Origin: Gemmataceae bacterium
Lineage (GTDB): Bacteria > Planctomycetota > Planctomycetia > Gemmatales > Gemmataceae
DNA: 64,000 bases
Reading direction: 5' to 3'
NCBI GenBank assembly: GCA_009692005.1
Contig: SHZZ01000011.1
Location: 1-64,000, forward strand
Positions 1 to 64,000 of this stretch are shown in pieces (the first letter of the stretch is position 1; each line of letters opens with the position of its first letter). The notes below the pieces were generated by a model. That model made no database searches, was not told where the DNA came from, and was given only the letters and a program-made list of their open reading frames with translations. The position numbers and the translations under genes were made by a program.

Positions 1-872
1 ACGGCACTACCTTTACCTTCTTCGCTTACGACTCCGGCTTTACCGGCGGCGTGCGCGTGGCCATGGGAGACCTCAACAACGATGGGTTCCCGGATGTGAT
101 CACAGGGCCAGGCGTAGGTGGCGGACCCAATATCCGGGTGTTTGATATCAGTTCAGGTTCGGCTAACATGGTGGTGAATTTCTTTGCCTTCGAGCCACAA
201 TTCACCGGTGGGGTTTATGTCGCCGCGGGGGACTTGGTAGGTGGCACGGGCGATGACCTGGTGGTTTCTGCCGGCCCTGGCGGCGGGCCACGCGTCTCCA
301 CCTATGCCGGCTCTACCTCGACCTATGTCAACACCGCGTCCCAAGTTTCAAACTTCTTCGTCTACGCTCCAGAGTTTAGGGGCGGAGTTACGGTTGCCGC
401 AGGGGATGTCATCAACGGCGGGTTCGATGAACTTGTCACGGGCGCTGGCCCTGGCGGCGGACCCCATGTCCGGGTCTTCAATATTAACACCGGCGCGCCG
501 GTGGTGGTCAAAGAGTACTTTGCCTTTGATCCAGGCGTCCGCACTGGGATTTATGTCAGCGCTGGCGACCTCAATGGGGACGGTTCGGCAGATATCTTTG
601 CCGGCACCGGCAGCGGTGGAATTACTGCCGTCAATGTGACTATCTCCAACGGGGTCACCGGTTTGATCTTCCCCTTTGGCCAATTCCAGGGCGGCGCTCG
701 CGTGGGCGTGGCCGAGGATGCCAGCGGAAACCAGTACCTTACGGTTGGCGCTGGCCCGGGCGGCGGTCCAGCGGTCCAGATCTACAATAGCTCATTGCTG
801 CAAACCGATGCTCTGTTTGCCTTCGGGCTGGATTTCACCGGCGGGGTGTTCCCGAACACCACCATCGATTAA
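1..872 (+). CDS. FG-GAP/VCBS-like repeat protein, C-terminal part (5' truncated by window edge)
   Basis: The reading frame is open from the first bases (frame of position 3), so the start lies upstream and only about 290 C-terminal residues are visible. They hold the pattern F-F-A-Y/F-x-P-x-F-x-G-G-V-x-V-A-x-G-D-x-N-G-D-G-x-x-D followed by GxGxGGGP, repeated about six times. The DxNGDG segments look like calcium-binding loops of FG-GAP/integrin-type beta-propeller repeats. The same domain, with the same blade order and a final F-x-G-G...NTTI, closes the next three genes. It is probably a large surface or secreted protein whose passenger region lies outside the window. Function unknown. The GTG at position 51 is internal to the domain and not a real start. 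Confidence 0.85.
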   Translation, partial: GTTFTFFAYDSGFTGGVRVAMGDLNNDGFPDVITGPGVGGGPNIRVFDISSGSANMVVNFFAFEPQFTGGVYVAAGDLVGGTGDDLVVSAGPGGGPRVSTYAGSTSTYVNTASQVSNFFVYAPEFRGGVTVAAGDVINGGFDELVTGAGPGGGPHVRVFNINTGAPVVVKEYFAFDPGVRTGIYVSAGDLNGDGSADIFAGTGSGGITAVNVTISNGVTGLIFPFGQFQGGARVGVAEDASGNQYLTVGAGPGGGPAVQIYNSSLLQTDALFAFGLDFTGGVFPNTTID

Positions 873-898
873 GCCCAAGTGCAGGAAACGAGGCAGGG

Positions 899-924
899 AG
901 GCCACCTATTAAAGGTGGCCTTTC
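899..924 (+). terminator. Rho-independent terminator after the first repeat protein
   Basis: A perfect 9-bp stem AGGCCACCT/AGGTGGCCT (899-907 and 913-921) encloses the loop ATTAA. It is followed by only a short T run (TTCCC). It lies 27 bp after the stop codon of the upstream gene. Confidence 0.7.
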
Positions 925-1122
925 CCAATTTAGCGGTTGTACTACCGAGGGCAGTTTAAACAGTAGTTTTGAGAATTATAAATAAACCGGGTTAATTGGT
1001 AAATTTAAGTTGTTTGAGTAGACATTGCAGCCGCCTTCCCCTTCTTATTGGGTAATAGTTCTTCTAACCAGAGGTTTTGCCAACCTTTGGCTCCCTTACC
1101 CCCTAATTGAAAAGGCAATAGT

Positions 1123-4100
1123 ATGTCCCCCCATACCCTTTTCTTGAATCGATCTACGGGTCGAAAGAAGAAAACTTTTTACTCTTTGGAATTGGTGGCG
1201 CTGGAAAACCGCGTTACCCCGGCGGCCTTCACCGCTGATGTCTTCTTGAACAATTCGGTGGTCGATGTCGTGGTGACCTCCACCGGCGTTCCCAACACGC
1301 TATCCTTAACCAACCTAGACGCCACCACCATCGAGGTGGATTCTGGCGCAGGGAATACCATTACCCTGACCGACCGCACTGGGGGCAACCTCACCATTAC
1401 CAACCTGGGGCAGGCATCGAATATTGGTCTCAATGCCATCCAGGCGGCAGGGTTGAAACTGACCGGTTCCGCCGGCGATGATCAGTTCACCTTGAATTCT
1501 TTTGACTCCACCGTTTTGCAATCGGCATTCAGTTTTGGTTTCCAGGTGGACACCAGCACTAATCCGGGCGGCCTGGCTGACACCCTGACCATCAACAATG
1601 CGGTAATTCTCAAAGGGGCGGGGAGTTTCATCACCAGCAATGATCTTGACCCGACCAAGGACTTGACCAATATCACCGTGACTGCCACGGGAAGCATCTC
1701 CACGGCAGGCACCGGAGCCATTCTCTTGGTGGCCAACTCCCAGATTGGCAGCAATGTCACCATTGATAGTGGCGGGACGGTCAACACCCAGGGCGGTTCG
1801 ATCACCCTGGTGGCGGAAAATACTGCCAACCCTACTGGCCGCATTCAATTGAATGGCAATGCCATCAACACTCAGGGCGGGTTTGTCAGTTTGCAAAGCC
1901 CAGTGCAGTTGCAAAAAAGCTCCACCATCAATACCGGGTCGGGGATCTTGGGGAGCATTACCTTTACTGGGAAGCTGGATGGGACCACGGCCAATATTGA
2001 GGACATGACCTTAATTTCCGAAGGCGCCATTAGTTTTAACGACGACATTGGCTTCGTAACTCCCTTGGGGAAGGTCAGCACGCAAACCCGCAGTCCGGCC
2101 AGCCTGACCATGTCGGGAACCAATGGCATCAGCGCAGATTCTTTGCAAAACATTACCGCTGTGACTGGACCGATCCTGATCACCGGGCCGCAGACCTATG
2201 CCAATAATGCCGGGTTGAACCTCAACGCCACGGGGGATATTGGCGCCATTCAACTGCTGGGGAACATCAGCCTGCAAGCCAATGCCACCTTGCAACTGGC
2301 GCACTCGGGATTGTTGACAATCGGTGGTTCAATCACCAACGGCATATTGAACGAGATTGGCGCTGCCAGCGGAACCTCGGTTCCCCAGGTCACCCTGGGA
2401 GTGAACAACCCGGTTACTTTAACCATGAACACGGGAATCACTTTCAATTCTCCCGTATTCCTTGGGCAAAACGCCACTTTAGTAACGGGTAACGGCCAGG
2501 GCATCCTCTTCAACAACACAGTGAACGGCGCGCGGATTTTAACCCTTAACACCGTCAGCACGGTCGAGTTCAAGGCCAATGTGGGCGACACTTCCACGGT
2601 CGACCAGATTGTTACCCTGGGAAATAATCCGTCGGCTCTGACTTTTGTCGGCGGGGGCGCGCTTCAGGCGGGGGGCGTGACTGCCACGGTCAATGGCGCG
2701 GTTACCATTACCGTGGACCAGAATTATACCGGGATCGGGCTAAACCTGACCACGATCGGCAAGGCCGGGACCGTTACCCTTGGAAAAATTACTTCACAAT
2801 CGGGGTCGATTGCCGGGGTGACGATTAACAACGGAGTGAACACGGCAGGGGCGGGAGCCATTCTTACCTTGACCAAGGACTTGGCCCTGGACGGCGCCTT
2901 TAGCCAGGTGGGCGACAACCAGGTCAACATTGGCGACAACACCTCCGCCGCCACCATCAACATCACCACGAATAATCAGGATGTGTCGTTTTCCGGCGCG
3001 GTGGTCTTGGTGAAGAACCTGAACATTAACGCCGGGACTTTCACCACCAGTGATGTGGTTTTCAACGGTTCCTTGGACAGCCTGTCCGGGGTGGCGAATA
3101 ATTTGACAGTGCTGGCTGGCGGGCGGATGCAATTCCTGGGCTCGGTCGGCGCGGTGACCCCCCTGGGCGTCATTGATTCGACCTTGGCCACCCTGTCCAC
3201 CTTGATTGCAGATACGCCGAGCAAGATTATTCAAACCGGATCGCTGGCGGCCAAAGTCGCGGGAACTATTTCCCTGCTGGTGGACCAGACTTATTCCACC
3301 GCCGCGGGCCTGGTCCTTTCCACCGTCAACCCGGGGAACAGCATTTCCCTGGGGAATATCACCACGGTGAATGGCGGAGTGGTGCAGGTGGCCAACACGG
3401 GCACGGCGACTCTGGCGGGAAATATCATCGCCTCGGGGTCGGTGAGTTTCACCGGCACGGGAAGCCTGGTTTTTGGCTCTCCTAACATCACCAGCCTGAC
3501 TGTCCGGTCGGAAACCGGCAACATCTTCTTCAATGGCGCTGTTACCTTGGGAATCGACACGCAAATCGCCACCCAGGGCGGAACCATCACCTTCAACAAC
3601 CTGGTCGATGGAGATTTTTCTTTGGGGATGACCTCGCAAACGGGGAACATCCTGCTGTCCGACCGCGTTGGGGTCAACCCCTTGGGGCCAATCACGATTG
3701 ACATCGCAGGCGGGGTAACCATCCTGGGCAATGTCTTCGCTGAATCCTTGAAGATGACCAATATTTCCGGACCCGTGGTGTTCAGCGGCACCTTGCAATT
3801 CAACAACATTTCGGGAAACAGCCTGGATGTGCAAACCAACAGCCCCTTGGCATCCGTGTTGTTGCAAAGCCAGGTCTTCGCTCCTTTTGGGGTGAACATT
3901 CAAAACACTGCCACCTTGACCATCACCGATCAGGCCGACATCGTCATCACCAGCGGCAATTTCGTGCAAGCAGGGGGCACGGTGGATGTGGCCGGAGACA
4001 TTCTCACTCCCGCCGGGACCATTACCCTCAACGGCGCGGTCAACCTGACGGGGGTGAACAATCTGGTTTCCGGCTCCACGACAATTCCGGGAAGCATTCT

Positions 4101-6156
4101 GTTTTCTTCCACTTTAAACGGGCCGGGGAATACCTCGCTGAGTTCCTCCGGAACCATCACGGTTTTGGGCGCGGTCGGCAATATCTCCCGCGTGGGAACC
4201 TTGCGGATTGTCAACTCGATTAACAATGCCTTCGGTGGAATTGCCACCTTGTTCAATTCCACTTCCAACATCGTTACTCTGGAAGTGCAAAGTTCCGTGG
4301 GCGAGATCCGCTTCAATGGCAAAACCATTATCGAGTCGGCCCTCCTGACTGCACCCGGGATCTACGGATTTAATTTCAACGGCGCCAGCACCACGATTGG
4401 CGGGACTGCGAATTTCACCAACACCGGCGCCACTTCTCTCAATTCCTTCTCCAGCGCCGCCACCACTACCTTCACCGCCAACGCCTCTTTCAACACCGCG
4501 GGGGTTTTGAATATCCAGGGCAATATTTTTGTTGCCGGCAACTTTTCTTGCCAGCGGGCAGTTTCCATTATCGGCCCTACCTCGCTGAATTTGAACACGC
4601 AATTGAACCGCATCAGCGGAGCTCTCACCGGCACCAGCACGCTCACACTCGGTAGTGCTGGCTCCATGGTCTTGGCTGCCGATTCCCCCGCCTTTGGAGG
4701 AATCCTGCAGTTGAACAACGGTACGCTGCAAATGAGCGCCAATTATAATTCCGCAACCGTCAATCTGGCGGGGGGAACGCTGACCGGCAATGGGCAGGTT
4801 TCCCAGGTGCTTGGCTCCAAGGGCACCCTGGCGCCAGGCGCCACCCTGGGGACTCTGACACTGGCCAACCAATTGGTTCTGGGGCCGGGGAATTTCTTTG
4901 ATTCGAATATCAATGGGGCTTCGGCGGGGTCCTTTGGCCAAGTCCGCGTGCTCGGCGGGTTGACCAACCTGGGCCAGGCTGTCCTGAGGATTCCCCAGGC
5001 CACCAATCTATCCCAGGGGCAAACGGTCACCTTGATCGACAATTCGGGCGCTTCGCCGGGGGTGCTGAATCAATTTGCAGGGCTCTCCGAGGGCGCCAGT
5101 ATTCCCGTGGGGAATACCACCTTCACCATTTCCTACAAGGGTGGCAATGGCAATGATGTGGTGCTGAAGGTCCAAAGCGTGGTGGCGCCACCCGCTCCTC
5201 CCACCGGCGGCGGCACCCCTTCCGGCATTTCGAAGTTCTTTGCGCTCGGGACCGATGCAGGTGGCGGGCCCGTGGTCACGGTCAATTATGTGAATGGCAA
5301 AAACATCGCTTTTTACGCCTACGACCCAGGTTATACCGGCGGGGTGCGCGTGGCCCTGGGCGACATGAATGGCGATGGCATTGATGATTTGATTACCGGA
5401 ACTGGAATAGGCGGCGGGCCACATATCAAGGTCTTCGATGTGTCCGTGGGAACGCCGGTTACCATTGCCAGCTTCTTTGCTTTTGAACCCAATTTCATGG
5501 GGGGCACCAACCTGGCCACTGGAGATATCAATGGCGATGGCCTGACCGACATTATCATTGGCGCCGGTCCGGGCGGTGGGCCGCGGGTGAAGGTAATTAG
5601 CGGCCAGGCCAGCAAGGTAATAGTGCCCACGGCTGTCATTAACGACTTTTTTGCTTACGCGGCTTTCTTTTCTGGCGGGGTGACAGTGGCGGCGGGCGAC
5701 CGCAATGGCGATGGCATTGATGATGTGATCACCGGGGCGGGGATTGGCGGCGGGCCGAATGTGCGCTCCTTTTCCGGCGCCGGGTTGCTCATTGATAACT
5801 TCTTCGCTTTTTCCAGCTCTATCATCAATGGGATCTTCGTGGCGGCAGGGAATGTCGATAATGACAGTTCCGCCGACATTATCGTGGGCACCGGCTTGGG
5901 CACGCCAACCTTGACCGCAGCCTTTTTCTCAAACGGGAGTTCGCTAACGGCGAGGCCTTTCCCGACGGGTTTCCAGGGCGGGGCGCGGGTGGGAATCATG
6001 CAGAATTCGGATGGGAGGGAAGTCTTTGCCGTGGCTGCAGGGCCCGGGGGCGGGCCGCTGGTTCAGGCCTTGAACAATTCCCTGGCCGTGACCGATTCGG
6101 CCTTCATGGTTAATCCACTCTTCAGCGGGGGATTGTTTATGAACACCACGATTTAA
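1123..6156 (+). CDS. Giant beta-strand-repeat protein with C-terminal FG-GAP-like domain
   Basis: 1677 aa. ATG at 1123 is preceded by AAGG at a usable distance. Residues 1-20 are polar and basic (GRKKK), followed by LELVALENRVTPA (about 22-34), an N-terminal motif shared with the two following genes; no classical hydrophobic signal peptide is seen. Residues about 40-1350 are low-complexity, N/T/G/V-rich beta-helix-like repeats resembling filamentous-haemagglutinin and autotransporter passengers, including a GGTLTGNGQV...GTLAPGATLGTLT segment typical of autotransporter-associated beta-strand repeats, closing with TISYKGGNGNDVVLKV. A proline-rich linker (APPAPPTGGG) leads to the FG-GAP-like domain (about 1370-1677) with DxNGDGxxD loops and GGGP turns. 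Likely a secreted or surface protein; ligand unknown. It has its own terminator, so the genes in this array are probably transcribed separately. Confidence 0.9.
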   Translation: MSPHTLFLNRSTGRKKKTFYSLELVALENRVTPAAFTADVFLNNSVVDVVVTSTGVPNTLSLTNLDATTIEVDSGAGNTITLTDRTGGNLTITNLGQASNIGLNAIQAAGLKLTGSAGDDQFTLNSFDSTVLQSAFSFGFQVDTSTNPGGLADTLTINNAVILKGAGSFITSNDLDPTKDLTNITVTATGSISTAGTGAILLVANSQIGSNVTIDSGGTVNTQGGSITLVAENTANPTGRIQLNGNAINTQGGFVSLQSPVQLQKSSTINTGSGILGSITFTGKLDGTTANIEDMTLISEGAISFNDDIGFVTPLGKVSTQTRSPASLTMSGTNGISADSLQNITAVTGPILITGPQTYANNAGLNLNATGDIGAIQLLGNISLQANATLQLAHSGLLTIGGSITNGILNEIGAASGTSVPQVTLGVNNPVTLTMNTGITFNSPVFLGQNATLVTGNGQGILFNNTVNGARILTLNTVSTVEFKANVGDTSTVDQIVTLGNNPSALTFVGGGALQAGGVTATVNGAVTITVDQNYTGIGLNLTTIGKAGTVTLGKITSQSGSIAGVTINNGVNTAGAGAILTLTKDLALDGAFSQVGDNQVNIGDNTSAATINITTNNQDVSFSGAVVLVKNLNINAGTFTTSDVVFNGSLDSLSGVANNLTVLAGGRMQFLGSVGAVTPLGVIDSTLATLSTLIADTPSKIIQTGSLAAKVAGTISLLVDQTYSTAAGLVLSTVNPGNSISLGNITTVNGGVVQVANTGTATLAGNIIASGSVSFTGTGSLVFGSPNITSLTVRSETGNIFFNGAVTLGIDTQIATQGGTITFNNLVDGDFSLGMTSQTGNILLSDRVGVNPLGPITIDIAGGVTILGNVFAESLKMTNISGPVVFSGTLQFNNISGNSLDVQTNSPLASVLLQSQVFAPFGVNIQNTATLTITDQADIVITSGNFVQAGGTVDVAGDILTPAGTITLNGAVNLTGVNNLVSGSTTIPGSILFSSTLNGPGNTSLSSSGTITVLGAVGNISRVGTLRIVNSINNAFGGIATLFNSTSNIVTLEVQSSVGEIRFNGKTIIESALLTAPGIYGFNFNGASTTIGGTANFTNTGATSLNSFSSAATTTFTANASFNTAGVLNIQGNIFVAGNFSCQRAVSIIGPTSLNLNTQLNRISGALTGTSTLTLGSAGSMVLAADSPAFGGILQLNNGTLQMSANYNSATVNLAGGTLTGNGQVSQVLGSKGTLAPGATLGTLTLANQLVLGPGNFFDSNINGASAGSFGQVRVLGGLTNLGQAVLRIPQATNLSQGQTVTLIDNSGASPGVLNQFAGLSEGASIPVGNTTFTISYKGGNGNDVVLKVQSVVAPPAPPTGGGTPSGISKFFALGTDAGGGPVVTVNYVNGKNIAFYAYDPGYTGGVRVALGDMNGDGIDDLITGTGIGGGPHIKVFDVSVGTPVTIASFFAFEPNFMGGTNLATGDINGDGLTDIIIGAGPGGGPRVKVISGQASKVIVPTAVINDFFAYAAFFSGGVTVAAGDRNGDGIDDVITGAGIGGGPNVRSFSGAGLLIDNFFAFSSSIINGIFVAAGNVDNDSSADIIVGTGLGTPTLTAAFFSNGSSLTARPFPTGFQGGARVGIMQNSDGREVFAVAAGPGGGPLVQALNNSLAVTDSAFMVNPLFSGGLFMNTTI

Positions 6157-6180
6157 GGGGTTTCGAGGGAGCGGGGGAAA

Positions 6181-6224
6181 GGGGCCCTGGTAAGGCGAAA
6201 GCCTGCCGGGGCCCCGGCTTTTTG
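6181..6224 (+). terminator. Rho-independent terminator
   Basis: A long GC-rich hairpin starts 24 bp after the stop. GGGGCCC...AGGC pairs with GCCT...GGGCCCC around a GAAA tetraloop (6197-6200), with two or three internal mismatches, and is followed by GGCTTTTTG. Confidence 0.8.
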
Positions 6225-6469
6225 ACCCTGCGTCACTTTTGCCGCTTGTTCTGCCACTGCCGGTTGTTCCGATTGCAAAGGAAAAAATTTGGAAATCGCC
6301 CGGGAGGGCCCTCGGGATCTTTTGCCTCTACCCCGCTTGGGGTTTACATACATGATGAGTACCTGCGTGAGGATTGGTAGCGGACCGCCATTAGTGGATG
6401 AACGGGCGGAACCGTAAGGCAGGTGCAAGGAATACTGTGGCCCAATCTGGGCAGGAAGGGGCGAAGACC
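6225..6469. other. Intergenic leader before the second complete giant-protein gene
   Basis: Beyond the terminator I see no gene here. A GC-rich palindromic stretch (GAGGGCCCTC, near 6304-6313) is present. An in-frame ATG at 6398 would extend the next protein by 24 residues, but it has no obvious ribosome site, whereas the ATG at 6470 does. Confidence 0.5.
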
Positions 6470-9400
6470 ATGTGGCGATCCTGGCTGGGTGCTTGGAAAA
6501 AGAAGGCATCGAGACCGCGGCGCAGGCAGGCGGGAAGCCCTTTGGAGCTTGTCTCGCTGGAAAACCGGGTTACCCCTTCGCAAACTGTTAGCGCCACCCT
6601 GGTGGGCAATACCCTCACTTTTACTTCGAATTCTGCCACCGGCGAAACCAACCAATTCAGCCTCTCGCAAGTATCCCTCACCGGAACAGTCCTTCGCCTG
6701 CAGGGTGTTGGCGGGACCATTTTTAACGGCACCGGCGCTATTTTTTCCACAGGATTTAACACTGCAGACGCCACCATTGATTCCGCCATTCTTCCCGGCC
6801 TGAATAAGATCATGGTTTCGGGCGGCGCCGGAAACGACCAAATCACTTTTGGAAACCTCGATGGCAATGTCCTGGGCGCCTCGGATAAAAATGATTTTGA
6901 TTTTGAAGTCGATACAGCTTCGGTGGCGGCGGGCGGCGGTGGAGGCATCGACACTCTAACCTTTAACGGGCAAACTACCCTCAAGGGCAATGGCTCGTTC
7001 CTGACTAGCAACCTGATTCTTGCAGGGTCAAACCTCGAAGGGGTTTCCATCACCGGTTCAGGCGGCGTCAATTCCATAGGCACGGGGCAGGTTCGACTGG
7101 TCGGGGATGGTCTGGCCACCAGCAATGTCACTATTCAAAACGGCGGAAAAATAGCCATTGCATCGGGGCAGGTTACGCTGACTTCCGGCGCGAATGGAGC
7201 CGTCCGTTTGAATGGCAGCGCCGTTACTACGGTCGGCGGATCAATCCTTTTTTCCAGCAACGCCATTTTAGAATCTTCCACCACTCTCGCCACCGGCCTG
7301 GGCTCAGGCGGGGTAACTTTCAATGGCTCCTTGCTGGGGATCACAGCCGGCGCCGAAAACCTCAGCATCAACACCACCGGCGCGGTGGCCTTTAATGGCG
7401 TGTCAGGAACCACCCTGCAACCTTTGGGAAATATTCAGTTCATTCAACAGGCTCCGGCTTCCCTTACGGTCAATAACCTCTTTGCACTTTCCTTGACAGG
7501 AACCGTGGCCGGCCCGGTTTTGTCCATAGGCGAAATGGTCCTGTCTGGCTCCAGTGGTCTGCAGTTGACCACAACCGGCACTCTGGGAACGGTCAACCTT
7601 GGAACCCCAGGCCAGGTTACTCCTGCGGTTACCACCACCGGTTTTGGCCCCATGACCTTCAACAATTCCCAGGATTTGGTGGTCAATGGCAACCTGATTT
7701 TGGATGGGGCGCTGTCGCAAACCGGGGCGGGAAATGTTTTCCTTGGGACCGCCGGCGTGGTCACTGCCTTGACGGTTTCCACCACCTCCGATGCCATCAG
7801 TTTCACCGGGCCGGTTTCCCTGGCCCAGGAAACAGCCATCAATTCCAACAAGTTGGGCACCCTGGGTGGCGGCGCCAGCCTGACATTTTCCTCCACCTTG
7901 GATGGTTCCTTTAGCTTGAATTTGAATGCAGGCGTGGGCGACACCACTTTCACCGGCGCCGTTGGCGCCACCGCCAATTTACTGAGTATCAACCTCGCCA
8001 ATACCAACCGGTTTACTAGCAGTTCCACCATTACTGCCGACTCTTTCACCATTGGCCAGGCATCAAACTTGGTGCAGTTTAGCGGCGCGCAGATTTACGA
8101 TCGACTTTCTGGATTGACGGTTGTCACCGCGACCAGCAATGGCATGATCCTTGTCAACGCCCCGGTCACCTGCCTGAGCACCGCGGTATTATCCCTGAAT
8201 AACTCGGGGCTTTTAGTGGTTTCCTCAGGGGCCAATCTGACGGTGGATTCTGGCTCTCTGACTCTGGGAGGCAGCAGCGGCGGCAGCATTCTACTGGCCG
8301 CCAACCTGACTTCGGTCGGCGGCGCCATTACACTGGCCAACCCAACCAAACTGCAAGCCGACATTACTGTAAACGGCAACGGCGGCACGGTTACCTTTGC
8401 CAACACACTCGACAGCAATTCTTCCGTGGCCAATTCCATCACTTTGAATGGCAGCACGGTCAGCCCCTTCTTTTTCAACAAGCCAGCCGGGGCCAGTTTG
8501 CCTTTGAATAATATCAATGTGACGGCTTCGGGCGGGGTGACTTTTGTCTCATCCTTAACGGCGGCCAATGTCACCATTACCACCGGATTGAATACTTTTG
8601 CTGTCAACGGGAACTTGACCCTAAGCGGCAATTTGGCCACTGCCAACGCCGGCTCACCCTATGCGCTTTCCCTCACAGGCTTGAACAACCAGGTGAATGG
8701 CACGGTGGTTTTGGCTCACACGGGTGGCACGCTGTTGGGCAATTTGAATTCCGCTTCCTTTCTCTTCAGCAAAGGCTTGGAGGAATCGGGCGCCGGCGGG
8801 GTCACCTCTCAGGGCAATATCACCACCGGTTCGGGAATGAACCTGCTTAGCGAATTTATAGTCGGAGGAAATAACACGGGCGAGGTGACCCTGAATCTCG
8901 GCGCCGACAGCATTTTCTCCAACCGCTTGCAGGTGCAAGCCGCGGAGAGGATCACCAAAAGCGGCGCGGGCGGGTTGCGCCTGTTAAGCAACTCCGGCGG
9001 CCTTTATCAGGGCACTTTGGTCGTGAATCAGGGGTTGGTCACTGTTCTCGACTCCTTTTCTTCCATTCTGAACACCACGCTGGCCGGGGGCACGGTTTCC
9101 GGCACCGGTTCCCTTGGTCCGATTTTTGGCCTGGTCGGTATCTTGGCTCCTGGCGATGTTGTCGGCACCCTGAACGCTGGGAATACCTCCCTCAATTCAC
9201 TCACCACTTTTGCCATTCAAGCCGGTACGATCCAGGGCGCAGGCACCGATCAACTCAATGTGAATGGCAGCGTGATTTTGAATAGCCCGGTCCTAGGCAT
9301 CACGGCAGGATCCTTCCTTACCAAGGGCAGCGTGCAGATGATTATCGTCAACGATGGCGCCGATGCCATCCAGGGGACTTTTTTCGGCGTGGGGGAAGGG

Positions 9401-10516
9401 ACGAATGTGGTATCCGGCACGACAACCTTCCGCGTCAGCTACAAGGGGGGGACGGGCAACGATATCACCTTGACAGTGATCAGCACGGTGTCGCCTCCGG
9501 TGCCTGTGGTTCCCGGAATCACCAAGTTTTTCGCCACCGCTGTCGACGCCGGCGGCGGGCCTTCCGTCACGGTAAATTATACTTCCGGGGCCACCTACAC
9601 TTTCTTTGCTTACGACACGGCTTTCCGCGGCGGGGTCCGGCTGGCGATTGGCGATGTCAATGGCGATGGTTTCGAGGACCTGGTGACCGGAACCGGTCAA
9701 GGCGGCGGGCCTCATGTCAAGGTCTGGGATGTTTCTTCCGGCCAGGCCATCCAGGTCGCCAGCTTCTTCTCTTATTCTCCCCAATTTACCGGGGGGATTT
9801 ATTTGGCCTGCGGGAACTTGAACGGGGACGGACGCGATAGCGATGGCAACGGCACCGTCGACTTCCCCTACTACGACATCATCATCGGCGCTGGGCCAGG
9901 CGGCGGGCCTCATGTCAAGGCGATTGCTGGCTCACCCACTTTCTCCCTGAATCCAAGCGCGGCCATTTCCAGCTTTTTCGCCTATAGCGCCTTTTTCACC
10001 GGCGGAGTCACGGTGGCCGCGGGAGATCGCACCGGCGATGGGCTCGACGACATCGTCACCGGGGCGGGCCCGGGGGGCGGACCCAATGTTTCTGTGTTCG
10101 CCATCAACGGCACGCCTTTGCAAAGTTTCTTCGCCTTCGACACCACCTTCCGCGGCGGGGTCTTCGTCGCCGCCGGATATTTTACGCAGATGCCTTCGGC
10201 CACCCCGGCGCCCAACACGCCGCCGCCCTTGGCGGATATTTTTGTCGGCAGCGGAGCGGGGATGCAGGCCACCGTGGCGGTTGCCTTTGGCACCGGCGGG
10301 TATTATTTCCTCACCCCTTTTGGCGCCTTCACCGGCGGGGCTCGCGTCGGCATTGCCCGAAACTCCGCAGATTCCGCCCATTTCCTCCTGGCCGCCGCTG
10401 GGCCGATGGGCGGGCCTGTGGTCAATCTTTTCAATTCCAACTTTACCCTTGTCGATGCCTTCTTTGCACTCAATCCAGAAGTGGCCACTGGCTTGAACGC
10501 CAACACCACACTTTAA
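6470..10516 (+). CDS. Giant beta-strand-repeat protein with C-terminal FG-GAP-like domain
   Basis: 1348 aa from the ATG at 6470, chosen because AGGAAGGGG lies just upstream and because the resulting N-terminus (MWRSWLGAWKKK..., then LELVSLENRVTPS at about residues 25-37) matches its neighbours. The N-terminal 24 residues are very basic, with no clear signal peptide. Residues about 40-1000 form N/T/G/S-rich beta-helix-type repeats ending in VSYKGGTGNDITLTV. The FG-GAP-like domain runs from about 1020 to 1348 with DVNGDGFEDLVTGTGQGGGP-type loops; one blade carries an extra acidic insertion with two more Ca-loop-like segments (GDGRDSDGNG, near nt 9829-9850). It ends ATGLNANTTL, like its paralogues. 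Probably exported or surface-associated; function unknown. Confidence 0.9.
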   Translation: MWRSWLGAWKKKASRPRRRQAGSPLELVSLENRVTPSQTVSATLVGNTLTFTSNSATGETNQFSLSQVSLTGTVLRLQGVGGTIFNGTGAIFSTGFNTADATIDSAILPGLNKIMVSGGAGNDQITFGNLDGNVLGASDKNDFDFEVDTASVAAGGGGGIDTLTFNGQTTLKGNGSFLTSNLILAGSNLEGVSITGSGGVNSIGTGQVRLVGDGLATSNVTIQNGGKIAIASGQVTLTSGANGAVRLNGSAVTTVGGSILFSSNAILESSTTLATGLGSGGVTFNGSLLGITAGAENLSINTTGAVAFNGVSGTTLQPLGNIQFIQQAPASLTVNNLFALSLTGTVAGPVLSIGEMVLSGSSGLQLTTTGTLGTVNLGTPGQVTPAVTTTGFGPMTFNNSQDLVVNGNLILDGALSQTGAGNVFLGTAGVVTALTVSTTSDAISFTGPVSLAQETAINSNKLGTLGGGASLTFSSTLDGSFSLNLNAGVGDTTFTGAVGATANLLSINLANTNRFTSSSTITADSFTIGQASNLVQFSGAQIYDRLSGLTVVTATSNGMILVNAPVTCLSTAVLSLNNSGLLVVSSGANLTVDSGSLTLGGSSGGSILLAANLTSVGGAITLANPTKLQADITVNGNGGTVTFANTLDSNSSVANSITLNGSTVSPFFFNKPAGASLPLNNINVTASGGVTFVSSLTAANVTITTGLNTFAVNGNLTLSGNLATANAGSPYALSLTGLNNQVNGTVVLAHTGGTLLGNLNSASFLFSKGLEESGAGGVTSQGNITTGSGMNLLSEFIVGGNNTGEVTLNLGADSIFSNRLQVQAAERITKSGAGGLRLLSNSGGLYQGTLVVNQGLVTVLDSFSSILNTTLAGGTVSGTGSLGPIFGLVGILAPGDVVGTLNAGNTSLNSLTTFAIQAGTIQGAGTDQLNVNGSVILNSPVLGITAGSFLTKGSVQMIIVNDGADAIQGTFFGVGEGTNVVSGTTTFRVSYKGGTGNDITLTVISTVSPPVPVVPGITKFFATAVDAGGGPSVTVNYTSGATYTFFAYDTAFRGGVRLAIGDVNGDGFEDLVTGTGQGGGPHVKVWDVSSGQAIQVASFFSYSPQFTGGIYLACGNLNGDGRDSDGNGTVDFPYYDIIIGAGPGGGPHVKAIAGSPTFSLNPSAAISSFFAYSAFFTGGVTVAAGDRTGDGLDDIVTGAGPGGGPNVSVFAINGTPLQSFFAFDTTFRGGVFVAAGYFTQMPSATPAPNTPPPLADIFVGSGAGMQATVAVAFGTGGYYFLTPFGAFTGGARVGIARNSADSAHFLLAAAGPMGGPVVNLFNSNFTLVDAFFALNPEVATGLNANTTL

Positions 10517-10537
10517 GGAAAGTTTTCAAAAACCCTG

Positions 10538-10571
10538 CCGGACCGGTATTCCCGGTCCGGTCGTTTTTTTT
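10538..10571 (+). terminator. Rho-independent terminator
   Basis: A perfect 9-bp stem CCGGACCGG/CCGGTCCGG (10538-10546 and 10552-10560) with loop TATTC is followed by TCG and eight T residues, 22 bp after the stop codon. This is the strongest terminator in the array. Confidence 0.92.
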
Positions 10572-10704
10572 GTCACGATTCTTACGATCCTTCCCGCAAT
10601 TCCTTCCTGCAAGAGAAATAGAAGCATCCCTGAAGAGTCAAACCATTTGCCACCAAGGGATTTGCGAGGAAAGATTCATTACGGCAAGGTCTGTCAGGAG
10701 ACAG

Positions 10705-10740
10705 GCCGGGTTGGATTTCCTTAAGGGAAAGCAGCCCGGC
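10705..10740 (+). promoter_or_regulatory. Leader hairpin upstream of the 2257-aa protein
   Basis: GCCGGG (10705-10710) pairs with CCCGGC (10735-10740), and an inner TTTCC/GGGAAA helix closes on TTAA. The structure sits 15 bp before the Shine-Dalgarno AGGAGA (10755-10760) of the next gene, so it would fold in the 5' UTR. It could stabilise the mRNA or affect translation; no known riboswitch class is recognised. Confidence 0.35.
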
Positions 10741-10765
10741 AGCCAAAAGGGATCAGGAGATCATC

Positions 10766-13700
10766 ATGATGAAGCGGTCCGCGTTCCGCAGGTTTTTTGA
10801 TCGCTTTTCCAAACGGCCGGGAAAGCGCCTCAAAGGAAATCCCACCTTAACCCTGGAATCCCTTGAGAACAGGGAAAACCCCAGCACCCTATCGGCGGGC
10901 GGTGGCATCCTTTTTGTCATTGGCACCAATGCCGCCGACACCATCGACATTGGGTTGAACGGCAACATACTGACCATTGCCGATGCAGGCGGCTTATTCG
11001 GCGGCGCCTTTGGCGCCATCCCTGCCAATAATACTTACACCCTGGACTTGAACACCGCCGCCGCCAATGGCTTCCGCGGCATAAGCGTCGCCCTCTTTCC
11101 AGCCGACGACATTTTGAATATTAACGGCCTCGATTTCAACGCCCTGACCAACGCCAATATTACCTCCGCTTCCATTGCCATCATCGGCGATAACTTTCAA
11201 GGCGTCGGGCAGAATGACACCGTTAACCAGGTGGGAATAGTTTCCTCGAAGGTGGCCAACATCTCTTACATCGCCATGGACAATATCAATGGCGATGCCC
11301 AGGGAAATCCCACCACGGTTACCTGCAATGGCGCTAATAGCACGCTTCTGTTTAAGAATTTTGCCAACAAAATTTCCATGAGCAATAGCGACCTCACTTT
11401 TAATTGCCTGGGGACAGCTATTTCCTTTGACAGCCAGGTGCAATTGAATGTCAATGTCAACCTGATTGGATCGGCGGCAACTGCATGCAAAATAACTTCC
11501 ACCAACAATCCAGCTCTGGCTAATTCCTTCACTTCGGGCAAATCCAACCTGACCATCAACACCAAGGGCGATGTCACCGTTCAAGGCGCCATTGATTTAG
11601 GGGGTGGCAATTTAATCGTCACTAACACCGATGATTTCACCGCCCAGGATGATGTTTCCGCCAACGCCATTATCCTTTCCAGTCAAACGGGTAATTCCAT
11701 TGTGAAGATTAATTTCCAGGGGGATGTCAACGCCAATTCAGTGCTCTTTCAAAACATTGGCGGGAATAACAAAGGCGCCCTGGTGACCATAGATGGAAAC
11801 CTGACAGTGACCGGGACCTTTACCGCCACTTTCACTTTGAATTCAGGCAAAAACTACAACCTCGACCTGCTTGGCCAAACCAATCAGGTCAATGGCCTGG
11901 CCACTATTTCCAATAGTGGCAGCCTGACCCTGGGAAATGTGGGCAACAATCCTGCCGCCAACCCCACCTTTTCCTTTGGCGAACTTGATGCCTCCCTTTT
12001 GAATGGACCCACTTTCCTTTATGCCGATGTCACCACCCTCAATAACATTACCCTCAAGGGCATGACCATCAATGGCCAGGTGTTCGTGCAACCGCAGAAT
12101 GGCGTGGTGGCCACTGATAAAACTTTCACTTTGACCGCCAAGAGCGGCGCCAACATTTCCATCCTGGGGCAGGTGGAGTTGCAGGATAACACCAACAACA
12201 TCACTATTGGATCCAATCTGCAATTAAGCGCGGTCAATGCCGGCGGCAATCAGGGCGCCATCAACCTGCAATCGGTCGTGGGACTCAATCGAACTTTGTC
12301 CTTTCTCGATTCCAGCAATGTCAATGTCACGGGCGCCATTTCTGTTAAAACCTTGAATTTGCAAAACACCGACACCTTCAAAGGCGCCGGCGGCGGATTC
12401 ATGACCTTCGATGGCAATATTGGCATCATTACCAACCCCACTCTGCTCAATGTGGGAACGGGAAAATACGGGATCAAGTTGTATGGGCCCAATGTCATTC
12501 TTGGCTCTACACCCCCTTCTCCCAGGATCAATTTCAACAATATTGGCCGGGTGATTCTTGGCAACGACAACCAGAGCACCATCTCCTTCCTCGGCGGGGC
12601 ATTTTTTGGGCCCACCGTAGGGGTGTCTGGCAGTGGTAATGTCTCGGGTACTGTTCGCGTTCAAGGGAGCATTGAACCGGGCCAATACACGGTAACTGAT
12701 GTCAACAACAACACCGTGTCCAAGGATATTGGCGTCCTTACCTTTAACGGGCCCTTGAATCTCGAACAGCCGGGCGGTTCCATCGCCGGGCAAGGGACTG
12801 CCATTTTCTATCCGGAAATCGGCGGCAATGTCGTGGGACTCAATCAGGATCAACTGGTTTGCTCCGCTGGCTTTAACCTGTCGGGCAACCCCATTCTCTA
12901 CCCCATTCTAAGAACCACCAATCTGCCAATTGGCTCGCAGTTGACTGTGGCCCGGCTTACCGACGCCAGCAAAATTTCCGGCCAGTTCCTGGGACTTACC
13001 GATCCCACCGCCAACACCTACACCGCTCTGGCCCAGGGCGCGACCTTCTTCGGTGGCAACGGCATTTTCACCATCAACTATCAGGGCGGCGATGGCAATG
13101 ATGTTGTCATTACCCTGGTTGGTTTCAGCACCGGAACCAATGTTTTTGTCGATCTGCAAGGCGTTCTCAATGTGGTGGGCGACAACCAGACCAGCGATGT
13201 CACTGCCGAGATCATTAATGGCGGCACCACCTTAAATATTCAGGATCTGACCTATGGCCTTACCGGCTCCGCTTATGGTTACAAAGTTGTTAACAATAAC
13301 ATCGATATTGACTTGACCAACACCACCGCCATCAGCGCGAATCAGTTCAACGGTTTCCGCGTGATCTTGAACGCTGGCAGCGACACTTTCAATCTTCAGA
13401 ACTTTAACATTACCCAATCGGGCAATGTCAACATTCAGAATGTCTTTTTCTCCTTCAATGGCGGGCCGACCGCGCAACCGAGTCTGGATACTGATATTTT
13501 GAACTTGGTTGGCACCAGTTTGAATATTCAAACCCTGGCCTTGAATGCGCCGGCGACCATTGATGTTCAGGGCTTCGATCGCATTATCAGTTTGCAGAAC
13601 GGCAAGGCGACCAGTGGCAGTTTAATTTCCGCCAACGGCGGGAAATCCGCCCTCACCATTGCCGACCCAGTCATTGTTCAAACAGGGTCGGTTACCTTGG

Positions 13701-16700
13701 CCACGGCCACCGGTGGGACTTTGAGTTTTTCCAACGACATTATCCTCGGCGATGGCGCCGCACTCACGCTCGGTAATGGCGTCACCACCAGCATTAATTT
13801 GCAAGCCGTCCGCGGAACTCCCGGGAACGCCAACTCCAACCTCTCCTTTAACGCCAAGGGGACCATTCAGGTTAATGGGTTGATCGGCATCGACATTGGC
13901 GATTTCACCATTTCCAATTCCGGCGCCACCACTTTTTCAGGCACTGTCGATTGTTCCCTTCTCGACATTCAGAACAACCAGGCCAATAAAAACATCGTTT
14001 TCAAAGGGCAGGTTGGGGCCTCTTCCAACCCGGATGTGGTTCTCGGCAGTTTTCAATCTACCGTTCGTTTTGTTGATAACCTATTTGCCAATTCCATCAG
14101 CACCGCGACCACCGCCCTATTGCGTGTGGAATTCCTCGGCTCCACCACAACCGTGCAGCAAGGGGCTCAGTTCAGCAACACTGGCGGGATAGAATTCGGC
14201 GATTCCAACGACATCCTCACTTTCAATGGCGGTTTGCAGGTCGATGCCGGTTCTCCTTGCGAGTCGTTCGGCACCATCCAATCCCGAGGGGCCGTCATCA
14301 GCATCCTTTCTAATGTCTCGCCACAGAATGCCAATGCCGGCCTAATTTTGAATGGCAACACCACCATCAAGTCCACTTTTGGCGGAGTGGCATTTTCCGC
14401 GCCCATTACCCTGGGCCGCGTTTTCACTCGAGGCGGCACCTTGACCGTCGATTCCGGCAGAAGCGCCGGCTCCACCATCACCATTGACAGCGTCCGCGAT
14501 AACAATGGCAACCTGATCGTTGTCGATTCTGCAGGCTTTTCCATCACCGAGGTCGGCCACCTCAGCCTCGACACCACTACCGACCCCAATGAGGTCTTTG
14601 GCAAGGTGACCATCTTGGATTCCACGGGCGATGTGGTTTTCAAAGAAAATGTCCTGGGCAATTCCATCGAGACTTTTAATAAGCAGCACAACATTATTTT
14701 TCAGGGCGGCACCCAGACGATTGATAACTCCAAGTACAACCTGGGGGTTTTCATTCTGACCGGGACTACGCCCACGGTATTCCGCAATCGCGGCGACCTG
14801 ACGCTGGGCATTAACGGCGGCGACCGCATTACCAACTTCAATAAGTCGATGGATTTCTTTCTCTTTAACGCCGGCCTCGATGCCACCGCCGTTACTGGAA
14901 CCACCAACCTGGCCGGCAGGGTTTACACCAGCAATACTTTGCTGACCTTGAGCCGGATCGCGCTGCTACGGGACAGCTACCTCAATACCTACATGCCCTT
15001 CACCACCTTTAGTTTTGCCAGTTTCAGCGATTTTCTCCGTCCTTTTAATGTTTTTGATTTCACCAATACCCTTCAGATTGATAATTTAAACACCAACATT
15101 CTTAACATCGTGCAAACGCCGATTCCCGTCCGGGCCGGGGATATTGTCCTTGGCGACATTGACAATAACGCCGTGGACTTGGAGTTGAACGCGGGCGGGC
15201 CTGGGCTGGCTTCCGGGTCGCGTGCCGTCGGCGATATTTTCATCCGGTCCTACGCCGGCATCAATCAGGAGAACTTCGGCATCTATCGCGCGGGCAATGT
15301 CAATTTCACCGGCGCGGTCAGCGGCAACAACTTTCAAATTGGCCAAGGCGCCAATGGATTTAACTCCGCCAATGTGGAGATCTCCGGGACTATTTCCGTT
15401 CAGGGAAATTTTTCCGCCTTCAACACCCTGTCCGTTTCCAACGATGTGAGAAACCTGGCCTTGGTCGGCGACCTCAACACCATCTCCGCCACCAATTCCA
15501 TTGCCAACATTGGTTTCCTGCAATTGGGCAACAACACCAACGATGTTTTCAACATCAGTGCCAACCTGGATGCCCGCGGGCCGGAGGAGCGTCGCATCGC
15601 CGGGACTTTTAATGTTTCCGGCGGGAGAAACCTAGACCTCGGGCCTTCTCCCACCACTCTGCTGGCCAATTCCACCATCAATACCAACGGCATTGGCCAG
15701 ACCACTTTTGGCGCCATCACCAACAACGCCTTCGACTTGACCATTAATGGCCGGGTGGAAGTGCAGCATGCCGTGGATATCAGCGCCGTTGCCCCGTACC
15801 CCCCTCAAACCATTCCTTCGACTATTGTTCCCGTGAACAACATTATTGGCGCCGGAACTGGTGGCGGGGATATTTTCTTCAATGGAGAAATATTGCTCCA
15901 GCCCGTGGTCATTCCCGCGGGGAACCGGGTGGTGATTCCCCAAACCGTGGATTTGAAAAAGCAAGGGACTGGCAGCGCCATCCTGGCCGTTGACAGCAGC
16001 GCCAACACTTCCGGACTGCAATTAGAAATCCAAAACGGCGATTTCTTCTTCAACAACGGCGCCATTAACAGCAACACCCTAACCACGGTGAACTCGGGCG
16101 GCACCCTGGGTGGCACCAAGGGAACGCTTGGTGAAGCCGTCGTTCTTACGGGCGGGAAGTTATCGCCCGGCACCCCAACCAACCCCATTGGAGCTCTGGT
16201 TTTGGGAGATGACCTGACGGTTCGCGGCACCTATGCCGTCAATTTGCGCAGCGTCGCTTTCTCTTTGTTCGACCATGTCACCGTTTCCGGCGCCGTCACC
16301 ATCGCCACCAGCGGCAGACTGACGGTCAATTTCACCGCCGATGCCAATGTGGCCATCAACGATATGTTTGGCATAGTCAACAACTTGGGCGCCAACGCCA
16401 TCAACGGCATTTTTGCTGGTTTGGCCGAAGGCGCCACTCTGAACTCCGCCCTGCCAGGTGGAAACAATGCCACCTTGCAAATCACCTATCGTGGCAACAT
16501 TACGCCGGTTTCGACTTCATTTACCGGCGGCAATGATGTGGTCCTGCGCATCACCAATATTCAACCGGCCAGCTCTATCCAGCCAACCGGGCCAGCTCCG
16601 GTTCGCAAGCTCTTTGCCTCCGGCGCGGACGCGGGCGGCGGGCCTCTGGTCAATGTCAACTTCGACAATGGCTCGACCATGGATTTCTTCGCCTACGATC

Positions 16701-17539
16701 CGCAGTTTGCAGGCGGGGTGCGGGTGGCGATTGGGGATTTCAATGGCGACGGCACCCCCGATCTGGTCACGGCGGCCGGGCCGGGCGGCGGGCCTCATGT
16801 TTCCGTCTGGACCATCACCCCCAATGTCGGGTACCCCAGGTTCCAGGTCGGTTTCTATGCCTTCGAACCTAATTTCACGGGCGGGTTGTCCCTGGCCACT
16901 GGCGACATCAATGGCGATAACATCGACGATATAATCGTGGGGGCTGGCGCTGGAGGCGGGCCACGGGTGGCGGCTTTTGCCGGCGCGGCCAATTTCCAGA
17001 TTGACGCCAATGTCCGTATTGCCGATTTCTTCGCCTACTCGCCAACTTTCACCGGCGGGATCAATGTCGCTGCGGGAGACCGCAACGGTGACAATGTCGC
17101 TGACATCATTACTGGCGCTGGGTTCGGTGGCGGGCCCCATGTGCAGGTCTTCCGCGCCAATGGCACCGTGATTCAATCCTTCTTTGCTTTCGACCCCAAC
17201 CTGAGGAACGGCGTGTTTGTCGGCGCCGGCGATCTCGACCAGGACGGCCGCGCCGACATCTTCACAGGCACCGGGCCAGGAATAACGGGCGCCGCTGCCG
17301 TGTTCTTTTTTAATGGCAACCAAAGCATGATTGAACCGTTTGGAATCTTCACTGGCGGGGTGCGGGTGGGCGCCGCCACCGATAACGCCAATCAGTCGTT
17401 CCTGGCCACCGCCGCAGGTCCGGGCGGCGGGCCGGCTGTCCGGCTCTTCAACGACAACCTGCGCCTGGTTGATTCTCTCTTTGTCTTCCCGACAAACTTC
17501 ACGGGCGGAGTGCTAATTTCCACCACGGTGAATGGTTAA
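10766..17539 (+). CDS. Very large beta-strand-repeat protein with duplicated passenger module and FG-GAP-like C-terminus
   Basis: 2257 aa. ATG-ATG at 10766/10769 follows AGGAGA (10755-10760). The N-terminus is strongly basic (KRSAFRRFFDRFSKRPGKR), then LTLESLENRENPS (about 28-40), a variant of the LENR motif of the neighbouring paralogues. Two beta-helix passenger modules follow: the first ends near residue 780 with TINYQGGDGNDVVITL, the second runs to about 1940 and ends with a related ITYRG...GGNDVVLRI. The usual end-of-passenger signature therefore occurs twice, suggesting module duplication or fusion of two ancestral genes. Residues about 1948-2257 are the FG-GAP-like domain (GDFNGDG, GDINGDN, GDRNGDN, GDLDQDG loops). 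Likely secreted or surface-exposed; function unknown. Confidence 0.9.
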   Translation: MMKRSAFRRFFDRFSKRPGKRLKGNPTLTLESLENRENPSTLSAGGGILFVIGTNAADTIDIGLNGNILTIADAGGLFGGAFGAIPANNTYTLDLNTAAANGFRGISVALFPADDILNINGLDFNALTNANITSASIAIIGDNFQGVGQNDTVNQVGIVSSKVANISYIAMDNINGDAQGNPTTVTCNGANSTLLFKNFANKISMSNSDLTFNCLGTAISFDSQVQLNVNVNLIGSAATACKITSTNNPALANSFTSGKSNLTINTKGDVTVQGAIDLGGGNLIVTNTDDFTAQDDVSANAIILSSQTGNSIVKINFQGDVNANSVLFQNIGGNNKGALVTIDGNLTVTGTFTATFTLNSGKNYNLDLLGQTNQVNGLATISNSGSLTLGNVGNNPAANPTFSFGELDASLLNGPTFLYADVTTLNNITLKGMTINGQVFVQPQNGVVATDKTFTLTAKSGANISILGQVELQDNTNNITIGSNLQLSAVNAGGNQGAINLQSVVGLNRTLSFLDSSNVNVTGAISVKTLNLQNTDTFKGAGGGFMTFDGNIGIITNPTLLNVGTGKYGIKLYGPNVILGSTPPSPRINFNNIGRVILGNDNQSTISFLGGAFFGPTVGVSGSGNVSGTVRVQGSIEPGQYTVTDVNNNTVSKDIGVLTFNGPLNLEQPGGSIAGQGTAIFYPEIGGNVVGLNQDQLVCSAGFNLSGNPILYPILRTTNLPIGSQLTVARLTDASKISGQFLGLTDPTANTYTALAQGATFFGGNGIFTINYQGGDGNDVVITLVGFSTGTNVFVDLQGVLNVVGDNQTSDVTAEIINGGTTLNIQDLTYGLTGSAYGYKVVNNNIDIDLTNTTAISANQFNGFRVILNAGSDTFNLQNFNITQSGNVNIQNVFFSFNGGPTAQPSLDTDILNLVGTSLNIQTLALNAPATIDVQGFDRIISLQNGKATSGSLISANGGKSALTIADPVIVQTGSVTLATATGGTLSFSNDIILGDGAALTLGNGVTTSINLQAVRGTPGNANSNLSFNAKGTIQVNGLIGIDIGDFTISNSGATTFSGTVDCSLLDIQNNQANKNIVFKGQVGASSNPDVVLGSFQSTVRFVDNLFANSISTATTALLRVEFLGSTTTVQQGAQFSNTGGIEFGDSNDILTFNGGLQVDAGSPCESFGTIQSRGAVISILSNVSPQNANAGLILNGNTTIKSTFGGVAFSAPITLGRVFTRGGTLTVDSGRSAGSTITIDSVRDNNGNLIVVDSAGFSITEVGHLSLDTTTDPNEVFGKVTILDSTGDVVFKENVLGNSIETFNKQHNIIFQGGTQTIDNSKYNLGVFILTGTTPTVFRNRGDLTLGINGGDRITNFNKSMDFFLFNAGLDATAVTGTTNLAGRVYTSNTLLTLSRIALLRDSYLNTYMPFTTFSFASFSDFLRPFNVFDFTNTLQIDNLNTNILNIVQTPIPVRAGDIVLGDIDNNAVDLELNAGGPGLASGSRAVGDIFIRSYAGINQENFGIYRAGNVNFTGAVSGNNFQIGQGANGFNSANVEISGTISVQGNFSAFNTLSVSNDVRNLALVGDLNTISATNSIANIGFLQLGNNTNDVFNISANLDARGPEERRIAGTFNVSGGRNLDLGPSPTTLLANSTINTNGIGQTTFGAITNNAFDLTINGRVEVQHAVDISAVAPYPPQTIPSTIVPVNNIIGAGTGGGDIFFNGEILLQPVVIPAGNRVVIPQTVDLKKQGTGSAILAVDSSANTSGLQLEIQNGDFFFNNGAINSNTLTTVNSGGTLGGTKGTLGEAVVLTGGKLSPGTPTNPIGALVLGDDLTVRGTYAVNLRSVAFSLFDHVTVSGAVTIATSGRLTVNFTADANVAINDMFGIVNNLGANAINGIFAGLAEGATLNSALPGGNNATLQITYRGNITPVSTSFTGGNDVVLRITNIQPASSIQPTGPAPVRKLFASGADAGGGPLVNVNFDNGSTMDFFAYDPQFAGGVRVAIGDFNGDGTPDLVTAAGPGGGPHVSVWTITPNVGYPRFQVGFYAFEPNFTGGLSLATGDINGDNIDDIIVGAGAGGGPRVAAFAGAANFQIDANVRIADFFAYSPTFTGGINVAAGDRNGDNVADIITGAGFGGGPHVQVFRANGTVIQSFFAFDPNLRNGVFVGAGDLDQDGRADIFTGTGPGITGAAAVFFFNGNQSMIEPFGIFTGGVRVGAATDNANQSFLATAAGPGGGPAVRLFNDNLRLVDSLFVFPTNFTGGVLISTTVNG

Positions 17540-17559
17540 CAGTTGGCGAATTAAACAAA

Positions 17560-17592
17560 CTGGGGCCCTTCCAAGGGTGGGCTCCAGTTTTC
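17560..17592 (+). terminator. Rho-independent terminator
   Basis: CTGGGGCCC (17560-17568) pairs with GGGCTCCAG (17579-17587) with one G-T wobble, followed by TTTTCC. It closes the giant-protein array. Confidence 0.75.
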
Positions 17593-17727
17593 CCTGCTGA
17601 TCCTTATCTCCACATCCCCCAGTTTTTCTTCTTGACGAATTCTCTTACTGGTTTATCTCTTCCTGCTTCTGATTTTGAAGTTGCCGGTCCGGATGGGGGT
17701 CCGGTTCGCTAACTTTTTTGGGGGTAA

Positions 17728-19384
17728 CCAATTTTTCCTTCCTGGCCCAGGCTGCTTCTTGCAGCCTGCCTTTTCCTCCTGATTGCTTTCTTGGGGATTC
17801 CTTCCTCCTTCGGGTGGCAGGAACCGACTAATCTTTCCCTGCGCTTGAAAAAACTTGAGCAGGAAAGCCTGGAGTTGCAAAAACAGGTGGAAAACCGATT
17901 GCTCGAGGCGTCGCTCCATGATGCAAAGGCTTCCTTGTTGAAAAAATCCCCCGCCGGGCCGGACACTTCCCTTCAATCCGCAACTCCTTTCAATTTCAAA
18001 CCCGATCTGGACCCCCCCGATGTTTCTGATGCCCCTTTTCTTCAAACCCTATTCGATCAGGGTTTCCTCCTTCAATCCGAGGACAAAGCTTTTTCTCTTC
18101 ATGTGGGCACCCTGGTGCAATTTTCCAATGGTTGGTATTCCGCCCCCGACAATATTCAGCAAACTCTGGATCGACCCTTGGTTGATGGGTCCGACTTGCG
18201 CAGGATGCGCCTACGCCTGGACGGCAATATTTTCAGCCAGTTTATTTTTATGATGGAATTTGATGTTTCGGGAGGCGCCGATTTTCGCACGCCCCTCCCC
18301 GATCCCCAGGCGCCTTTGTTTATCAACCAAGTCTGAATGGGAATGCGGGACCTCCCGGTCCTGGGCGTCGTTCGCGCCGGGCACTTGAAAGAATTATTCA
18401 CCTTTTCCAATGCTACCGACAGCCGTTCTCTTCCCTTTTTTGAACGCCCGTTAATCTTTGATGCCATCGAGGATGCCGACTCCTTTTCCAATGGCATCTC
18501 CGCCACCAACCAGTTTTTTGACAATCGCTTGAACCTTTTGCTGGGCTTCTACCGAACTGGCACGCGCACCGGCGCCTTTGATGTTGGCAATGGCCGTTAC
18601 GCTTTTGACCAGCGGATTTGTTACTTTCCCCTTTTAGACCAGGACAATCAGCGTTGGATGGTTTTCGGCGCCAGCGGGTCGGTGCGAACGCTCCCCTACG
18701 ACACTTTTGAAACAGCCAATGGACTCACATTTTTGCCGAACATCACTTTCTTTTCCCGACCCCTGGTTCGCACCGGCAGCGGTGTTTCCTCTCCCAGAAT
18801 CATCAGCACCCCCATGCTTTTTAGCGACAGCGGCCAGGGAATTTTTGGCTTGAGCGCCCAGGGAGCCCTTGGCCCCTGGACTTTCGGGGGCGAATACTTG
18901 GCCTCTTGCTTGAGGTCGGCCTATTTGAATTCCTTGCCGGGGTATGGCACGATCAATGGCCGCCCCATCCAATCCGTGGGGCCCCTGTTTTACCGGCGGG
19001 TTTTATGCGCAAGCTTTGCGCTTTCTCACACCTGGAGACCATCGACCCGTGGTCGTGGATAATCCTGGTTTTGGCAGAGTCCGACCGAAAAGGCCTTTTC
19101 AATTCCGTAGAACCGAAGACGGGCTTTCCCGCGGCCCAGGCGCCTGGGAAGCCAAGGTGCGCTATGATTTTCTCGACCTGACCAACAACGCCATTGCCCT
19201 GTTGGCCCCCTCGGTGGCGGAGTCTGGCGGCCGCTACTAGGCGCTGACTTTCGGACTTAACTGGTACTGGAATCCGAACATGTTGGTGATGGCGGATTAT
19301 GTTTATAACCTCAGGCAAACGGAACAGCTCGGCGGGTCAGGAACTTTCTCCAGCTTTGGAATCCGCACGCAGTTTGATTTTTAA
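17728..19384 (+). pseudogene. Decayed outer-membrane porin (phosphate-selective porin O/P type)
   Basis: A porin-like protein can be read across two frames but is broken several times. Frame 1 starts with a hydrophobic signal-like stretch (LLLAACLFLLIAFLGIPSSFG, from about 17752) with no ATG in frame; the nearest ATG with a plausible N-terminus (17693) is in another frame. A coiled-coil stretch (LRLKKLEQESLELQKQVENR) and porin strands follow to a TGA at 18334-18336, where family members would be expected to have Trp (FINQV-stop-MGMRDLPVLGVVRAGHLKE). The frame then continues to about 18990, where one extra T in TTTT shifts the coding to frame 2 (TGGFYAQALRFLTPGDHRPV). A TAG at 19238-19240 interrupts GGRY-stop-ALTFGLNWYWNPNMLVMADY. 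The terminal strand ends NFDF-like (IRTQFDF) at TAA 19382-19384. Sequencing error could explain one lesion but hardly all. Confidence 0.8.
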
Positions 19385-19556
19385 TAACCGTTCACAGGCG
19401 TGGGGAAAATTCCCCCACAATAATTAACGGTTTCCTTTTTTCCTTTTAACGAATCATTAAAACTGCAACACTCCAGGATTTTTCCGGCTGGTATTTTATC
19501 GAAAAATGTGCCATACTCAAAACAGTCCTATTTATTACTTTTTCCCCGAGGGAGCT

Positions 19557-20516
19557 ATGTTTTCCCGCTTGCGGTACGCCTTTACCTTGATCGAGTTGTT
19601 GGTGGTGATCGCCATCATTGCCATTTTAATCGGTTTACTTTTGCCGGCGGTGCAAAAAGTCCGCGAAGCGGCTGGCCGAATGAGCTGTTCCAACAATTTA
19701 AAACAACTGGCCCTGGCTGTGCATAATTACGAAAGCACGCACAAGATTATTCCCACGGGCAGCAACGACAAAATGGGCTACTACATCGGCTGGCCCGGCA
19801 GGATCCTGCCCTACCTGGAACAAGAAGGGCGAATTACCCGAATGCACCAAATGAACGCCGACCCCTGGAAAAACATAATGCCTTACCGCTTCAGAAATGC
19901 CCCGCATTTTGGAGCCGACCCGGTTTTTGTCGAATCGATCAAGGCGTTTATCTGTCCGTCGAGCGAGCTGGGGCCGAAAAGCCCCGATGCCCCCTCCGCT
20001 TACCCTGCGGAACAGAACACCCCGGATCAAGCCGGCTTGCATTATCGCGCCAATGGCGGCTCCGCTGTCGATGATATCGTCATAGGCTCCCAGAACGCCC
20101 ATGCCACTTACACCACTTCTGGGGTTATTTATCCTCTGAGTGCGGTGCGCATCACCGACATAAAGGACGGCGCCTCCAACACCATCCTCATTGGCGAAGC
20201 CTCCACCGCCATTGGTAGAACAAACACCGGGTTAAGCGGCTGGGCAACGATCATGCCGTGGAACTGGGGCTTCTATTATTACACCACCGCCCCTGGCGCC
20301 GGCGCTTTGATGATCGATCACAAAATGGTTCAGTTCCCGATTAATTACAAAGGCGTCTATCTGACCAATGCCATGCCCTATGGCAGCGCCCATGCCGGTG
20401 GCGCCAACTTGGTCTTTTGCGATGGCAGCGTCAAGTTCCTTGCCTCCAGCACCAACTTGCAGACTTTGCAACGGCTGGCCACCCGGGCCAAGGGAGAAAT
20501 TGTCGATGGCTTCTAA
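19557..20516 (+). CDS. DUF1559 pseudopilin-like protein
   Basis: 319 aa from the ATG at 19557, preceded by GAGGGAG (19548-19554); an upstream ATG at 19506 has no ribosome site. The N-terminus has the type IV pilin/pseudopilin signature: short basic leader, then FTLIELLVVIAIIAILIGLLLPAVQKVREAA, with Glu at position 5 of the predicted mature protein. The residue before the cleavage site is Ala rather than the more usual Gly. The C-terminal part has the family motif AHAGGANLVFCDGSVKFL. DUF1559 proteins are massively amplified in Planctomycetes and are presumed to be processed by prepilin peptidase and placed in the cell envelope; their function is not established. The stop overlaps the start of the following lipoprotein by 11 bp, implying coupled translation. 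Confidence 0.92.
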   Translation: MFSRLRYAFTLIELLVVIAIIAILIGLLLPAVQKVREAAGRMSCSNNLKQLALAVHNYESTHKIIPTGSNDKMGYYIGWPGRILPYLEQEGRITRMHQMNADPWKNIMPYRFRNAPHFGADPVFVESIKAFICPSSELGPKSPDAPSAYPAEQNTPDQAGLHYRANGGSAVDDIVIGSQNAHATYTTSGVIYPLSAVRITDIKDGASNTILIGEASTAIGRTNTGLSGWATIMPWNWGFYYYTTAPGAGALMIDHKMVQFPINYKGVYLTNAMPYGSAHAGGANLVFCDGSVKFLASSTNLQTLQRLATRAKGEIVDGF

Positions 20517-20916
20517 GCTCTGCCTGGTTCCATTTTTTTCCGCCTTGCTCCTTTTCCCCGGCTGCTCCCAGGGGCCGAAGCTTGTTTCGGTGGAAGGCGC
20601 CGTCACTTACCAGGGAAAACTGGTTCCCATGGGAAGCATCGTCTTCGTGCCTTCAAACGGCGGGCCAAACGCCGAGGGGAACATCGGCAAGGACGGGAAA
20701 TTTCACCTTCTCACCCGCGACCTTGGCCCAGGCGCGGTGATTGGCGAACACAAGGTGATGATCATTGCCTTGGAGGACTCCCCGGGGTTGTTGCCGGAAG
20801 ACACCCGCCCCTTGAAGCCGCCTTTGATCCCCATCAAATACTCCGATTTGAATCAATCGGGATTAACCGCCAAGGTTGAAGACAAGGCAAATGTTATCAA
20901 CTTCGATCTGAAGTAG
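20506..20916 (+). CDS. Small lipoprotein with transthyretin-like/Cna-B-type fold
   Basis: 136 aa from ATG 20506, overlapping the DUF1559 gene by 11 bp, with AGGGAG at 20491-20496. A hydrophobic leader (LCLVPFFSALLLFPGC) ends in a Cys, an atypical lipobox (F-P-G-C). The mature part begins with VSVEGAVTYQGKLVPMGSIVFVPSNG and goes on to EGNIGKDGKFHL...GAVIGEHKVMI, the pattern of short planctomycetal beta-sandwich lipoproteins that commonly follow DUF1559 genes. Function unknown; position suggests it works with the pseudopilin-like protein in the envelope. Confidence 0.8.
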   Translation: MASKLCLVPFFSALLLFPGCSQGPKLVSVEGAVTYQGKLVPMGSIVFVPSNGGPNAEGNIGKDGKFHLLTRDLGPGAVIGEHKVMIIALEDSPGLLPEDTRPLKPPLIPIKYSDLNQSGLTAKVEDKANVINFDLK

Positions 20917-20945
20917 AGCCCTGTCGGTCAAATTGGGTAAAACGG

Positions 20946-20990
20946 ACGGTTTTCTACGGGGTTTTTCCCTCGGGGAAACCGTTTTCTTTT
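20946..20990 (+). terminator. Probable terminator after the DUF1559/lipoprotein pair
   Basis: ACGGTTT (20946-20952) pairs with AAACCGT (20976-20982), with an inner GGGG/CCC helix, followed by TTTCTTTT. It lies 30 bp after the lipoprotein stop. Confidence 0.55.
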
Positions 20991-21094
20991 GAAACTGGAT
21001 AATCGAGGCCCTTGCCCATTTTCCTTGGCCTTGCTCTCCCTTTCCCTTTTCGCTTTACTCATCCTCTCCTTTTTTTTCTTGGGTGAAGGGGCGA

Positions 21095-22903
21095 ATGCGA
21101 ACCCGACTGGCCTTTCTGATTTTCCTTTTGACCGTGGTCCTATCCGGCTGCCAAGGGTTGGGGGGGAACCGCCGTGAGAAGCACCCGCCCATGCTTTCCT
21201 CATGGAACCAGCAGGCGCGCGGTCACCTGGTCTCGCGTAATCTGCCCGCCGGAATTCCTGACGCCACGCCGGCCCGTTTGCGCAACGCCCTGCAAGATCC
21301 CAATCTCGGCACCGCCGACTGGGAAGCCCTCATGGAGCTTTGCTTTGAAAAAGGGGATCGGGAAAACAACCAGGTAATTTCCGCCGGAGTGGAGTCTTTT
21401 GCTTTCGCCGCCTGCTTCGCCTGGAAGGTCATGGAGAAGGAGGGAATCGATTCCCCACAAGCTCGGCGCGCCTCGCGTCTTTACCAGAGTTCCCTGGTGC
21501 GGGTGATGGAAGACGGCGCCGAGGGAAAGGCCTTTCATTCCCATGGCGATTGGCGTTATCACGAAAACACCCCGCCATTCCCGGTTTCTCCCCATGGCTT
21601 TCCCAACCACCCTTGGCTGTTTCATCAATTGAGCGTCCCGGTGCCAGACACCGACGCCAGTCTGACCCACTACTACACCCGCGCCGGCACCGGCTTGCCG
21701 GTCATATTCCATCCCGGCGCCAATCAGGTTGTTGATAAGACCGATGTCTATCACAACCTGGGACATCCGTTTTCCGCCACCGTGCTCCTGCTTCCCAACG
21801 GCAAGGAAGATTCCGCATTCTGCAGGATTGAAGTGGTCAACCCGCGGGTTTACTCCAGCGTGAAGGTGAACGGCAAGGAAGTTCCCCTGGCTGCTGATTT
21901 TTCCGCCCCGTACGAAGAAATGCTCGATCGCGACATCGCCTCGCACTTGTGGATCCTCGGTTTCCTGCAGGGCGATCTCGAGTCGCGCCATCAGGGACTC
22001 TACATGGTCGAGCCGTACCAGAAAGGGAAGATCCCCGTCGTCTTTGTTCATGGTTTGCTTTCCTCCCCCGCCACTTGGATGGAAACCATGAATGAACTCG
22101 ATCAGGTTCCCGGGTTGCGGGAAAAGTATCAGTTCTGGATTTACATGTACCCCACTTCCGGGTCGATATTATTGAACGGCACCGACCTCAGGGAAAACCT
22201 GGCCAAGGCCGTTCGCGACACCGACCCTTCGGGCGAGGATGTGGCCTTGCGCCACATGGTTCTCGTCGGCCACAGCATGGGCGGGTTGCTTGCCCGCTTG
22301 CAGGTGACTCACAGCGATGAAGTCCTGGCCCGGGGCGTTTCCCGCGTTCCCATTGAGCAGTTGCAAGGCAGCCCTCCTACCCTGGAATTGGCCAAGCGGA
22401 CCTTCTATTTCGAGCCTAATCCCAATATCCGCCATGTGGTTTACATCGGCACGCCGCACGATGGTTCGCCCATTTCCATCCGCCCCTCGGGCCGGGTCAT
22501 TTCCTGGCTGGCCAAGGTGCCCACCTGGCAAAAGTCCTTCCGCAGTGAGATTATCGAAAGCAACCCCGGCGCCCTTTACCCCGCTTTTTCCTTGCAAGCA
22601 CTACCGACCAGCGTGGACATGCTGGGCACGGAAAACCCCTTCTTGCGCCTGATCCGCCAGGTCCGCCGCAGTGAAAAAATCCAGGTCCATTCCATCGCTG
22701 GGGATCTCGACCAGGTCCTGGAATTCCGCCGGGGCGATGGCGTCGTTCCTATCAAAAGCGCTCTCGACACACCCTCCGATTCCAAGATCGTGGTGCCGGA
22801 AAAACACACCCAGTTGCATCATCACCCACAGACCGTCGCTGAACTGAAACGCATTTTGCAATTGAACCTGGATGAGTTCAAAAAGGAAAATTCCAAGCCC
22901 TGA
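21095..22903 (+). CDS. Lipoprotein alpha/beta hydrolase (lipase/esterase-like)
   Basis: 602 aa from ATG 21095 (GAAGGGG just upstream); a GTG four codons earlier is possible. The leader RTRLAFLIFLLTVVLSGC has a good lipobox (LSGC), so the protein is probably anchored in a membrane. The N-terminal half (to about residue 300) is a family-specific region without a motif I recognise. The C-terminal half is an alpha/beta hydrolase: VVFVHGLLSSPATW (oxyanion region), nucleophile elbow GHSMGG (Ser near residue 394), the Asp candidate in DGVVPIKSALD, and the His candidate in EKHTQLHHHP near the end. Related planctomycete proteins are annotated as alpha/beta hydrolases of unknown substrate. The G6PD gene begins 76 bp downstream on the same strand. 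Confidence 0.85.
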   Translation: MRTRLAFLIFLLTVVLSGCQGLGGNRREKHPPMLSSWNQQARGHLVSRNLPAGIPDATPARLRNALQDPNLGTADWEALMELCFEKGDRENNQVISAGVESFAFAACFAWKVMEKEGIDSPQARRASRLYQSSLVRVMEDGAEGKAFHSHGDWRYHENTPPFPVSPHGFPNHPWLFHQLSVPVPDTDASLTHYYTRAGTGLPVIFHPGANQVVDKTDVYHNLGHPFSATVLLLPNGKEDSAFCRIEVVNPRVYSSVKVNGKEVPLAADFSAPYEEMLDRDIASHLWILGFLQGDLESRHQGLYMVEPYQKGKIPVVFVHGLLSSPATWMETMNELDQVPGLREKYQFWIYMYPTSGSILLNGTDLRENLAKAVRDTDPSGEDVALRHMVLVGHSMGGLLARLQVTHSDEVLARGVSRVPIEQLQGSPPTLELAKRTFYFEPNPNIRHVVYIGTPHDGSPISIRPSGRVISWLAKVPTWQKSFRSEIIESNPGALYPAFSLQALPTSVDMLGTENPFLRLIRQVRRSEKIQVHSIAGDLDQVLEFRRGDGVVPIKSALDTPSDSKIVVPEKHTQLHHHPQTVAELKRILQLNLDEFKKENSKP

Positions 22904-22979
22904 TTTTTCACTTCTTTCATCAATCGAAGCTGGTACATTTATTCTGGAACTTTTTTTGATTTGTCCGAGAGACCCCCCC

Positions 22980-24920
22980 ATGCCTGCTCCCATGCTCCTC
23001 AAGGCCCTTCCTGGCTCCTCTAAATACACCGACTGCCCCGCCGAGCCCTGCCTCATGGTCATCTTTGGGGCCTCCGGCGACCTGACCAAGCGCCTGCTCA
23101 TGCCGGCGCTTTTCAACCTCCATTGCGACAATCTTTTGGGGGAGAATTTCGCCATCCTCGGCATCGCCATGGACAATCTGGATTCAAACGCCTTCCAGGA
23201 ACATATGTCCGCCGACATACGCAAATTCAACACCCGCAAATCGTTTGATGAAGGGGCCTGGAATCGTTTCGTCTCCAAGCTGCATTACACGCAGGGGAAC
23301 TTTGGCGATCAAGCCGCCTATCAGCGCCTTGGGGAAAAAATGAAGGCCCTTGGCAGCCAGTATAATACCCAGGGCAATGTCCTTTTCTACATGGCCACGC
23401 CGCCTTCCGTTTTTGATCTCGTATCCTCCAACCTCGACCGCGCAGGCATTAAAACCTCCTCCGGCTGGGTTCGCATCATTTTTGAAAAACCTTTTGGCCA
23501 CGACCTCCACTCGGCCATCGAACTCAACCGACTCCTTCTCAAATATTGGAAAGAAGAACAGATCTACCGCATCGACCATTACCTCGGCAAGGAAACCGTG
23601 CAAAACCTCCTTGCCTTCCGTTTCGCCAACGGCATCTTCGAGCCTTTGTGGAACAAGGACCGCATCGATCACATTCAATTCAGCGTCACGGAGACTGTCG
23701 GGGTGGAAAACCGCGGGAAGTATTATGAAACCTCCGGCGTATTGCGCGACATGATTCAAAACCATATGTTCCAGATGCTCGCCTACCTGTGCATGGAGCC
23801 GCCTTCTTCCTTCAAACCCGATGCTATTCGTAACCAGAAGGCGGAAGTCCTCGACGCTGTTCGCATCATGACCCCTGAAACGGTGAAAACGCACTCCCTG
23901 CGCGGGCAGTACGGCCCGGGGAAGAGGTCGGATGGCACGGCCGCCGCCGGGTATCGCCAGGAGCTTGATGTTTCCACCACTTCCAGCACCGAAACCTTCG
24001 CCGCTATCAAACTCTTCATCGACAACTGGCGCTGGGAGGGCGTGCCCATCTACCTTCGCTCGGGGAAAAGTTTGTGGAAACGCGGCACGGAGATTGTTGT
24101 TCAGTTTAAGCAGGCGCCGGAGATTCTCACCCGAGGCACCAATGCCTCTCCCGGCGAACCCAACCGGCTCATTTTTCACATTCAGCCGGACCAGGGTATT
24201 GAACTGCGCGTTCAAGCCAAAACCCCGGGGCCCGCTCTCGCCACCCAAAAAGTCAACATGCGCTTCGACTACGCCGATTCCTTCGAGGCTTCACGCGGCA
24301 CAGGCTATGAAGTGCTCCTTTACAGTTGCATGATAGGCGATGCCACTCTCTTTTCCCGCACCGACCTGGTCGAAACCGCCTGGCGCATTGCCCAACCGAT
24401 GCTCGACGCCTGGGCCGCCGAACCGGCGCAGGATTTCCCCAACTACCCCGTGGGCGGCTGGGGGCCCAAGGCCGCTTACGACCTCATTGAGAATGACGGT
24501 CGTCGTTGGGTCGAGGTGATTGGCCGCAATGTCCTCAACAAAATTCCCCTCTTTCAAAAATGCAGCGAGGTCTTCCTTCACAACCTCGCCATCAATCTCC
24601 GGCCGGACATTTATTCCCAGGGTGACCTGATCATCCGCCATGGGGAGATCGGCAAGGAGATGTTCATTATCTCTCGCGGCTCGGTTGAGGTTCTTAACGA
24701 GGCAGGCAAAGTCATGGCCACCCTTGCCGATGGCGCGTTCTTTGGCGAACTCAGCTTGCTCAATTCCATCCCGCGTACCGCCACCATTCGGGCCTTAACT
24801 CCATGCGATGTTTTTATTCTCGACAAGGCCGATTTCGACCGCGTTTTGAAACTGCACCCTGACTTCGCGGAGAACCTCAAAGAAATGGCCAACAAGCGCT
24901 ACCCGGGCCGAGAAAGTTGA
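22980..24920 (+). CDS. zwf: Glucose-6-phosphate dehydrogenase fused to a cyclic-nucleotide-binding domain
   Basis: 646 aa from ATG 22980; an upstream in-frame ATG (22872) would overlap the previous gene. Residues 1-510 are a full G6PD (oxidation of glucose 6-phosphate to 6-phosphogluconolactone with NAD(P), oxidative pentose phosphate pathway): nucleotide-binding FGASGDLTKR near residue 30 and the catalytic-region RIDHYLGKE near 198. Family members usually end near 480-510 residues; here about 125 residues follow (about 520-640) that read as a cNMP-binding domain: LRPDIYSQGDLIIRHGEIGKEMFII, then the phosphate-binding cassette FGELSLLNSIPRTATIRA with conserved Gly-Glu and Arg. The segment resembles the domain of cyclic-nucleotide-gated channels and PKA regulatory subunits. 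The cassette is intact, so ligand binding is plausible; allosteric control of the dehydrogenase is inference. Confidence 0.93.
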   Translation: MPAPMLLKALPGSSKYTDCPAEPCLMVIFGASGDLTKRLLMPALFNLHCDNLLGENFAILGIAMDNLDSNAFQEHMSADIRKFNTRKSFDEGAWNRFVSKLHYTQGNFGDQAAYQRLGEKMKALGSQYNTQGNVLFYMATPPSVFDLVSSNLDRAGIKTSSGWVRIIFEKPFGHDLHSAIELNRLLLKYWKEEQIYRIDHYLGKETVQNLLAFRFANGIFEPLWNKDRIDHIQFSVTETVGVENRGKYYETSGVLRDMIQNHMFQMLAYLCMEPPSSFKPDAIRNQKAEVLDAVRIMTPETVKTHSLRGQYGPGKRSDGTAAAGYRQELDVSTTSSTETFAAIKLFIDNWRWEGVPIYLRSGKSLWKRGTEIVVQFKQAPEILTRGTNASPGEPNRLIFHIQPDQGIELRVQAKTPGPALATQKVNMRFDYADSFEASRGTGYEVLLYSCMIGDATLFSRTDLVETAWRIAQPMLDAWAAEPAQDFPNYPVGGWGPKAAYDLIENDGRRWVEVIGRNVLNKIPLFQKCSEVFLHNLAINLRPDIYSQGDLIIRHGEIGKEMFIISRGSVEVLNEAGKVMATLADGAFFGELSLLNSIPRTATIRALTPCDVFILDKADFDRVLKLHPDFAENLKEMANKRYPGRES

Positions 24921-24967
24921 TGGGCACAGTTGGATTGGCAGCTCAGGTGTCTTGCCGGTCCGGGGTT

Positions 24968-25645
24968 TTATAACGCCTTTTCTTCCCCAAATTTTTTATG
25001 CAGCCTGATGCCCAGAGCCAGCACCATGCCGCCCAGCAAGAATCCTCCCAAGATGTCGCTCGGCCAGTGCGCCCCCAAGTAAACCCGCGACCAGCCCACC
25101 AGCGCCACAAAACCTGCGCAAACCATTAGACAAGGATAGCGGACCCAAGGCTGCTTCACTCGCCAATACGCGGCGTAAAACAACCCGCCAAAAAATACGA
25201 CAAAGTGTTCCGTATGCCCAGAGGGGAAGCTCTGCGTTTCGTGGGCCTTAAACCTGACCTGAACCAAGTCCGCTGTCGGCCGCGGGCGGTTCACCACTTC
25301 CTTGACCACGACTTTGCAAACCTGCCCCGTGAACATGACTCCGGCCAGGAAGAGGATCAAACTTTTTTCCTTGAAGTAAATCAGGATGGCGAATGCCAGG
25401 GCCGCGCAGGCGCCAGCAAACCGGATGTGGTCGGCAGGGAGGGAGACTGCCCGGAGAAAAGTTTCCAAGCCTGGGAAGTCAAAGGCCTGGATCTTGCGCG
25501 CCCACTGCAAGTCCCAGGAGAAATAGGGGAGGTTGGCCACGACCAGGAAGGAAAGGGCCAGGAAGGCTGCCATTGCCGCAAAAATACAACAAAGAAAGCA
25601 ATTGTTGTGAGCCTGGCAGGGAGGTTTTGTTTCTGGCGGGGTCAT
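24968..25645 (-). CDS. PAP2-family membrane phosphatase
   Basis: 225 aa. Membrane protein with about five to six hydrophobic segments and the three acid-phosphatase motifs of type 2 phosphatidic acid phosphatases: K-x6-RP as KEVVNRPRP (about 115-123), PSGH (141-144), and SR-x5-H-x3-D as SRVYLGAHWPSD (186-197). All catalytic residues are present. Such enzymes dephosphorylate lipid phosphates such as phosphatidic acid or undecaprenyl pyrophosphate; which one cannot be told here. It converges on the G6PD gene with a 47-bp gap in which no clear terminator is visible. TTTAGG precedes the ATG. Confidence 0.9.
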   Translation of the reverse strand: MTPPETKPPCQAHNNCFLCCIFAAMAAFLALSFLVVANLPYFSWDLQWARKIQAFDFPGLETFLRAVSLPADHIRFAGACAALAFAILIYFKEKSLILFLAGVMFTGQVCKVVVKEVVNRPRPTADLVQVRFKAHETQSFPSGHTEHFVVFFGGLFYAAYWRVKQPWVRYPCLMVCAGFVALVGWSRVYLGAHWPSDILGGFLLGGMVLALGIRLHKKFGEEKAL

Positions 25646-25974
25646 GGACCTAAAGCCGTGAGAACCGGGCTAGGACTAAACTACCCCTATGCCAGGAAAA
25701 AAAATAGGCTCTTCCGTGAGGCACTCAACGGCACGGTTGACCCTAACCGTGTGGTCCGGAGAGAAATATTCGCCTATTCCCACCCTGTGGGAATTGCTGG
25801 ACTTCCCGCGATATCCAGCGCACGGAGGAGCCTGGCTTTACGAAACACTGCCTTTGCAGGCATGCTGGTTGCGTGTACCAGCTTGAAGACGGGGGGGATA
25901 TAACTGGGGGAAAGGGAATTGCCAAGAGCAACTTTCCCGGAATTTAGGGAGGCAAGGAAATCCAGGGACAACTT
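25646..25974. other. 329-bp intergenic region with two inverted repeats
   Basis: No convincing gene. Two perfect inverted repeats lie close together: CACGGTT/AACCGTG (25732-25738 and 25745-25751) and ATTCCCAC/GTGGGAAT with a 3-nt loop (25776-25783 and 25787-25794). A 65-codon plus-strand frame (25689-25886) covers both but resembles nothing I know and has no clear ribosome site. The region could hold regulatory sites or a small structured RNA. Confidence 0.35.
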
Positions 25975-27300
25975 TCACCCTGCCGGAGGGGTCGCTGCAA
26001 TGGTCTTTCCCTGCTGGGGCCGCGGTTCCACCAGATCCCTCGGGTGGATTTTTCCCCGGTCTTCTAAAACTGCTTCTGCCGCCAGACGGCCAGTGAGCAT
26101 GGCGCCGTGGATGGAGGCGATACTTCGGTGGTCGCCGCACCAGTAGATTCCCGGTTGGTAGCGCACGGGGCGCACTGGTTTGGAAAGGGCGGGCGGCATT
26201 TGTTCTGGCAGGGCATTGAGGATGCGGTAGGTGCGCAGGTGATGCCAGTCGCTGACTTGCGGGCCGAACCAGCCTTGCATTTGGTCTTTGACTTGTAGTG
26301 CCAGCTCGGCATCCGACTGCATGGGGGAACCGAGAACCGAGCAGGAAATCAAGGCCCGGCCCTGGGGCGCGTAGCCCGGCGCCACCTGGCTGGGAACGCA
26401 ACAATTGAGCGTCGGCCCCTGACCTTCCCCATTCAGCATGAGGAACGGCTTGGCGATCGGCGGGGTGGTGGCGGAAAAGTAAAGCGTGGTGACTTTCCTC
26501 TCGGGCGGCGGCTGATTCAGGCCCAACAGGCGAAAGGCCTGGCTTTCCTCCACCGCCAGCACGATGTACGGGGCGGTTACGATTTCCCCATTGGCCAGGG
26601 CCAGAGTTTGCCCTTCCAGGGAGACAACGCGGCGGCCAAGACGGATTTTTTCTGGTGGGATGCGCGACGCTAATTGACCCGGGATGGCATCCATGCCACC
26701 GGCCGGCAGCGCCGTTTCACCTTGAGTGATCATGCGAAAGATAAAATCGAATAACCGGCTCGAGGTTACCAGTTCGTTTTCCAAGAGCATGGAGGAAAGC
26801 AGCGGGCGGAAAAAAAGGGTGATCATGGTCTGCGAGAACCCGTACCGTTCCAGCCTTTCCAAAGTGGTCCGTTCTGGCGCTTGCAACAGCGTGTCGATCT
26901 CTCCCTTGGCCAGTTCGTTGCGCAATTTTCTCAAAAGGAGTTTGTCGGCCATGGAGCCGATGGGCGAAAAGAAATCCCACAAGGCGGCAAAAGGTTTTCT
27001 TTGCGGGTTCGACATGCGGTGGAATTTGCCGTTATATCGGATCAGCATCCCCGGGTAGAAATTCCCCAGGCGCAAGCCTTTCAAATCTAGCTGGCTTTGC
27101 ACTTCCGGGTATTCGGTTTGCAAGACTTGAAAGCCGCGGTTGAGGCGGTAGCCATCGACTTCGTCCGTGCGCACGCGCCCGCCGATCGCCTCTTCGCTTT
27201 CCAACAGGAGAAAAGGGATGCGCGCTTCCTGCAGCTTGCGCGCGCAGCACAAGCCGGCCAAACCAGCTCCAACGATTGCTACCTCGGTTCTTTCCGGCAT
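25975..27300 (-). CDS. FAD-dependent amine oxidase/protoporphyrinogen-oxidase-like oxidoreductase
   Basis: 441 aa. The N-terminus is a classic dinucleotide-binding fold: VAIVGAGLAGLCCARKL (about residues 8-24), acidic LLLESEE at the end of strand 2, then GGRVRTDEVDG, the GG motif of the amine oxidase/phytoene desaturase superfamily. The C-terminus has the second FAD contact: GIYWCGDHRSIASIHGAMLTGRLAAEAVL. Length is normal for the family. Substrate not predictable; related proteins are annotated as NAD(P)/FAD-dependent oxidoreductases near protoporphyrinogen oxidase. Transcribed in the same direction as the AhpD-like gene, about 260 bp downstream of it. Confidence 0.88.
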   Translation of the reverse strand: MPERTEVAIVGAGLAGLCCARKLQEARIPFLLLESEEAIGGRVRTDEVDGYRLNRGFQVLQTEYPEVQSQLDLKGLRLGNFYPGMLIRYNGKFHRMSNPQRKPFAALWDFFSPIGSMADKLLLRKLRNELAKGEIDTLLQAPERTTLERLERYGFSQTMITLFFRPLLSSMLLENELVTSSRLFDFIFRMITQGETALPAGGMDAIPGQLASRIPPEKIRLGRRVVSLEGQTLALANGEIVTAPYIVLAVEESQAFRLLGLNQPPPERKVTTLYFSATTPPIAKPFLMLNGEGQGPTLNCCVPSQVAPGYAPQGRALISCSVLGSPMQSDAELALQVKDQMQGWFGPQVSDWHHLRTYRILNALPEQMPPALSKPVRPVRYQPGIYWCGDHRSIASIHGAMLTGRLAAEAVLEDRGKIHPRDLVEPRPQQGKTIAATPPAG

Positions 27301-27559
27301 AACGGAAATGGCCCCGTGGAAACATCCATAGCTTCAGGGAATAGTTCCCGGAAGCAACCCCGCGGCGACCGCTTTTAGGCAGGGCGCCAAAGAGAAACAC
27401 TAGATGTGAATCGACTTTCAACTCAGAGCGAGTCGAGCGGGGTAAATGCGCATTTCCCCCGAAAATCCAACAAGCAGGTTCTCATCGGGCTCTCATGTTA
27501 AGTGAAGCCCAGGGGAAAAGGAAGGGAAAAGGGGGTTATTCCGGGCCTTTCTTGGCGGA

Positions 27560-27862
27560 TTATTCCAGGCAGTGCGCCCCGTGCGTTACCGCCGCCCCGC
27601 AGCGTAACAGCGCCGTCACCATGACCGCCTCGGCTATCTCCTGCTCTGTCACTCCGGCTTCCTTCGCCTTTTTTTTGTGGATCTCCAGGCAATATGTGCA
27701 TTGGGTGGTCATGGCCACTCCCAGGGCGATCAGTTCCTTGTACTTGACCGGAATGGCGCCTTCTTTCATCGCTTGGCGGGCAAACTCGCGGTAGGCAGCA
27801 AAGGCTTCCGGGGCCAGTTCTGGCATCTTTTTCAAGCGATCGAGAACCTTCATGTCGTACAT
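27560..27862 (-). CDS. Carboxymuconolactone decarboxylase/AhpD-like protein
   Basis: 100 aa from the ATG at 27862, chosen because AAGGAA sits nine bases upstream; a TTG at 27883 would add seven residues. The all-helical AhpD core has the redox motif CTYC (Cys55, Cys58) followed by His62 (CxxCxxxH), as in AhpD-type alkylhydroperoxidase cores and the gamma-carboxymuconolactone decarboxylase family. The intact CxxC favours a peroxidase/disulfide-reductase role over a decarboxylase. Monocistronic or leading the FAD oxidoreductase gene. Confidence 0.9.
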   Translation of the reverse strand: MYDMKVLDRLKKMPELAPEAFAAYREFARQAMKEGAIPVKYKELIALGVAMTTQCTYCLEIHKKKAKEAGVTEQEIAEAVMVTALLRCGAAVTHGAHCLE

Positions 27863-28190
27863 TTTTCTGGTTTCCTTGACCAAGTGAAGGAGGGCAACTT
27901 GTAGAGAATATACTGCCCGGAATCCACTTCATGCCAGCGTTTTCAACCCTTCCCTTGGCTTATTTAAGTCAGATTGTTTGAGTGCAGGTTTACAAACTGA
28001 CAGTCGTTTTTGAAGGCCATCGGACAAAGGGTGACCGACAACTACGGCTGGACCACCACTCTTCGGACCAACCCCTACGCTTTCTCATCCTTTCTTCTTG
28101 AAGGAAAAAATTTCCTAAAGTTCTAGTTCATTCCACCCGCCTTCAGAGGAATAATGAATTGGGTGCAGTTCGTATCTTGGAGGTGCTTTT
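27863..28190. other. Intergenic region between divergent genes
   Basis: 328 bp separating the AhpD-like gene (minus) from the PDZ-protein gene (plus). No gene, RNA or strong repeat is visible. It must carry the promoters of both genes, but I could not pick out convincing -35/-10 pairs. Confidence 0.4.
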
Positions 28191-28736
28191 ATGAAGTATT
28201 TGTTTTCTATCCGCTTGATGGGAATGTCTGCTGCTTTGGCGGTAATGGCAATTCCTTGGGCCAGCGCGCAAGTGGTGTCGGCGCCGGCAAATTTCAAAAC
28301 CGGCCAGCCGCCGCCTCGGCAGGCATTTTCCTTTCAACCGCCCGCTCCGGGTCCGCAGCAGCATGTTGGCTACCGCATTACCCGCTTGACACCGGGCTTT
28401 GCGGCCGACCGTGCCGGCTTCAAATCCGGGGATGTCATTATTCAAGTTGGCAATCACGGGTTCCGCACCGAGGACGAGTTATTCCGGGCGTTCAGACAAT
28501 CCTCGTCGGTGTCCAAGGTGACCTATTTTGAAAGCCAAACTGGCATCGTGAAGGTGCGGGAAGTGCGTCATTTGTTTGCCCGCATGGGAATCACTGGAGA
28601 AGTCGTGCCGTTGGGACCGCCACCCGGGGTAGGGCTTCCGCCTGGGGCTACCCTGCCTCCCGGACCAGTGTTTCCGCCAGGAACCCTTCCGCCCGGAACG
28701 ATTTTTCCTCCGGTGAATCCTGGCCCAGGGAGGTAG
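28191..28736 (+). CDS. Secreted PDZ-domain protein with proline/glycine-rich tail
   Basis: 181 aa, with TTGGAGGTG as ribosome site before ATG 28191. A signal peptide (LMGMSAALAVMAIPWASA, cleavage after about residue 26) directs export. Residues about 58-125 form a PDZ-like domain: GYRITRLTPGFAADRAGFKSGDVIIQVGNHGFRTEDELFRAF, with the usual G-x-A...AG-x-x-x-GD-x-I core. No protease domain is attached, so this is a stand-alone peptide- or protein-binding module. The last 40 residues are PPG-type repeats (LPPGATLPPGPVFPPGTLPPG), probably an extended spacer. Partner and function unknown. Confidence 0.82.
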   Translation: MKYLFSIRLMGMSAALAVMAIPWASAQVVSAPANFKTGQPPPRQAFSFQPPAPGPQQHVGYRITRLTPGFAADRAGFKSGDVIIQVGNHGFRTEDELFRAFRQSSSVSKVTYFESQTGIVKVREVRHLFARMGITGEVVPLGPPPGVGLPPGATLPPGPVFPPGTLPPGTIFPPVNPGPGR

Positions 28737-28784
28737 CCGCCTTCCTTTGGTCTTAGCAGCTTCCGGGTTGCATTTGTCTCTCGG

Positions 28785-28822
28785 CCCTGGATAATCATTG
28801 CAGATTATCCAGGGCTTTTTTT
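28785..28822 (+). terminator. Rho-independent terminator after the PDZ protein
   Basis: A perfect 12-bp stem CCCTGGATAATC/GATTATCCAGGG (28785-28796 and 28803-28814) with loop ATTGCA is followed by CTTTTTTT. It ends 13 bp before the next ATG, so the following gene must start from a promoter within or just around this short space, or depend on read-through. Confidence 0.92.
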
Positions 28823-28835
28823 CCCGGGAGCTTCC

Positions 28836-30848
28836 ATGATTCAACAATCGTTCCTTGGGGCCCTCGCCTTCCTCTTCCTGTCCGCGGCGCTGCAGGCTCA
28901 GCCGGACGAAAAGGCCCTGCAAGCTCTTTTGGAAAAGCCAATTATCCGGCCGGGTCAAACCCAGGAGGAAACGGTAGCCTTTATTGACCCGCGGGTGGCC
29001 CGGCTGGCGTCGCCGAAGTCGGCCGCCGAATGGCAAAAAACCGAAGAGGCGCTGAGAAAGAAAACTCTGGACGAGGTTGTTTTCCGCGGAGAAGCGGCCA
29101 ACTGGCGCAAACAGCCGTTGAAAGTCGAATGGTTGGAAAACCTTCCCGGCGGGCCAGGCTACCAGGTTCACAAACTCCTTTATGAAGCCGTGCCCGGCCT
29201 CATGATCCCGGCCATTCTTTATGAACCGACCAATCCCCAGGGGAAAGTTCCCGTGGTGATGAATGTCAACGGGCACGATGCCAAGGGCATGGCCGCGGAC
29301 TACAAGCAGATCCGTTGCATCAACCTGGTGAAGCGCGGCATGATTGTCTTGAACCCTGAATGGATCGGCATGGGGCAGCTTCGCGCCCAGGGGTACGCGC
29401 ATTCTCGCATGAATCAGCTCGACCTGTGCGGTTCCAGCGGCCTGGCGCCTTTTTTCCTGGCCATGCAGCGCGGCCTCGACTTGCTCCTGGCTCTGCCACA
29501 GGCCGACCCCAACCGCGTCGCCGTTTCCGGCCTCTCTGGCGGCGGCTGGCAAACCATCTGCATCAGCGGACTCGACCCCCGGGTCACTCTTGCCAACCCC
29601 GTCGCGGGGTATTCCAGCTTTCGCACCCGCCTCCGCGTTCTCAAAGACTTGGGCGATTCCGAACAAACACCCACCGATCTGGGCGCCATCGCCGATTACT
29701 GCCACCTGACCGCGATGCGCGGCGGCCGACCCACTTTACTCACTTACAACGCCACAGATAATTGTTGCTTTGAATCGGCAACCGCGCTTCCTTTACTGGA
29801 GGAGGCTGCCCGCCCCGTTTTCAACCTTTTGGGAAAACCCGCCGCTCTGCGCACCCATGTGAACTTCCTACCGGGAAACCACAATTACGACATCGACAAC
29901 CGCGAGGCCTTTTACCGCATGGTTGGCGACCACTTCTTCCCCAACGATGTTGGCTACTCGGGCAAGGAAATTCCTCATCAGACAGGAGAAATCCGCTCCC
30001 TTGAGGATCTTGCCGTTGAACTTCCCGTGGAAAACAAGGACTTCAACCTGCTGGCCAAGGACCTGGCAGCCGGGCTTCCCAAAAACAAGCTGCCGATGAA
30101 AAGAGAAGAGGTGGAAAAATGGCAGAAGGAATCGCGGGAGAAACTCACCCGACTGACTGGCTTCAAGAAGTACGAAGCTGTGGCGGACAAGCCCGTGGCC
30201 GAAGACATAGGCGGTTTGAAAATTCGTCGGCTGGCTTTGAAACTGGGCCAGGACTGGACCTTGGGCGCGGTGGAAAGCACTCCCGCGGGGGCGAAGAAAA
30301 CCGTGGTTATTGCCAACGATGAGGGCCGGGCGAAATCGGCGGCCTGGATGAAAAAGAAGCTGGCAGAAGGCTACAGGGTTGTTGCCGTTGATCCTTTTCT
30401 TTTTGGGGAATCCAAAGTCGGTTATCTCTTTGCCCTGACCGTGGCCACGGTGGGGGAACGGCCGCTGGGATTGCAGGCCTCGCAACTGGCCGCCGTTTGC
30501 CGCTGGGCAGAAAAGCAGCATGGCGCACCAGTGGAACTTTTCGCTGACGGGCCGCGAATCACCCTGGCGGCCCTGGTTGCCTCGGCGCTGGAATCCCAGG
30601 GGATTGCCTCTCTTTCACTCGCCAGAAACTCCGGCTCTCTCAAGGAACTCATTGAACAAAATCAATCAGTCGACAAAATGCCCGAGGCTTTCTGCTTCGC
30701 CTTGCTGGAACATTTTGACCTGGTGCACCTGACGGCGCTGACCGCCCCCAGGCAGGTGAAATTGATCGCCCCATCCGACAGGGCCAAGAAAGAGTTCCTG
30801 CCCATGGCGGCATGGTATCCTCTGGCCGGGGGAAAATGGGAGAATTGA
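28836..30848 (+). CDS. Secreted alpha/beta hydrolase, acetyl-xylan-esterase-like, with a second degenerate hydrolase-like half
   Basis: 670 aa. Signal peptide FLGALAFLFLSAALQAQ. The N-terminal half (about 90-370) is an alpha/beta hydrolase: VPVVMNVNGHDAKG near the oxyanion strand, GLSGGGWQT as nucleophile elbow (Ser near residue 234), and the His candidate in NFLPGNHNYD. This is the layout of planctomycete proteins annotated as acetylxylan esterases or prolyl-oligopeptidase-like. The C-terminal half (about 480-670) again looks like a hydrolase core (TVVIANDEG...GYRVVAVDPFLFGES) but has GPRITLA where GxSxG would be, so it is probably non-catalytic. Likely periplasmic or secreted, acting on esterified polysaccharide; substrate is inference. 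A small membrane-protein gene starts 13 bp downstream. Confidence 0.8.
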   Translation: MIQQSFLGALAFLFLSAALQAQPDEKALQALLEKPIIRPGQTQEETVAFIDPRVARLASPKSAAEWQKTEEALRKKTLDEVVFRGEAANWRKQPLKVEWLENLPGGPGYQVHKLLYEAVPGLMIPAILYEPTNPQGKVPVVMNVNGHDAKGMAADYKQIRCINLVKRGMIVLNPEWIGMGQLRAQGYAHSRMNQLDLCGSSGLAPFFLAMQRGLDLLLALPQADPNRVAVSGLSGGGWQTICISGLDPRVTLANPVAGYSSFRTRLRVLKDLGDSEQTPTDLGAIADYCHLTAMRGGRPTLLTYNATDNCCFESATALPLLEEAARPVFNLLGKPAALRTHVNFLPGNHNYDIDNREAFYRMVGDHFFPNDVGYSGKEIPHQTGEIRSLEDLAVELPVENKDFNLLAKDLAAGLPKNKLPMKREEVEKWQKESREKLTRLTGFKKYEAVADKPVAEDIGGLKIRRLALKLGQDWTLGAVESTPAGAKKTVVIANDEGRAKSAAWMKKKLAEGYRVVAVDPFLFGESKVGYLFALTVATVGERPLGLQASQLAAVCRWAEKQHGAPVELFADGPRITLAALVASALESQGIASLSLARNSGSLKELIEQNQSVDKMPEAFCFALLEHFDLVHLTALTAPRQVKLIAPSDRAKKEFLPMAAWYPLAGGKWEN

Positions 30849-30861
30849 AAAGAGGGACCCC

Positions 30862-31152
30862 GTGGGTTTATCCACCAAGCCTTTGTCCGAGCAGTTCCGC
30901 TTTTGCCTTTTTGCCTGCGTGGCGGGTACGATCCTGGCCTACATGGCCCTGATACCTCTGTGGCGCGAGGGCTTGACCGACCGAAGTGGGATTACTTTGC
31001 TCTTGGTCCCCCCCATGATGTTTGGCTGGATTGCCCTGTGCATCGCGCCGTTGAAAGGCGGCTGGTTCGCCCGCAATCCCCTCGTCCCGGGCCTTTTAGG
31101 CAGCCTGATTATTTGCACCCTGTTTCTCTGTTTGCTTTGGTTTCAACTGTAA
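30862..31152 (+). CDS. Small three-helix membrane protein
   Basis: 96 aa, GTG start at 30862 with GAGGG upstream, 13 bp after the esterase-like gene, so probably cotranscribed. Three hydrophobic segments are clear: FCLFACVAGTILAYMALIPLW, GITLLLVPPMMFGWIALCI and LVPGLLGSLIICTLFLCLLWF. No family recognised and no catalytic motif seen. Confidence 0.6.
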   Translation: MGLSTKPLSEQFRFCLFACVAGTILAYMALIPLWREGLTDRSGITLLLVPPMMFGWIALCIAPLKGGWFARNPLVPGLLGSLIICTLFLCLLWFQL

Positions 31153-31204
31153 ATAGTTGGCATTTGTGTAATTCGGTCTGGACTGGCAGCGGGCTTTACT
31201 TGGT

Positions 31205-32212
31205 TTACCGTTTCGCCGCCACGGGATGGTCGAGAAAGTCCCAGGAGTTAAGTCGTTTCCCCAGGACCTCTAGCGCCTTGTCGCAGGCGATTTCCTTTTG
31301 CCTGTCATCCAGGTAGTCCACTGGACTGGTCCCTTCCACCCGGGTGAGAACTGTAACGGCGAAGTGGTCCAGGGCGCGGGAGCGGAACTGCGGACCCAGC
31401 AGGTCGGTCGAGACAATCTGGCTTTCATATTCCGCCAGGAAGATGCGCACCAGCTTTTGAAACACTGCCCGTTCGTTCTCAGCGCGGATGCTCTTCAAAA
31501 ACAGATGGCAGAGAAAAAAGCCCACATCCATGGCGCCATCGCCCAGGTGAGCTGTCTCATGATCCACCAGAGTCAACCCGGCGGGCGATTGCAGCAGGTT
31601 TTTCGGGCTGAAGTCGCCATGACACAGGGTTTCCAGCGATTCCATCGACCAGGCGATAAGCGGCGCCAGGCGGGGGCGCAGCTCTGGCCTGCGGGTAATC
31701 AACCGTTCATGAAACGGCTCCAGGCGGAGTTGCTGAAAGAAAGATTTGTCCGCCAAGGGCAGGAGTTGCTGCCGATGTTTCCAGCCGGCCAGGTGCAGCA
31801 ATCCGAGCAAGGCGCCGGCTTTGCGGGCCAGGGCAGGGTCGGCGCTACCTGCCAATAGGTCCTGCTTCCAGGGCGCTGCCGGCGGGGCCGCCGCTTCCAT
31901 GGCCAGGATGTGATTGTCGCGGTCGAGCCACAAGGGCCTGGTTAAACAACCCTCAGGGAGCCAGGGGTAAAACAATTCGAGAAAAAGGAATTCTCTTTCG
32001 GCGCGTGCGGGGTCGCTGAACCACTCATCTTTCACCCGCAATTGCTCACAGGCCTGTTTCACGACGCAAATGCCGGAGGCAGATTCGACACGAAAGACGC
32101 GGGCGGAGACGCCACCGCTCAGGGGAGTGATTATCACCGGGCCAGAGGGAAGGCGCGTTCCTTGCCTCAGGTAGGCTTCCAGATTGGATTCGCTGAGGAG
32201 GAGAGGGATCAT
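31205..32212 (-). CDS. Aminoglycoside-phosphotransferase-family kinase
   Basis: 335 aa from ATG 32212, whose A-T-G overlaps the galE TGA (ATGA, 32209-32212). A longer start at 32242 would run into galE. The kinase core is visible: GGVSARVFRVE as the nucleotide loop region, VVKQA with the conserved Lys, catalytic CHGDFSPKNLL (HGDxxxxN) and the metal-binding LVDHETAHLGD. APH-family members phosphorylate small molecules (aminoglycosides, choline, methylthioribose, sugars). Placement after galE suggests a sugar or glycoconjugate substrate, but that is inference. Converges on the small membrane-protein gene. Confidence 0.85.
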   Translation of the reverse strand: MIPLLLSESNLEAYLRQGTRLPSGPVIITPLSGGVSARVFRVESASGICVVKQACEQLRVKDEWFSDPARAEREFLFLELFYPWLPEGCLTRPLWLDRDNHILAMEAAAPPAAPWKQDLLAGSADPALARKAGALLGLLHLAGWKHRQQLLPLADKSFFQQLRLEPFHERLITRRPELRPRLAPLIAWSMESLETLCHGDFSPKNLLQSPAGLTLVDHETAHLGDGAMDVGFFLCHLFLKSIRAENERAVFQKLVRIFLAEYESQIVSTDLLGPQFRSRALDHFAVTVLTRVEGTSPVDYLDDRQKEIACDKALEVLGKRLNSWDFLDHPVAAKR

Positions 32213-33189
32213 TGGTAGCCGCGCGGGTGCAGGCGGTGCCATTTCCAGGCGGAATCAACAATGGCTTCGAGTTCGGTGTACACCGGTTTCCAGCCAAGGA
32301 TTTCCCTGGCTCGGGTGGCATTGGCGACAAGTTCAGGCGGGTCGCCTTCCCTGCGTTGGCCGAGAGTGAAGGGAACTTTCTTGCCCACGACAGTTCCCGC
32401 CGCGGTGAGAACTTCCGTGACGCTGGAGCCTTTTCCCGTGCCGAGATTCAGCCGCCAATGCTGCCCAGGAGGAACTTTTTCCAAGGCCAGGCGGTGGGCC
32501 TCCGCCAGGTCTTCGACATGGATGTAATCGCGGATGCAGGCGCCATCCGGGGTGGGGTAGTCGTTGCCAAAGATTACCAGCTTGGGCATTGAGCCGGCGG
32601 CGGCGAAGAGCGCCAGAGGAATGAGATGGGTTTCCGGGTGATGGTTCTCGCCGATGTCCCCGGCGGGGTGGGCGCCAGCGGCGTTAAAATAGCGGAGTGA
32701 AACGCAGGCCCAGTCGCTGGCCAAGGCATAGTCGGATAGGGCCCACTCGACAGCCAGCTTGGTTCTGCCGTAAGGGTTGACGGGGATCTGGGGACAATCC
32801 TCGGAAATGGGCATTTTTTCCGGCGCGCCGTAGGTGGCGCAGGTGCTGGAAAAAATGAACCGCTTGACACCGGCGCGCTGCATGCAATCGAGCAGAGCCA
32901 GGGTGCCGGCCAGATTATTCTTGTAGTACAAGGCGGGGTTTTTCACCGACTCGCCCACCTGGGCCAAGGCGGCGAAGTGGATGACGGCTTCGATGCGGCG
33001 GTTGAGCAAAACCTGGTCCAGGCGGTGGATGTCGTGCAGATCGGCCTGAACCAGAAGCTCGCGGGGAACGGCTTGCGGGTGGCCCCGCGAAAGATTGTCG
33101 AACACGGTGATTTCATGCCCGTGTTCTAAAAGCAAACGCACTGCGTGCGAGCCGATGTACCCAGCGCCTCCCGTCACCAAAATACGCAT
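32209..33189 (-). CDS. galE: UDP-glucose 4-epimerase
   Basis: 326 aa from ATG 33189, which follows AGGGAGAAGTT; an upstream ATG at 33246 would overlap the ABC ATPase gene. NAD-binding VTGGAGYIGSH (residues 5-15), VFDNLSRGH after strand 2, SSTCATYG with the catalytic Ser/Thr, and the YGRTK catalytic Tyr-Lys pair are all present, as is RYFNAAGAHPAGDIGE typical of GalE. It interconverts UDP-glucose and UDP-galactose for polysaccharide or LPS precursors. Cytoplasmic. It sits 19 bp after the ABC ATPase gene and overlaps the kinase gene by 4 bp, so it is part of the long minus-strand run. Confidence 0.95.
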   Translation of the reverse strand: MRILVTGGAGYIGSHAVRLLLEHGHEITVFDNLSRGHPQAVPRELLVQADLHDIHRLDQVLLNRRIEAVIHFAALAQVGESVKNPALYYKNNLAGTLALLDCMQRAGVKRFIFSSTCATYGAPEKMPISEDCPQIPVNPYGRTKLAVEWALSDYALASDWACVSLRYFNAAGAHPAGDIGENHHPETHLIPLALFAAAGSMPKLVIFGNDYPTPDGACIRDYIHVEDLAEAHRLALEKVPPGQHWRLNLGTGKGSSVTEVLTAAGTVVGKKVPFTLGQRREGDPPELVANATRAREILGWKPVYTELEAIVDSAWKWHRLHPRGYQ

Positions 33190-33208
33190 AACTTCTCCCT
33201 GGGCTAAA

Positions 33209-34144
33209 TCAGTTGGCAATTCCCTTGGTGATTCCCATGAAGACATCCTCGAGGTTGACTTCCTCCTCGCGGAGCATTTTCAGGCGGTAACCCTGGCGCA
33301 CCAGGGCCTCGGCCAGGAAGGAGGCATCCGGGGTGGAGTCGGCGAGGGAAACGCGCAAGAGTTCCTGGCCATTGGGGGACTCGACCTTGAGCACCCCTTC
33401 CAGCGATTGCAGAAAGCCGGCGGCTTCGTTCAGGCGTTCTTTTTCCACCGTCACCTGGTAGACGCGGTTGCCGCGAACCTGCCGGATGGCCTCCTCGACA
33501 TCCCCGTTGAACAGCAACTCCCCCTGGCCAATGATGCCGATCTTGTTGCAGATGTCGGCGAGTTCCGGCAGGATGTGGCTGGAGATGAGAATGGTTTTGC
33601 CCATGTTGCGCAGTCGTTTCAGCAATTGGCGCATGTCGATGCGTGCGCGGGGATCAAGCCCGCTGGCGGGCTCATCGAGGAGGAGCACTTGTGGGTCGTG
33701 CAAGAGGACGCGGGCCAGGCCCAGTCGCTGTGTCATGCCGCGTGACAAGCTGGTGACCAGGGCGCCGCGCTTGAAATCCAGGTCCACAAGTTCGAGGACT
33801 TCGTTGCATTTTTTACGGCGCTGTTCCCCTTTGATGCGGTAGGCGGCGGCGAAAAACTCGAGGTACTCGGTCACCTTCATATCGTCGTAGACACCGAAGA
33901 AGTCGGGCATATAGCCGATCAGCTGGCGTATTTCCTTGGGGCTGTTGTAGATGGAATAGCCGCACACCGTGGCTTCTCCCCAACTGGGGTTGAGCAGCGT
34001 GGCCAGGATGCGCATGGTGGTGGTTTTACCAGCGCCGTTCGGCCCGATAAATCCATAGACATCGCCCTTGTCGAGCTTGAGATTCAAGCGGTTGACGGCA
34101 TAGAGGTTGCCATACATTTTCGTGAGGTCGCGGGTTTCAATCAT
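33209..34144 (-). CDS. ABC transporter ATP-binding protein
   Basis: 311 aa; AGGAAA precedes ATG 34144. Walker A GPNGAGKTTT (about 34-43), a signature of the SRGMTQRL type replacing LSGGQ, Walker B VLLLDEPASGLDPRA, and an H-loop in ISSHILPE are all present, so the ATPase should be active. The C-terminal 90 residues are the regulatory extension common to ABC-2 exporters. No dedicated permease is encoded nearby; the upstream 764-aa membrane protein may be its partner, as in gliding-motility/ABC-2-like systems (inference). Confidence 0.93.
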   Translation of the reverse strand: MIETRDLTKMYGNLYAVNRLNLKLDKGDVYGFIGPNGAGKTTTMRILATLLNPSWGEATVCGYSIYNSPKEIRQLIGYMPDFFGVYDDMKVTEYLEFFAAAYRIKGEQRRKKCNEVLELVDLDFKRGALVTSLSRGMTQRLGLARVLLHDPQVLLLDEPASGLDPRARIDMRQLLKRLRNMGKTILISSHILPELADICNKIGIIGQGELLFNGDVEEAIRQVRGNRVYQVTVEKERLNEAAGFLQSLEGVLKVESPNGQELLRVSLADSTPDASFLAEALVRQGYRLKMLREEEVNLEDVFMGITKGIAN

Positions 34145-34177
34145 GCCGGCGGTTTCCTGAAAAGTAGTCCTGAGTGT

Positions 34178-36472
34178 TCATGGCCTGGCGCTGCCGATGG
34201 GGAAAAAAGCCCGGACAAATGACTCCTGAACGATTGCGGCGTTGGATTCAATCTGGCCGGGTGAGACGAGAAGCAGGCGCGATGGGGGCGCTGCGTTTTT
34301 CGCCAGCCTTCCCACCAGTAAAATCTCTTCGGCATGGCGGATGCGGGTCTGGCCAGCCAGTAGGGTCTCGGCCACGGGGCGCAGGCGCCAGCCAAGGTCA
34401 AGGGGGCGCCAGCCGGAGTTGTACAAGGGGTCGGCGGCTTCGGGATGAGCGTGAAAGGCCAGGGCCTTGACCAGGCGGTAGGCGGGCAAGTCGCGGCCGC
34501 GATTGTTCCCCTCCACCTGGCTGGCGCTGCTCAGCACTTTTGCGTCGAACCATTGCTGTAGCGACTGCCCACGCCCGCCGGCTTGCACCATGTCGATCCG
34601 CCGGGTTTCTCCCGCTTGAAAGGCGCCCAGGGGGAACCACGATTCTTGATAAAACAGCGCGGCATCCTCGAGGTCGGCGGGAAGGTTATTGCTGATCGTG
34701 CCTGTTACCAGGTTGCCATCAATGCGTGAGTGGATCAGGCGGGAAGAGAAGGGGGGATTATCCTGCTCGGTTTGCCTGAGCCATTGGCCGTGGAAGGAGG
34801 CGCAGGCCCAGGCGGGAATGCCGAAGCTCGCGACCTCTTGGGCCAGGCCTCGGTATTCATAGGGTCTGCGGTAGAGAGTTCGCGAGCCGCCGCGGAAGGC
34901 CCGGTCGGGCGGGTCCAAGACCATGATTTGGGGCGGCAGGAGTTCACTCCCCTGGTTCCACTGGCTTTGCAAGCGCAGGGAATTTTCACTTGGGGCGGGG
35001 GAGAAGACGGCCATCCAGGCGGTCCCTTGAAAAGTGCCGCTGACAGAGTCGAAATCTACCAGATCGACTTTATTGATGCGCGCCTGGCTGCCTTTGATCG
35101 ACGCGGCCGCAGACCACGCCCCCCACGATGCGAGAAAAACCACCAGGGGGAAAGTCACCCAGGTGAGTTCCGGCCGCTTCAGCCATTTCTGCGTCAGGAG
35201 GAAATCGATCGGCCCCACGATAAGGATGTAGCCCAGGATCAGGAGCGCCACCCAGCCGAAGGTGAAGGCCGGAATTTGGGGATAGGTTTCCAAGGCTCGT
35301 TGCAGCTCGGCGGCGGTCTCGTTCCGCGCCACGGCAGTGTCCGGGGGAAACTTTCCTGGCGCGAAGCCGGGGTTTCTCGGCGCCAGGCCAAGCAACAGTT
35401 TATCCCAATAGCCCTGCTGGCCGCCCCAGGAGAGAAATGGTTCCGCATCGAGTTCCAGCGCCGATACCAGGACCCTGCCGCGCCCAAAGGGGATCTGCAC
35501 CAGGATCGGCCGCAACACCGGGTCGGATGGCTCAGGCAACTCTTGCACCAGCGCCTGGGCGTTAAAGCCCGGCGACAAAACACCCAGCTCCTTAATGCGC
35601 AGGGGCAACTGCTGACCGCTCAGCGGCGTCACCCAGCGGTTCAACCCATTCAAGGCTCGCAGGTTCTCGGTTTGCGTGTGCAAGCGCATGTCACAGCCGC
35701 TGATCCCAAGGGCTTGCAGGATTTCACTGGCCCGGGACGAGTGCTTTCCCGTGTCGAGAAGAAGTTTTCCTCCTTGGCGCAACCAGGCGGACAGGGCCAG
35801 GCGGCGTTCCCGCATTTCGGGCTCAAGTAAGAGTCTGGCAAAATCAGAGCCGCTGTTGATCACGAGAAAGTCAAGGGAATCGAATCCCAACGGATGCTCG
35901 GGCAGCTCGTTGGGATGGTTGAGGAAGGAGAAGCGTCGCGGGCCGCGCTGGGAATTGCCGCCCGCCATCTCTCCCTGCTTGGCTGTAGAGTCGGTGGCTG
36001 CCTGGCTGGCGCGGGCCGCTTTTTTCAGCCCCTCAAAGCTGCTGCCAGCCGTGGCGATCAGGTAATCGCGCGGCCCGGCCATTTGCCCTTCTTCTCTTCT
36101 TGGCGCGGGCCAAGATTTCACTAACCGCCCTTCTTTCGTCATAACCCTGGCGTGAAAAATCGAGGCTGCCGATCCCGGGCGCAAATAGCCCGTCACCTCT
36201 GCGGTTTTTCCGGCGGCAATTGCCGGGATGGGGAAGTGAAGCTGGTACGCCGCCCCTTCGCCATCCGTGGTTTCCAATTCCAGCAGGAAGGCGCCGTCGC
36301 TCACCGAACGCGCTCCGGCCTTTATCTGGCAACGGGCGGGCAACCACGAGCCATTGCGGGTCAGGTTGCCTGCCGCCGACGGGAAACCGAATTGCGTCTG
36401 GGAGATCTCGGGCTGGGCCGAGGCCACCCCTGCGGCAACAAGTAGAACAGGTAAAACGCGAAGGTAAAACAC
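34178..36472 (-). CDS. Large membrane-anchored protein, probable auxiliary component of the adjacent ABC system
   Basis: 764 aa from a GTG at 36472 with AGGAAA upstream, 10 bp after the MazG-like gene. This start gives a good signal peptide (FYLRVLPVLLVAAGVASAQ); longer starts run through the MazG gene. Residues about 180-300 hold FLVINSGSDFARLLLEP...LSAWLRQGGKLLLDTG, a class I glutamine-amidotransferase-like fold of the type seen in GldG/DUF4350-like proteins. Further on, GWVALLILGYILIVGPIDFLL and WVTFPLVVFLASWGAW are transmembrane segments. The remaining C-terminal part looks extracytoplasmic. Gene order (followed after 33 bp by the ABC ATPase) suggests a joint transport or envelope role; precise function unknown. 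Confidence 0.7.
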   Translation of the reverse strand: MFYLRVLPVLLVAAGVASAQPEISQTQFGFPSAAGNLTRNGSWLPARCQIKAGARSVSDGAFLLELETTDGEGAAYQLHFPIPAIAAGKTAEVTGYLRPGSAASIFHARVMTKEGRLVKSWPAPRREEGQMAGPRDYLIATAGSSFEGLKKAARASQAATDSTAKQGEMAGGNSQRGPRRFSFLNHPNELPEHPLGFDSLDFLVINSGSDFARLLLEPEMRERRLALSAWLRQGGKLLLDTGKHSSRASEILQALGISGCDMRLHTQTENLRALNGLNRWVTPLSGQQLPLRIKELGVLSPGFNAQALVQELPEPSDPVLRPILVQIPFGRGRVLVSALELDAEPFLSWGGQQGYWDKLLLGLAPRNPGFAPGKFPPDTAVARNETAAELQRALETYPQIPAFTFGWVALLILGYILIVGPIDFLLTQKWLKRPELTWVTFPLVVFLASWGAWSAAASIKGSQARINKVDLVDFDSVSGTFQGTAWMAVFSPAPSENSLRLQSQWNQGSELLPPQIMVLDPPDRAFRGGSRTLYRRPYEYRGLAQEVASFGIPAWACASFHGQWLRQTEQDNPPFSSRLIHSRIDGNLVTGTISNNLPADLEDAALFYQESWFPLGAFQAGETRRIDMVQAGGRGQSLQQWFDAKVLSSASQVEGNNRGRDLPAYRLVKALAFHAHPEAADPLYNSGWRPLDLGWRLRPVAETLLAGQTRIRHAEEILLVGRLAKNAAPPSRLLLVSPGQIESNAAIVQESFVRAFFPIGSARP

Positions 36473-36482
36473 AAGAGATTTC

Positions 36483-36788
36483 CTAGGGTTTTTCCTGCCT
36501 TGCGCAAGCGCAGGGGGTGTGGGAACAGCCCGGGCAGCCAGAGCCGTATTTTTCCCGAATGGCGCTTTCCAAGTCCACTCCTGTGATGTTGGCCAGCGTG
36601 GCCAGCCAGGCCAGGACATCGGCAAATTCTTTTTCCAATCCGGCCTTGTCCTTGCCGCGCAACGCTCCTGACAACTCTCCCACCTCCTCCATGAACCACA
36701 TGAAGGTCCCCTCCACGCCCCGTGAGGCGTCCTTCGAACCGTACATCTGGCGGATCAGGCTTTGCACTTCCTTTAGCGATGCGGTCAT
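36483..36788 (-). CDS. MazG-like nucleotide pyrophosphohydrolase
   Basis: 101 aa. The metal-binding all-alpha NTP pyrophosphatase motifs are present: EEVGEL (Glu34, Glu35, Glu38) and, sixteen residues on, EFADVLAWL (Glu54, Asp57). This matches single-domain MazG/RS21-C6-type enzymes that hydrolyse (d)NTPs to monophosphates. The C-terminus is Cys-rich (GSGCPGCSHTPCACA), possibly metal-binding and not part of the usual fold. It lies 7 bp after the TPR-peptidase gene and 10 bp before the membrane-protein gene. Confidence 0.88.
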   Translation of the reverse strand: MTASLKEVQSLIRQMYGSKDASRGVEGTFMWFMEEVGELSGALRGKDKAGLEKEFADVLAWLATLANITGVDLESAIREKYGSGCPGCSHTPCACARQEKP

Positions 36789-36795
36789 GAAAAAA

Positions 36796-39492
36796 CTACT
36801 CCGGAGTGAAGGCCTTTTGCAGCTTTTCGAAATCCGCGTCGCGCCCGCTATCCTTCAAATGCTTCAAAAAGACTTCCCGCGCCTGCTTGTCGCGGATGTC
36901 GATCTCCAGCACTTCTCTGGCGGCTTTCACCGCCTCTTCCTTGTCGCCCCCCTGTACCAGCAACTGCAAGAGTTTCTTCCTGCGGTCGAGATCGTCGGGA
37001 GTCAATAGCGAGAGCTTGCGCAAGGCGTCGAGCTGCTTGGCGGTTTCGCCGGTCTGGGCGTAAACCCTGGCGAGCTGCTCCAGCCAGCGGTTGTCAGCGG
37101 GTTCCATCGCCGCGCCCTGTTCAAAAGCTTCTGCGGCCTTGGCGAACTCCCCGGCATCGTAGTGCAAGCGCCCAAGGGCGAACCAAACATCGGGCATGGG
37201 GTGGTCCTTGGCCGCAGCTTCCAACAGCGTTTTCTCCGTCTTGCTGTCGCCTGCCTGGCGGGCCAGCCGGGCCAGCACCAGGGCGGCGTGCGGCTGGTTG
37301 GCCTTCTTCGTCAGCGCTTCTTCGGCCAGCTTTCTGGCCTCGGCGCGGTTGCGCGCCAGCGTCGCCAGCGCCATTTCCCCCAAGGCATCTGCATCGTTGG
37401 CGTTGTCCTTGAGCGCTTGTTTCAACTCCTCCAGCGAGCGTTTAGCCGACCCCTGCGCCGGTATCTTGTCGGTTAGCTCTTTCAAATACCCCTGGTAACC
37501 TTTTTCGAAATCTTCGCGGTTGGTTTGCAACGCCTGCGCCAGCGCCGTTTCCAACCCCAGCCCCTGGGCGAAACTCTCCAGCAATTTTCTACTCGCTTCC
37601 TTTCCGTGCTTCTTCTCCAGGTACTCCACATAAAGGAGGCTTTGGCAATAAGCCATCTGCCAATCGAGAGGCGATCTCGGGCGCTGGAAGCCCAGATTGA
37701 TGTTGGACAAATCCATGAGGGTTCCCTTGGCCACCCGTTTCTTCAACTCCTGGTCCCACATCGCCGGGCGGGGGTAGCCTTCCTGCTTGACGGCCAAGCC
37801 CTCGGTGAGCCAGTGCGGGACTAGAAACTGCGATTGCTCGAGGTTGAAGACGTGCGTGAGTTCGTGTTTGAGAACGCGGGCCCAATTGAAGGGCTTGCCC
37901 TGCCCCTTGCCATGGGGGGAAACCATGGTGACGACTTTGCCCGTGCAGGCGCCTATCGTGTGCAGGTCGGGCAAGGCCACGGTGCGGCCGCTGAACATTT
38001 CATGGGTAGAGAAGAGTTCAATCAGGATCGGTTCCTTGGGGGTGAAGCGGAATTCCAGCGCCAGGCTGGAAAAATTCTGCTCGAGAAACATCGAGGCGAA
38101 TTGCGCCAGCCCCTGGTCGGTGGCCTTGTCGTAGCGGATGATAAAGTGTTCGGTTTTCAAGGTCTCGTATTTCTGCAAGTGGCGCAAGACCTTGAGGGTG
38201 TTGGCCAGGCGGATATGGAAGGGGTCGCCCTGGAAGCCTTTTTCCAACAGGGGCAGAGCCTCGGCTTCGCGCCCCATTTGCATGAAGAGCATGCCCAGGG
38301 CAATGTGCGGTTCGGGCAGGTTGGGCCGCGGGGCGGCCGCCTGTTTCAACCGCCTTTCGGCTTCCGTGTAATGGCGGTGGCGGCTGAGTGACTCGCCAAA
38401 GTGCAAATAGAACTCCTCGGGCTTGGAGTCGAAGGAGGCGACCTCTTTTTCCAGCTCTTGCAGGGCGGCGAACTTCGATTCCATCCAGTTCAACCCCGCC
38501 AGGCAACCGAGGATCTTTTCATTTCTCGGCAGCGCCGACCGGGCTTTGTCCAACTCCTGCCGGGCTTGAGTAAAGTTACCTTGCGCCAAATGCACCTGAC
38601 CGAGCAGATGCAGCGCGTCGGCGTCGCCCGGACGGGTCTCCAGCGCTCGCTGGGCAAATTTCTCGGCGTCGGCGTATTCCATTCGCTCCAGCGACAGCTC
38701 ACCTTTGCCTGTCAGCGCCTCGGCCGCCGACGGATTGATCGTGAGAACTTTGTCGAAGGCGGCGAGCGACTCGGGCCGATTGTGCTTCTCCGCCAGGATC
38801 TGCCCGGCCAGGGCCTCGGCGGGCCAGAAGTCGCCATCCTGCTTCAAGGCGTCGCGCAGCAGGTCGTCGAGAATAGTACCCAGTTCGTCGCCAAGGGCGT
38901 GCCAGCGGGCGTTTTGCAAACTCGCCCGGGCGACCAGTAAAAGTTCTTCTGGCTTGTTGATGGCTTGAGGCGTGTCAATGCGCTCGCTGTAAGTTTTGAC
39001 GAACCAGCGGAACTCGGCCAGGGCTTTATCCAGATTGCCCTGGGCCCACCAGATTTCCGCCCGGGTCCAGCGTGCGGGTAGGTTTGCCGGTTCCTTTTTC
39101 AGCGCCTCCTCCGCCAGCGCCAGGGCCTCGTCCCATTTGCCCTGGGTAAAGAGAAGGCTGGCCTGGCGTGCTGCCAGGCTGGGGTGAGGCGATTGCAAAT
39201 GTTCTTCCTTGACCAGGCGCAGGGCCAGGGGAAGGTCGCCCTTGGCCTCGGCGACAAGGCTGAGGCCCAAGGCGGCCGCCAGCCGCGTTGCCTGCTGCTT
39301 AAACAGTTCCTGGTATCCTTCGCGCGCCTCTTCGTGCTTGCCATGCAGGTAAAGTTTTCTGCACGAGGCCAGATCTTCCCCCGCCCAGGCTGCTTGCGCC
39401 ACAGTCAGCGCCACTAGCAGGAGGGTCAGAAGGGTTTTGAAAAAACAGGCGTGAGGGTTGCGCAAGATGGCGGAAGGTTGTGGCGTTTTCAT
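36796..39492 (-). CDS. TPR-repeat protein with an embedded gluzincin-type metallopeptidase domain
   Basis: 898 aa from ATG 39492, which overlaps the panB stop (ATGA, 39489-39492). Signal peptide LLTLLLVALTVAQAAWA, so exported. The N-terminal half (to about residue 480) is a run of TPRs (for example KWDEALALAEEALKKEPANLPARW and NFTQARQELDKARSALPRNEK). A metallopeptidase segment follows: LKHELTHVFNLEQSQ (HExxH near residue 541) and LTEGLAV, supplying the third zinc ligand Glu. TPRs resume to the C-terminus. The combination is found in planctomycete proteins annotated as peptidase MA family/tetratricopeptide. Substrate unknown. Confidence 0.85.
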   Translation of the reverse strand: MKTPQPSAILRNPHACFFKTLLTLLLVALTVAQAAWAGEDLASCRKLYLHGKHEEAREGYQELFKQQATRLAAALGLSLVAEAKGDLPLALRLVKEEHLQSPHPSLAARQASLLFTQGKWDEALALAEEALKKEPANLPARWTRAEIWWAQGNLDKALAEFRWFVKTYSERIDTPQAINKPEELLLVARASLQNARWHALGDELGTILDDLLRDALKQDGDFWPAEALAGQILAEKHNRPESLAAFDKVLTINPSAAEALTGKGELSLERMEYADAEKFAQRALETRPGDADALHLLGQVHLAQGNFTQARQELDKARSALPRNEKILGCLAGLNWMESKFAALQELEKEVASFDSKPEEFYLHFGESLSRHRHYTEAERRLKQAAAPRPNLPEPHIALGMLFMQMGREAEALPLLEKGFQGDPFHIRLANTLKVLRHLQKYETLKTEHFIIRYDKATDQGLAQFASMFLEQNFSSLALEFRFTPKEPILIELFSTHEMFSGRTVALPDLHTIGACTGKVVTMVSPHGKGQGKPFNWARVLKHELTHVFNLEQSQFLVPHWLTEGLAVKQEGYPRPAMWDQELKKRVAKGTLMDLSNINLGFQRPRSPLDWQMAYCQSLLYVEYLEKKHGKEASRKLLESFAQGLGLETALAQALQTNREDFEKGYQGYLKELTDKIPAQGSAKRSLEELKQALKDNANDADALGEMALATLARNRAEARKLAEEALTKKANQPHAALVLARLARQAGDSKTEKTLLEAAAKDHPMPDVWFALGRLHYDAGEFAKAAEAFEQGAAMEPADNRWLEQLARVYAQTGETAKQLDALRKLSLLTPDDLDRRKKLLQLLVQGGDKEEAVKAAREVLEIDIRDKQAREVFLKHLKDSGRDADFEKLQKAFTPE

Positions 39493-40304
39493 TTGAGCGA
39501 ATGCTCCGCGGAGGGAAACTTGCCCGAGCGCACTTCCTGGGCGTAGGAGGAAAAAGCGTTGACGATTGCGCTGCCAACGCTGGCGTAAGATTTGGAAAAC
39601 GAGGGGTACTTGCCCTGAGTCAGTTCGAGGAGGTCGTGGGCGACGAGGATCTGTCCATCGCAATTTGGCCCGGCGCCGATGCCGATCGTGGGGATCTTCA
39701 CCGCTGCTGTAACTTCCTGGGCCAGCGCGGCCGGCACGCATTCCACCACCAGGGCGAAGGCGCCCGCTGCCTCCACCGCCCGGGCATCTTGCAAGATTTG
39801 CTCGCGGTCGCGCTGCACTTTGAACCCACCCAGTTGGTGTACAGCTTGCGGGGTCAGGCCTATATGCGCCATGACGGGAATGCCCGCGTCGGTGATGGCG
39901 CGAATCGTGGCCTCCATGCGGACGCCCCCTTCCAGCTTGACGGCCTTGGCTCCGGTGCGCTTCAAAATCTTGCCGGCGCTGCGCACCCCCTGGCGCGAGC
40001 TTTCCTGGTAAGACATGAAGGGCAGGTCGACCACGACCAGGGCTCGGGAAGCGCCGCGGGAAACCATCTCCGCGTGATAAATCATCTGGCCAAGGGTGAC
40101 GGCCAAGGGGTTTTTCCTTCCCTGCACCACCATGCCCAGAGAATCACCCACGAGAAGGGCATCGACGCCGGCCTCGTCGGCGAGGCGCGCCATGGGATAA
40201 TCGTAGGCTGTAACCATCACGAGTTTCCGCCCCTGGGCCTTGGCGGCGGAAAAGTCGGGAACAGTCACAGCTTTGCCCGGGTGTTTTTTCTGCGAATCCG
40301 TCAT
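39489..40304 (-). CDS. panB: 3-methyl-2-oxobutanoate hydroxymethyltransferase
   Basis: 271 aa from ATG 40304 (MTDSQKK); an ATG eight codons earlier (40328) is possible. First committed enzyme of pantothenate synthesis: transfers hydroxymethyl from methylene-THF to alpha-ketoisovalerate. The family signature is plain: VMVTAYDYPMARLADEAGVDALLVGDSLGMVVQG, with metal-binding Asp, then GAKAVKLEGG, PVMAHIGLTPQ and IPTIGIGAGPNCDGQILV. Length normal, cytoplasmic. It heads a minus-strand run with no other pantothenate gene in the window. Confidence 0.97.
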   Translation of the reverse strand: MTDSQKKHPGKAVTVPDFSAAKAQGRKLVMVTAYDYPMARLADEAGVDALLVGDSLGMVVQGRKNPLAVTLGQMIYHAEMVSRGASRALVVVDLPFMSYQESSRQGVRSAGKILKRTGAKAVKLEGGVRMEATIRAITDAGIPVMAHIGLTPQAVHQLGGFKVQRDREQILQDARAVEAAGAFALVVECVPAALAQEVTAAVKIPTIGIGAGPNCDGQILVAHDLLELTQGKYPSFSKSYASVGSAIVNAFSSYAQEVRSGKFPSAEHSLK

Positions 40305-40659
40305 CGGTCCACTCAGGAGAAAGGGCAATAGCGACCCGGTTTATTTTAGGGTCTGGAAGGAAAAGCCCAAAGAAGAAAGCGGGAGGGGAAAATAATCCGG
40401 GCCCCTTGGGTCCGAGCCCGGAGCCAACCTGTTTCTCCCCTTGGCCAATTTGGTCCTTGGGGGAGGGGGATTGAGGGTGATGGGAATGAATTTAACCACC
40501 CGTCGCTGACGCTTCCGGCTCGTTAAGAGCGCGGCTTTTTCGTTTGCCAGGCTGGAGCCTGGCGTTCCCAGGGGAAGTGAAAAAGATGGGTCCGTAAAAC
40601 ATCCGAGGCCCCTTGGGGCCTCGGATCCTATTGACGGGCTCGGAAGTTCTTTCGTGCCC
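40305..40659. repeat. Intergenic cluster of palindromes
   Basis: 355 bp without a gene. It contains a perfect 12-bp stem ATCCGAGGCCCC/GGGGCCTCGGAT with a TT loop (40601-40626), an 8-bp stem GCCAGGCT/AGCCTGGC (40546-40563), and a partial copy GGCCCCTTGGG (40400-40410). The core GGCCCCTTGGGGCC (40607-40620) recurs, inverted, at 49575-49588. The mix looks like REP/MITE-type intergenic repeats; hairpin 40601-40626 may also terminate the M56-peptidase transcript, though it lacks a T tract. Confidence 0.6.
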
Positions 40660-42357
40660 TTAATTCCTGTCGGGTTGATCGGGCCTGCGATCACCGCCTG
40701 GCCGCCCTTCATCCCTGCGGGGTCCCCCCGCGCCCTCTCTCGGCGGGCCGCCACGCTGATTGCGCAGTTCATTGATTTCCTTGCGCATTTGCTCCAACTG
40801 GTTTCTCATTTCCATGAGCACCCGAGCCATTTCATCCTGAGGAGGCCCGCCGCCCAGTTCTTGCAACCGCTGTTGCGCTCTACGCATCCGTTCCATGGCC
40901 CTTTCCGCGGCCTCGCGGGATTCCGCGAATTCCTTGCGGGCCTGTTCCAATTGCTCTGGGTTGCCTGGCGCTCCTGGCCTCTCTCCCCGTGGCTCATCTT
41001 TCGGCCTATCGCCTTCCTTCCGCCGCTCTCCCCGAGGGTTGTCTCCATCTTTTGGCCGCTCTCCCCGAGGCTTGTCCCCATCCTTCGGCCTATCGGCTTC
41101 CTTCCGTCTCTCGCCATCCTTGGGCTTGTCCCCATCCTTCGGCCTATCGGCTTCCTTCCGTCTCTCGCCATCCTTGGGCCGGTCCCCATCCTTCGGCCTA
41201 TCGGCTTCCTTCCGTCTCTCGCCATCCTTGGGCTTGTCCCCATCCTTCGGCCTATCGGCTTCCTTCCGTCTCTCGCCATCCTTGGGCCGGTCTTTTTGCT
41301 CTCTGGTGGGCGGGTCGCGTTTTTCATCCTGTGCCGAAACACCGGGAAGAATACTGATAGTACCGAGAATCAACCCGCCGCCCAGCAATGAAGCCATGGC
41401 CCAGCGAGAGAACTTCCCTTTAGGGGAATTGTCAAGAATCATATTCAGCCTCCTCTTCAGGTTATGTCCCGAACCGATGCCACTGGCCAGTCCAGGGGCC
41501 ACGGCTGGGACTTCACTAACGAAATCAATCACATCCAAAAGGGCGTGGGCGTAACTGTTGCTCTCGTCTGGCTGGTGTTCCAGGACAAAAGCATCGCACA
41601 ACTCTTCTTCGGCCTGCCGCAGTCCGGCGCGGGCCCAGTAGACCAAGGGGTGCCACCAGAACAAAAGTCCCAGTCCGAGTTCCAGCCAGCGGACGCGGAA
41701 ATCGCCCCGGCGCAGGTGGGCGAATTCGTGCAACAAGATGCCGCGCTTTTTCTCCTGAGCCAGGTCGCGCCAAAACCGGGTGGGAAGAAGTAGAACCGAA
41801 CGGAAGGGCAGGGCCCAGACCAGGGGCGCCATTCTGCCCGGGTGAAAGAGAGTAAGCGGCGGCCGGGCCAGCCCCGCTTGCAAGGCCACTAGCTCAATCT
41901 CCGCCTGTTCATTCTTTGAAGGGCGGGAGACCTTTCTTAGCAGGCATTCCATTTTCACCACGCGGTAAAGCGCCAGGAGGAAAAGTGTGGCGCTGACTGA
42001 AAGCCAGGGACCCAGGATCCAGACTTGATAGTTCGTTTCGTGATTTGCCTGGACAGTTTCAACGGGCGGGAGTTGCGGCCAAGCCCAGAGTTCTTCCAGG
42101 TTGGGCGGAAGGGCGGCCACGGGCAATTCCAGCGCCGGTTGGTCCACGAGGTTGGGCGAGACTTTCTGAGTCGGTTGCATGGGGGGGAATAAGTTCGGCC
42201 GCCACAGGGGAGGGGCCAGGAAAACCGCCAAAGCGGTCAAGTAAAAAGCATGGCGGAGGCCGGAATGCTGGATGCGTTTGGCCGCCAGGCAAAGGGGCAA
42301 CCCCAGCAAAAAGCCGTTCACCGATGCGTGGAGCAGCCAGTTGAGAAGGAAGCTCAT
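40660..42357 (-). CDS. M56 (BlaR1/MecR1-type) membrane metallopeptidase with a charged repeat tail
   Basis: 565 aa; ATG 42357 overlaps the BlaI stop (ATGA). Three N-terminal transmembrane segments (LLHASVNGFLLGLPLCL, YLTALAVFLAPPL, WLSVSATLFLLALY) precede the zinc motif LLHEFAHLRRGD (HEFAH at 210-214) and downstream EEELCDA. A fourth hydrophobic segment (LLGGGLILGTISILPG) follows. BlaR1/MecR1 would then have a penicillin-binding sensor; here there is a highly charged region of four 18-aa repeats (KDGERRKEADRPKDGDKP type), then a coiled-coil stretch (EQLEQARKEFAESREAAERAMERM...) and a low-complexity end. The signal sensed is therefore probably not a beta-lactam. By analogy it should inactivate the cotranscribed BlaI-type repressor by proteolysis. 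Confidence 0.9.
   Translation of the reverse strand: MSFLLNWLLHASVNGFLLGLPLCLAAKRIQHSGLRHAFYLTALAVFLAPPLWRPNLFPPMQPTQKVSPNLVDQPALELPVAALPPNLEELWAWPQLPPVETVQANHETNYQVWILGPWLSVSATLFLLALYRVVKMECLLRKVSRPSKNEQAEIELVALQAGLARPPLTLFHPGRMAPLVWALPFRSVLLLPTRFWRDLAQEKKRGILLHEFAHLRRGDFRVRWLELGLGLLFWWHPLVYWARAGLRQAEEELCDAFVLEHQPDESNSYAHALLDVIDFVSEVPAVAPGLASGIGSGHNLKRRLNMILDNSPKGKFSRWAMASLLGGGLILGTISILPGVSAQDEKRDPPTREQKDRPKDGERRKEADRPKDGDKPKDGERRKEADRPKDGDRPKDGERRKEADRPKDGDKPKDGERRKEADRPKDGDKPRGERPKDGDNPRGERRKEGDRPKDEPRGERPGAPGNPEQLEQARKEFAESREAAERAMERMRRAQQRLQELGGGPPQDEMARVLMEMRNQLEQMRKEINELRNQRGGPPREGAGGPRRDEGRPGGDRRPDQPDRN
41081..41296 (-). repeat. Four tandem 54-bp repeats in the M56 peptidase gene
   Basis: Units begin at 41081, 41135, 41189 and 41243 and are nearly identical; the main variable position alternates GGGCTTG and GGGCCGG (Lys/Arg in DGDKP/DGDRP). 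Each encodes 18 charged residues. Such perfect repeats are prone to copy-number change by slippage. Confidence 0.95.
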
Positions 42358-42755
42358 CGCGGAATCCTCCGCTTCTCTTTGGGGGAGGAATCGATCAGTT
42401 CACGCAAGGACTTCCTTTCCTGGGCGCTGAGTGAGACATTTTCCGCCAGGTGGGTGAGTATGGGGGTAAGGGATCCTTCGCAAAGTTGTTCGGCCATGGA
42501 GCGCAGTCTGCGGGAGAGGATTTCCTCTTTGCCGCCGGGGCTGAAGAAGAGCTGGACCGGGCCGTTGCGGTCGCGCTGGACGATTTTTTTAGTCTCAAGT
42601 CGTTCGAGAAGTTTCTGTGCGGAGGCGTAGTGGGAAGTTCCCCCGCCCGGGTAGAGCTTGTCGGCGATATGTCGGACGGACACCGGCCCGTCGCGCCAAA
42701 GGACATGGAGGATATCCAACTCGGCGGGAGTGACATCGCTTTTAGTTCTGGCCAT
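42354..42755 (-). CDS. BlaI/MecI-family transcriptional repressor
   Basis: 133 aa from ATG 42755 (MARTKSDVTPAELDIL). Longer starts (42800, 42818) lie upstream of the predicted transcription start and are rejected. A winged-helix DNA-binding domain covers residues about 8-80: AELDILHVLWRDGPVSVRHIADKL, then HYASAQKLLERLETKKIVQRDR, the hallmark of penicillinase repressors. The C-terminal helix region serves for dimerisation. It represses by binding a dyad; a perfect dyad lies between the -35 and -10 of its own promoter. Translationally coupled to the M56 peptidase gene. BlaI/M56 pairs are abundant in Planctomycetes; target genes outside this operon are unknown. Confidence 0.93.
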   Translation of the reverse strand: MARTKSDVTPAELDILHVLWRDGPVSVRHIADKLYPGGGTSHYASAQKLLERLETKKIVQRDRNGPVQLFFSPGGKEEILSRRLRSMAEQLCEGSLTPILTHLAENVSLSAQERKSLRELIDSSPKEKRRIPR

Positions 42756-42789
42756 GGCTGAGGCTGCCCCCTTGGTGGAAACGAACTGC

Positions 42790-42818
42790 ACAATAGACAT
42801 AATGTCTTTTCGTGTCAA
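42790..42818 (-). promoter_or_regulatory. Sigma70-type promoter of the BlaI-M56 operon with embedded operator
   Basis: Read on the minus strand, TTGACA (42818-42813) and TATTGT (42795-42790) are separated by exactly 17 bp. The dyad AGACAT-T-ATGTCT (42795-42807) fills the spacer and touches the -10. A dyad in this position is the expected layout for BlaI/MecI repression. The start site would be near 42783, giving a leader of about 28 nt to ATG 42755. Confidence 0.75.
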
Positions 42819-42929
42819 CCCCCGCGAGTGGATTTTTTACCTGGCATTACCGGCTACTCTTGCTTCGGCTGAAAAACATGCAATACCAGGCGCTGTGGTT
42901 TTTTCATCTCGCGAAGCGAGCTTAAGGCC

Positions 42930-44762
42930 TTACTTCCATTTCTCCTGGTGCTGGTGATCGTTGGGCGCGAGGCCGCTGTGGCCGGGATGACAGCCAACGC
43001 AGAAAGTCCGCTTGCCCGGCAGGGTCAGGCTGTAATGGTCGCCAGCGAACCCGAAGATTTGGTTTTTCACGCCTTTGGAATCGCTGGCCGCCGATGTCCA
43101 GCGGGCGACTTTTCCCTCACTGGTGAAGCCAGCCAACACGGTCGGTTCGCCGCTGGGTGCCCAGCCGCTGGCGGAGCCATTTTCCACCATGAAGCGCGTG
43201 AGGAAGTGAAACTCGCCCGGCACGCGTTCTGTCTTTGGGTGGTCAAAGCGGTCGCGGGGCGAGGCGTAAACGCGAATCTCACTTAGCAATCCCGCAGGTG
43301 GCGGGGGGAAAAGCGGTCCATCGCCACGATCACTTTTTTGCCCAGGCAAATCTCCCATGGCGGAGTAAGTCAAACCCGAAGCCAGAACCGGCGCCTGCGA
43401 TTCCTTTCCCTTGGGGGGGGGTGTTCCTGGCCGAACTTCGCCGGCCGGCCGGATGACCCGAGGCAGCACCGCCACCGGTTCGCCCTCGGCGAGATCCGGG
43501 TCGTCGAAAACTAATTCCACCCCGGCCGTGGCTATCTCATTCACAGGGGAAATCCCCAGGGCATAGGAGCGGAAATCGTTGCCCTTGGAGAAAGCTACCA
43601 GGGCCTGATTTCCAGGAAACGGGGAGGGGAAAGCCAGGTTGAGGGAGTTGCCCTGGGCATCCACCTGGGGAAAAAAGAGAGCAGGGGAGGGGGAAATTGC
43701 CGCCGGGCTGGCGGCCGGGCTGGCGCTGGGGGAAGCCCCAACCCAGCCAGGGGGGCAAACGCCGACGCGAAACTGGTTTCCACTGCCAGGTGTGGGGGAC
43801 ATAAAAATCAGACGGCCGTCTTCCAGGGCCCGGGGCCGCCAAATAGAAAAAGTGGCCTTGGCCAGCAGGCCGAACTGTTCCCCCTTGGGGTGAAGCAACA
43901 TGGCCATCCACTGATCGGTGGGGTTGCTGGCGCCAGGGGCGCCGGGATTCCATCGCACCAGATCTTTTTCATCTTTGGAAATGACTTCGCGGTTGCGGCT
44001 CCATGAGGAGAAGGCGATGAAATGGCTGGCCAATTGCCAGGGCCAGCGGTCGGCGTTGCGGTTGGCGGTCATCGGCTTGGGCGCGGGGGCGCCCTTTTCC
44101 CACTTCCAGATTTGCAACGACCTGCGCGTGTGGCCAACCCCCAGGTCGGGTTCCCGCGAGGAAGAAAAGGCCAGCGACCCATCAGCCAGTTCAATGGGGT
44201 CGAGGTCGTCGTAGTCGGTTTTTTTTCGCAGAGCCTCGGGAAGCAGTTGATCCTGGGAATCATGGCGCATGGGGGGGAGGCGAACGCAGCCGGGGTCGTC
44301 TTCCAACCCGGTGCGTTGCAGCAGGGAAAAATCGTCCAGGGAAAACTGATAGACGCGAAAGCGGCCATGGCTGGGCGAGGCTCTTCTGCCCGCGAAGAGG
44401 ATGCGCTTGCCATCGGGGGAGATCGAGGGTGAAAGGGCGTCGATGAGCTGGCCGCCATTGGGAAGGTCCCTTTGCCAGGTCAGCTCGAGAATTTTTCCCT
44501 GAGGGGTGAGCATGCGCAAACGGCCTTGGGCCTGGAATTCCCCTTGGCCGGGAAAAGTCCAAAGGAGGTGATCGGCGGGTTCGGGGTTAAGAGCGGCGAG
44601 GTTATCTCGTGAGGTGAAAACGACAGGGTAAGGGAGCCTTTTGGCAACCAGCCTGGAAAGAGCTCGGTTTTCCCCTTGGGAAACCGAGCTCGGGAAAAAG
44701 AGAATGTAAAGGCCAGCGGCCAAGAGGACGAGGCCGCCCAAGGCCATCAGCCCGAATTTCAA
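42930..44762 (-). CDS. HzsA-related TolB/WD40-like protein with one c-type haem motif
   Basis: 610 aa from a TTG at 44762 that overlaps the lipoprotein stop (TTGA) and has GGAG upstream; ATG 44747 is the alternative. An N-terminal hydrophobic anchor (LMALGGLVLLAAGLYILFF) places it in the membrane facing the periplasm. The body contains PD40/TolB-like blades: LSPSISPDGKRILFAGRR, LADGSLAFSSSREPD, LEDGRLIFMSPTPGSG. The C-terminus carries a single CVGCH haem-attachment motif. This architecture matches planctomycete proteins named after the middle domain of hydrazine synthase alpha subunit (HzsA-related); there is no reason to infer hydrazine synthesis. An Ala/Ser/Pro-rich linker lies in the middle. 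Last gene of the DUF1559-lipoprotein operon. Confidence 0.75.
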   Translation of the reverse strand: MKFGLMALGGLVLLAAGLYILFFPSSVSQGENRALSRLVAKRLPYPVVFTSRDNLAALNPEPADHLLWTFPGQGEFQAQGRLRMLTPQGKILELTWQRDLPNGGQLIDALSPSISPDGKRILFAGRRASPSHGRFRVYQFSLDDFSLLQRTGLEDDPGCVRLPPMRHDSQDQLLPEALRKKTDYDDLDPIELADGSLAFSSSREPDLGVGHTRRSLQIWKWEKGAPAPKPMTANRNADRWPWQLASHFIAFSSWSRNREVISKDEKDLVRWNPGAPGASNPTDQWMAMLLHPKGEQFGLLAKATFSIWRPRALEDGRLIFMSPTPGSGNQFRVGVCPPGWVGASPSASPAASPAAISPSPALFFPQVDAQGNSLNLAFPSPFPGNQALVAFSKGNDFRSYALGISPVNEIATAGVELVFDDPDLAEGEPVAVLPRVIRPAGEVRPGTPPPKGKESQAPVLASGLTYSAMGDLPGQKSDRGDGPLFPPPPAGLLSEIRVYASPRDRFDHPKTERVPGEFHFLTRFMVENGSASGWAPSGEPTVLAGFTSEGKVARWTSAASDSKGVKNQIFGFAGDHYSLTLPGKRTFCVGCHPGHSGLAPNDHQHQEKWK

Positions 44763-45166
44763 GGGCTAATCTCCAGGTCCAAGGTTTGGTTGTCCTTGAG
44801 TTCCAACCCCGTCTTGATGTCGCGGTATGGGCTGATTTTTTTGCCATTGCCCTCTGGTTTGGGCTGCTCCTTGCCCATTCCTTTCATGGAGAGGAACTTG
44901 ACATTGTAGGTTCCCACGCGCATTTCCACCTCGTAGGTTCCCTTGTCCACTTGCACCTTGGCGGGGTAAGTGTGTCCTCCCTCGATGGGGATGAAATGCA
45001 AGGTCACCAGGGTCCCTTGGTCCCTGATCATCGGTTTTCCCTTGTCCGTCAGATTGCCTTTGACCTTGATCATTTTCGAACCGCCGCCGCAACCCGATAG
45101 GGTTAACAGGCCAGCGGCCAAGAAAAAGGTCAGGACAGTTTTAATCCGGAGAATTGGGGATTCCAT
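44759..45166 (-). CDS. Small lipoprotein following a DUF1559 gene
   Basis: 135 aa from ATG 45166, overlapping the DUF1559 gene by 26 bp. The leader VLTFFLAAGLLTLSGC has a good lipobox (LSGC). The mature part, KVKGNLTDKGKPMIRDQGTLVTLHFIPIEGG...YPAKVQVDKGTYEVEMRVGTYNVKF, reads as a beta-sandwich carboxypeptidase-regulatory/transthyretin-like module. Same type as the lipoprotein at 20506-20916. Function unknown; a longer frame up to 45460 is an out-of-frame shadow of the DUF1559 gene. Confidence 0.82.
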   Translation of the reverse strand: MESPILRIKTVLTFFLAAGLLTLSGCGGGSKMIKVKGNLTDKGKPMIRDQGTLVTLHFIPIEGGHTYPAKVQVDKGTYEVEMRVGTYNVKFLSMKGMGKEQPKPEGNGKKISPYRDIKTGLELKDNQTLDLEISP

Positions 45167-46169
45167 CGTCGCTGGCATTGAGGTACCACCATGCACTTTG
45201 GGAAATGTTGTTGCTAACAAAACGGACGCTGCCATCGCAAAGGGCGGCATTAACGCCGCCGGTGTGTTTGCTCCGCGCCTGCCCTTGCTGATAAGGGCAG
45301 CCGGTCCAAGCGCCCATGCGGTCGTTGCCATTATTGACACAGCCTTCGCAGTCGTCGGCGTTATCCTCGTTAGTGTTGGGCACGGTGCAATCCCAGGAGA
45401 AATGTCCGGCGGTGACGCTGGCGCCAGGGTAGCCGAGGGCCCAAGTGCCGCGCGGGTCATCTCTGCTTAAATGCGCGCCAATCCGCACTTCATTGATCAT
45501 GATGGTGTTGGAAGTGCCATCCCTGACATTGTTGATTTTGCTGGCCCAGTTGATGCACATGACGCCTCCGCCGGTCAAAGTGGTGGGCAGCCCTGCCCAG
45601 GCCAAATCATTGGTCGGGCTGCCGCCGTTTTCCGTCCCGTTCCAGGCGGTGCCTGGACCGTGAATACCTCCCGCGTTGCAGGCATAGTTCCCTCGGGCGA
45701 AGTCCCTGCCGTTGATAGGATAAGGCATATCGTGGCCGGAGTCGCCTGGGCATTGCAGTAATTTGATGGGGCTGACCCCGACTTGCTGCCATGTGGTGTT
45801 AGAATTCGCAGGATAACTAGTGATGTTGGAGGATTGCGAATTGTACAGAGCTGATTGTTCGATAAAGGGTAGGATGAGGACAACCCAGTTGGGGCCGAAG
45901 GCCTGGCCGCGAGCCCAGTTGCGGCTGACACCGCCGTTCAATTGAATGGCGGGGGGCAGCTTGGATTGATTCTGGTCGGTGAAATTGTGGCAGGCGATGG
46001 CCAACTGCTTAATGTTGTTTTTGCAGGCGGCGTTAGCGGCGGCCTCGCGGACTTTCTGCACCGCGGGTAACAAGAGCCCAATCAAAATGGCAATGATGGC
46101 GATGACGACGAGCAACTCGATAAGGGTAAAACCTGGCTTCCTGCCGGGATGCAAGTGAGTGGGGAACAT
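45141..46169 (-). CDS. DUF1559 pseudopilin-like protein
   Basis: 342 aa from ATG 46169, with GAGG six bases upstream; it lies about 42 nt inside the predicted transcript. Leader MFPTHLHPGRKPG then FTLIELLVVIAIIAILIGLLLPAVQKVREAA, a canonical prepilin site with Gly at -1 and Glu at +5. The C-terminal family motif KHTGGVNAALCDGSVRFVSNN is present. First gene of a three-gene minus-strand operon with a lipoprotein and the HzsA-related protein, all overlapping, so the products are probably made in fixed proportion for one envelope structure (inference). Confidence 0.93.
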   Translation of the reverse strand: MFPTHLHPGRKPGFTLIELLVVIAIIAILIGLLLPAVQKVREAAANAACKNNIKQLAIACHNFTDQNQSKLPPAIQLNGGVSRNWARGQAFGPNWVVLILPFIEQSALYNSQSSNITSYPANSNTTWQQVGVSPIKLLQCPGDSGHDMPYPINGRDFARGNYACNAGGIHGPGTAWNGTENGGSPTNDLAWAGLPTTLTGGGVMCINWASKINNVRDGTSNTIMINEVRIGAHLSRDDPRGTWALGYPGASVTAGHFSWDCTVPNTNEDNADDCEGCVNNGNDRMGAWTGCPYQQGQARSKHTGGVNAALCDGSVRFVSNNISQSAWWYLNASDDGIPNSPD

Positions 46170-46217
46170 GGCAACCTCGAAGGAAAGGAAGATAGAGAGA
46201 AAATACCGCATTAAACA

Positions 46218-46246
46218 AGGATAAAATTGTTTTAATAGAATGTCAA
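46218..46246 (-). promoter_or_regulatory. Sigma70-type promoter of the DUF1559 operon
   Basis: On the minus strand TTGACA (46246-46241) and TATCCT (46223-46218) are separated by 17 bp in an AT-rich stretch. The start site would be near 46211. A perfect dyad ATTTCAT-A-ATGAAAT (46246-46260) abuts the -35 on its upstream side. Confidence 0.65.
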
Positions 46247-46260
46247 TTTCATAATGAAAT
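46246..46260. promoter_or_regulatory. 15-bp palindrome in the divergent promoter region
   Basis: ATTTCAT and ATGAAAT flank a single central base. The site touches the -35 of the DUF1559 promoter and lies 166 bp upstream of the PVC-haem gene. Its centre CATAATG is shared with the BlaI-type dyad at 42795-42807, but the arms differ. Possible activator or repressor site. Confidence 0.45.
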
Positions 46261-46425
46261 AAATAAGGGGAAATCTTGCCTGCCGACCTGCCTGGCACCC
46301 CTAAATCAGGCAGCCTTCCCTTGGTCCAGGGAGGAGCTATAAAATGGACCTTCCCGCTGGCATCGCTTTGTTTGCCAGGTACAATCTCCTCACCCGTTAT
46401 TTTAACCTTCAAGGAAAGGCCTTTC

Positions 46426-49400
46426 ATGAAGCGGTTGCAACTGTTGGCCCTTTGGGCCGGGTTCTCTCTCCTTGGCCTGGCCACACTGGCCATGGCCTTT
46501 CAGCCCGCCTCGCCCCTGGTTGCGCCCACGGACCCCCTTTCCCCCGCGGATGAGAAAAAAGGCTTCAAGCTCCCCCCGGGTTACGAAATTCAGCTGGTGG
46601 CCTCTGAGCCCGACATCTTCAAGCCGATGAACCTGGCCTTCGACCAAAAAGGCCGACTGTGGGTCACCGATTCACTCGAATACCCCTATGCGGTCAAGGA
46701 GGGGACCAAAGGACGCGACAGCGTCAAGATTCTTTCCGACTTCGCCCCCGATGGTAAACCGCGTAAAATCGAAACCTTCGCTGACGGATTGAACATTCCT
46801 ATTGGCCTCTTGCCCCTGCCTGGGAAAAAAGGCGAACCGCAGACCGCCCTTGTCCACAGTATTCCCAATGTTTGGAAAATGGCCGACACCAATCACGATG
46901 GCAAAGCCGACAGCCGGGAACCTTTCCTCACTGGCTTCGGCCAGCGCGATACACACGGCATGACCAACAGCTTCATCCTCCATTGGGACGGCTGGATTCA
47001 CGCCACGCATGGCTTCTCCAACGATTCGGAAATCAAGGGGAAAGATGCCACGGTGCTGAAGCTCAACTCAGGCAACACCTACCGCTACCGGCCGGATGGC
47101 ACGGGAATCCGCTCCTACACCCGCGGCCAGGTGAACCCGTTTGGAATGACGGTGGACGCCTGGGGGAATTTCTACACCGCCGACTGCCACAGCAAGCCGA
47201 TCTACCAGCTTCTTCCCGGCGCCATCTACCCGAGTTTCGCCAAGCCGCACGATGGCCTCGGCTTCGGCCCGGACATGATCAAACACACGCACTTCAGCAC
47301 CGGCATCGCTGGCATCGCCGTACTCAACGCCAACACCTTCCCGCCGGAGCACCGCGGCACCCTGATCATTGGCAATGTCGTCACCAGCAGGGTCAACCAC
47401 GACCGGGTGGAATGGAAAGGCGCTTCGCCCAACGCCATTGAACTTCCTGACTTCATCAGCAACGCTGATCTCTGGTTCCGCCCGGTGGACATCAAACTCG
47501 GGCCGGATGGCGCCCTTTATATTGCCGACTTTTACAACAAGGTCATTGGCCATTATGAAGTGCCTCTCACCCACCCGGGGCGAGACCGCCATCGCGGGCG
47601 CATCTGGCGAGTGGTCTACCGGGGCCTGGACGGGAAACAGCAACTTCCTCCGCTGCCCGACTTCACCGCCATGTCCACGGATCAACTCTTGGAGAAACTC
47701 GGGCACGACAACCAACAGGTCCGCCTGATGGCTGGTCATGAACTGGTGGTGCGGGGCGGGCAGGATGTGACGGGGGGGCTTCAGCTATTGACCGCTTCCC
47801 GGGAAAATTCGTCTGGTCATTTGCAAAGGATTCACGCCATGTGGGCTCTTTTCCGGCTCGGAGCCCTGGAAAAAGGGGCTGTGGCCCAGGCCATGAACGA
47901 TACCGAACCTCTGGTTCGCGCACATGGATTGAATCTGGCGCGCTCGTTTTCTCCCATGCCGGACGACTTGGCCGGGATAGTTCGGCAGGCCCTCAGTGAC
48001 AAAGAGGTGCGCGTGCAAATCGCCGCCGTCCACGCCATGGCCGCTCATCCTTCCAATGAAAACCTGAAAGCTCTGTTGGAATTCCGCGCCCAGTGCGATC
48101 CGGCAGACAGCCATCTGCTTTACGCCACTCGCCTGGCGCTCCGCGAGCAAGTGCGCGACAGCCAGGCCTGGGCCGGGTTGCCTGCCACAACGGAGAACGA
48201 AAGGGATTTGCGCCATCTGGCCGATGTGGCCCTGGGCCTGAGCGGTCCGGCGCCTGCGGGTTTCCTCGCCGCCAGGCTCGCCGCCATCAACCCTGAAGGT
48301 GAACGGGAAATGGCCCTGGTCAGGATTATTATTCGCGATGGCAACCCTGCCGATAAGGAAAAGATCGTTGCTTACTTGAAGGAAGAAAAAAGGGACAAGA
48401 CCAGGCAGGGGGAACTGCTGCGTGTGGCGGCGCAGGCGGCGCAGGAACGGGGAGGCAAGCTCGATGGGCCCCTTTTGGCCCAGGCCAATTCTTTGTGCGA
48501 TCAATTGCTCGGGGCGCCCGGCGAGGGGGAAGTTCGGGCCGGGGCGGATTTGGCAGCGACTTTGCAAACCCCCGGGCTGGAAAAGGCCCTGGCCCTGGTG
48601 GTTCAAGATGGCAAACGCCCCGCCGGAGCGCGCATCGCTTGCATCCAGGCGCTGTCCAACTTGGCGGGCGGGATTGCAGCTTTGGAAACCGCGGCCAAAG
48701 AGGCCAACGCTCCATTGGAAGTGCGTGAAGCTGCCGTCGCTGGCCTGGGGAAGAGCCTGAACCCGAAAGTGCGTGGCGAACTGGTGGCCATGTTCCCTGG
48801 ATCGCCGGCAAGGTTGCAAACCGCGCTGGCCTTGGCCCTGGCTTCCACCCCCAACGGCGCCCGGGACTTTCTCACCGCAGTGCGCCTGGGCAAAGCCTCG
48901 GCGCGGTTGCTTTTAGAACGGTCGGTGGAAGTGAAACTACGCCAGCGCAATCTGGCCGATTTTCAAAAAGAACTGGCCGAGCTGACCAAGGGGCTCCCTC
49001 CCGCCGACCAGTTGCTGCAAAAGAAGATTGACGATAAACGCGCCTTCTTTCTTTCCGGCAAGGGCAACGCGGTCAAGGGCGAGGCGCTGTTTCAGAAACA
49101 GTGCGCCAACTGCCACCAGGTGGCCAATAAGGGCCAACGCGTCGGGCCGCAACTCGATGGCATCGGCGCAAGAGGCCTCGACCGCTTGCTGGAAGACCTC
49201 CTTGATCCAAACCGGAATGTCGACCAGGCATTCCGTCAGACGACGCTGGCCTTGAAAAACGGCCAGTTCGTCAACGGGCTGCTGCTGCGGGAGGAAGGGG
49301 TGATTTTGGTGCTGGCGGATCAGATGGGGAAGGAAGTGCGGGTGGCCAAGGACCAGGTGGAGGAAAGAAAGCTGTCGCCGATCTCGCCCATGCCGGCCGG

Positions 49401-49473
49401 CTTTGTCGATCAGATTACCCAGGAGGAATTCGCCGACCTCTTGAGGTACCTGCTGTCGATCCAGGCGAAGTGA
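46426..49473 (+). CDS. PVC-type haem-binding protein with beta-propeller and HEAT repeats
   Basis: 1015 aa from ATG 46426 with AAGGAAAGG upstream. Signal peptide LLALWAGFSLLGLATLAMA. Residues about 40-400 are a glucose-dehydrogenase-like six-bladed propeller (PPGYEIQLVASEPDIFKPMNLAFDQKGRLWVTDSLEYP..., GPDGALYIADFYN), the planctomycetal membrane-bound dehydrogenase domain. Residues about 430-850 are HEAT-like alpha repeats (VRLMAGHELVVRG, VRVQIAAVHAMAAHP). The C-terminus has a cytochrome-c-type CANCHQV motif (893-897), then GPQLDGIGARG...LLEDLLDPNRNV, the PVC-type haem domain. Probably a periplasmic redox enzyme in sugar or polysaccharide oxidation; substrate not established for the family. 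Confidence 0.92.
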   Translation: MKRLQLLALWAGFSLLGLATLAMAFQPASPLVAPTDPLSPADEKKGFKLPPGYEIQLVASEPDIFKPMNLAFDQKGRLWVTDSLEYPYAVKEGTKGRDSVKILSDFAPDGKPRKIETFADGLNIPIGLLPLPGKKGEPQTALVHSIPNVWKMADTNHDGKADSREPFLTGFGQRDTHGMTNSFILHWDGWIHATHGFSNDSEIKGKDATVLKLNSGNTYRYRPDGTGIRSYTRGQVNPFGMTVDAWGNFYTADCHSKPIYQLLPGAIYPSFAKPHDGLGFGPDMIKHTHFSTGIAGIAVLNANTFPPEHRGTLIIGNVVTSRVNHDRVEWKGASPNAIELPDFISNADLWFRPVDIKLGPDGALYIADFYNKVIGHYEVPLTHPGRDRHRGRIWRVVYRGLDGKQQLPPLPDFTAMSTDQLLEKLGHDNQQVRLMAGHELVVRGGQDVTGGLQLLTASRENSSGHLQRIHAMWALFRLGALEKGAVAQAMNDTEPLVRAHGLNLARSFSPMPDDLAGIVRQALSDKEVRVQIAAVHAMAAHPSNENLKALLEFRAQCDPADSHLLYATRLALREQVRDSQAWAGLPATTENERDLRHLADVALGLSGPAPAGFLAARLAAINPEGEREMALVRIIIRDGNPADKEKIVAYLKEEKRDKTRQGELLRVAAQAAQERGGKLDGPLLAQANSLCDQLLGAPGEGEVRAGADLAATLQTPGLEKALALVVQDGKRPAGARIACIQALSNLAGGIAALETAAKEANAPLEVREAAVAGLGKSLNPKVRGELVAMFPGSPARLQTALALALASTPNGARDFLTAVRLGKASARLLLERSVEVKLRQRNLADFQKELAELTKGLPPADQLLQKKIDDKRAFFLSGKGNAVKGEALFQKQCANCHQVANKGQRVGPQLDGIGARGLDRLLEDLLDPNRNVDQAFRQTTLALKNGQFVNGLLLREEGVILVLADQMGKEVRVAKDQVEERKLSPISPMPAGFVDQITQEEFADLLRYLLSIQAK

Positions 49474-49574
49474 TGGGTGAAGCCCTCCGAGGTTCCAAGG
49501 GTCTTGGACGGTTAGGGCTGCGCGATGGAACCCAGCCCCAAAGTGTGTCCAAAGAAACCCCGTCGCTCGGGCTT

Positions 49575-49588
49575 GGCCCCAAGGGGCC
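49575..49588. repeat. Palindrome GGCCCC-AA-GGGGCC
   Basis: Exact reverse complement of the 14-mer at 40607-40620. It lies in the intergenic space between the convergent PVC-haem and sulfatase genes, among two other hairpins. Confidence 0.6.
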
Positions 49589-49644
49589 TTGCACCCGAAG
49601 GCCACTCCGGGCTCGGTTGTTTTGACGGCCCCGTCTTTCTTTCC

Positions 49645-49667
49645 CCCTCTCCCCTTGGGGGAGAGGG
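49645..49667. repeat. REP-like hairpin CCCTCTCCCC/GGGGAGAGGG
   Basis: Perfect 10-bp stem with a 3-nt loop (49645-49654 and 49658-49667), followed by CGGGGTGAGGGG. This motif is familiar from REP-like intergenic repeats in many GC-rich bacteria (recollection, not searched). Confidence 0.6.
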
Positions 49668-49706
49668 CGGGGTGAGGGGAAAAAGCCAAGAAAAAATCAC
49701 GCTTGC

Positions 49707-49734
49707 CCCTCAGGGGTGCTTGCACCCCTGAGGG
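49707..49734. terminator. Strong hairpin between convergent genes
   Basis: Perfect 13-bp stem CCCTCAGGGGTGC/GCACCCCTGAGGG with a TT loop. It lies 38 bp past the sulfatase stop on the minus strand and 233 bp past the haem-protein stop. There is no T tract, so it may be a bidirectional pause site or a repeat rather than a true intrinsic terminator. Confidence 0.45.
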
Positions 49735-49771
49735 TGCTTGGCCTTGGATGCCCCAACGGCCCAAACAATAG

Positions 49772-51145
49772 TCATCGATTCTCTTTGCCGATTTTTCCTG
49801 TCAGGGTGTCGCCGAGTTCTTCTCGGATCCCGTCGGCCAGCTTTTGCAATTGCTTGACCACATCGGGGTTGCCCTCGGCGACATTCTTGCTTTCACCCAG
49901 GTCCATTTCCAGGTTGTAAAGCGCCAGCCCGGTTTTCCGGGTTTCCATTTTCCCCGGCAGGCCATCCTTCCCCCCTTCCAACAAATGAATATAAGGATGG
50001 GGAAAGTGTAATTTCCACTTGGTTGAAGAAACCGCGTGCAGGGCGTTGCCCCAGTAAAAAAAGTAAGCCTCTTGCGGACTCTTGGCGCCGGGCTTAAACA
50101 GCAGCAGCGGGGCAAGCGATTTGCCATCAATTTTTGGCGTGGCGGGAACCTGGCCGCCAGCGAATTCCACCAGCGTGGGCAAAAGGTCGATGGTCATGGC
50201 GGGTTGGTTGGAAACACTGCCGGCGGGGATCCTACCCGGCCAGCGGGCCAGGAAGGGCACGCGCACGCCCCCTTCAAACTCGGTCCCTTTGCCTTCGCGC
50301 AAGGGCCCCGCGGACCCGGCGTGATGGCCATAGGAAAGCCACGGGCCATTGTCGGAAGTAAAGATCACCAGGGTGTTTTTTTCCAAATCGTGTTTTTTCA
50401 ACGCGGCCAGGATCGCTCCCACTGATGCATCGATTTCCTCGATGACATCACCCAACAACCCCTGGGCGCTTTTGCCCCGGAATTTTTCGGAAGCGAAGAG
50501 GGGCACATGCGGCATGGAGTGCGGCATGTACAGGAAAAAAGGCTTGTCCTTATTGGCCTCGATAAATTGCAGGCCTCGGTCGGTGTACCAGCCGGTCAGC
50601 TTGGTTTGGTCGGGGTTGGCTTCAAGAACCTTGTCGCCATCGCGCAAGGGAAGCGGGGGGAATTTTTTATTGGTGGGGTGGCCGGGCCACATGTCGTTGG
50701 AATAAGGCAAGCCAAAGTAAGTGTCGAAGCCATGTCGGAGTGGGGAGTATTGCAGGGAGTCGCCGAGGTGCCATTTGCCAAAGATGGCGGTTGCGTAGCC
50801 GAGCTTCTTTAGGTGTTCGGGGATGAGGAATTCGGAATCCTTGATGCCGTTCTTGGCGCCTGGCCCCAGGGCGCCCAGGATGCCGACACGATTGGGGTAG
50901 CACCCGGTGAGTAGCGCCGTGCGGGAGGCGGAACAGACAGCCTGGGGGACATGGAAATTGGTGAACCGCGCGCCATCGCGGGCGAGGGAATCGAGGTTGG
51001 GTGTGCGGATTTTTTTGGCGCCAAAGCAGCCGAGGTCGGCGTAGCCAAGATCATCCGCGAAAATAAGAACGACATTGGGCGGTGGTTCAGCCTGCGCGGC
51101 AGAAACGCCCAGAAGAAAGCAGCCGATTAGAAACCAGCATCGCAT
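49772..51145 (-). CDS. Sulfatase (arylsulfatase family)
   Basis: 457 aa. Signal peptide FLIGCFLLGVSAAQA. Formylglycine-type signature VCSASRTALLTG with Cys71 as the residue expected to be converted to formylglycine; metal ligands in LIFADDLGYAD (Asp31, Asp32), then GKWHLG and FTSDNGPW. All catalytic elements are present. Cys-type sulfatases remove sulfate esters from polysaccharides or other compounds in the periplasm and are strongly expanded in Planctomycetes. The formylglycine-generating enzyme is not in this window. Neighbours give no clue to the substrate. Confidence 0.95.
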   Translation of the reverse strand: MRCWFLIGCFLLGVSAAQAEPPPNVVLIFADDLGYADLGCFGAKKIRTPNLDSLARDGARFTNFHVPQAVCSASRTALLTGCYPNRVGILGALGPGAKNGIKDSEFLIPEHLKKLGYATAIFGKWHLGDSLQYSPLRHGFDTYFGLPYSNDMWPGHPTNKKFPPLPLRDGDKVLEANPDQTKLTGWYTDRGLQFIEANKDKPFFLYMPHSMPHVPLFASEKFRGKSAQGLLGDVIEEIDASVGAILAALKKHDLEKNTLVIFTSDNGPWLSYGHHAGSAGPLREGKGTEFEGGVRVPFLARWPGRIPAGSVSNQPAMTIDLLPTLVEFAGGQVPATPKIDGKSLAPLLLFKPGAKSPQEAYFFYWGNALHAVSSTKWKLHFPHPYIHLLEGGKDGLPGKMETRKTGLALYNLEMDLGESKNVAEGNPDVVKQLQKLADGIREELGDTLTGKIGKENR

Positions 51146-51501
51146 CCGATTATTTTAAGGCAACAGTTCACGGGTATTAAGGAAATAAAGGAATTATTTG
51201 TTGAAGAGTTGCAAGTATTCTCATCCGACCTTGAGGCTTGAGCGGCCGGTCTGTACTTTTTTTCTGGACCCAAAAACTAAGGAAGGATTACCGGCTTTAA
51301 AACCCAAAACCCACGGTGGGCGGACCGCGGGTTTTGAGGGACAGGGCGCAAGGGGCGAGCCTGCCTTGATTCGAAAGAACTTGTAGCGAGCAAGGAGAGA
51401 AGTTTAATGCAACCCTTCGCCCCCTAATACGGAAGCCAGGGGTGGATCTATCACGAAAAAAACGAGGAAATATTCCGAGAGGCTTTCGTGGATGACAAAA
51501 A
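51146..51501. other. Intergenic region between sulfatase and kinase genes
   Basis: 356 bp without a recognisable gene. AAAACCC (51306-51312, with a second copy at 51299-51305) and GGGTTTT (51329-51335) form an inverted repeat that could fold in the kinase transcript about 170 nt past its stop. Nothing else stands out. Confidence 0.4.
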
Positions 51502-54369
51502 TTAACGCAACTCGTTCCAGAACTTGGTGTTACGGATAAAAATAAAATCCGGGTTGCTGAAGAAGTTTTTCCGGTAATCTGGGTATTTTCGCAACGCATT
51601 TCCCAAATGGAAGGCTGCCAGACGGCTGGACTCTTCTTTAAAAGGTGATTCCGGGTGGGCCATCATGGCGTTGGCGCAAGCCAGAGCGAAGTCGAGGTTG
51701 TAAGGCACCTCGGTCGGCAGAAGGAGGCTTTTCAAGCGGGCATGGGCGGCTGGGAACTCTTTCTTTTCCGCCAGCTTTTTGATTTCCCAGAGCTCTGCCA
51801 GGGTTTTCACTGGTTGACCCATGTCCGGGGGAAGGGGCTGCCCGGCGGCCTGTTTATCCAGCGCCTGGCAGACTTGAATTTCTTGCTCCACCTGCTTGGT
51901 CAGTGTTTCAAAGGCCACATTAGTGAGGGCGGATTGCAATTGGGGGAGAATTTTCTGTCTGCTGACGGCGGCGGCCAGGGCCTGGTTAAAATTCCCCAGC
52001 CTGGTCTGGCAATCCTGGGCCGACTTCAACAAATGGAATTCTTTCTGAACCAGGGAAAGGTTGCCCGGGTCTTTGGCGCGATGCGCTTCCAGCATGTGAA
52101 GCGTTTCCTGCAGATGCCGGCTGGCGCGGTCGAATTGCCCCGCTGCTAGCAATCCCTCACCCAGGTGGGCTTGCGCTTGCATCAGCATCAGCACGCGGTC
52201 GGTGCGGTCGGGCGCTGCCAGCGACCAGGGAAGCGCCTCGGCCAGGTTCTTTTCCAAAATGGCGAGATATTGCTCCGGCTTGTCGAAGCGCAAGGACAAC
52301 TGGGCCAGGGCGTCGCGGGTGTCCATTTCGTTTTGTTTGAATTCCGGCCGAGAGGAAAAAAAGGGCGCGAGTTTGCTGGCGTAGTCCAGCGCCAGGTTCA
52401 ATTCCACACCCGCTTTTTCCCGGTCCCCCAGGGCCAGGAAACAGTTCCCTTTTTGATGATGGATGTTGCGCAGTTCGGCGAATTTCTCCTCGTCGCGAAG
52501 GGTGATTTTTTCCAGCGTCCCCAGAGCCCGCGTCAAGGTGGCCAAGGCGTTTTCGTATTTCCTCTCGAGGTGGAACAAGCCAGCGCGGTCTTTTTCCACC
52601 ATCAACAGGCCCCAGTGCGCCGACGAGGGGTCATTCCCCAGGGTAAGGAGCTGAGAATAAAGAACGGCGGCGCTATCGAGGCGGGCATGGGCGTTTTGCA
52701 AATGCCCAGAACTGGCATCAAGCGAGGCCAGCCGCACCAGGGCCCAGGCCTGGAAGCGCAGAATGGCAAAATCGGCGGCGTCGGCCTGGCGTAGAGCCTC
52801 GGCGTCGGCAACGATCCGGGTAAAATGGAAACGGGCTTTTTCCGGCCGACCAGACTGGGCGAAGATGTCCGCCACCTGATGCGTGATTTTTATTTTCAAT
52901 CGGGTGACCTCGGGCTCCGTTTCATTTTGACTGACCAGGCTGTCCAGGTCGGCTTCAATACGGGAGATAATGCGGTCGCGCAGGGTGTCCAGCCCGGGGC
53001 GGATCTGCATCTCTTCTTGCAGCGCCTGCAGATTTACACGGATATTATCGAGCATGAGGAAGAGGTGCCTCTCGGCGCGTTTCTTTTCCACCCTGGACTG
53101 GCGGTTTTCCTCAATCTGCCAAAAGGCGGTGAAGGTGGAAACGCTGGCCAGCAGGACGAGTGCGAAGACGAGGGCGGAGGAAACGGAGGCGAGGCGGGGG
53201 TTGCGTTTGGCCCAGTGGACCAGGATTTCCCACTTGCTGGCGGGCCGGGCCAAAATGGGGCGGCCCTGCAAGAATAAATCCAGATCGGTGGCCAGGGCCC
53301 GCGCCGTGGAGTAACGGTCGGCGGGGTTTTTCGCCAACGCTTTTAAGCAAATGATTTCCAGCGCCGGCGGAATGGAATCGACCAGGGTGCGCGGCGCGAT
53401 GGGCGCCTCGCTGACGATCTGCTTCATCACCGCCTGCAGGGATCCGCGAAAAGGGCGTTCTCCGGTCAGGCATTCAAACAGAGTGACGCCCAGGGCGAAG
53501 ATATCGACCGCCGGGGTGAGGGTGGTGTGCCCCTGGACCTGCTCGGGCGCCATGTACTGAATGGTGCCGGCGTTGGGAAAGGGGATGCAGTCGTGGCCGC
53601 TGGCCATGTTCCGGGCCAGGCCGAAGTCGATTACGCGGGCGCGGTTGGTGGTGGTGTCGAGGATAATATTGGAAGGCTTCAAATCGCAGTGAAGGATTTT
53701 CTGGTTGTGCGCGGCGGCGATGCCCAGGGCCACTTGCCAAAGGATGGTGGCCGCTTCCGTTGGGCCAAGGCGCCGTTCGGCGGCCAACTTGTCCGACAGG
53801 GTCAGTCCGGTCAGAAGTTCTAAAACCAAACATCCGGGACGGGAATCGGTCGGCTCCACCACTCCCAGGACTCCGCCCAAGTTGTCGTGTTTCAACCCGG
53901 CCAGCTTGCGCGCTTCGGATAGGATTTTCTGATAGGCCCGCGCTGCGACCCCGTTCTCGGCTCCCGTGGCATAGCGAATGGTTTTGATCGCCACCAGGCG
54001 TTGCAGTTTCGGATCGAACGCTTCGTACACCCGGCCCATGCCCCCTTTGCCAAGCGTCCGAGTGATTTTGTAACCCCCCAGTGAATCTCCTTCCTTCAAC
54101 ACGGATTCGCCTTCCCGCGTGGTCGAGGATTCGAAGATCTTCATCACCGCCTTCAGGTCGGCGGAGTAATCGAGCGCTTTGCCTTTTTCTAATTTTCTGG
54201 CCAGGTCGGAATGGCTGGTCAGTTCATCCAGGGTTTTTTGACAAGACGGGCAGGAATCGACATGGCTTTCAATAGCCCTGGCCTTTTCCACGGTATCAGG
54301 ATTTAACAACCAGCCAGCCAGGCTTTCCCTGGTGGGGCATTCGCCGGAGGGCTGGGGATTTTCAATCAT
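51502..54369 (-). CDS. Ser/Thr protein kinase with N-terminal zinc-finger-like motif, one TM helix and TPR-like region
   Basis: 955 aa from ATG 54369 (AGGGA upstream). Residues 1-60 carry an anti-sigma-type zinc-binding motif H-x3-C-x2-C (HVDSCPSC). The Hanks kinase spans about 85-360: GKGGMGRVYEA glycine loop, VAIK lysine, catalytic HCDLKPSN (near 226), DFGLAR and APEQ. The catalytic loop has Cys instead of Arg before Asp (HCD, non-RD). A transmembrane helix (VSSALVFALVLLASVSTFTAFW, about 393-415) separates it from a roughly 540-residue helical, TPR-like sensor region. The kinase lies 69 bp downstream of an ECF sigma gene; kinase-linked ECF groups are typical of Planctomycetes. It probably controls that sigma factor by phosphorylation or binding (inference). 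Confidence 0.93.
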   Translation of the reverse strand: MIENPQPSGECPTRESLAGWLLNPDTVEKARAIESHVDSCPSCQKTLDELTSHSDLARKLEKGKALDYSADLKAVMKIFESSTTREGESVLKEGDSLGGYKITRTLGKGGMGRVYEAFDPKLQRLVAIKTIRYATGAENGVAARAYQKILSEARKLAGLKHDNLGGVLGVVEPTDSRPGCLVLELLTGLTLSDKLAAERRLGPTEAATILWQVALGIAAAHNQKILHCDLKPSNIILDTTTNRARVIDFGLARNMASGHDCIPFPNAGTIQYMAPEQVQGHTTLTPAVDIFALGVTLFECLTGERPFRGSLQAVMKQIVSEAPIAPRTLVDSIPPALEIICLKALAKNPADRYSTARALATDLDLFLQGRPILARPASKWEILVHWAKRNPRLASVSSALVFALVLLASVSTFTAFWQIEENRQSRVEKKRAERHLFLMLDNIRVNLQALQEEMQIRPGLDTLRDRIISRIEADLDSLVSQNETEPEVTRLKIKITHQVADIFAQSGRPEKARFHFTRIVADAEALRQADAADFAILRFQAWALVRLASLDASSGHLQNAHARLDSAAVLYSQLLTLGNDPSSAHWGLLMVEKDRAGLFHLERKYENALATLTRALGTLEKITLRDEEKFAELRNIHHQKGNCFLALGDREKAGVELNLALDYASKLAPFFSSRPEFKQNEMDTRDALAQLSLRFDKPEQYLAILEKNLAEALPWSLAAPDRTDRVLMLMQAQAHLGEGLLAAGQFDRASRHLQETLHMLEAHRAKDPGNLSLVQKEFHLLKSAQDCQTRLGNFNQALAAAVSRQKILPQLQSALTNVAFETLTKQVEQEIQVCQALDKQAAGQPLPPDMGQPVKTLAELWEIKKLAEKKEFPAAHARLKSLLLPTEVPYNLDFALACANAMMAHPESPFKEESSRLAAFHLGNALRKYPDYRKNFFSNPDFIFIRNTKFWNELR

Positions 54370-54438
54370 GGAGAATCCCTGCATTGCAAGGGGAAATTGC
54401 AATGCTCCATCATAAAGGAAGAGTCGCAAGGGTCCAAG

Positions 54439-55032
54439 TTAAATCGGCGGGATGTCCTCGGAAAGGCGGTGGACCTCTTCCTCGAGGCGGGCGGCCAGGC
54501 GGGATTTGATCAGGTAGACCTGGGCAATGGCAAGGTTTCTCGCCGCCGCCACTTCCTGCGCCGGCTTTTTTTCCACCCACACCATGCGGAACACTTCCCA
54601 GTGTTCCTCCTGGCATTGCGCTCGCACCCACTCCAAAGCCGACTTCAACACCGATTGTTGAAACAACTCGTCCCATTCAGACACCCCCTTGGGGCTTTCC
54701 ATCAGGGAAATATGGCTGAGCAGGGTGGGGTCATTCTTGCGGCTGCGAGCCATGTCGATGATTCGGCTGATCGACACCCGGTACAGCCAGGAACGGAAGC
54801 GGCCCTTTTCTGGCGAATAGGTGAAGTCCTTGATCTGGCTCATCACGGTGAGAAAGACTTCCTGGCACAGGTCCTGGGCGTCGGTCTCCTGCAGGTTGTG
54901 TTTCTTGGCGAAAGAATAAATAACTGGGCCATAAAGGGAAACGAACTCCATCCAGGCTGGCCCGGCATGTTCTAGGCGAATACGGGCGAGCAAACTGGGG
55001 TGGGTGGACGGCACATCATTTTTTCCCACCAT
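54439..55032 (-). CDS. ECF RNA polymerase sigma factor
   Basis: 197 aa from ATG 55032 (MVGKNDVP); an ATG at 55080 gives 16 more residues but overlaps a possible -10. Sigma region 2 covers about 12-95: WMEFVSLYGPVIYSFAKKHNLQETDAQDLCQEVFLTVM...GRFRSWLYRVSISRIIDMAR. Region 4 (about 130-185) includes HWEVFRMVWVEKKPAQEVAAARNLAIAQVYLIKSRL, a helix-turn-helix. It is the kinase-associated planctomycetal ECF type. No separate anti-sigma gene is present; the zinc-finger-like N-terminus of the downstream kinase may play that part. Confidence 0.93.
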   Translation of the reverse strand: MVGKNDVPSTHPSLLARIRLEHAGPAWMEFVSLYGPVIYSFAKKHNLQETDAQDLCQEVFLTVMSQIKDFTYSPEKGRFRSWLYRVSISRIIDMARSRKNDPTLLSHISLMESPKGVSEWDELFQQSVLKSALEWVRAQCQEEHWEVFRMVWVEKKPAQEVAAARNLAIAQVYLIKSRLAARLEEEVHRLSEDIPPI

Positions 55033-55237
55033 GAACGGCTGCCTTGGACGGTAGCGAGTCAAAACAAGGAATCCCCACATGATAGAAATTCAAGAAGTGA
55101 GTCAAGGAATAAATGGCACACAGGAATGCCATAAAAGAGAGGTCAAATAAAATTTCATTGCATTCCCAAACCAGGCGGGTAAAACCTTTCTTGGCTTCAC
55201 ACTTGTTTAATTAATTGTAATTCTCCATCGGGCCTGC

Positions 55238-55471
55238 ATGGGCTGGCCAAAACAAATTCTCTGGGCGCGCTTTCCCGAGCAGCCCTGGAAATCTCTTTCC
55301 CTCTGGGCCAACGCCGCGATCATTTCTTCCTTGATCATGCTGGCGGGATCGTTGCGCGTGTTTCAAACGGCACAAAACCCCTTTGAACAATACCTGGGAG
55401 TGGCGGTAACGGCCATCCGGGCCCTGTGCTGGGCCGGCGTTTTTGCTTTCTTGGTGCCAAAGAATCAGTAA
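55238..55471 (+). CDS. Small hypothetical membrane protein
   Basis: 77 aa, divergent from the sigma-factor gene. Two hydrophobic stretches (ANAAIISSLIMLAGSL and VAVTAIRALCWAGVFAFLV) suggest a two-helix membrane protein. No family recognised, no strong ribosome site, so it may not be a gene. Confidence 0.45.
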   Translation: MGWPKQILWARFPEQPWKSLSLWANAAIISSLIMLAGSLRVFQTAQNPFEQYLGVAVTAIRALCWAGVFAFLVPKNQ

Positions 55472-55591
55472 ATTCCAAAAGGGTAGGCATCCCCTTTCGC
55501 CAAAAACGGCGGTTTCTATCCCTTGATTATCACAAGTAATCATGGCATAATTACTCGGTTGCTTGAACCTGCCTTACCGTGATTCCTGCCG

Positions 55592-58102
55592 ATGCTTTTA
55601 CTTCCCTTATTTGCCATGGCCTTGGCCCATGGAAATGAACCGCTCTTGTCCTTCGAGAAGGACATCCGTCCCATTTTCAAGGCTTATTGTTTTGATTGCC
55701 ACGGCGCTCATGAGAAGCCCAAAAGCGGGCTCGACTTGCGCCAGAAAAGGTTCGCAGTCCGCGGGGGTAAAACAGGCGCCGGGTTGCAAGAAAAAGATCC
55801 CGACAAAAGCCACCTGTTGCAGCGGATGAAATCTGGCGAGATGCCGCCGGTTGGGAAGAAAGTATCCGCCGATCAAATTGCTCTGGTGGAACAATGGATC
55901 CTCCAGGGCGCCACCACCCTGCGCCCTGAACCCGATTCCCTTGCCCCTGGGATCGGCATCACCGAGGATGAGCGCAATTACTGGTTCTTCAAACCACTCA
56001 TCGAGCCGGCCGCGCCCCTGGTGAAGGCCCAAATGAAAGTCCGCAACCCGATCGATGCTTTTATTCTTGCCGGTCTGGAGAAAAAGAATCTGGGGTTGAA
56101 CCCGGAAGCGCCCAGGCGGACACTCATCCGCAGGGCCTATTTCGACCTGACCGGGTTGCCACCCACACTGGAGCAGGTGGAACAATTTGAAAAAGACGCG
56201 TCGCCCCGGGCCTATGAAAATTTGATTGATACCCTGTTGGCGTCGCCCGCCTATGGTGAACGGTGGGCCAGGCACTGGCTCGATGCCGCCGGTTACGCCG
56301 ACACCGAGGGCGATGCCGCCAACGACACGGCGCGACCCTACCTGTACAAGTACCGCGACTACCTGGTCCGCTCTCTCAACCAAGACAAACCTTGGGACCG
56401 CTGCATTATTGAACAGCTTGCAGGGGATGAGCTGGCGCCGAAGCCCTGGGATGAACTGCCCGCAGCCGAGAAGGAGTTGCTGGCGGCTACGGGGTTTTTG
56501 CGTTGCGGGCCCGACTTCACCGCCAGCGGAGGCGGGCGCGAAGAGGCCGAGCAGACCTTTACCGAAACCCTCAAGATCACCAGTTCGGCGCTGTTGGGAT
56601 TGTCGGTCGGTTGCGCTCAGTGCCATGACCACCGCTACGATCCGGTCAGCCAGGAGGATTACTTCCGCTTTCGGGCGATATTTGAACCGGCCTTCAATCC
56701 GGCTCAGTGGCGCCGGCCGGGGGAAAGACAGGCGGCCCTTCTGACCAAGCCGGAAAGGGAAAAGAGCGCTCAGATTGAAAAAGAAGCGCAAGAACTGGCA
56801 AAGAAACACCAGGAGTCCACCGCGGCGGCCATCAAAACCATTTTCGCCAAGGAGTTGGAGAAAGTTCCTGACGAGATGCGCGAGCCCACCAAAAAAGCCT
56901 TTGATACAGCGGCGGACAAGCGCACTGGCGAACAGAAAACTCTGGTCGAAAAGAACCCCAAGCTGAATATTTCGCCGGGCTTGATCTACCAGTACGACAC
57001 CAAGGTCGACGAAGAGTTGAAGAAAATGCAGGCGGGGGTGGATGCCAAGCGCGCCGGCAAACCCAAGGAGGATTTTTTCGCGGTGACGAACGAGCCGTCG
57101 TCTCCCGCCCCGGCCACGCGCTTGCATCACCGGGGGGATTTCAACCAGCCCAAGCAGACCGTAGCCGCGGGCGACCTCGCTATTGCCACCGTGCATCAGG
57201 CTTCCTTGTGGAACTGCCCCGAGGAAAAAAAAGGCGAGTCCAGCGGCAGGCGTCTGGCCTTTGCCAAACATCTCACTTCGGGAAATCACGCGCAATTCAA
57301 TCGCGTAATGGCCAACCGCTTTTGGCTGCACCATTTCGGCCAAGGCCTGGTCGATACCCCGGGTGAGTTTGGCAAATTGGGCGTGCTGCCCGCGCATCCC
57401 GAACTCCTCGACTGGCTGGCTTGCCAGCTCCCCAAAAACCAATGGCGCCTCAAGGTGTTTCACCAACTGATCATGACCTCGGCGGTTTACAGGCAAAGTT
57501 CCGCTCACCGCCCAGCCCACGACGCCGTCGATAATTCCAACCACCTTTATGGCCGCTATCCCCTGCGACGGTTGGAGGCCGAGGCCTTGCGCGATTCCAT
57601 GCTCAAGGTGAACCAGCGGCTCGATCTTACCCTGTTCGGCCCGGCCATTGCCTTGAAAGAAGATGCCTCGGGGGTGATGCACTATCCCGCCGACCAGCCA
57701 AGGCGAACCCTCTACATGCAGGTGCGCAGGCACAAGCCTTCCTCTTTCTTGCAGACATTCGACGGCCCCGGCCTGGCGCCCAACTGCGACAAGCGGGTTC
57801 CCTCCGCCGGCACACCACAGGCTCTGGCTTTGATGAACGGGGAATTCATCCGGCAAGAGGCGGGAAATCTCGCCGCTTTATTGGCCACGCGCGCCGTTGA
57901 TGAAAAACCCCGCCTCACTCTCGCCTGGCAATTGGTTTACCAGAGAACGCCCACGGCTTCTGAAATCAAGCTGGTGGAAAATTTCCTGCAAGAGGCCAAG
58001 GCCACTTACCTGGCCACCAAGGCCAAAGACCCGGCTCAACTGGCCTGGACTGACTTGTGTCAGCAGCTATTCGCTTCCAATGAATTCCTTTACTTGGAAT
58101 AA
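55592..58102 (+). CDS. DUF1549/DUF1553 protein with planctomycete cytochrome c domain
   Basis: 836 aa. Short signal peptide (LLLPLFAMALAHG). A planctomycete cytochrome-c-like domain opens the mature protein: FEKDIRPIFKAYCFDCHG with haem-binding CxxCH at 33-37, followed by KSHLLQRMKSGEMPP. The DUF1549 region follows (PIDAFILAGLEKKNLGLNPEAPRRTLIRRAYFDLTGLPPT; AQCHDHRYDP contains a second CxxH-like segment), then a Lys/Glu-rich insert (about 390-480), and DUF1553 (FNRVMANRFWLHHFGQGLVDTPGEFGKLG...RRLEAEALRDSML). Such proteins are almost always paired with a DUF1501 gene, as here with a 2-bp gap. They are thought to be periplasmic redox or hydrolytic enzymes in polysaccharide breakdown; activity not established. 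Confidence 0.93.
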   Translation: MLLLPLFAMALAHGNEPLLSFEKDIRPIFKAYCFDCHGAHEKPKSGLDLRQKRFAVRGGKTGAGLQEKDPDKSHLLQRMKSGEMPPVGKKVSADQIALVEQWILQGATTLRPEPDSLAPGIGITEDERNYWFFKPLIEPAAPLVKAQMKVRNPIDAFILAGLEKKNLGLNPEAPRRTLIRRAYFDLTGLPPTLEQVEQFEKDASPRAYENLIDTLLASPAYGERWARHWLDAAGYADTEGDAANDTARPYLYKYRDYLVRSLNQDKPWDRCIIEQLAGDELAPKPWDELPAAEKELLAATGFLRCGPDFTASGGGREEAEQTFTETLKITSSALLGLSVGCAQCHDHRYDPVSQEDYFRFRAIFEPAFNPAQWRRPGERQAALLTKPEREKSAQIEKEAQELAKKHQESTAAAIKTIFAKELEKVPDEMREPTKKAFDTAADKRTGEQKTLVEKNPKLNISPGLIYQYDTKVDEELKKMQAGVDAKRAGKPKEDFFAVTNEPSSPAPATRLHHRGDFNQPKQTVAAGDLAIATVHQASLWNCPEEKKGESSGRRLAFAKHLTSGNHAQFNRVMANRFWLHHFGQGLVDTPGEFGKLGVLPAHPELLDWLACQLPKNQWRLKVFHQLIMTSAVYRQSSAHRPAHDAVDNSNHLYGRYPLRRLEAEALRDSMLKVNQRLDLTLFGPAIALKEDASGVMHYPADQPRRTLYMQVRRHKPSSFLQTFDGPGLAPNCDKRVPSAGTPQALALMNGEFIRQEAGNLAALLATRAVDEKPRLTLAWQLVYQRTPTASEIKLVENFLQEAKATYLATKAKDPAQLAWTDLCQQLFASNEFLYLE

Positions 58103-58104
58103 CC

Positions 58105-59535
58105 ATGATCACGCGCAGAGAATCGTTGTTTCGCCTGGCGGGGGGGTTGGGAGGGGTGGCCCTGGCCGATCTCTTGAGCCGGGAAGGGTTGCTCGCCGCT
58201 GATGGCCCCGCCAAGCCGGGGGAAAATCCGCCCCTGTCGATGCAGGCGCGCCAGCCCCACTTTGCCCCGCGCGCCAAGGCCATGATTTCGCTCTTCATGC
58301 ATGGCGGGCCCAGCCATGTAGATCTCTTCGATCCCAAGCCCGAATTGCAGAAAAGCCATGGCAAGGATTATCAAGGCAGCGTCGGCTACAGTTTTGTCGC
58401 CAATGCCAGCAAGAAGCTCATGGGCAGCCCTTTCAAGTTCAAAAAATGCGGGCAGTCCGGAACCGAGCTTTCCGAAATTCTCCCACACACCCACCTGATC
58501 GCAGACGATATCTGCCTCATCCGCTCCATGCACACGGGGCACAACGGCCACGAGGTATCCATCCGCTTTTTTCATGGCGGGATCGCTGGCGTCCTCGGCC
58601 GGCCGACCATGGGATCCTGGCTGACTTACGCCCTCGGCAGCGAGTCGAATAACCTTCCCTCTTACATGGTGCTTTCCGATGAGGGGCTGCCGGTCGATGG
58701 CACCCACAACTGGTCGAGCGGCTTCATGCCGGCGTATTATCAGGGGACGGTTCTAAGGCCGAAGGAGCCGAGGATACTCAACCTCGATCCGCCGAAGGAA
58801 GTTCGCGGCCTGTCCCAGAAGAAAAACCTGGGTCTGTTGAATCAGTTGAACAAGAATTTCAACGCCCTGCGACCGGGCGAGGCGGAATTGGAAAGCCGCA
58901 TCTCCAGCTATGAACTGGCGGCGTCCATGCAGGATTCCGCTCGCGAGGCCTTCGATCTTTCGCAAGAACCGGCGCACATCCGCGCCCTGTATGGCCTGGA
59001 CAATAACGAGACCCGCTCTTACGCCACCCGCTGTTTGATTGCCCGCAGACTGGTGGAGCGCGGCGTGCGCTTCGTGCAACTCTTCCTCAATGGCCAGCCC
59101 TGGGACACCCACGGGAATTTAAAGGCCGGATTGCCCGGCGTTTGCAGAATGACCGATCAACCGGCGGCAGCTCTGGTCATGGATTTGAAACAGCGCGGAC
59201 TGTTGGACACAACCCTGGTGCATTTCGGCGGCGAGATCGGCCGCCTGCCCGTGGTGCAAGGCGAGCTGAATGACAAGGCCGGACGCGATCACAACGGCCA
59301 GGGGTTTTCCGTCTGGGTGGCGGGCGGCGGCATTAAACCAGGCATCACTTATGGCAACACCGACGAGGTTGGCCACCGGGCCGCCGAGAATATCGTCACA
59401 CCCAACGATTTCCAGGCCACACTTTTGCATCTCTTCGGTCTCGACCATTCCAAGCTGGTCTACTTCCACAATGGCCAGGCGCAGGTGCTGACCGCTGGAA
59501 AACCGGCCCGTGTGGTCAAGGAAATCCTGGCCTAA
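58105..59535 (+). CDS. DUF1501 family protein
   Basis: 476 aa, starting 2 bp after the DUF1549/DUF1553 gene. A twin-arginine-like leader (ITRRESLFRLAGGLGGVALADLL) suggests Tat export as a folded protein. The body resembles the alkaline-phosphatase/sulfatase-like fold: AMISLFMHGGPSHVDLFDPKP, HTGHNGHEVSIRFFHGGIAG, LVHFGGEIGRLP, AGRDHNGQGFSVWVAGGG, with His/Asp-rich metal-ligand candidates. Function is not known; constant pairing with DUF1549/DUF1553 proteins suggests they act together in the periplasm. Confidence 0.93.
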   Translation: MITRRESLFRLAGGLGGVALADLLSREGLLAADGPAKPGENPPLSMQARQPHFAPRAKAMISLFMHGGPSHVDLFDPKPELQKSHGKDYQGSVGYSFVANASKKLMGSPFKFKKCGQSGTELSEILPHTHLIADDICLIRSMHTGHNGHEVSIRFFHGGIAGVLGRPTMGSWLTYALGSESNNLPSYMVLSDEGLPVDGTHNWSSGFMPAYYQGTVLRPKEPRILNLDPPKEVRGLSQKKNLGLLNQLNKNFNALRPGEAELESRISSYELAASMQDSAREAFDLSQEPAHIRALYGLDNNETRSYATRCLIARRLVERGVRFVQLFLNGQPWDTHGNLKAGLPGVCRMTDQPAAALVMDLKQRGLLDTTLVHFGGEIGRLPVVQGELNDKAGRDHNGQGFSVWVAGGGIKPGITYGNTDEVGHRAAENIVTPNDFQATLLHLFGLDHSKLVYFHNGQAQVLTAGKPARVVKEILA

Positions 59536-59540
59536 AAGTG

Positions 59541-59723
59541 ATAAATGGTGTCAGTTCATTTTAAACTCCTCCGCCTTCTGCGGTCGACCGGGCAAACACG
59601 GCGTGGCGATTGTTGCCGCGATTGATGGCGTGGTAGATCAAGCCGTCAGCGCTCGGTCGTAAGGGTCGGCTCATGCGGGCAGCCTAACTGGGGACGACGG
59701 AAAAAGGAACTGACACCATTTAT
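59541..59723 (-). mobile_element. Deleted Y1-transposase (REP-associated tyrosine transposase-like) element remnant
   Basis: A 183-bp element bounded by perfect 17-bp inverted repeats ATAAATGGTGTCAGTTC (59541-59557) and its complement (59707-59723). On the minus strand from ATG 59675 it encodes MSRPLRPSADG, then after a +1 frameshift (extra T in GGCTTTGATC) IYHAINRGNNRHAVFA. That is the typical N-terminus of IS200/REP-associated Y1 transposases (RPLR...YH-x-I-N-R-G-N). The remaining transposase, including HUH and Tyr motifs, is deleted. It is a non-autonomous relic; it lies 6 bp after the DUF1501 stop. Confidence 0.8.
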
Positions 59724-59806
59724 GCCACTTTCCGCTCCGATAAAATCGCGCCTCGTCCCTCGTGCCTTGGCGGTCAGAGTGTTACAATCGACACATTATT
59801 TTTTCC

Positions 59807-60832
59807 ATGGGAGGCGCCTTGATACGCTGCAACATTGATTTTTCCCAACCAGGCAAGCAGGTCGGCAATCTATTCATCCCTTATTCGCACAACCTTGGGG
59901 GCTGGGCCAATCTGCATGTCCCCATCGCGATTTTGAAGAATGGCAGTGGGCCAACTTCCCTGGTGTTGGCGGGCAACCATGGCGATGAATACCCGGGCCA
60001 GGTCGCCATCATGCGATTATTGCGGGAACTTTCCCCCGCGCAGATTCAGGGCCGCTTGATCTTGATACCCACTTTGTCGATGCCGGCTGCCAAGGCCGCC
60101 ACCCGTCTTTCACCCCTGGATGGGAAAAATTTCAACCGTTGTTTTCCCGGCAACCCAGAAGGGACGCCGAGCGAGGCGCTGGCTCATTACTTAACCACCG
60201 TTCTCTTCCCCATGGCGGACATCGTGATCGATATTCACACCGGGGGGCGGAGTGTCGATTTTTATCCCTGCGCCCATATGCACTTGGTGTCCCAGGGGAA
60301 GCAGCGCGACGCGATGCTGGCTGGCACCGAAGCGTGGAATTCCGATTTCTGTTTCCTTTACGCCGATGTTGCTGGCTCGGGGCTGCTTCCGGTGGAAGCG
60401 GAAAAGCAGGGGAAAGTGGTCATCACCACGGAAATGGGTGGCAGCGAAAATGTCACCGCGCCAGTACACGCCCTCACGCAATCTGGGTTGCGCAATGTGC
60501 TGACCCATTTCGGGATTTTGGAAGGGAAACCCAACACCCGCGCCGCCCTGGGCCTTCCTTCCACCCGCTGGGTGCAAGCTCTCGACTGGCAAGATTATAG
60601 GTTTGCGCCGGAATCCGGAGTGTATGAAAACCTGGTTCCCTTGGGACGGGAAGTGAGCGCCGGCCAGCCCGTTGGAGCCCTCCACTTTTTGGAAAACCCC
60701 GGAAGGGAACCGTTGCTGGTGCGGGCCGAGTCGGCGGGGATTCTGATCGCCACCCGCGCCCCCTCGCTGGCGGCACAGGGCGATTGCGTGGCCTGCGTTG
60801 CCCACGAAGTCGACCCGAGGAAACTCCCATGA
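59807..60832 (+). CDS. AspA/AstE-type zinc deacylase (DoeB-like)
   Basis: 341 aa from ATG 59807. A TTG at 59819 is an attractive alternative because GGGAGG (59809-59814) would then be its ribosome site. Zinc-carboxypeptidase-fold signatures of the succinylglutamate desuccinylase/aspartoacylase family are clear: LVLAGNHGDEYPGQ (His and Glu ligands) and VIDIHTGGRSVDFYP (third ligand His), with SPLDGKNFNRCFPG between and ITTEMGGS later. The pattern is closest, from memory, to N-acetyl-diaminobutyrate deacetylase DoeB of ectoine breakdown, but no other ectoine gene is present. It should cleave an N-acyl bond on a small molecule. First gene of a four-gene operon; its stop overlaps the next start (ATGA). 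Confidence 0.88.
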   Translation: MGGALIRCNIDFSQPGKQVGNLFIPYSHNLGGWANLHVPIAILKNGSGPTSLVLAGNHGDEYPGQVAIMRLLRELSPAQIQGRLILIPTLSMPAAKAATRLSPLDGKNFNRCFPGNPEGTPSEALAHYLTTVLFPMADIVIDIHTGGRSVDFYPCAHMHLVSQGKQRDAMLAGTEAWNSDFCFLYADVAGSGLLPVEAEKQGKVVITTEMGGSENVTAPVHALTQSGLRNVLTHFGILEGKPNTRAALGLPSTRWVQALDWQDYRFAPESGVYENLVPLGREVSAGQPVGALHFLENPGREPLLVRAESAGILIATRAPSLAAQGDCVACVAHEVDPRKLP

Positions 60833-61947
60833 AGATCACGGAAGTCGTCTGCCAGATTTTGCGCATTCCCAATATCCAGGCCAAAACCGCCAGCAGTCAG
60901 GACTCGGTTTTGGTGCGTGTGCGCACCGACACCGGTCTGGAAGGAATTGGCGAAGCCGACTCTTCCCCCGAGGTGGTGAAAGCGATCATCGACGCCCCCT
61001 TCAGCCACAACATCGCCTGCGGGCTGAGGAAAATTCTCCTGGGGGAGAACCCGCTGGAGCACGAACGGCTTTGGCAGAAAATGTACCGGGGCACCATGTA
61101 CTTTGGCCGCAAGGGCGCCGGTATCACCGCCATGGCCGCCATCGACATGGCCCTTTGGGATCTCAAGGGCAAAGCCTTTTCGCAACCGATTCATGCTCTG
61201 CTGGGCGGCAAGCAGCACCATCGCCTGCGTGGTTACGCCTCGATTCTTTTTGGCCGCGACGGCAAGGAAACCGCCGACATCGCCCGCCGTTGGGTGGAAC
61301 AGGGCTACACGGCGGTGAAGTTCGGCTGGGAACCGATGGGGACATCGGAGGCGGTGGATATTGACCTGGTGAAGGGCGCGCGGGAAGGGCTGGGTGACGC
61401 CACGCTTCTGATCGATGCCGGCTGCGTTTACGACGCTCGCACCGCCTTGCGCCGAGCTGAGGCCTTTGCCGAGTTCCAGCCCGAGTGGTTCGAAGAGCCG
61501 CTGCGCGAGGACGACATCGACGGCTATGTCTGGCTGCGCGGGCGATCGCCCATCCCCATCGCCGCAGGCGAGGGCGAATGCGGTCGCGAGTCGTTTCGCC
61601 CGCTGATCGATCGGCAGGCGCTCGATGTCTACCAGGTGGATATTTCGCGCTGCGGCTTCACCGATGCCGCATATATACGCTCTCGAGTGGAGGAGATCGG
61701 GGCCCGCTTGTGCAACCATTGCTACACCAGCCCGCTGACGGTGGCTGCCAGCCTGCATTGGCTTTCCACTTGCCGGGATGCCTTTCTCTTTGAGGATTGC
61801 GTGGAGGATTCTCCCTTGCGCCACGAGCTGACCTTGGAAAAAGTGCAGTCGCAAGCCGGCTGGATCGAGGCGCCTGACCGGCCGGGGCTGGGCGTGACCC
61901 TTGACGAGAAGTTTTTGAAGAAATACCTGGTGGCGGAATCGCGATAA
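60829..61947 (+). CDS. Enolase-superfamily enzyme (mandelate racemase/muconate lactonizing type), first copy
   Basis: 372 aa from ATG 60829, overlapping the deacylase stop by 4 bp. N-terminal capping domain, then a modified TIM barrel. Metal ligands are visible in LLIDAGCVYD (Asp), PEWFEEPL (Glu) and IAAGEGE (Glu). At the end of strand 2 the family K-x-K reads K-F-G-W, so the second Lys is Gly. CNHCYTS supplies a His on the later strand. The fold abstracts a proton alpha to a carboxylate, giving racemases, dehydratases or cycloisomerases; the reaction here cannot be told. Likely cytoplasmic. Confidence 0.88.
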   Translation: MKITEVVCQILRIPNIQAKTASSQDSVLVRVRTDTGLEGIGEADSSPEVVKAIIDAPFSHNIACGLRKILLGENPLEHERLWQKMYRGTMYFGRKGAGITAMAAIDMALWDLKGKAFSQPIHALLGGKQHHRLRGYASILFGRDGKETADIARRWVEQGYTAVKFGWEPMGTSEAVDIDLVKGAREGLGDATLLIDAGCVYDARTALRRAEAFAEFQPEWFEEPLREDDIDGYVWLRGRSPIPIAAGEGECGRESFRPLIDRQALDVYQVDISRCGFTDAAYIRSRVEEIGARLCNHCYTSPLTVAASLHWLSTCRDAFLFEDCVEDSPLRHELTLEKVQSQAGWIEAPDRPGLGVTLDEKFLKKYLVAESR

Positions 61948-61964
61948 CCCCTGGAGTTTCAACC

Positions 61965-62840
61965 ATGAGCCGCGCGGCGACCGAGTACCGCTATGAAAAA
62001 CTGACCTGGCCCGAAATCAACGATGCCGTTGACCTGGGTAAAGTCTGCATCGTGCCTTGCGGCGCGGTCGAGCAGCATGGACACCATTTGCCCCTGGATG
62101 TCGATCTCGTCTGCCCGGTCGGCATCGCCAACGGCGCCGGTAGGGAAATTCCCGACAAGATGCTCGTCCTGCCGGTCGTGGCCTATGGCTACACTGGCCA
62201 TGTCATGGATTTTCCCGGCACCATCAATCAGGACTTTGAGCACTTCATGCATCATGTGCTCGACATCACTCGCTCGCTGGCCTACCACGGGTTCAAGAAA
62301 ATCATCCTGCTCAACGGCCATGGGTCGAACATGCCGAACCTCGACCTGGTGGCGCGGCGGACAAATTTGGAAACCGATGCCGAGTGCTGCCTCGCCGCCT
62401 GGTGGAATCTGCTGACCGTGGACAAGGAGTTTCTACCGCGCTGGCGGCAGAGCAAATTCCCCGGCGGCTGCTCCCACGCTTGCGAGCTGGAAACCAGCCT
62501 CTACCTTCACCTGGATGGCGGCAATGTGCGCAAGGATCTCATCAAGAGCGGTGTGATCAGCTTCAACGAGGAAAACAGCCCGTTCAATTGGGTCGACCTT
62601 TTCGCCGCCGGCCCCGCCACTGTCGTCTCCTGGACAAGCAGTTATTCACCCACCGGGGTTCTCGGCGACGCCGAACTCGCTAGCGCCGAAAAAGGCGAGC
62701 AGGTCTACCATGAGGCGGTCAAGCAACTGGGGCGGTTGGTTACCTGGTTCAAGGACCGGCCGAAGGATGTCCGTCGCGATATGCACAGAAAGCCCCCGAC
62801 CTTCCCCATGCCGTGGAACCAAAGACCGTTTCAGAAGTAA
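61965..62840 (+). CDS. Creatininase-family amidohydrolase
   Basis: 291 aa, 17 bp after the preceding gene. Metal and catalytic motifs of the family: PCGAVEQHGHHLPLDVD (Glu36, His38, Asp47), LLNGHGSN and GGCSHACELETS. The family includes creatinine amidohydrolase, formamidopyrimidine deformylases and mycofactocin MftE; all hydrolyse cyclic or linear amides with a two-metal centre. Substrate unknown here. Genomic context (deacylase plus two enolase-type enzymes) points to breakdown of an amide-containing, probably carboxylated, compound. Confidence 0.9.
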   Translation: MSRAATEYRYEKLTWPEINDAVDLGKVCIVPCGAVEQHGHHLPLDVDLVCPVGIANGAGREIPDKMLVLPVVAYGYTGHVMDFPGTINQDFEHFMHHVLDITRSLAYHGFKKIILLNGHGSNMPNLDLVARRTNLETDAECCLAAWWNLLTVDKEFLPRWRQSKFPGGCSHACELETSLYLHLDGGNVRKDLIKSGVISFNEENSPFNWVDLFAAGPATVVSWTSSYSPTGVLGDAELASAEKGEQVYHEAVKQLGRLVTWFKDRPKDVRRDMHRKPPTFPMPWNQRPFQK

Positions 62841-62854
62841 TCCAAGAGGCGCTC

Positions 62855-63982
62855 ATGAAGATCGCGGAGTTGAAATTCACGGGTTTGGCGGGCGGCACCG
62901 TGGAAGGCGGCTGGGCCGAGGAACTCAAGCCCGCCGACGATGTCCACACCATTGTTCAGGTGACCACCGACGACGGTCTGGTGGGCGTCGGCAGCGCTTT
63001 CACCAGCAGCGCCCTGGTCAAGGCGGCGGCAAAATTGCTCTCCCCCTTCCTGATCGGCGAACGCGCTGATGAACCCGCCCGCGTCAGCGAGAAACTAAGG
63101 CAGAATACTTTCTGGCAGGGCCGCGGCGGCTCTGTCGAGCATGCCATCAGCGGCATTGACATCGCCCTGTGGGACCTCTTTGGCAAAATCACCCAGCAGC
63201 CGGTCGCCCGGCTCCTGGGGGGGATCTACCGCCACCGCATCAAGCCCTATGGCTCTCTCCTTTTCGATTACCCTGATGCCTTGAAAGAAAAATTGAAACA
63301 GGCGGTGCGTCGCGGGTTCAAGGCCATCAAGCTCGGGTGGACGCCCTTTGCCCGGGTTGATTCCAAGCTCGATGAGCTCCTGGTGCGAACGGCGCGGGAA
63401 ACTGTGGGGCCCGATGTGGAAATCATGGTCGATGCCGGCGCCAGCGATGCCAATTGGCCGCATGGCTTCAAATGGGCCCTGCGCACTGCTCACATGTTGA
63501 AGGATTATGACATCACCTGGTTCGAGGAGGCGCTGCTCCCCGATGACATTGCCGGCTTTGCTGAATTAAGAAAGCTATCGCCTGTTCCCATCGCCACGGG
63601 CGAGGTGTTTACTCGCCGCCAGAGTTTCTATCCCCTTTTTCATCAGCGTGCGGTGGATATCGTGCAGCCCGATTGCACCAAGTGCGGCGGTCTGACGGAA
63701 GCGTGGCGCATTGCCTGGGCCGCGCACGAGCATCAGGTGCAGTGGGTGCCGCACGGCTGGAACACCGCCGTTGGCCTTGCTGCCGACATTCAGCTTTCTT
63801 GCGCCATGCCGCTGGCCCGCTATGTGGAGTTTCTCACCCCGTCGCCTTATATCGACGACTTGCTGCTGACCCCGTTCCGCCCCGATGCTGAAGGCTTCCT
63901 CACTTTGCCTGAGAAACCCGGCCTGGGCATCGACTTGAATCCCGAGGCATTGAAACACTACGCCGCTTCGTCCGGGCCCTGA
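62855..63982 (+). CDS. Enolase-superfamily enzyme (mandelate racemase/muconate lactonizing type), second copy
   Basis: 375 aa from ATG 62855 (AGAGG upstream), 14 bp after the creatininase-family gene. Metal ligands: IMVDAGASD (Asp), ITWFEEALLPDD (Glu), IATGEVFTRRQ (Glu). Strand 2 reads K-L-G-W, again with Gly in place of the second Lys. The later strand has VPHGWNTAVG, supplying a His typical of the mandelate-racemase subgroup. It is clearly divergent from the first copy (60829-61947), so the two are probably not redundant. The operon may continue past the window end. Confidence 0.9.
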   Translation: MKIAELKFTGLAGGTVEGGWAEELKPADDVHTIVQVTTDDGLVGVGSAFTSSALVKAAAKLLSPFLIGERADEPARVSEKLRQNTFWQGRGGSVEHAISGIDIALWDLFGKITQQPVARLLGGIYRHRIKPYGSLLFDYPDALKEKLKQAVRRGFKAIKLGWTPFARVDSKLDELLVRTARETVGPDVEIMVDAGASDANWPHGFKWALRTAHMLKDYDITWFEEALLPDDIAGFAELRKLSPVPIATGEVFTRRQSFYPLFHQRAVDIVQPDCTKCGGLTEAWRIAWAAHEHQVQWVPHGWNTAVGLAADIQLSCAMPLARYVEFLTPSPYIDDLLLTPFRPDAEGFLTLPEKPGLGIDLNPEALKHYAASSGP

Positions 63983-64000
63983 GTACTCTTAAGGCCGGAA

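Follow-up and report, generated by a model that had tools for sequence, protein, structure and literature searches.

A probable, recently inactivated pseudogene of the Porin_O_P family, with two intact paralogues elsewhere in the same Gemmataceae genome

OprP and OprO, two porins of Pseudomonas aeruginosa (PDB 2o4v, 4rjw, 4rjx), belong to the phosphate-selective porin O/P family, whose profile, Porin_O_P (PF07396), is matched by two pieces of the broken gene described here and by its intact paralogues. Planctomycete genes of this kind have been annotated as phosphate porins, as passages of two reports state (PMC6461901, PMC3422733); the assignment is one of annotation and the selectivity is putative. 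Recent bacterial pseudogenes are portrayed in sections of a further article as sequences with few disablements and a good match to intact homologues, and the disablement of a native duplication is one of three pseudogene origins named there (PMC522871, Genome Biol. 2004). The broken porin resembles the pseudogenes of those sections and shows no difference in kind from them. A literature search on the gene itself gave nothing among the papers listed.

The window analysed here is a stretch of 64,000 nucleotides on contig C1 of the genome of a Gemmataceae bacterium. At positions 17728-19384 it reads as one Porin_O_P protein only if a TGA, a frame change and a TAG are passed. We regard this sequence as very probably a pseudogene, the remains of a former third planctomycete Porin_O_P member that was inactivated recently. 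The features are as follows:

10766-17539, forward strand: giant FG-GAP-repeat surface protein, the upstream neighbour, whose counterpart precedes an intact porin pair in the related genome G110
17689-17704, forward strand: CCGGATGGGGGYCCGG, an element of 16 bases 5' of the broken porin, which also stands upstream of the first intact porin at C85 (L033) 1853-1868
17725-17727, forward strand: in-frame TAA just 5' of the porin reading, from sequence and translation
17728-18333, forward strand: piece 1, by its translation a signal-peptide-like hydrophobic stretch, a charged coiled-coil-like region and the first barrel strands
18334-18336, forward strand: nonsense codon TGA, Trp in the nearest porins (residue 208 of C85 porin 1)
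18337-18985, forward strand: piece 2, middle of the barrel, Porin_O_P profile 83-252, 217 residues aligned with C85 porin 1 and 56.7% of them identical
18985-18992, forward strand: frame change of one base, the exact base not resolvable; homology passes from the frame of 17728 to that of 17729
18989-19237, forward strand: piece 3, further strands of the barrel, now read in the second frame, 82 residues aligned with C85 porin 1 and 53.7% of them identical
19238-19240, forward strand: nonsense codon TAG, at the place of residue 514 in C85 porin 1, where the porin 1 relatives have Q
19241-19381, forward strand: piece 4, last strands of the barrel, Porin_O_P profile 323-370, 47 residues aligned with C85 porin 1 and 68.1% of them identical
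19382-19384, forward strand: TAA, end of the family's reading frame
C85 1876-3585: C85 porin 1, intact, PF07396
C85 3633-5255: C85 porin 2, intact, PF07396

Both nonsense codons reported by the first-pass annotation are present in the sequence. The TGA stands, as had been proposed, in place of an expected tryptophan: the five nearest relatives all have W in this column, in which the 24 rows with a letter hold W 11, Y 8 and F 5. The column of the TAG is mainly N, Q and S. Of the frameshift described near 18990 as one extra T, the sequence bears out a net shift by one frame at about 18985-18992, though not the extra T as such. Codon statistics trained on the neighbour genes favoured the first frame almost throughout the stretch from about 17785 to 18955, the second being slightly ahead at 18055 and 18595; the second frame was clear from about 19135, and the interval 19000-19090 was ambiguous by codons alone.

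Piece 1 aligns with C85 porin 1 over 176 residues, of which 43.8% are identical, and alone gave no Pfam match. PF07396 was matched at 18337-19062 (E 2.6e-6) and at 19241-19381 (E 2.4e-5), over the profile positions listed above, with 27.4 and 24.2 bits against a curated cut-off of 20.9. The reading as an outer-membrane porin is thereby borne out on both sides of the lesions, and the TAG is followed by the last barrel strands. In a search of the whole genome with PF07396 the gene appeared as two matches (36.6 and 41.3 bits) with one TGA and one TAG within; NCBIfam had no name for any porin sequence submitted. Joined with X at the lesions, the pieces were 51% identical to the intact C85 porin 1 over query residues 6-552, and in the column alignment the overall identity was 52.9% with C85 porin 1, while porin 1 of G110 reached 48.7%. 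Since the homology to intact proteins is continuous through all lesions, these are true lesions and the pieces are not chance open reading frames; disabling mutations thus lie in a sequence homologous over its length to intact genes, as is required of a pseudogene.

The start of the gene is missing. Between the TAA at 17725-17727 and TTG 17791 the porin frame contains no ATG, GTG or TTG, and this first candidate start lies 3' of the hydrophobic, signal-peptide-like stretch, so the earlier statement of a lost start is correct as a description. The codon scores at 17695-17740 favour another frame than that of the porin leader, hence the start codon may have been mutated or, just as well, a second frame change may lie within the leader. 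A working Porin_O_P member consists of an open reading frame with a start and a signal peptide; here we found no start, two stops and one frame change, and the sequence is a remnant of a family member, not a working one. A product begun at or after 17791 would have no signal sequence, would stop after about 3 of some 16 long strands and would therefore form no channel.

The structural model used here is that of the intact paralogue C85 porin 1. For it AlphaFold predicted about 16 long strands at a mean pLDDT of 56.9, a confidence that is moderate at best. A Foldseek search with this model returned OprP (2o4v) first and OprO next, the structural match having 18% sequence identity, and a profile of eight intact relatives found OprO and OprP alone among the solved structures. 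C85 porin 1 has 561 residues with its leader, about 150 more than the solved OprP chain (411), and differs from OprP by a coiled-coil-like N-terminal part. On the model the TGA falls into the fourth long strand, the frame change at about residue 430 into the twelfth and the TAG into the fourteenth. A product ending at the TGA, judged by this model, could not close the barrel.

The lesions could be errors of sequencing or assembly, or a patch of mixed strains, while the real gene is intact. The genome is a draft of 4.19 Mb in 99 contigs (completeness 100%), interrupted genes of uncertain origin occur in relatives as well (a lipase of G109, a porin of G096), and the excess of missense changes expected of a pseudogene is absent. 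Against this stand three to four defects within 1.66 kb in the middle of a contig, two of them plain substitutions. This clustering argues against random error. All 30 neighbour open reading frames scanned were uninterrupted (27 of them with Pfam domains). Furthermore, an internal stop was counted by eye in just one of the 150 PF07396 matches, the best ones, listed for 95 family genomes. We consider an intact gene behind these lesions unlikely.

Interrupted porins are accordingly uncommon in the family, among the matches listed. The single match of that count is G026:C83:15224-16381, with one TAA inside. The porin of G096 (L052 1987-2226) contains a TAG and a locally scrambled stretch, and a close relative of it in G013 (L010) is intact; the G096 gene may be another porin pseudogene or the product of faulty assembly.

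PF07396 occurs at three places in the genome, the broken gene and the intact tandem pair on contig C85. The search for other porin copies, advised with the initial reading, thus yielded two further genes, both intact. The genome is the sole member of its genus in the comparison set of 95 family genomes. The best matches of the broken porin outside this genome reached 54% and belong to G110 and G111 of another genus (g20), and no closer orthologue of the broken porin was found in the 95 genomes. A contig scan for porin relatives found none, and among 80 loci anchored on the glucose-6-phosphate dehydrogenase gene, the closest at 73%, none had the broken porin or the giant protein in its flank. 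The nearest genes for the proposed comparison with an intact orthologue are therefore those of another genus of the family. The C85 pair and the porin pair of G110/G111 are of the same family and the same clade as the broken porin, but they are intact and the copy in the window is broken.

For the tree 28 of 44 protein rows were used, distant or cut-off rows being left out; the column tests, also without the row of G096 (stop) and the long-branched row of G009, used 26 of 44. The broken porin is sister to a trio of C85 porin 1 and the first porins of G110 and G111, which is joined with 99/97, and together with this porin 1 clade it groups with the second porins, again with 99/97. Other pairings were tested against this order and gave p = 0.0496 with C85 porin 1 (AU test) and p = 0.023 with porin 1 of G110. 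A position of the broken porin outside the porin 1 trio is likely from these sequence comparisons.

The tree also bears on the idea that C85 porin 1 was duplicated only lately, within this genus, and that the broken copy never worked. C85 porin 1 is indeed its nearest row by tree path (1.07), a 5' element is common to both genes, and the AU test only just rejects their pairing. However, the tree joins C85 porin 1 with porin 1 of G110, and the identity of the broken copy to C85 porin 1 is barely above one half, without a DNA-level match to C85. A search for a DNA-level duplicate elsewhere in the genome found none, giving one 24-base match plus weaker ones. At such a distance a copy that had never worked would no longer show its conserved columns, and we hold this origin to be very unlikely.

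The common 5' element is CCGGATGGGGGYCCGG; exact copies of it stand upstream of these two porins and nowhere else in the genome. The shared stretch of 17 bases scored 14, above all 400 simulated pairs (maximum 12) and above 561 of 561 pairs of other upstream regions (maximum 13). As a general motif the element was rejected: allowing up to two mismatches it was not enriched in the genome, where it had 10 matches and the reversed control had 23. It was absent upstream of porin 1 of G110 within the upstream stretch read. From the sequence, both porins may have retained the element in their 5' regions as a control site.

The first-pass annotation had taken the good conservation between the lesions as a sign of recent decay. 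At the columns conserved in at least 90% of the other rows the broken porin departs in 4 of 58, and the 22 other full-length rows depart in 0 to 10. At 109 columns conserved to at least 70% outside the clade we counted 20 departures for the broken porin, 23 for C85 porin 1 and 22 for porin 1 of G110; departures are thus no commoner than in the intact copies, and the conservation is as claimed. The branch from the common fork measures 0.48 for the broken porin and 0.59 for C85 porin 1. Without an excess of departures at conserved columns and without a long branch, few neutral changes, and with them a recent loss, are favoured. About 3.1% of random substitutions in the broken porin create a stop, so that two stops correspond to about 65 substitutions (95% range 8-234), and the scripted addition of 65 random substitutions raised the departures from 20 to 27.2 (sd 2.4). 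Four defects without a measurable missense excess are slightly uncomfortable in this respect, about 65 substitutions by one estimate against fewer by the column test. The third-position GC points the other way: it is 0.614 in the broken porin, and 64 windows of neighbour genes (up to 548 codons) had a lowest value of 0.624 and a median of 0.696. Either a longer decay under AT-biased mutation or a gene that was always different would give such a value. Recent decay is supported overall.

Several lesions without a missense excess would also be explained if the gene were still under selection and its lesions were recoded, or differed between cells so as to switch a surface channel on and off; we judge this to be highly improbable. 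The full protein by recoding, with TGA read as tryptophan, a frame shift and readthrough, has in its favour the Trp position of the TGA in the nearest relatives and the conserved sequence between the lesions, but is highly improbable, as TGA is an ordinary stop in the neighbour genes (TGA 9, TAA 11, TAG 1 in 21 genes), the intact C85 porins have a sense codon at this position, and a single gene would have to combine three different kinds of recoding with an unusual start. A general reassignment of TGA to tryptophan was set aside on the same stop usage.

The surroundings of the gene point to an old position. In G110 the order is the counterpart of the giant protein (53.6% identity over its last 546 residues), the intact porin pair and a glycosyltransferase. 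The broken porin has the same giant gene upstream as the G110 pair. In the genome studied here this arrangement is divided, with the giant gene and the broken porin on C1 and the porin pair with the same glycosyltransferase on C85. There the pair is preceded by a DUF1559 gene, for which the 17 relatives searched gave no match at E 1e-60 or better, and followed by the glycosyltransferase.

The forward strand at 51-17539 encodes four successive large proteins, at least the first (a fragment), the third and the fourth with FG-GAP repeats; their C-terminal parts resemble one another by way of a relative in G110. On the other side lies a lipase-like gene (21083-22903), whose orthologue L090 684-2428 (G109:C31) is divided between two frames, one part having a reported TAG inside. 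The glucose-6-phosphate dehydrogenase at 22956-24920 (forward strand) has a C-terminal cyclic-nucleotide-binding domain (PF00027, E 4.9e-20). Matches to relatives at about 52-73% identity usually reach query residue 649 or so, through this domain, and many more distant ones stop near residue 519; the enzyme may be controlled by cyclic nucleotides.

For the porin the simplest reading is the recent loss of a redundant gene, an ordinary pseudogene in early decay. The broken copy would go back to a split from the first tandem porin's ancestor, earlier than the separation of this genus from g20, and would have been under selection for most of the time since. Its loss may have followed once it was no longer needed, its role being covered by the tandem pair on C85 or by a changed niche. 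Three ancestral porins may have stood behind the giant gene, one lost in the line of G110, which has only two strong porin matches, and one being lost here. The significance reaches little beyond annotation, where the short open reading frames 17791-18336, 18337-19062 and 18944-19240 should not be listed as genes. For the family, the locus would present one planctomycete genome in the course of losing one of three related porins, at a place where the porin pair downstream of the giant gene is still intact in a relative.
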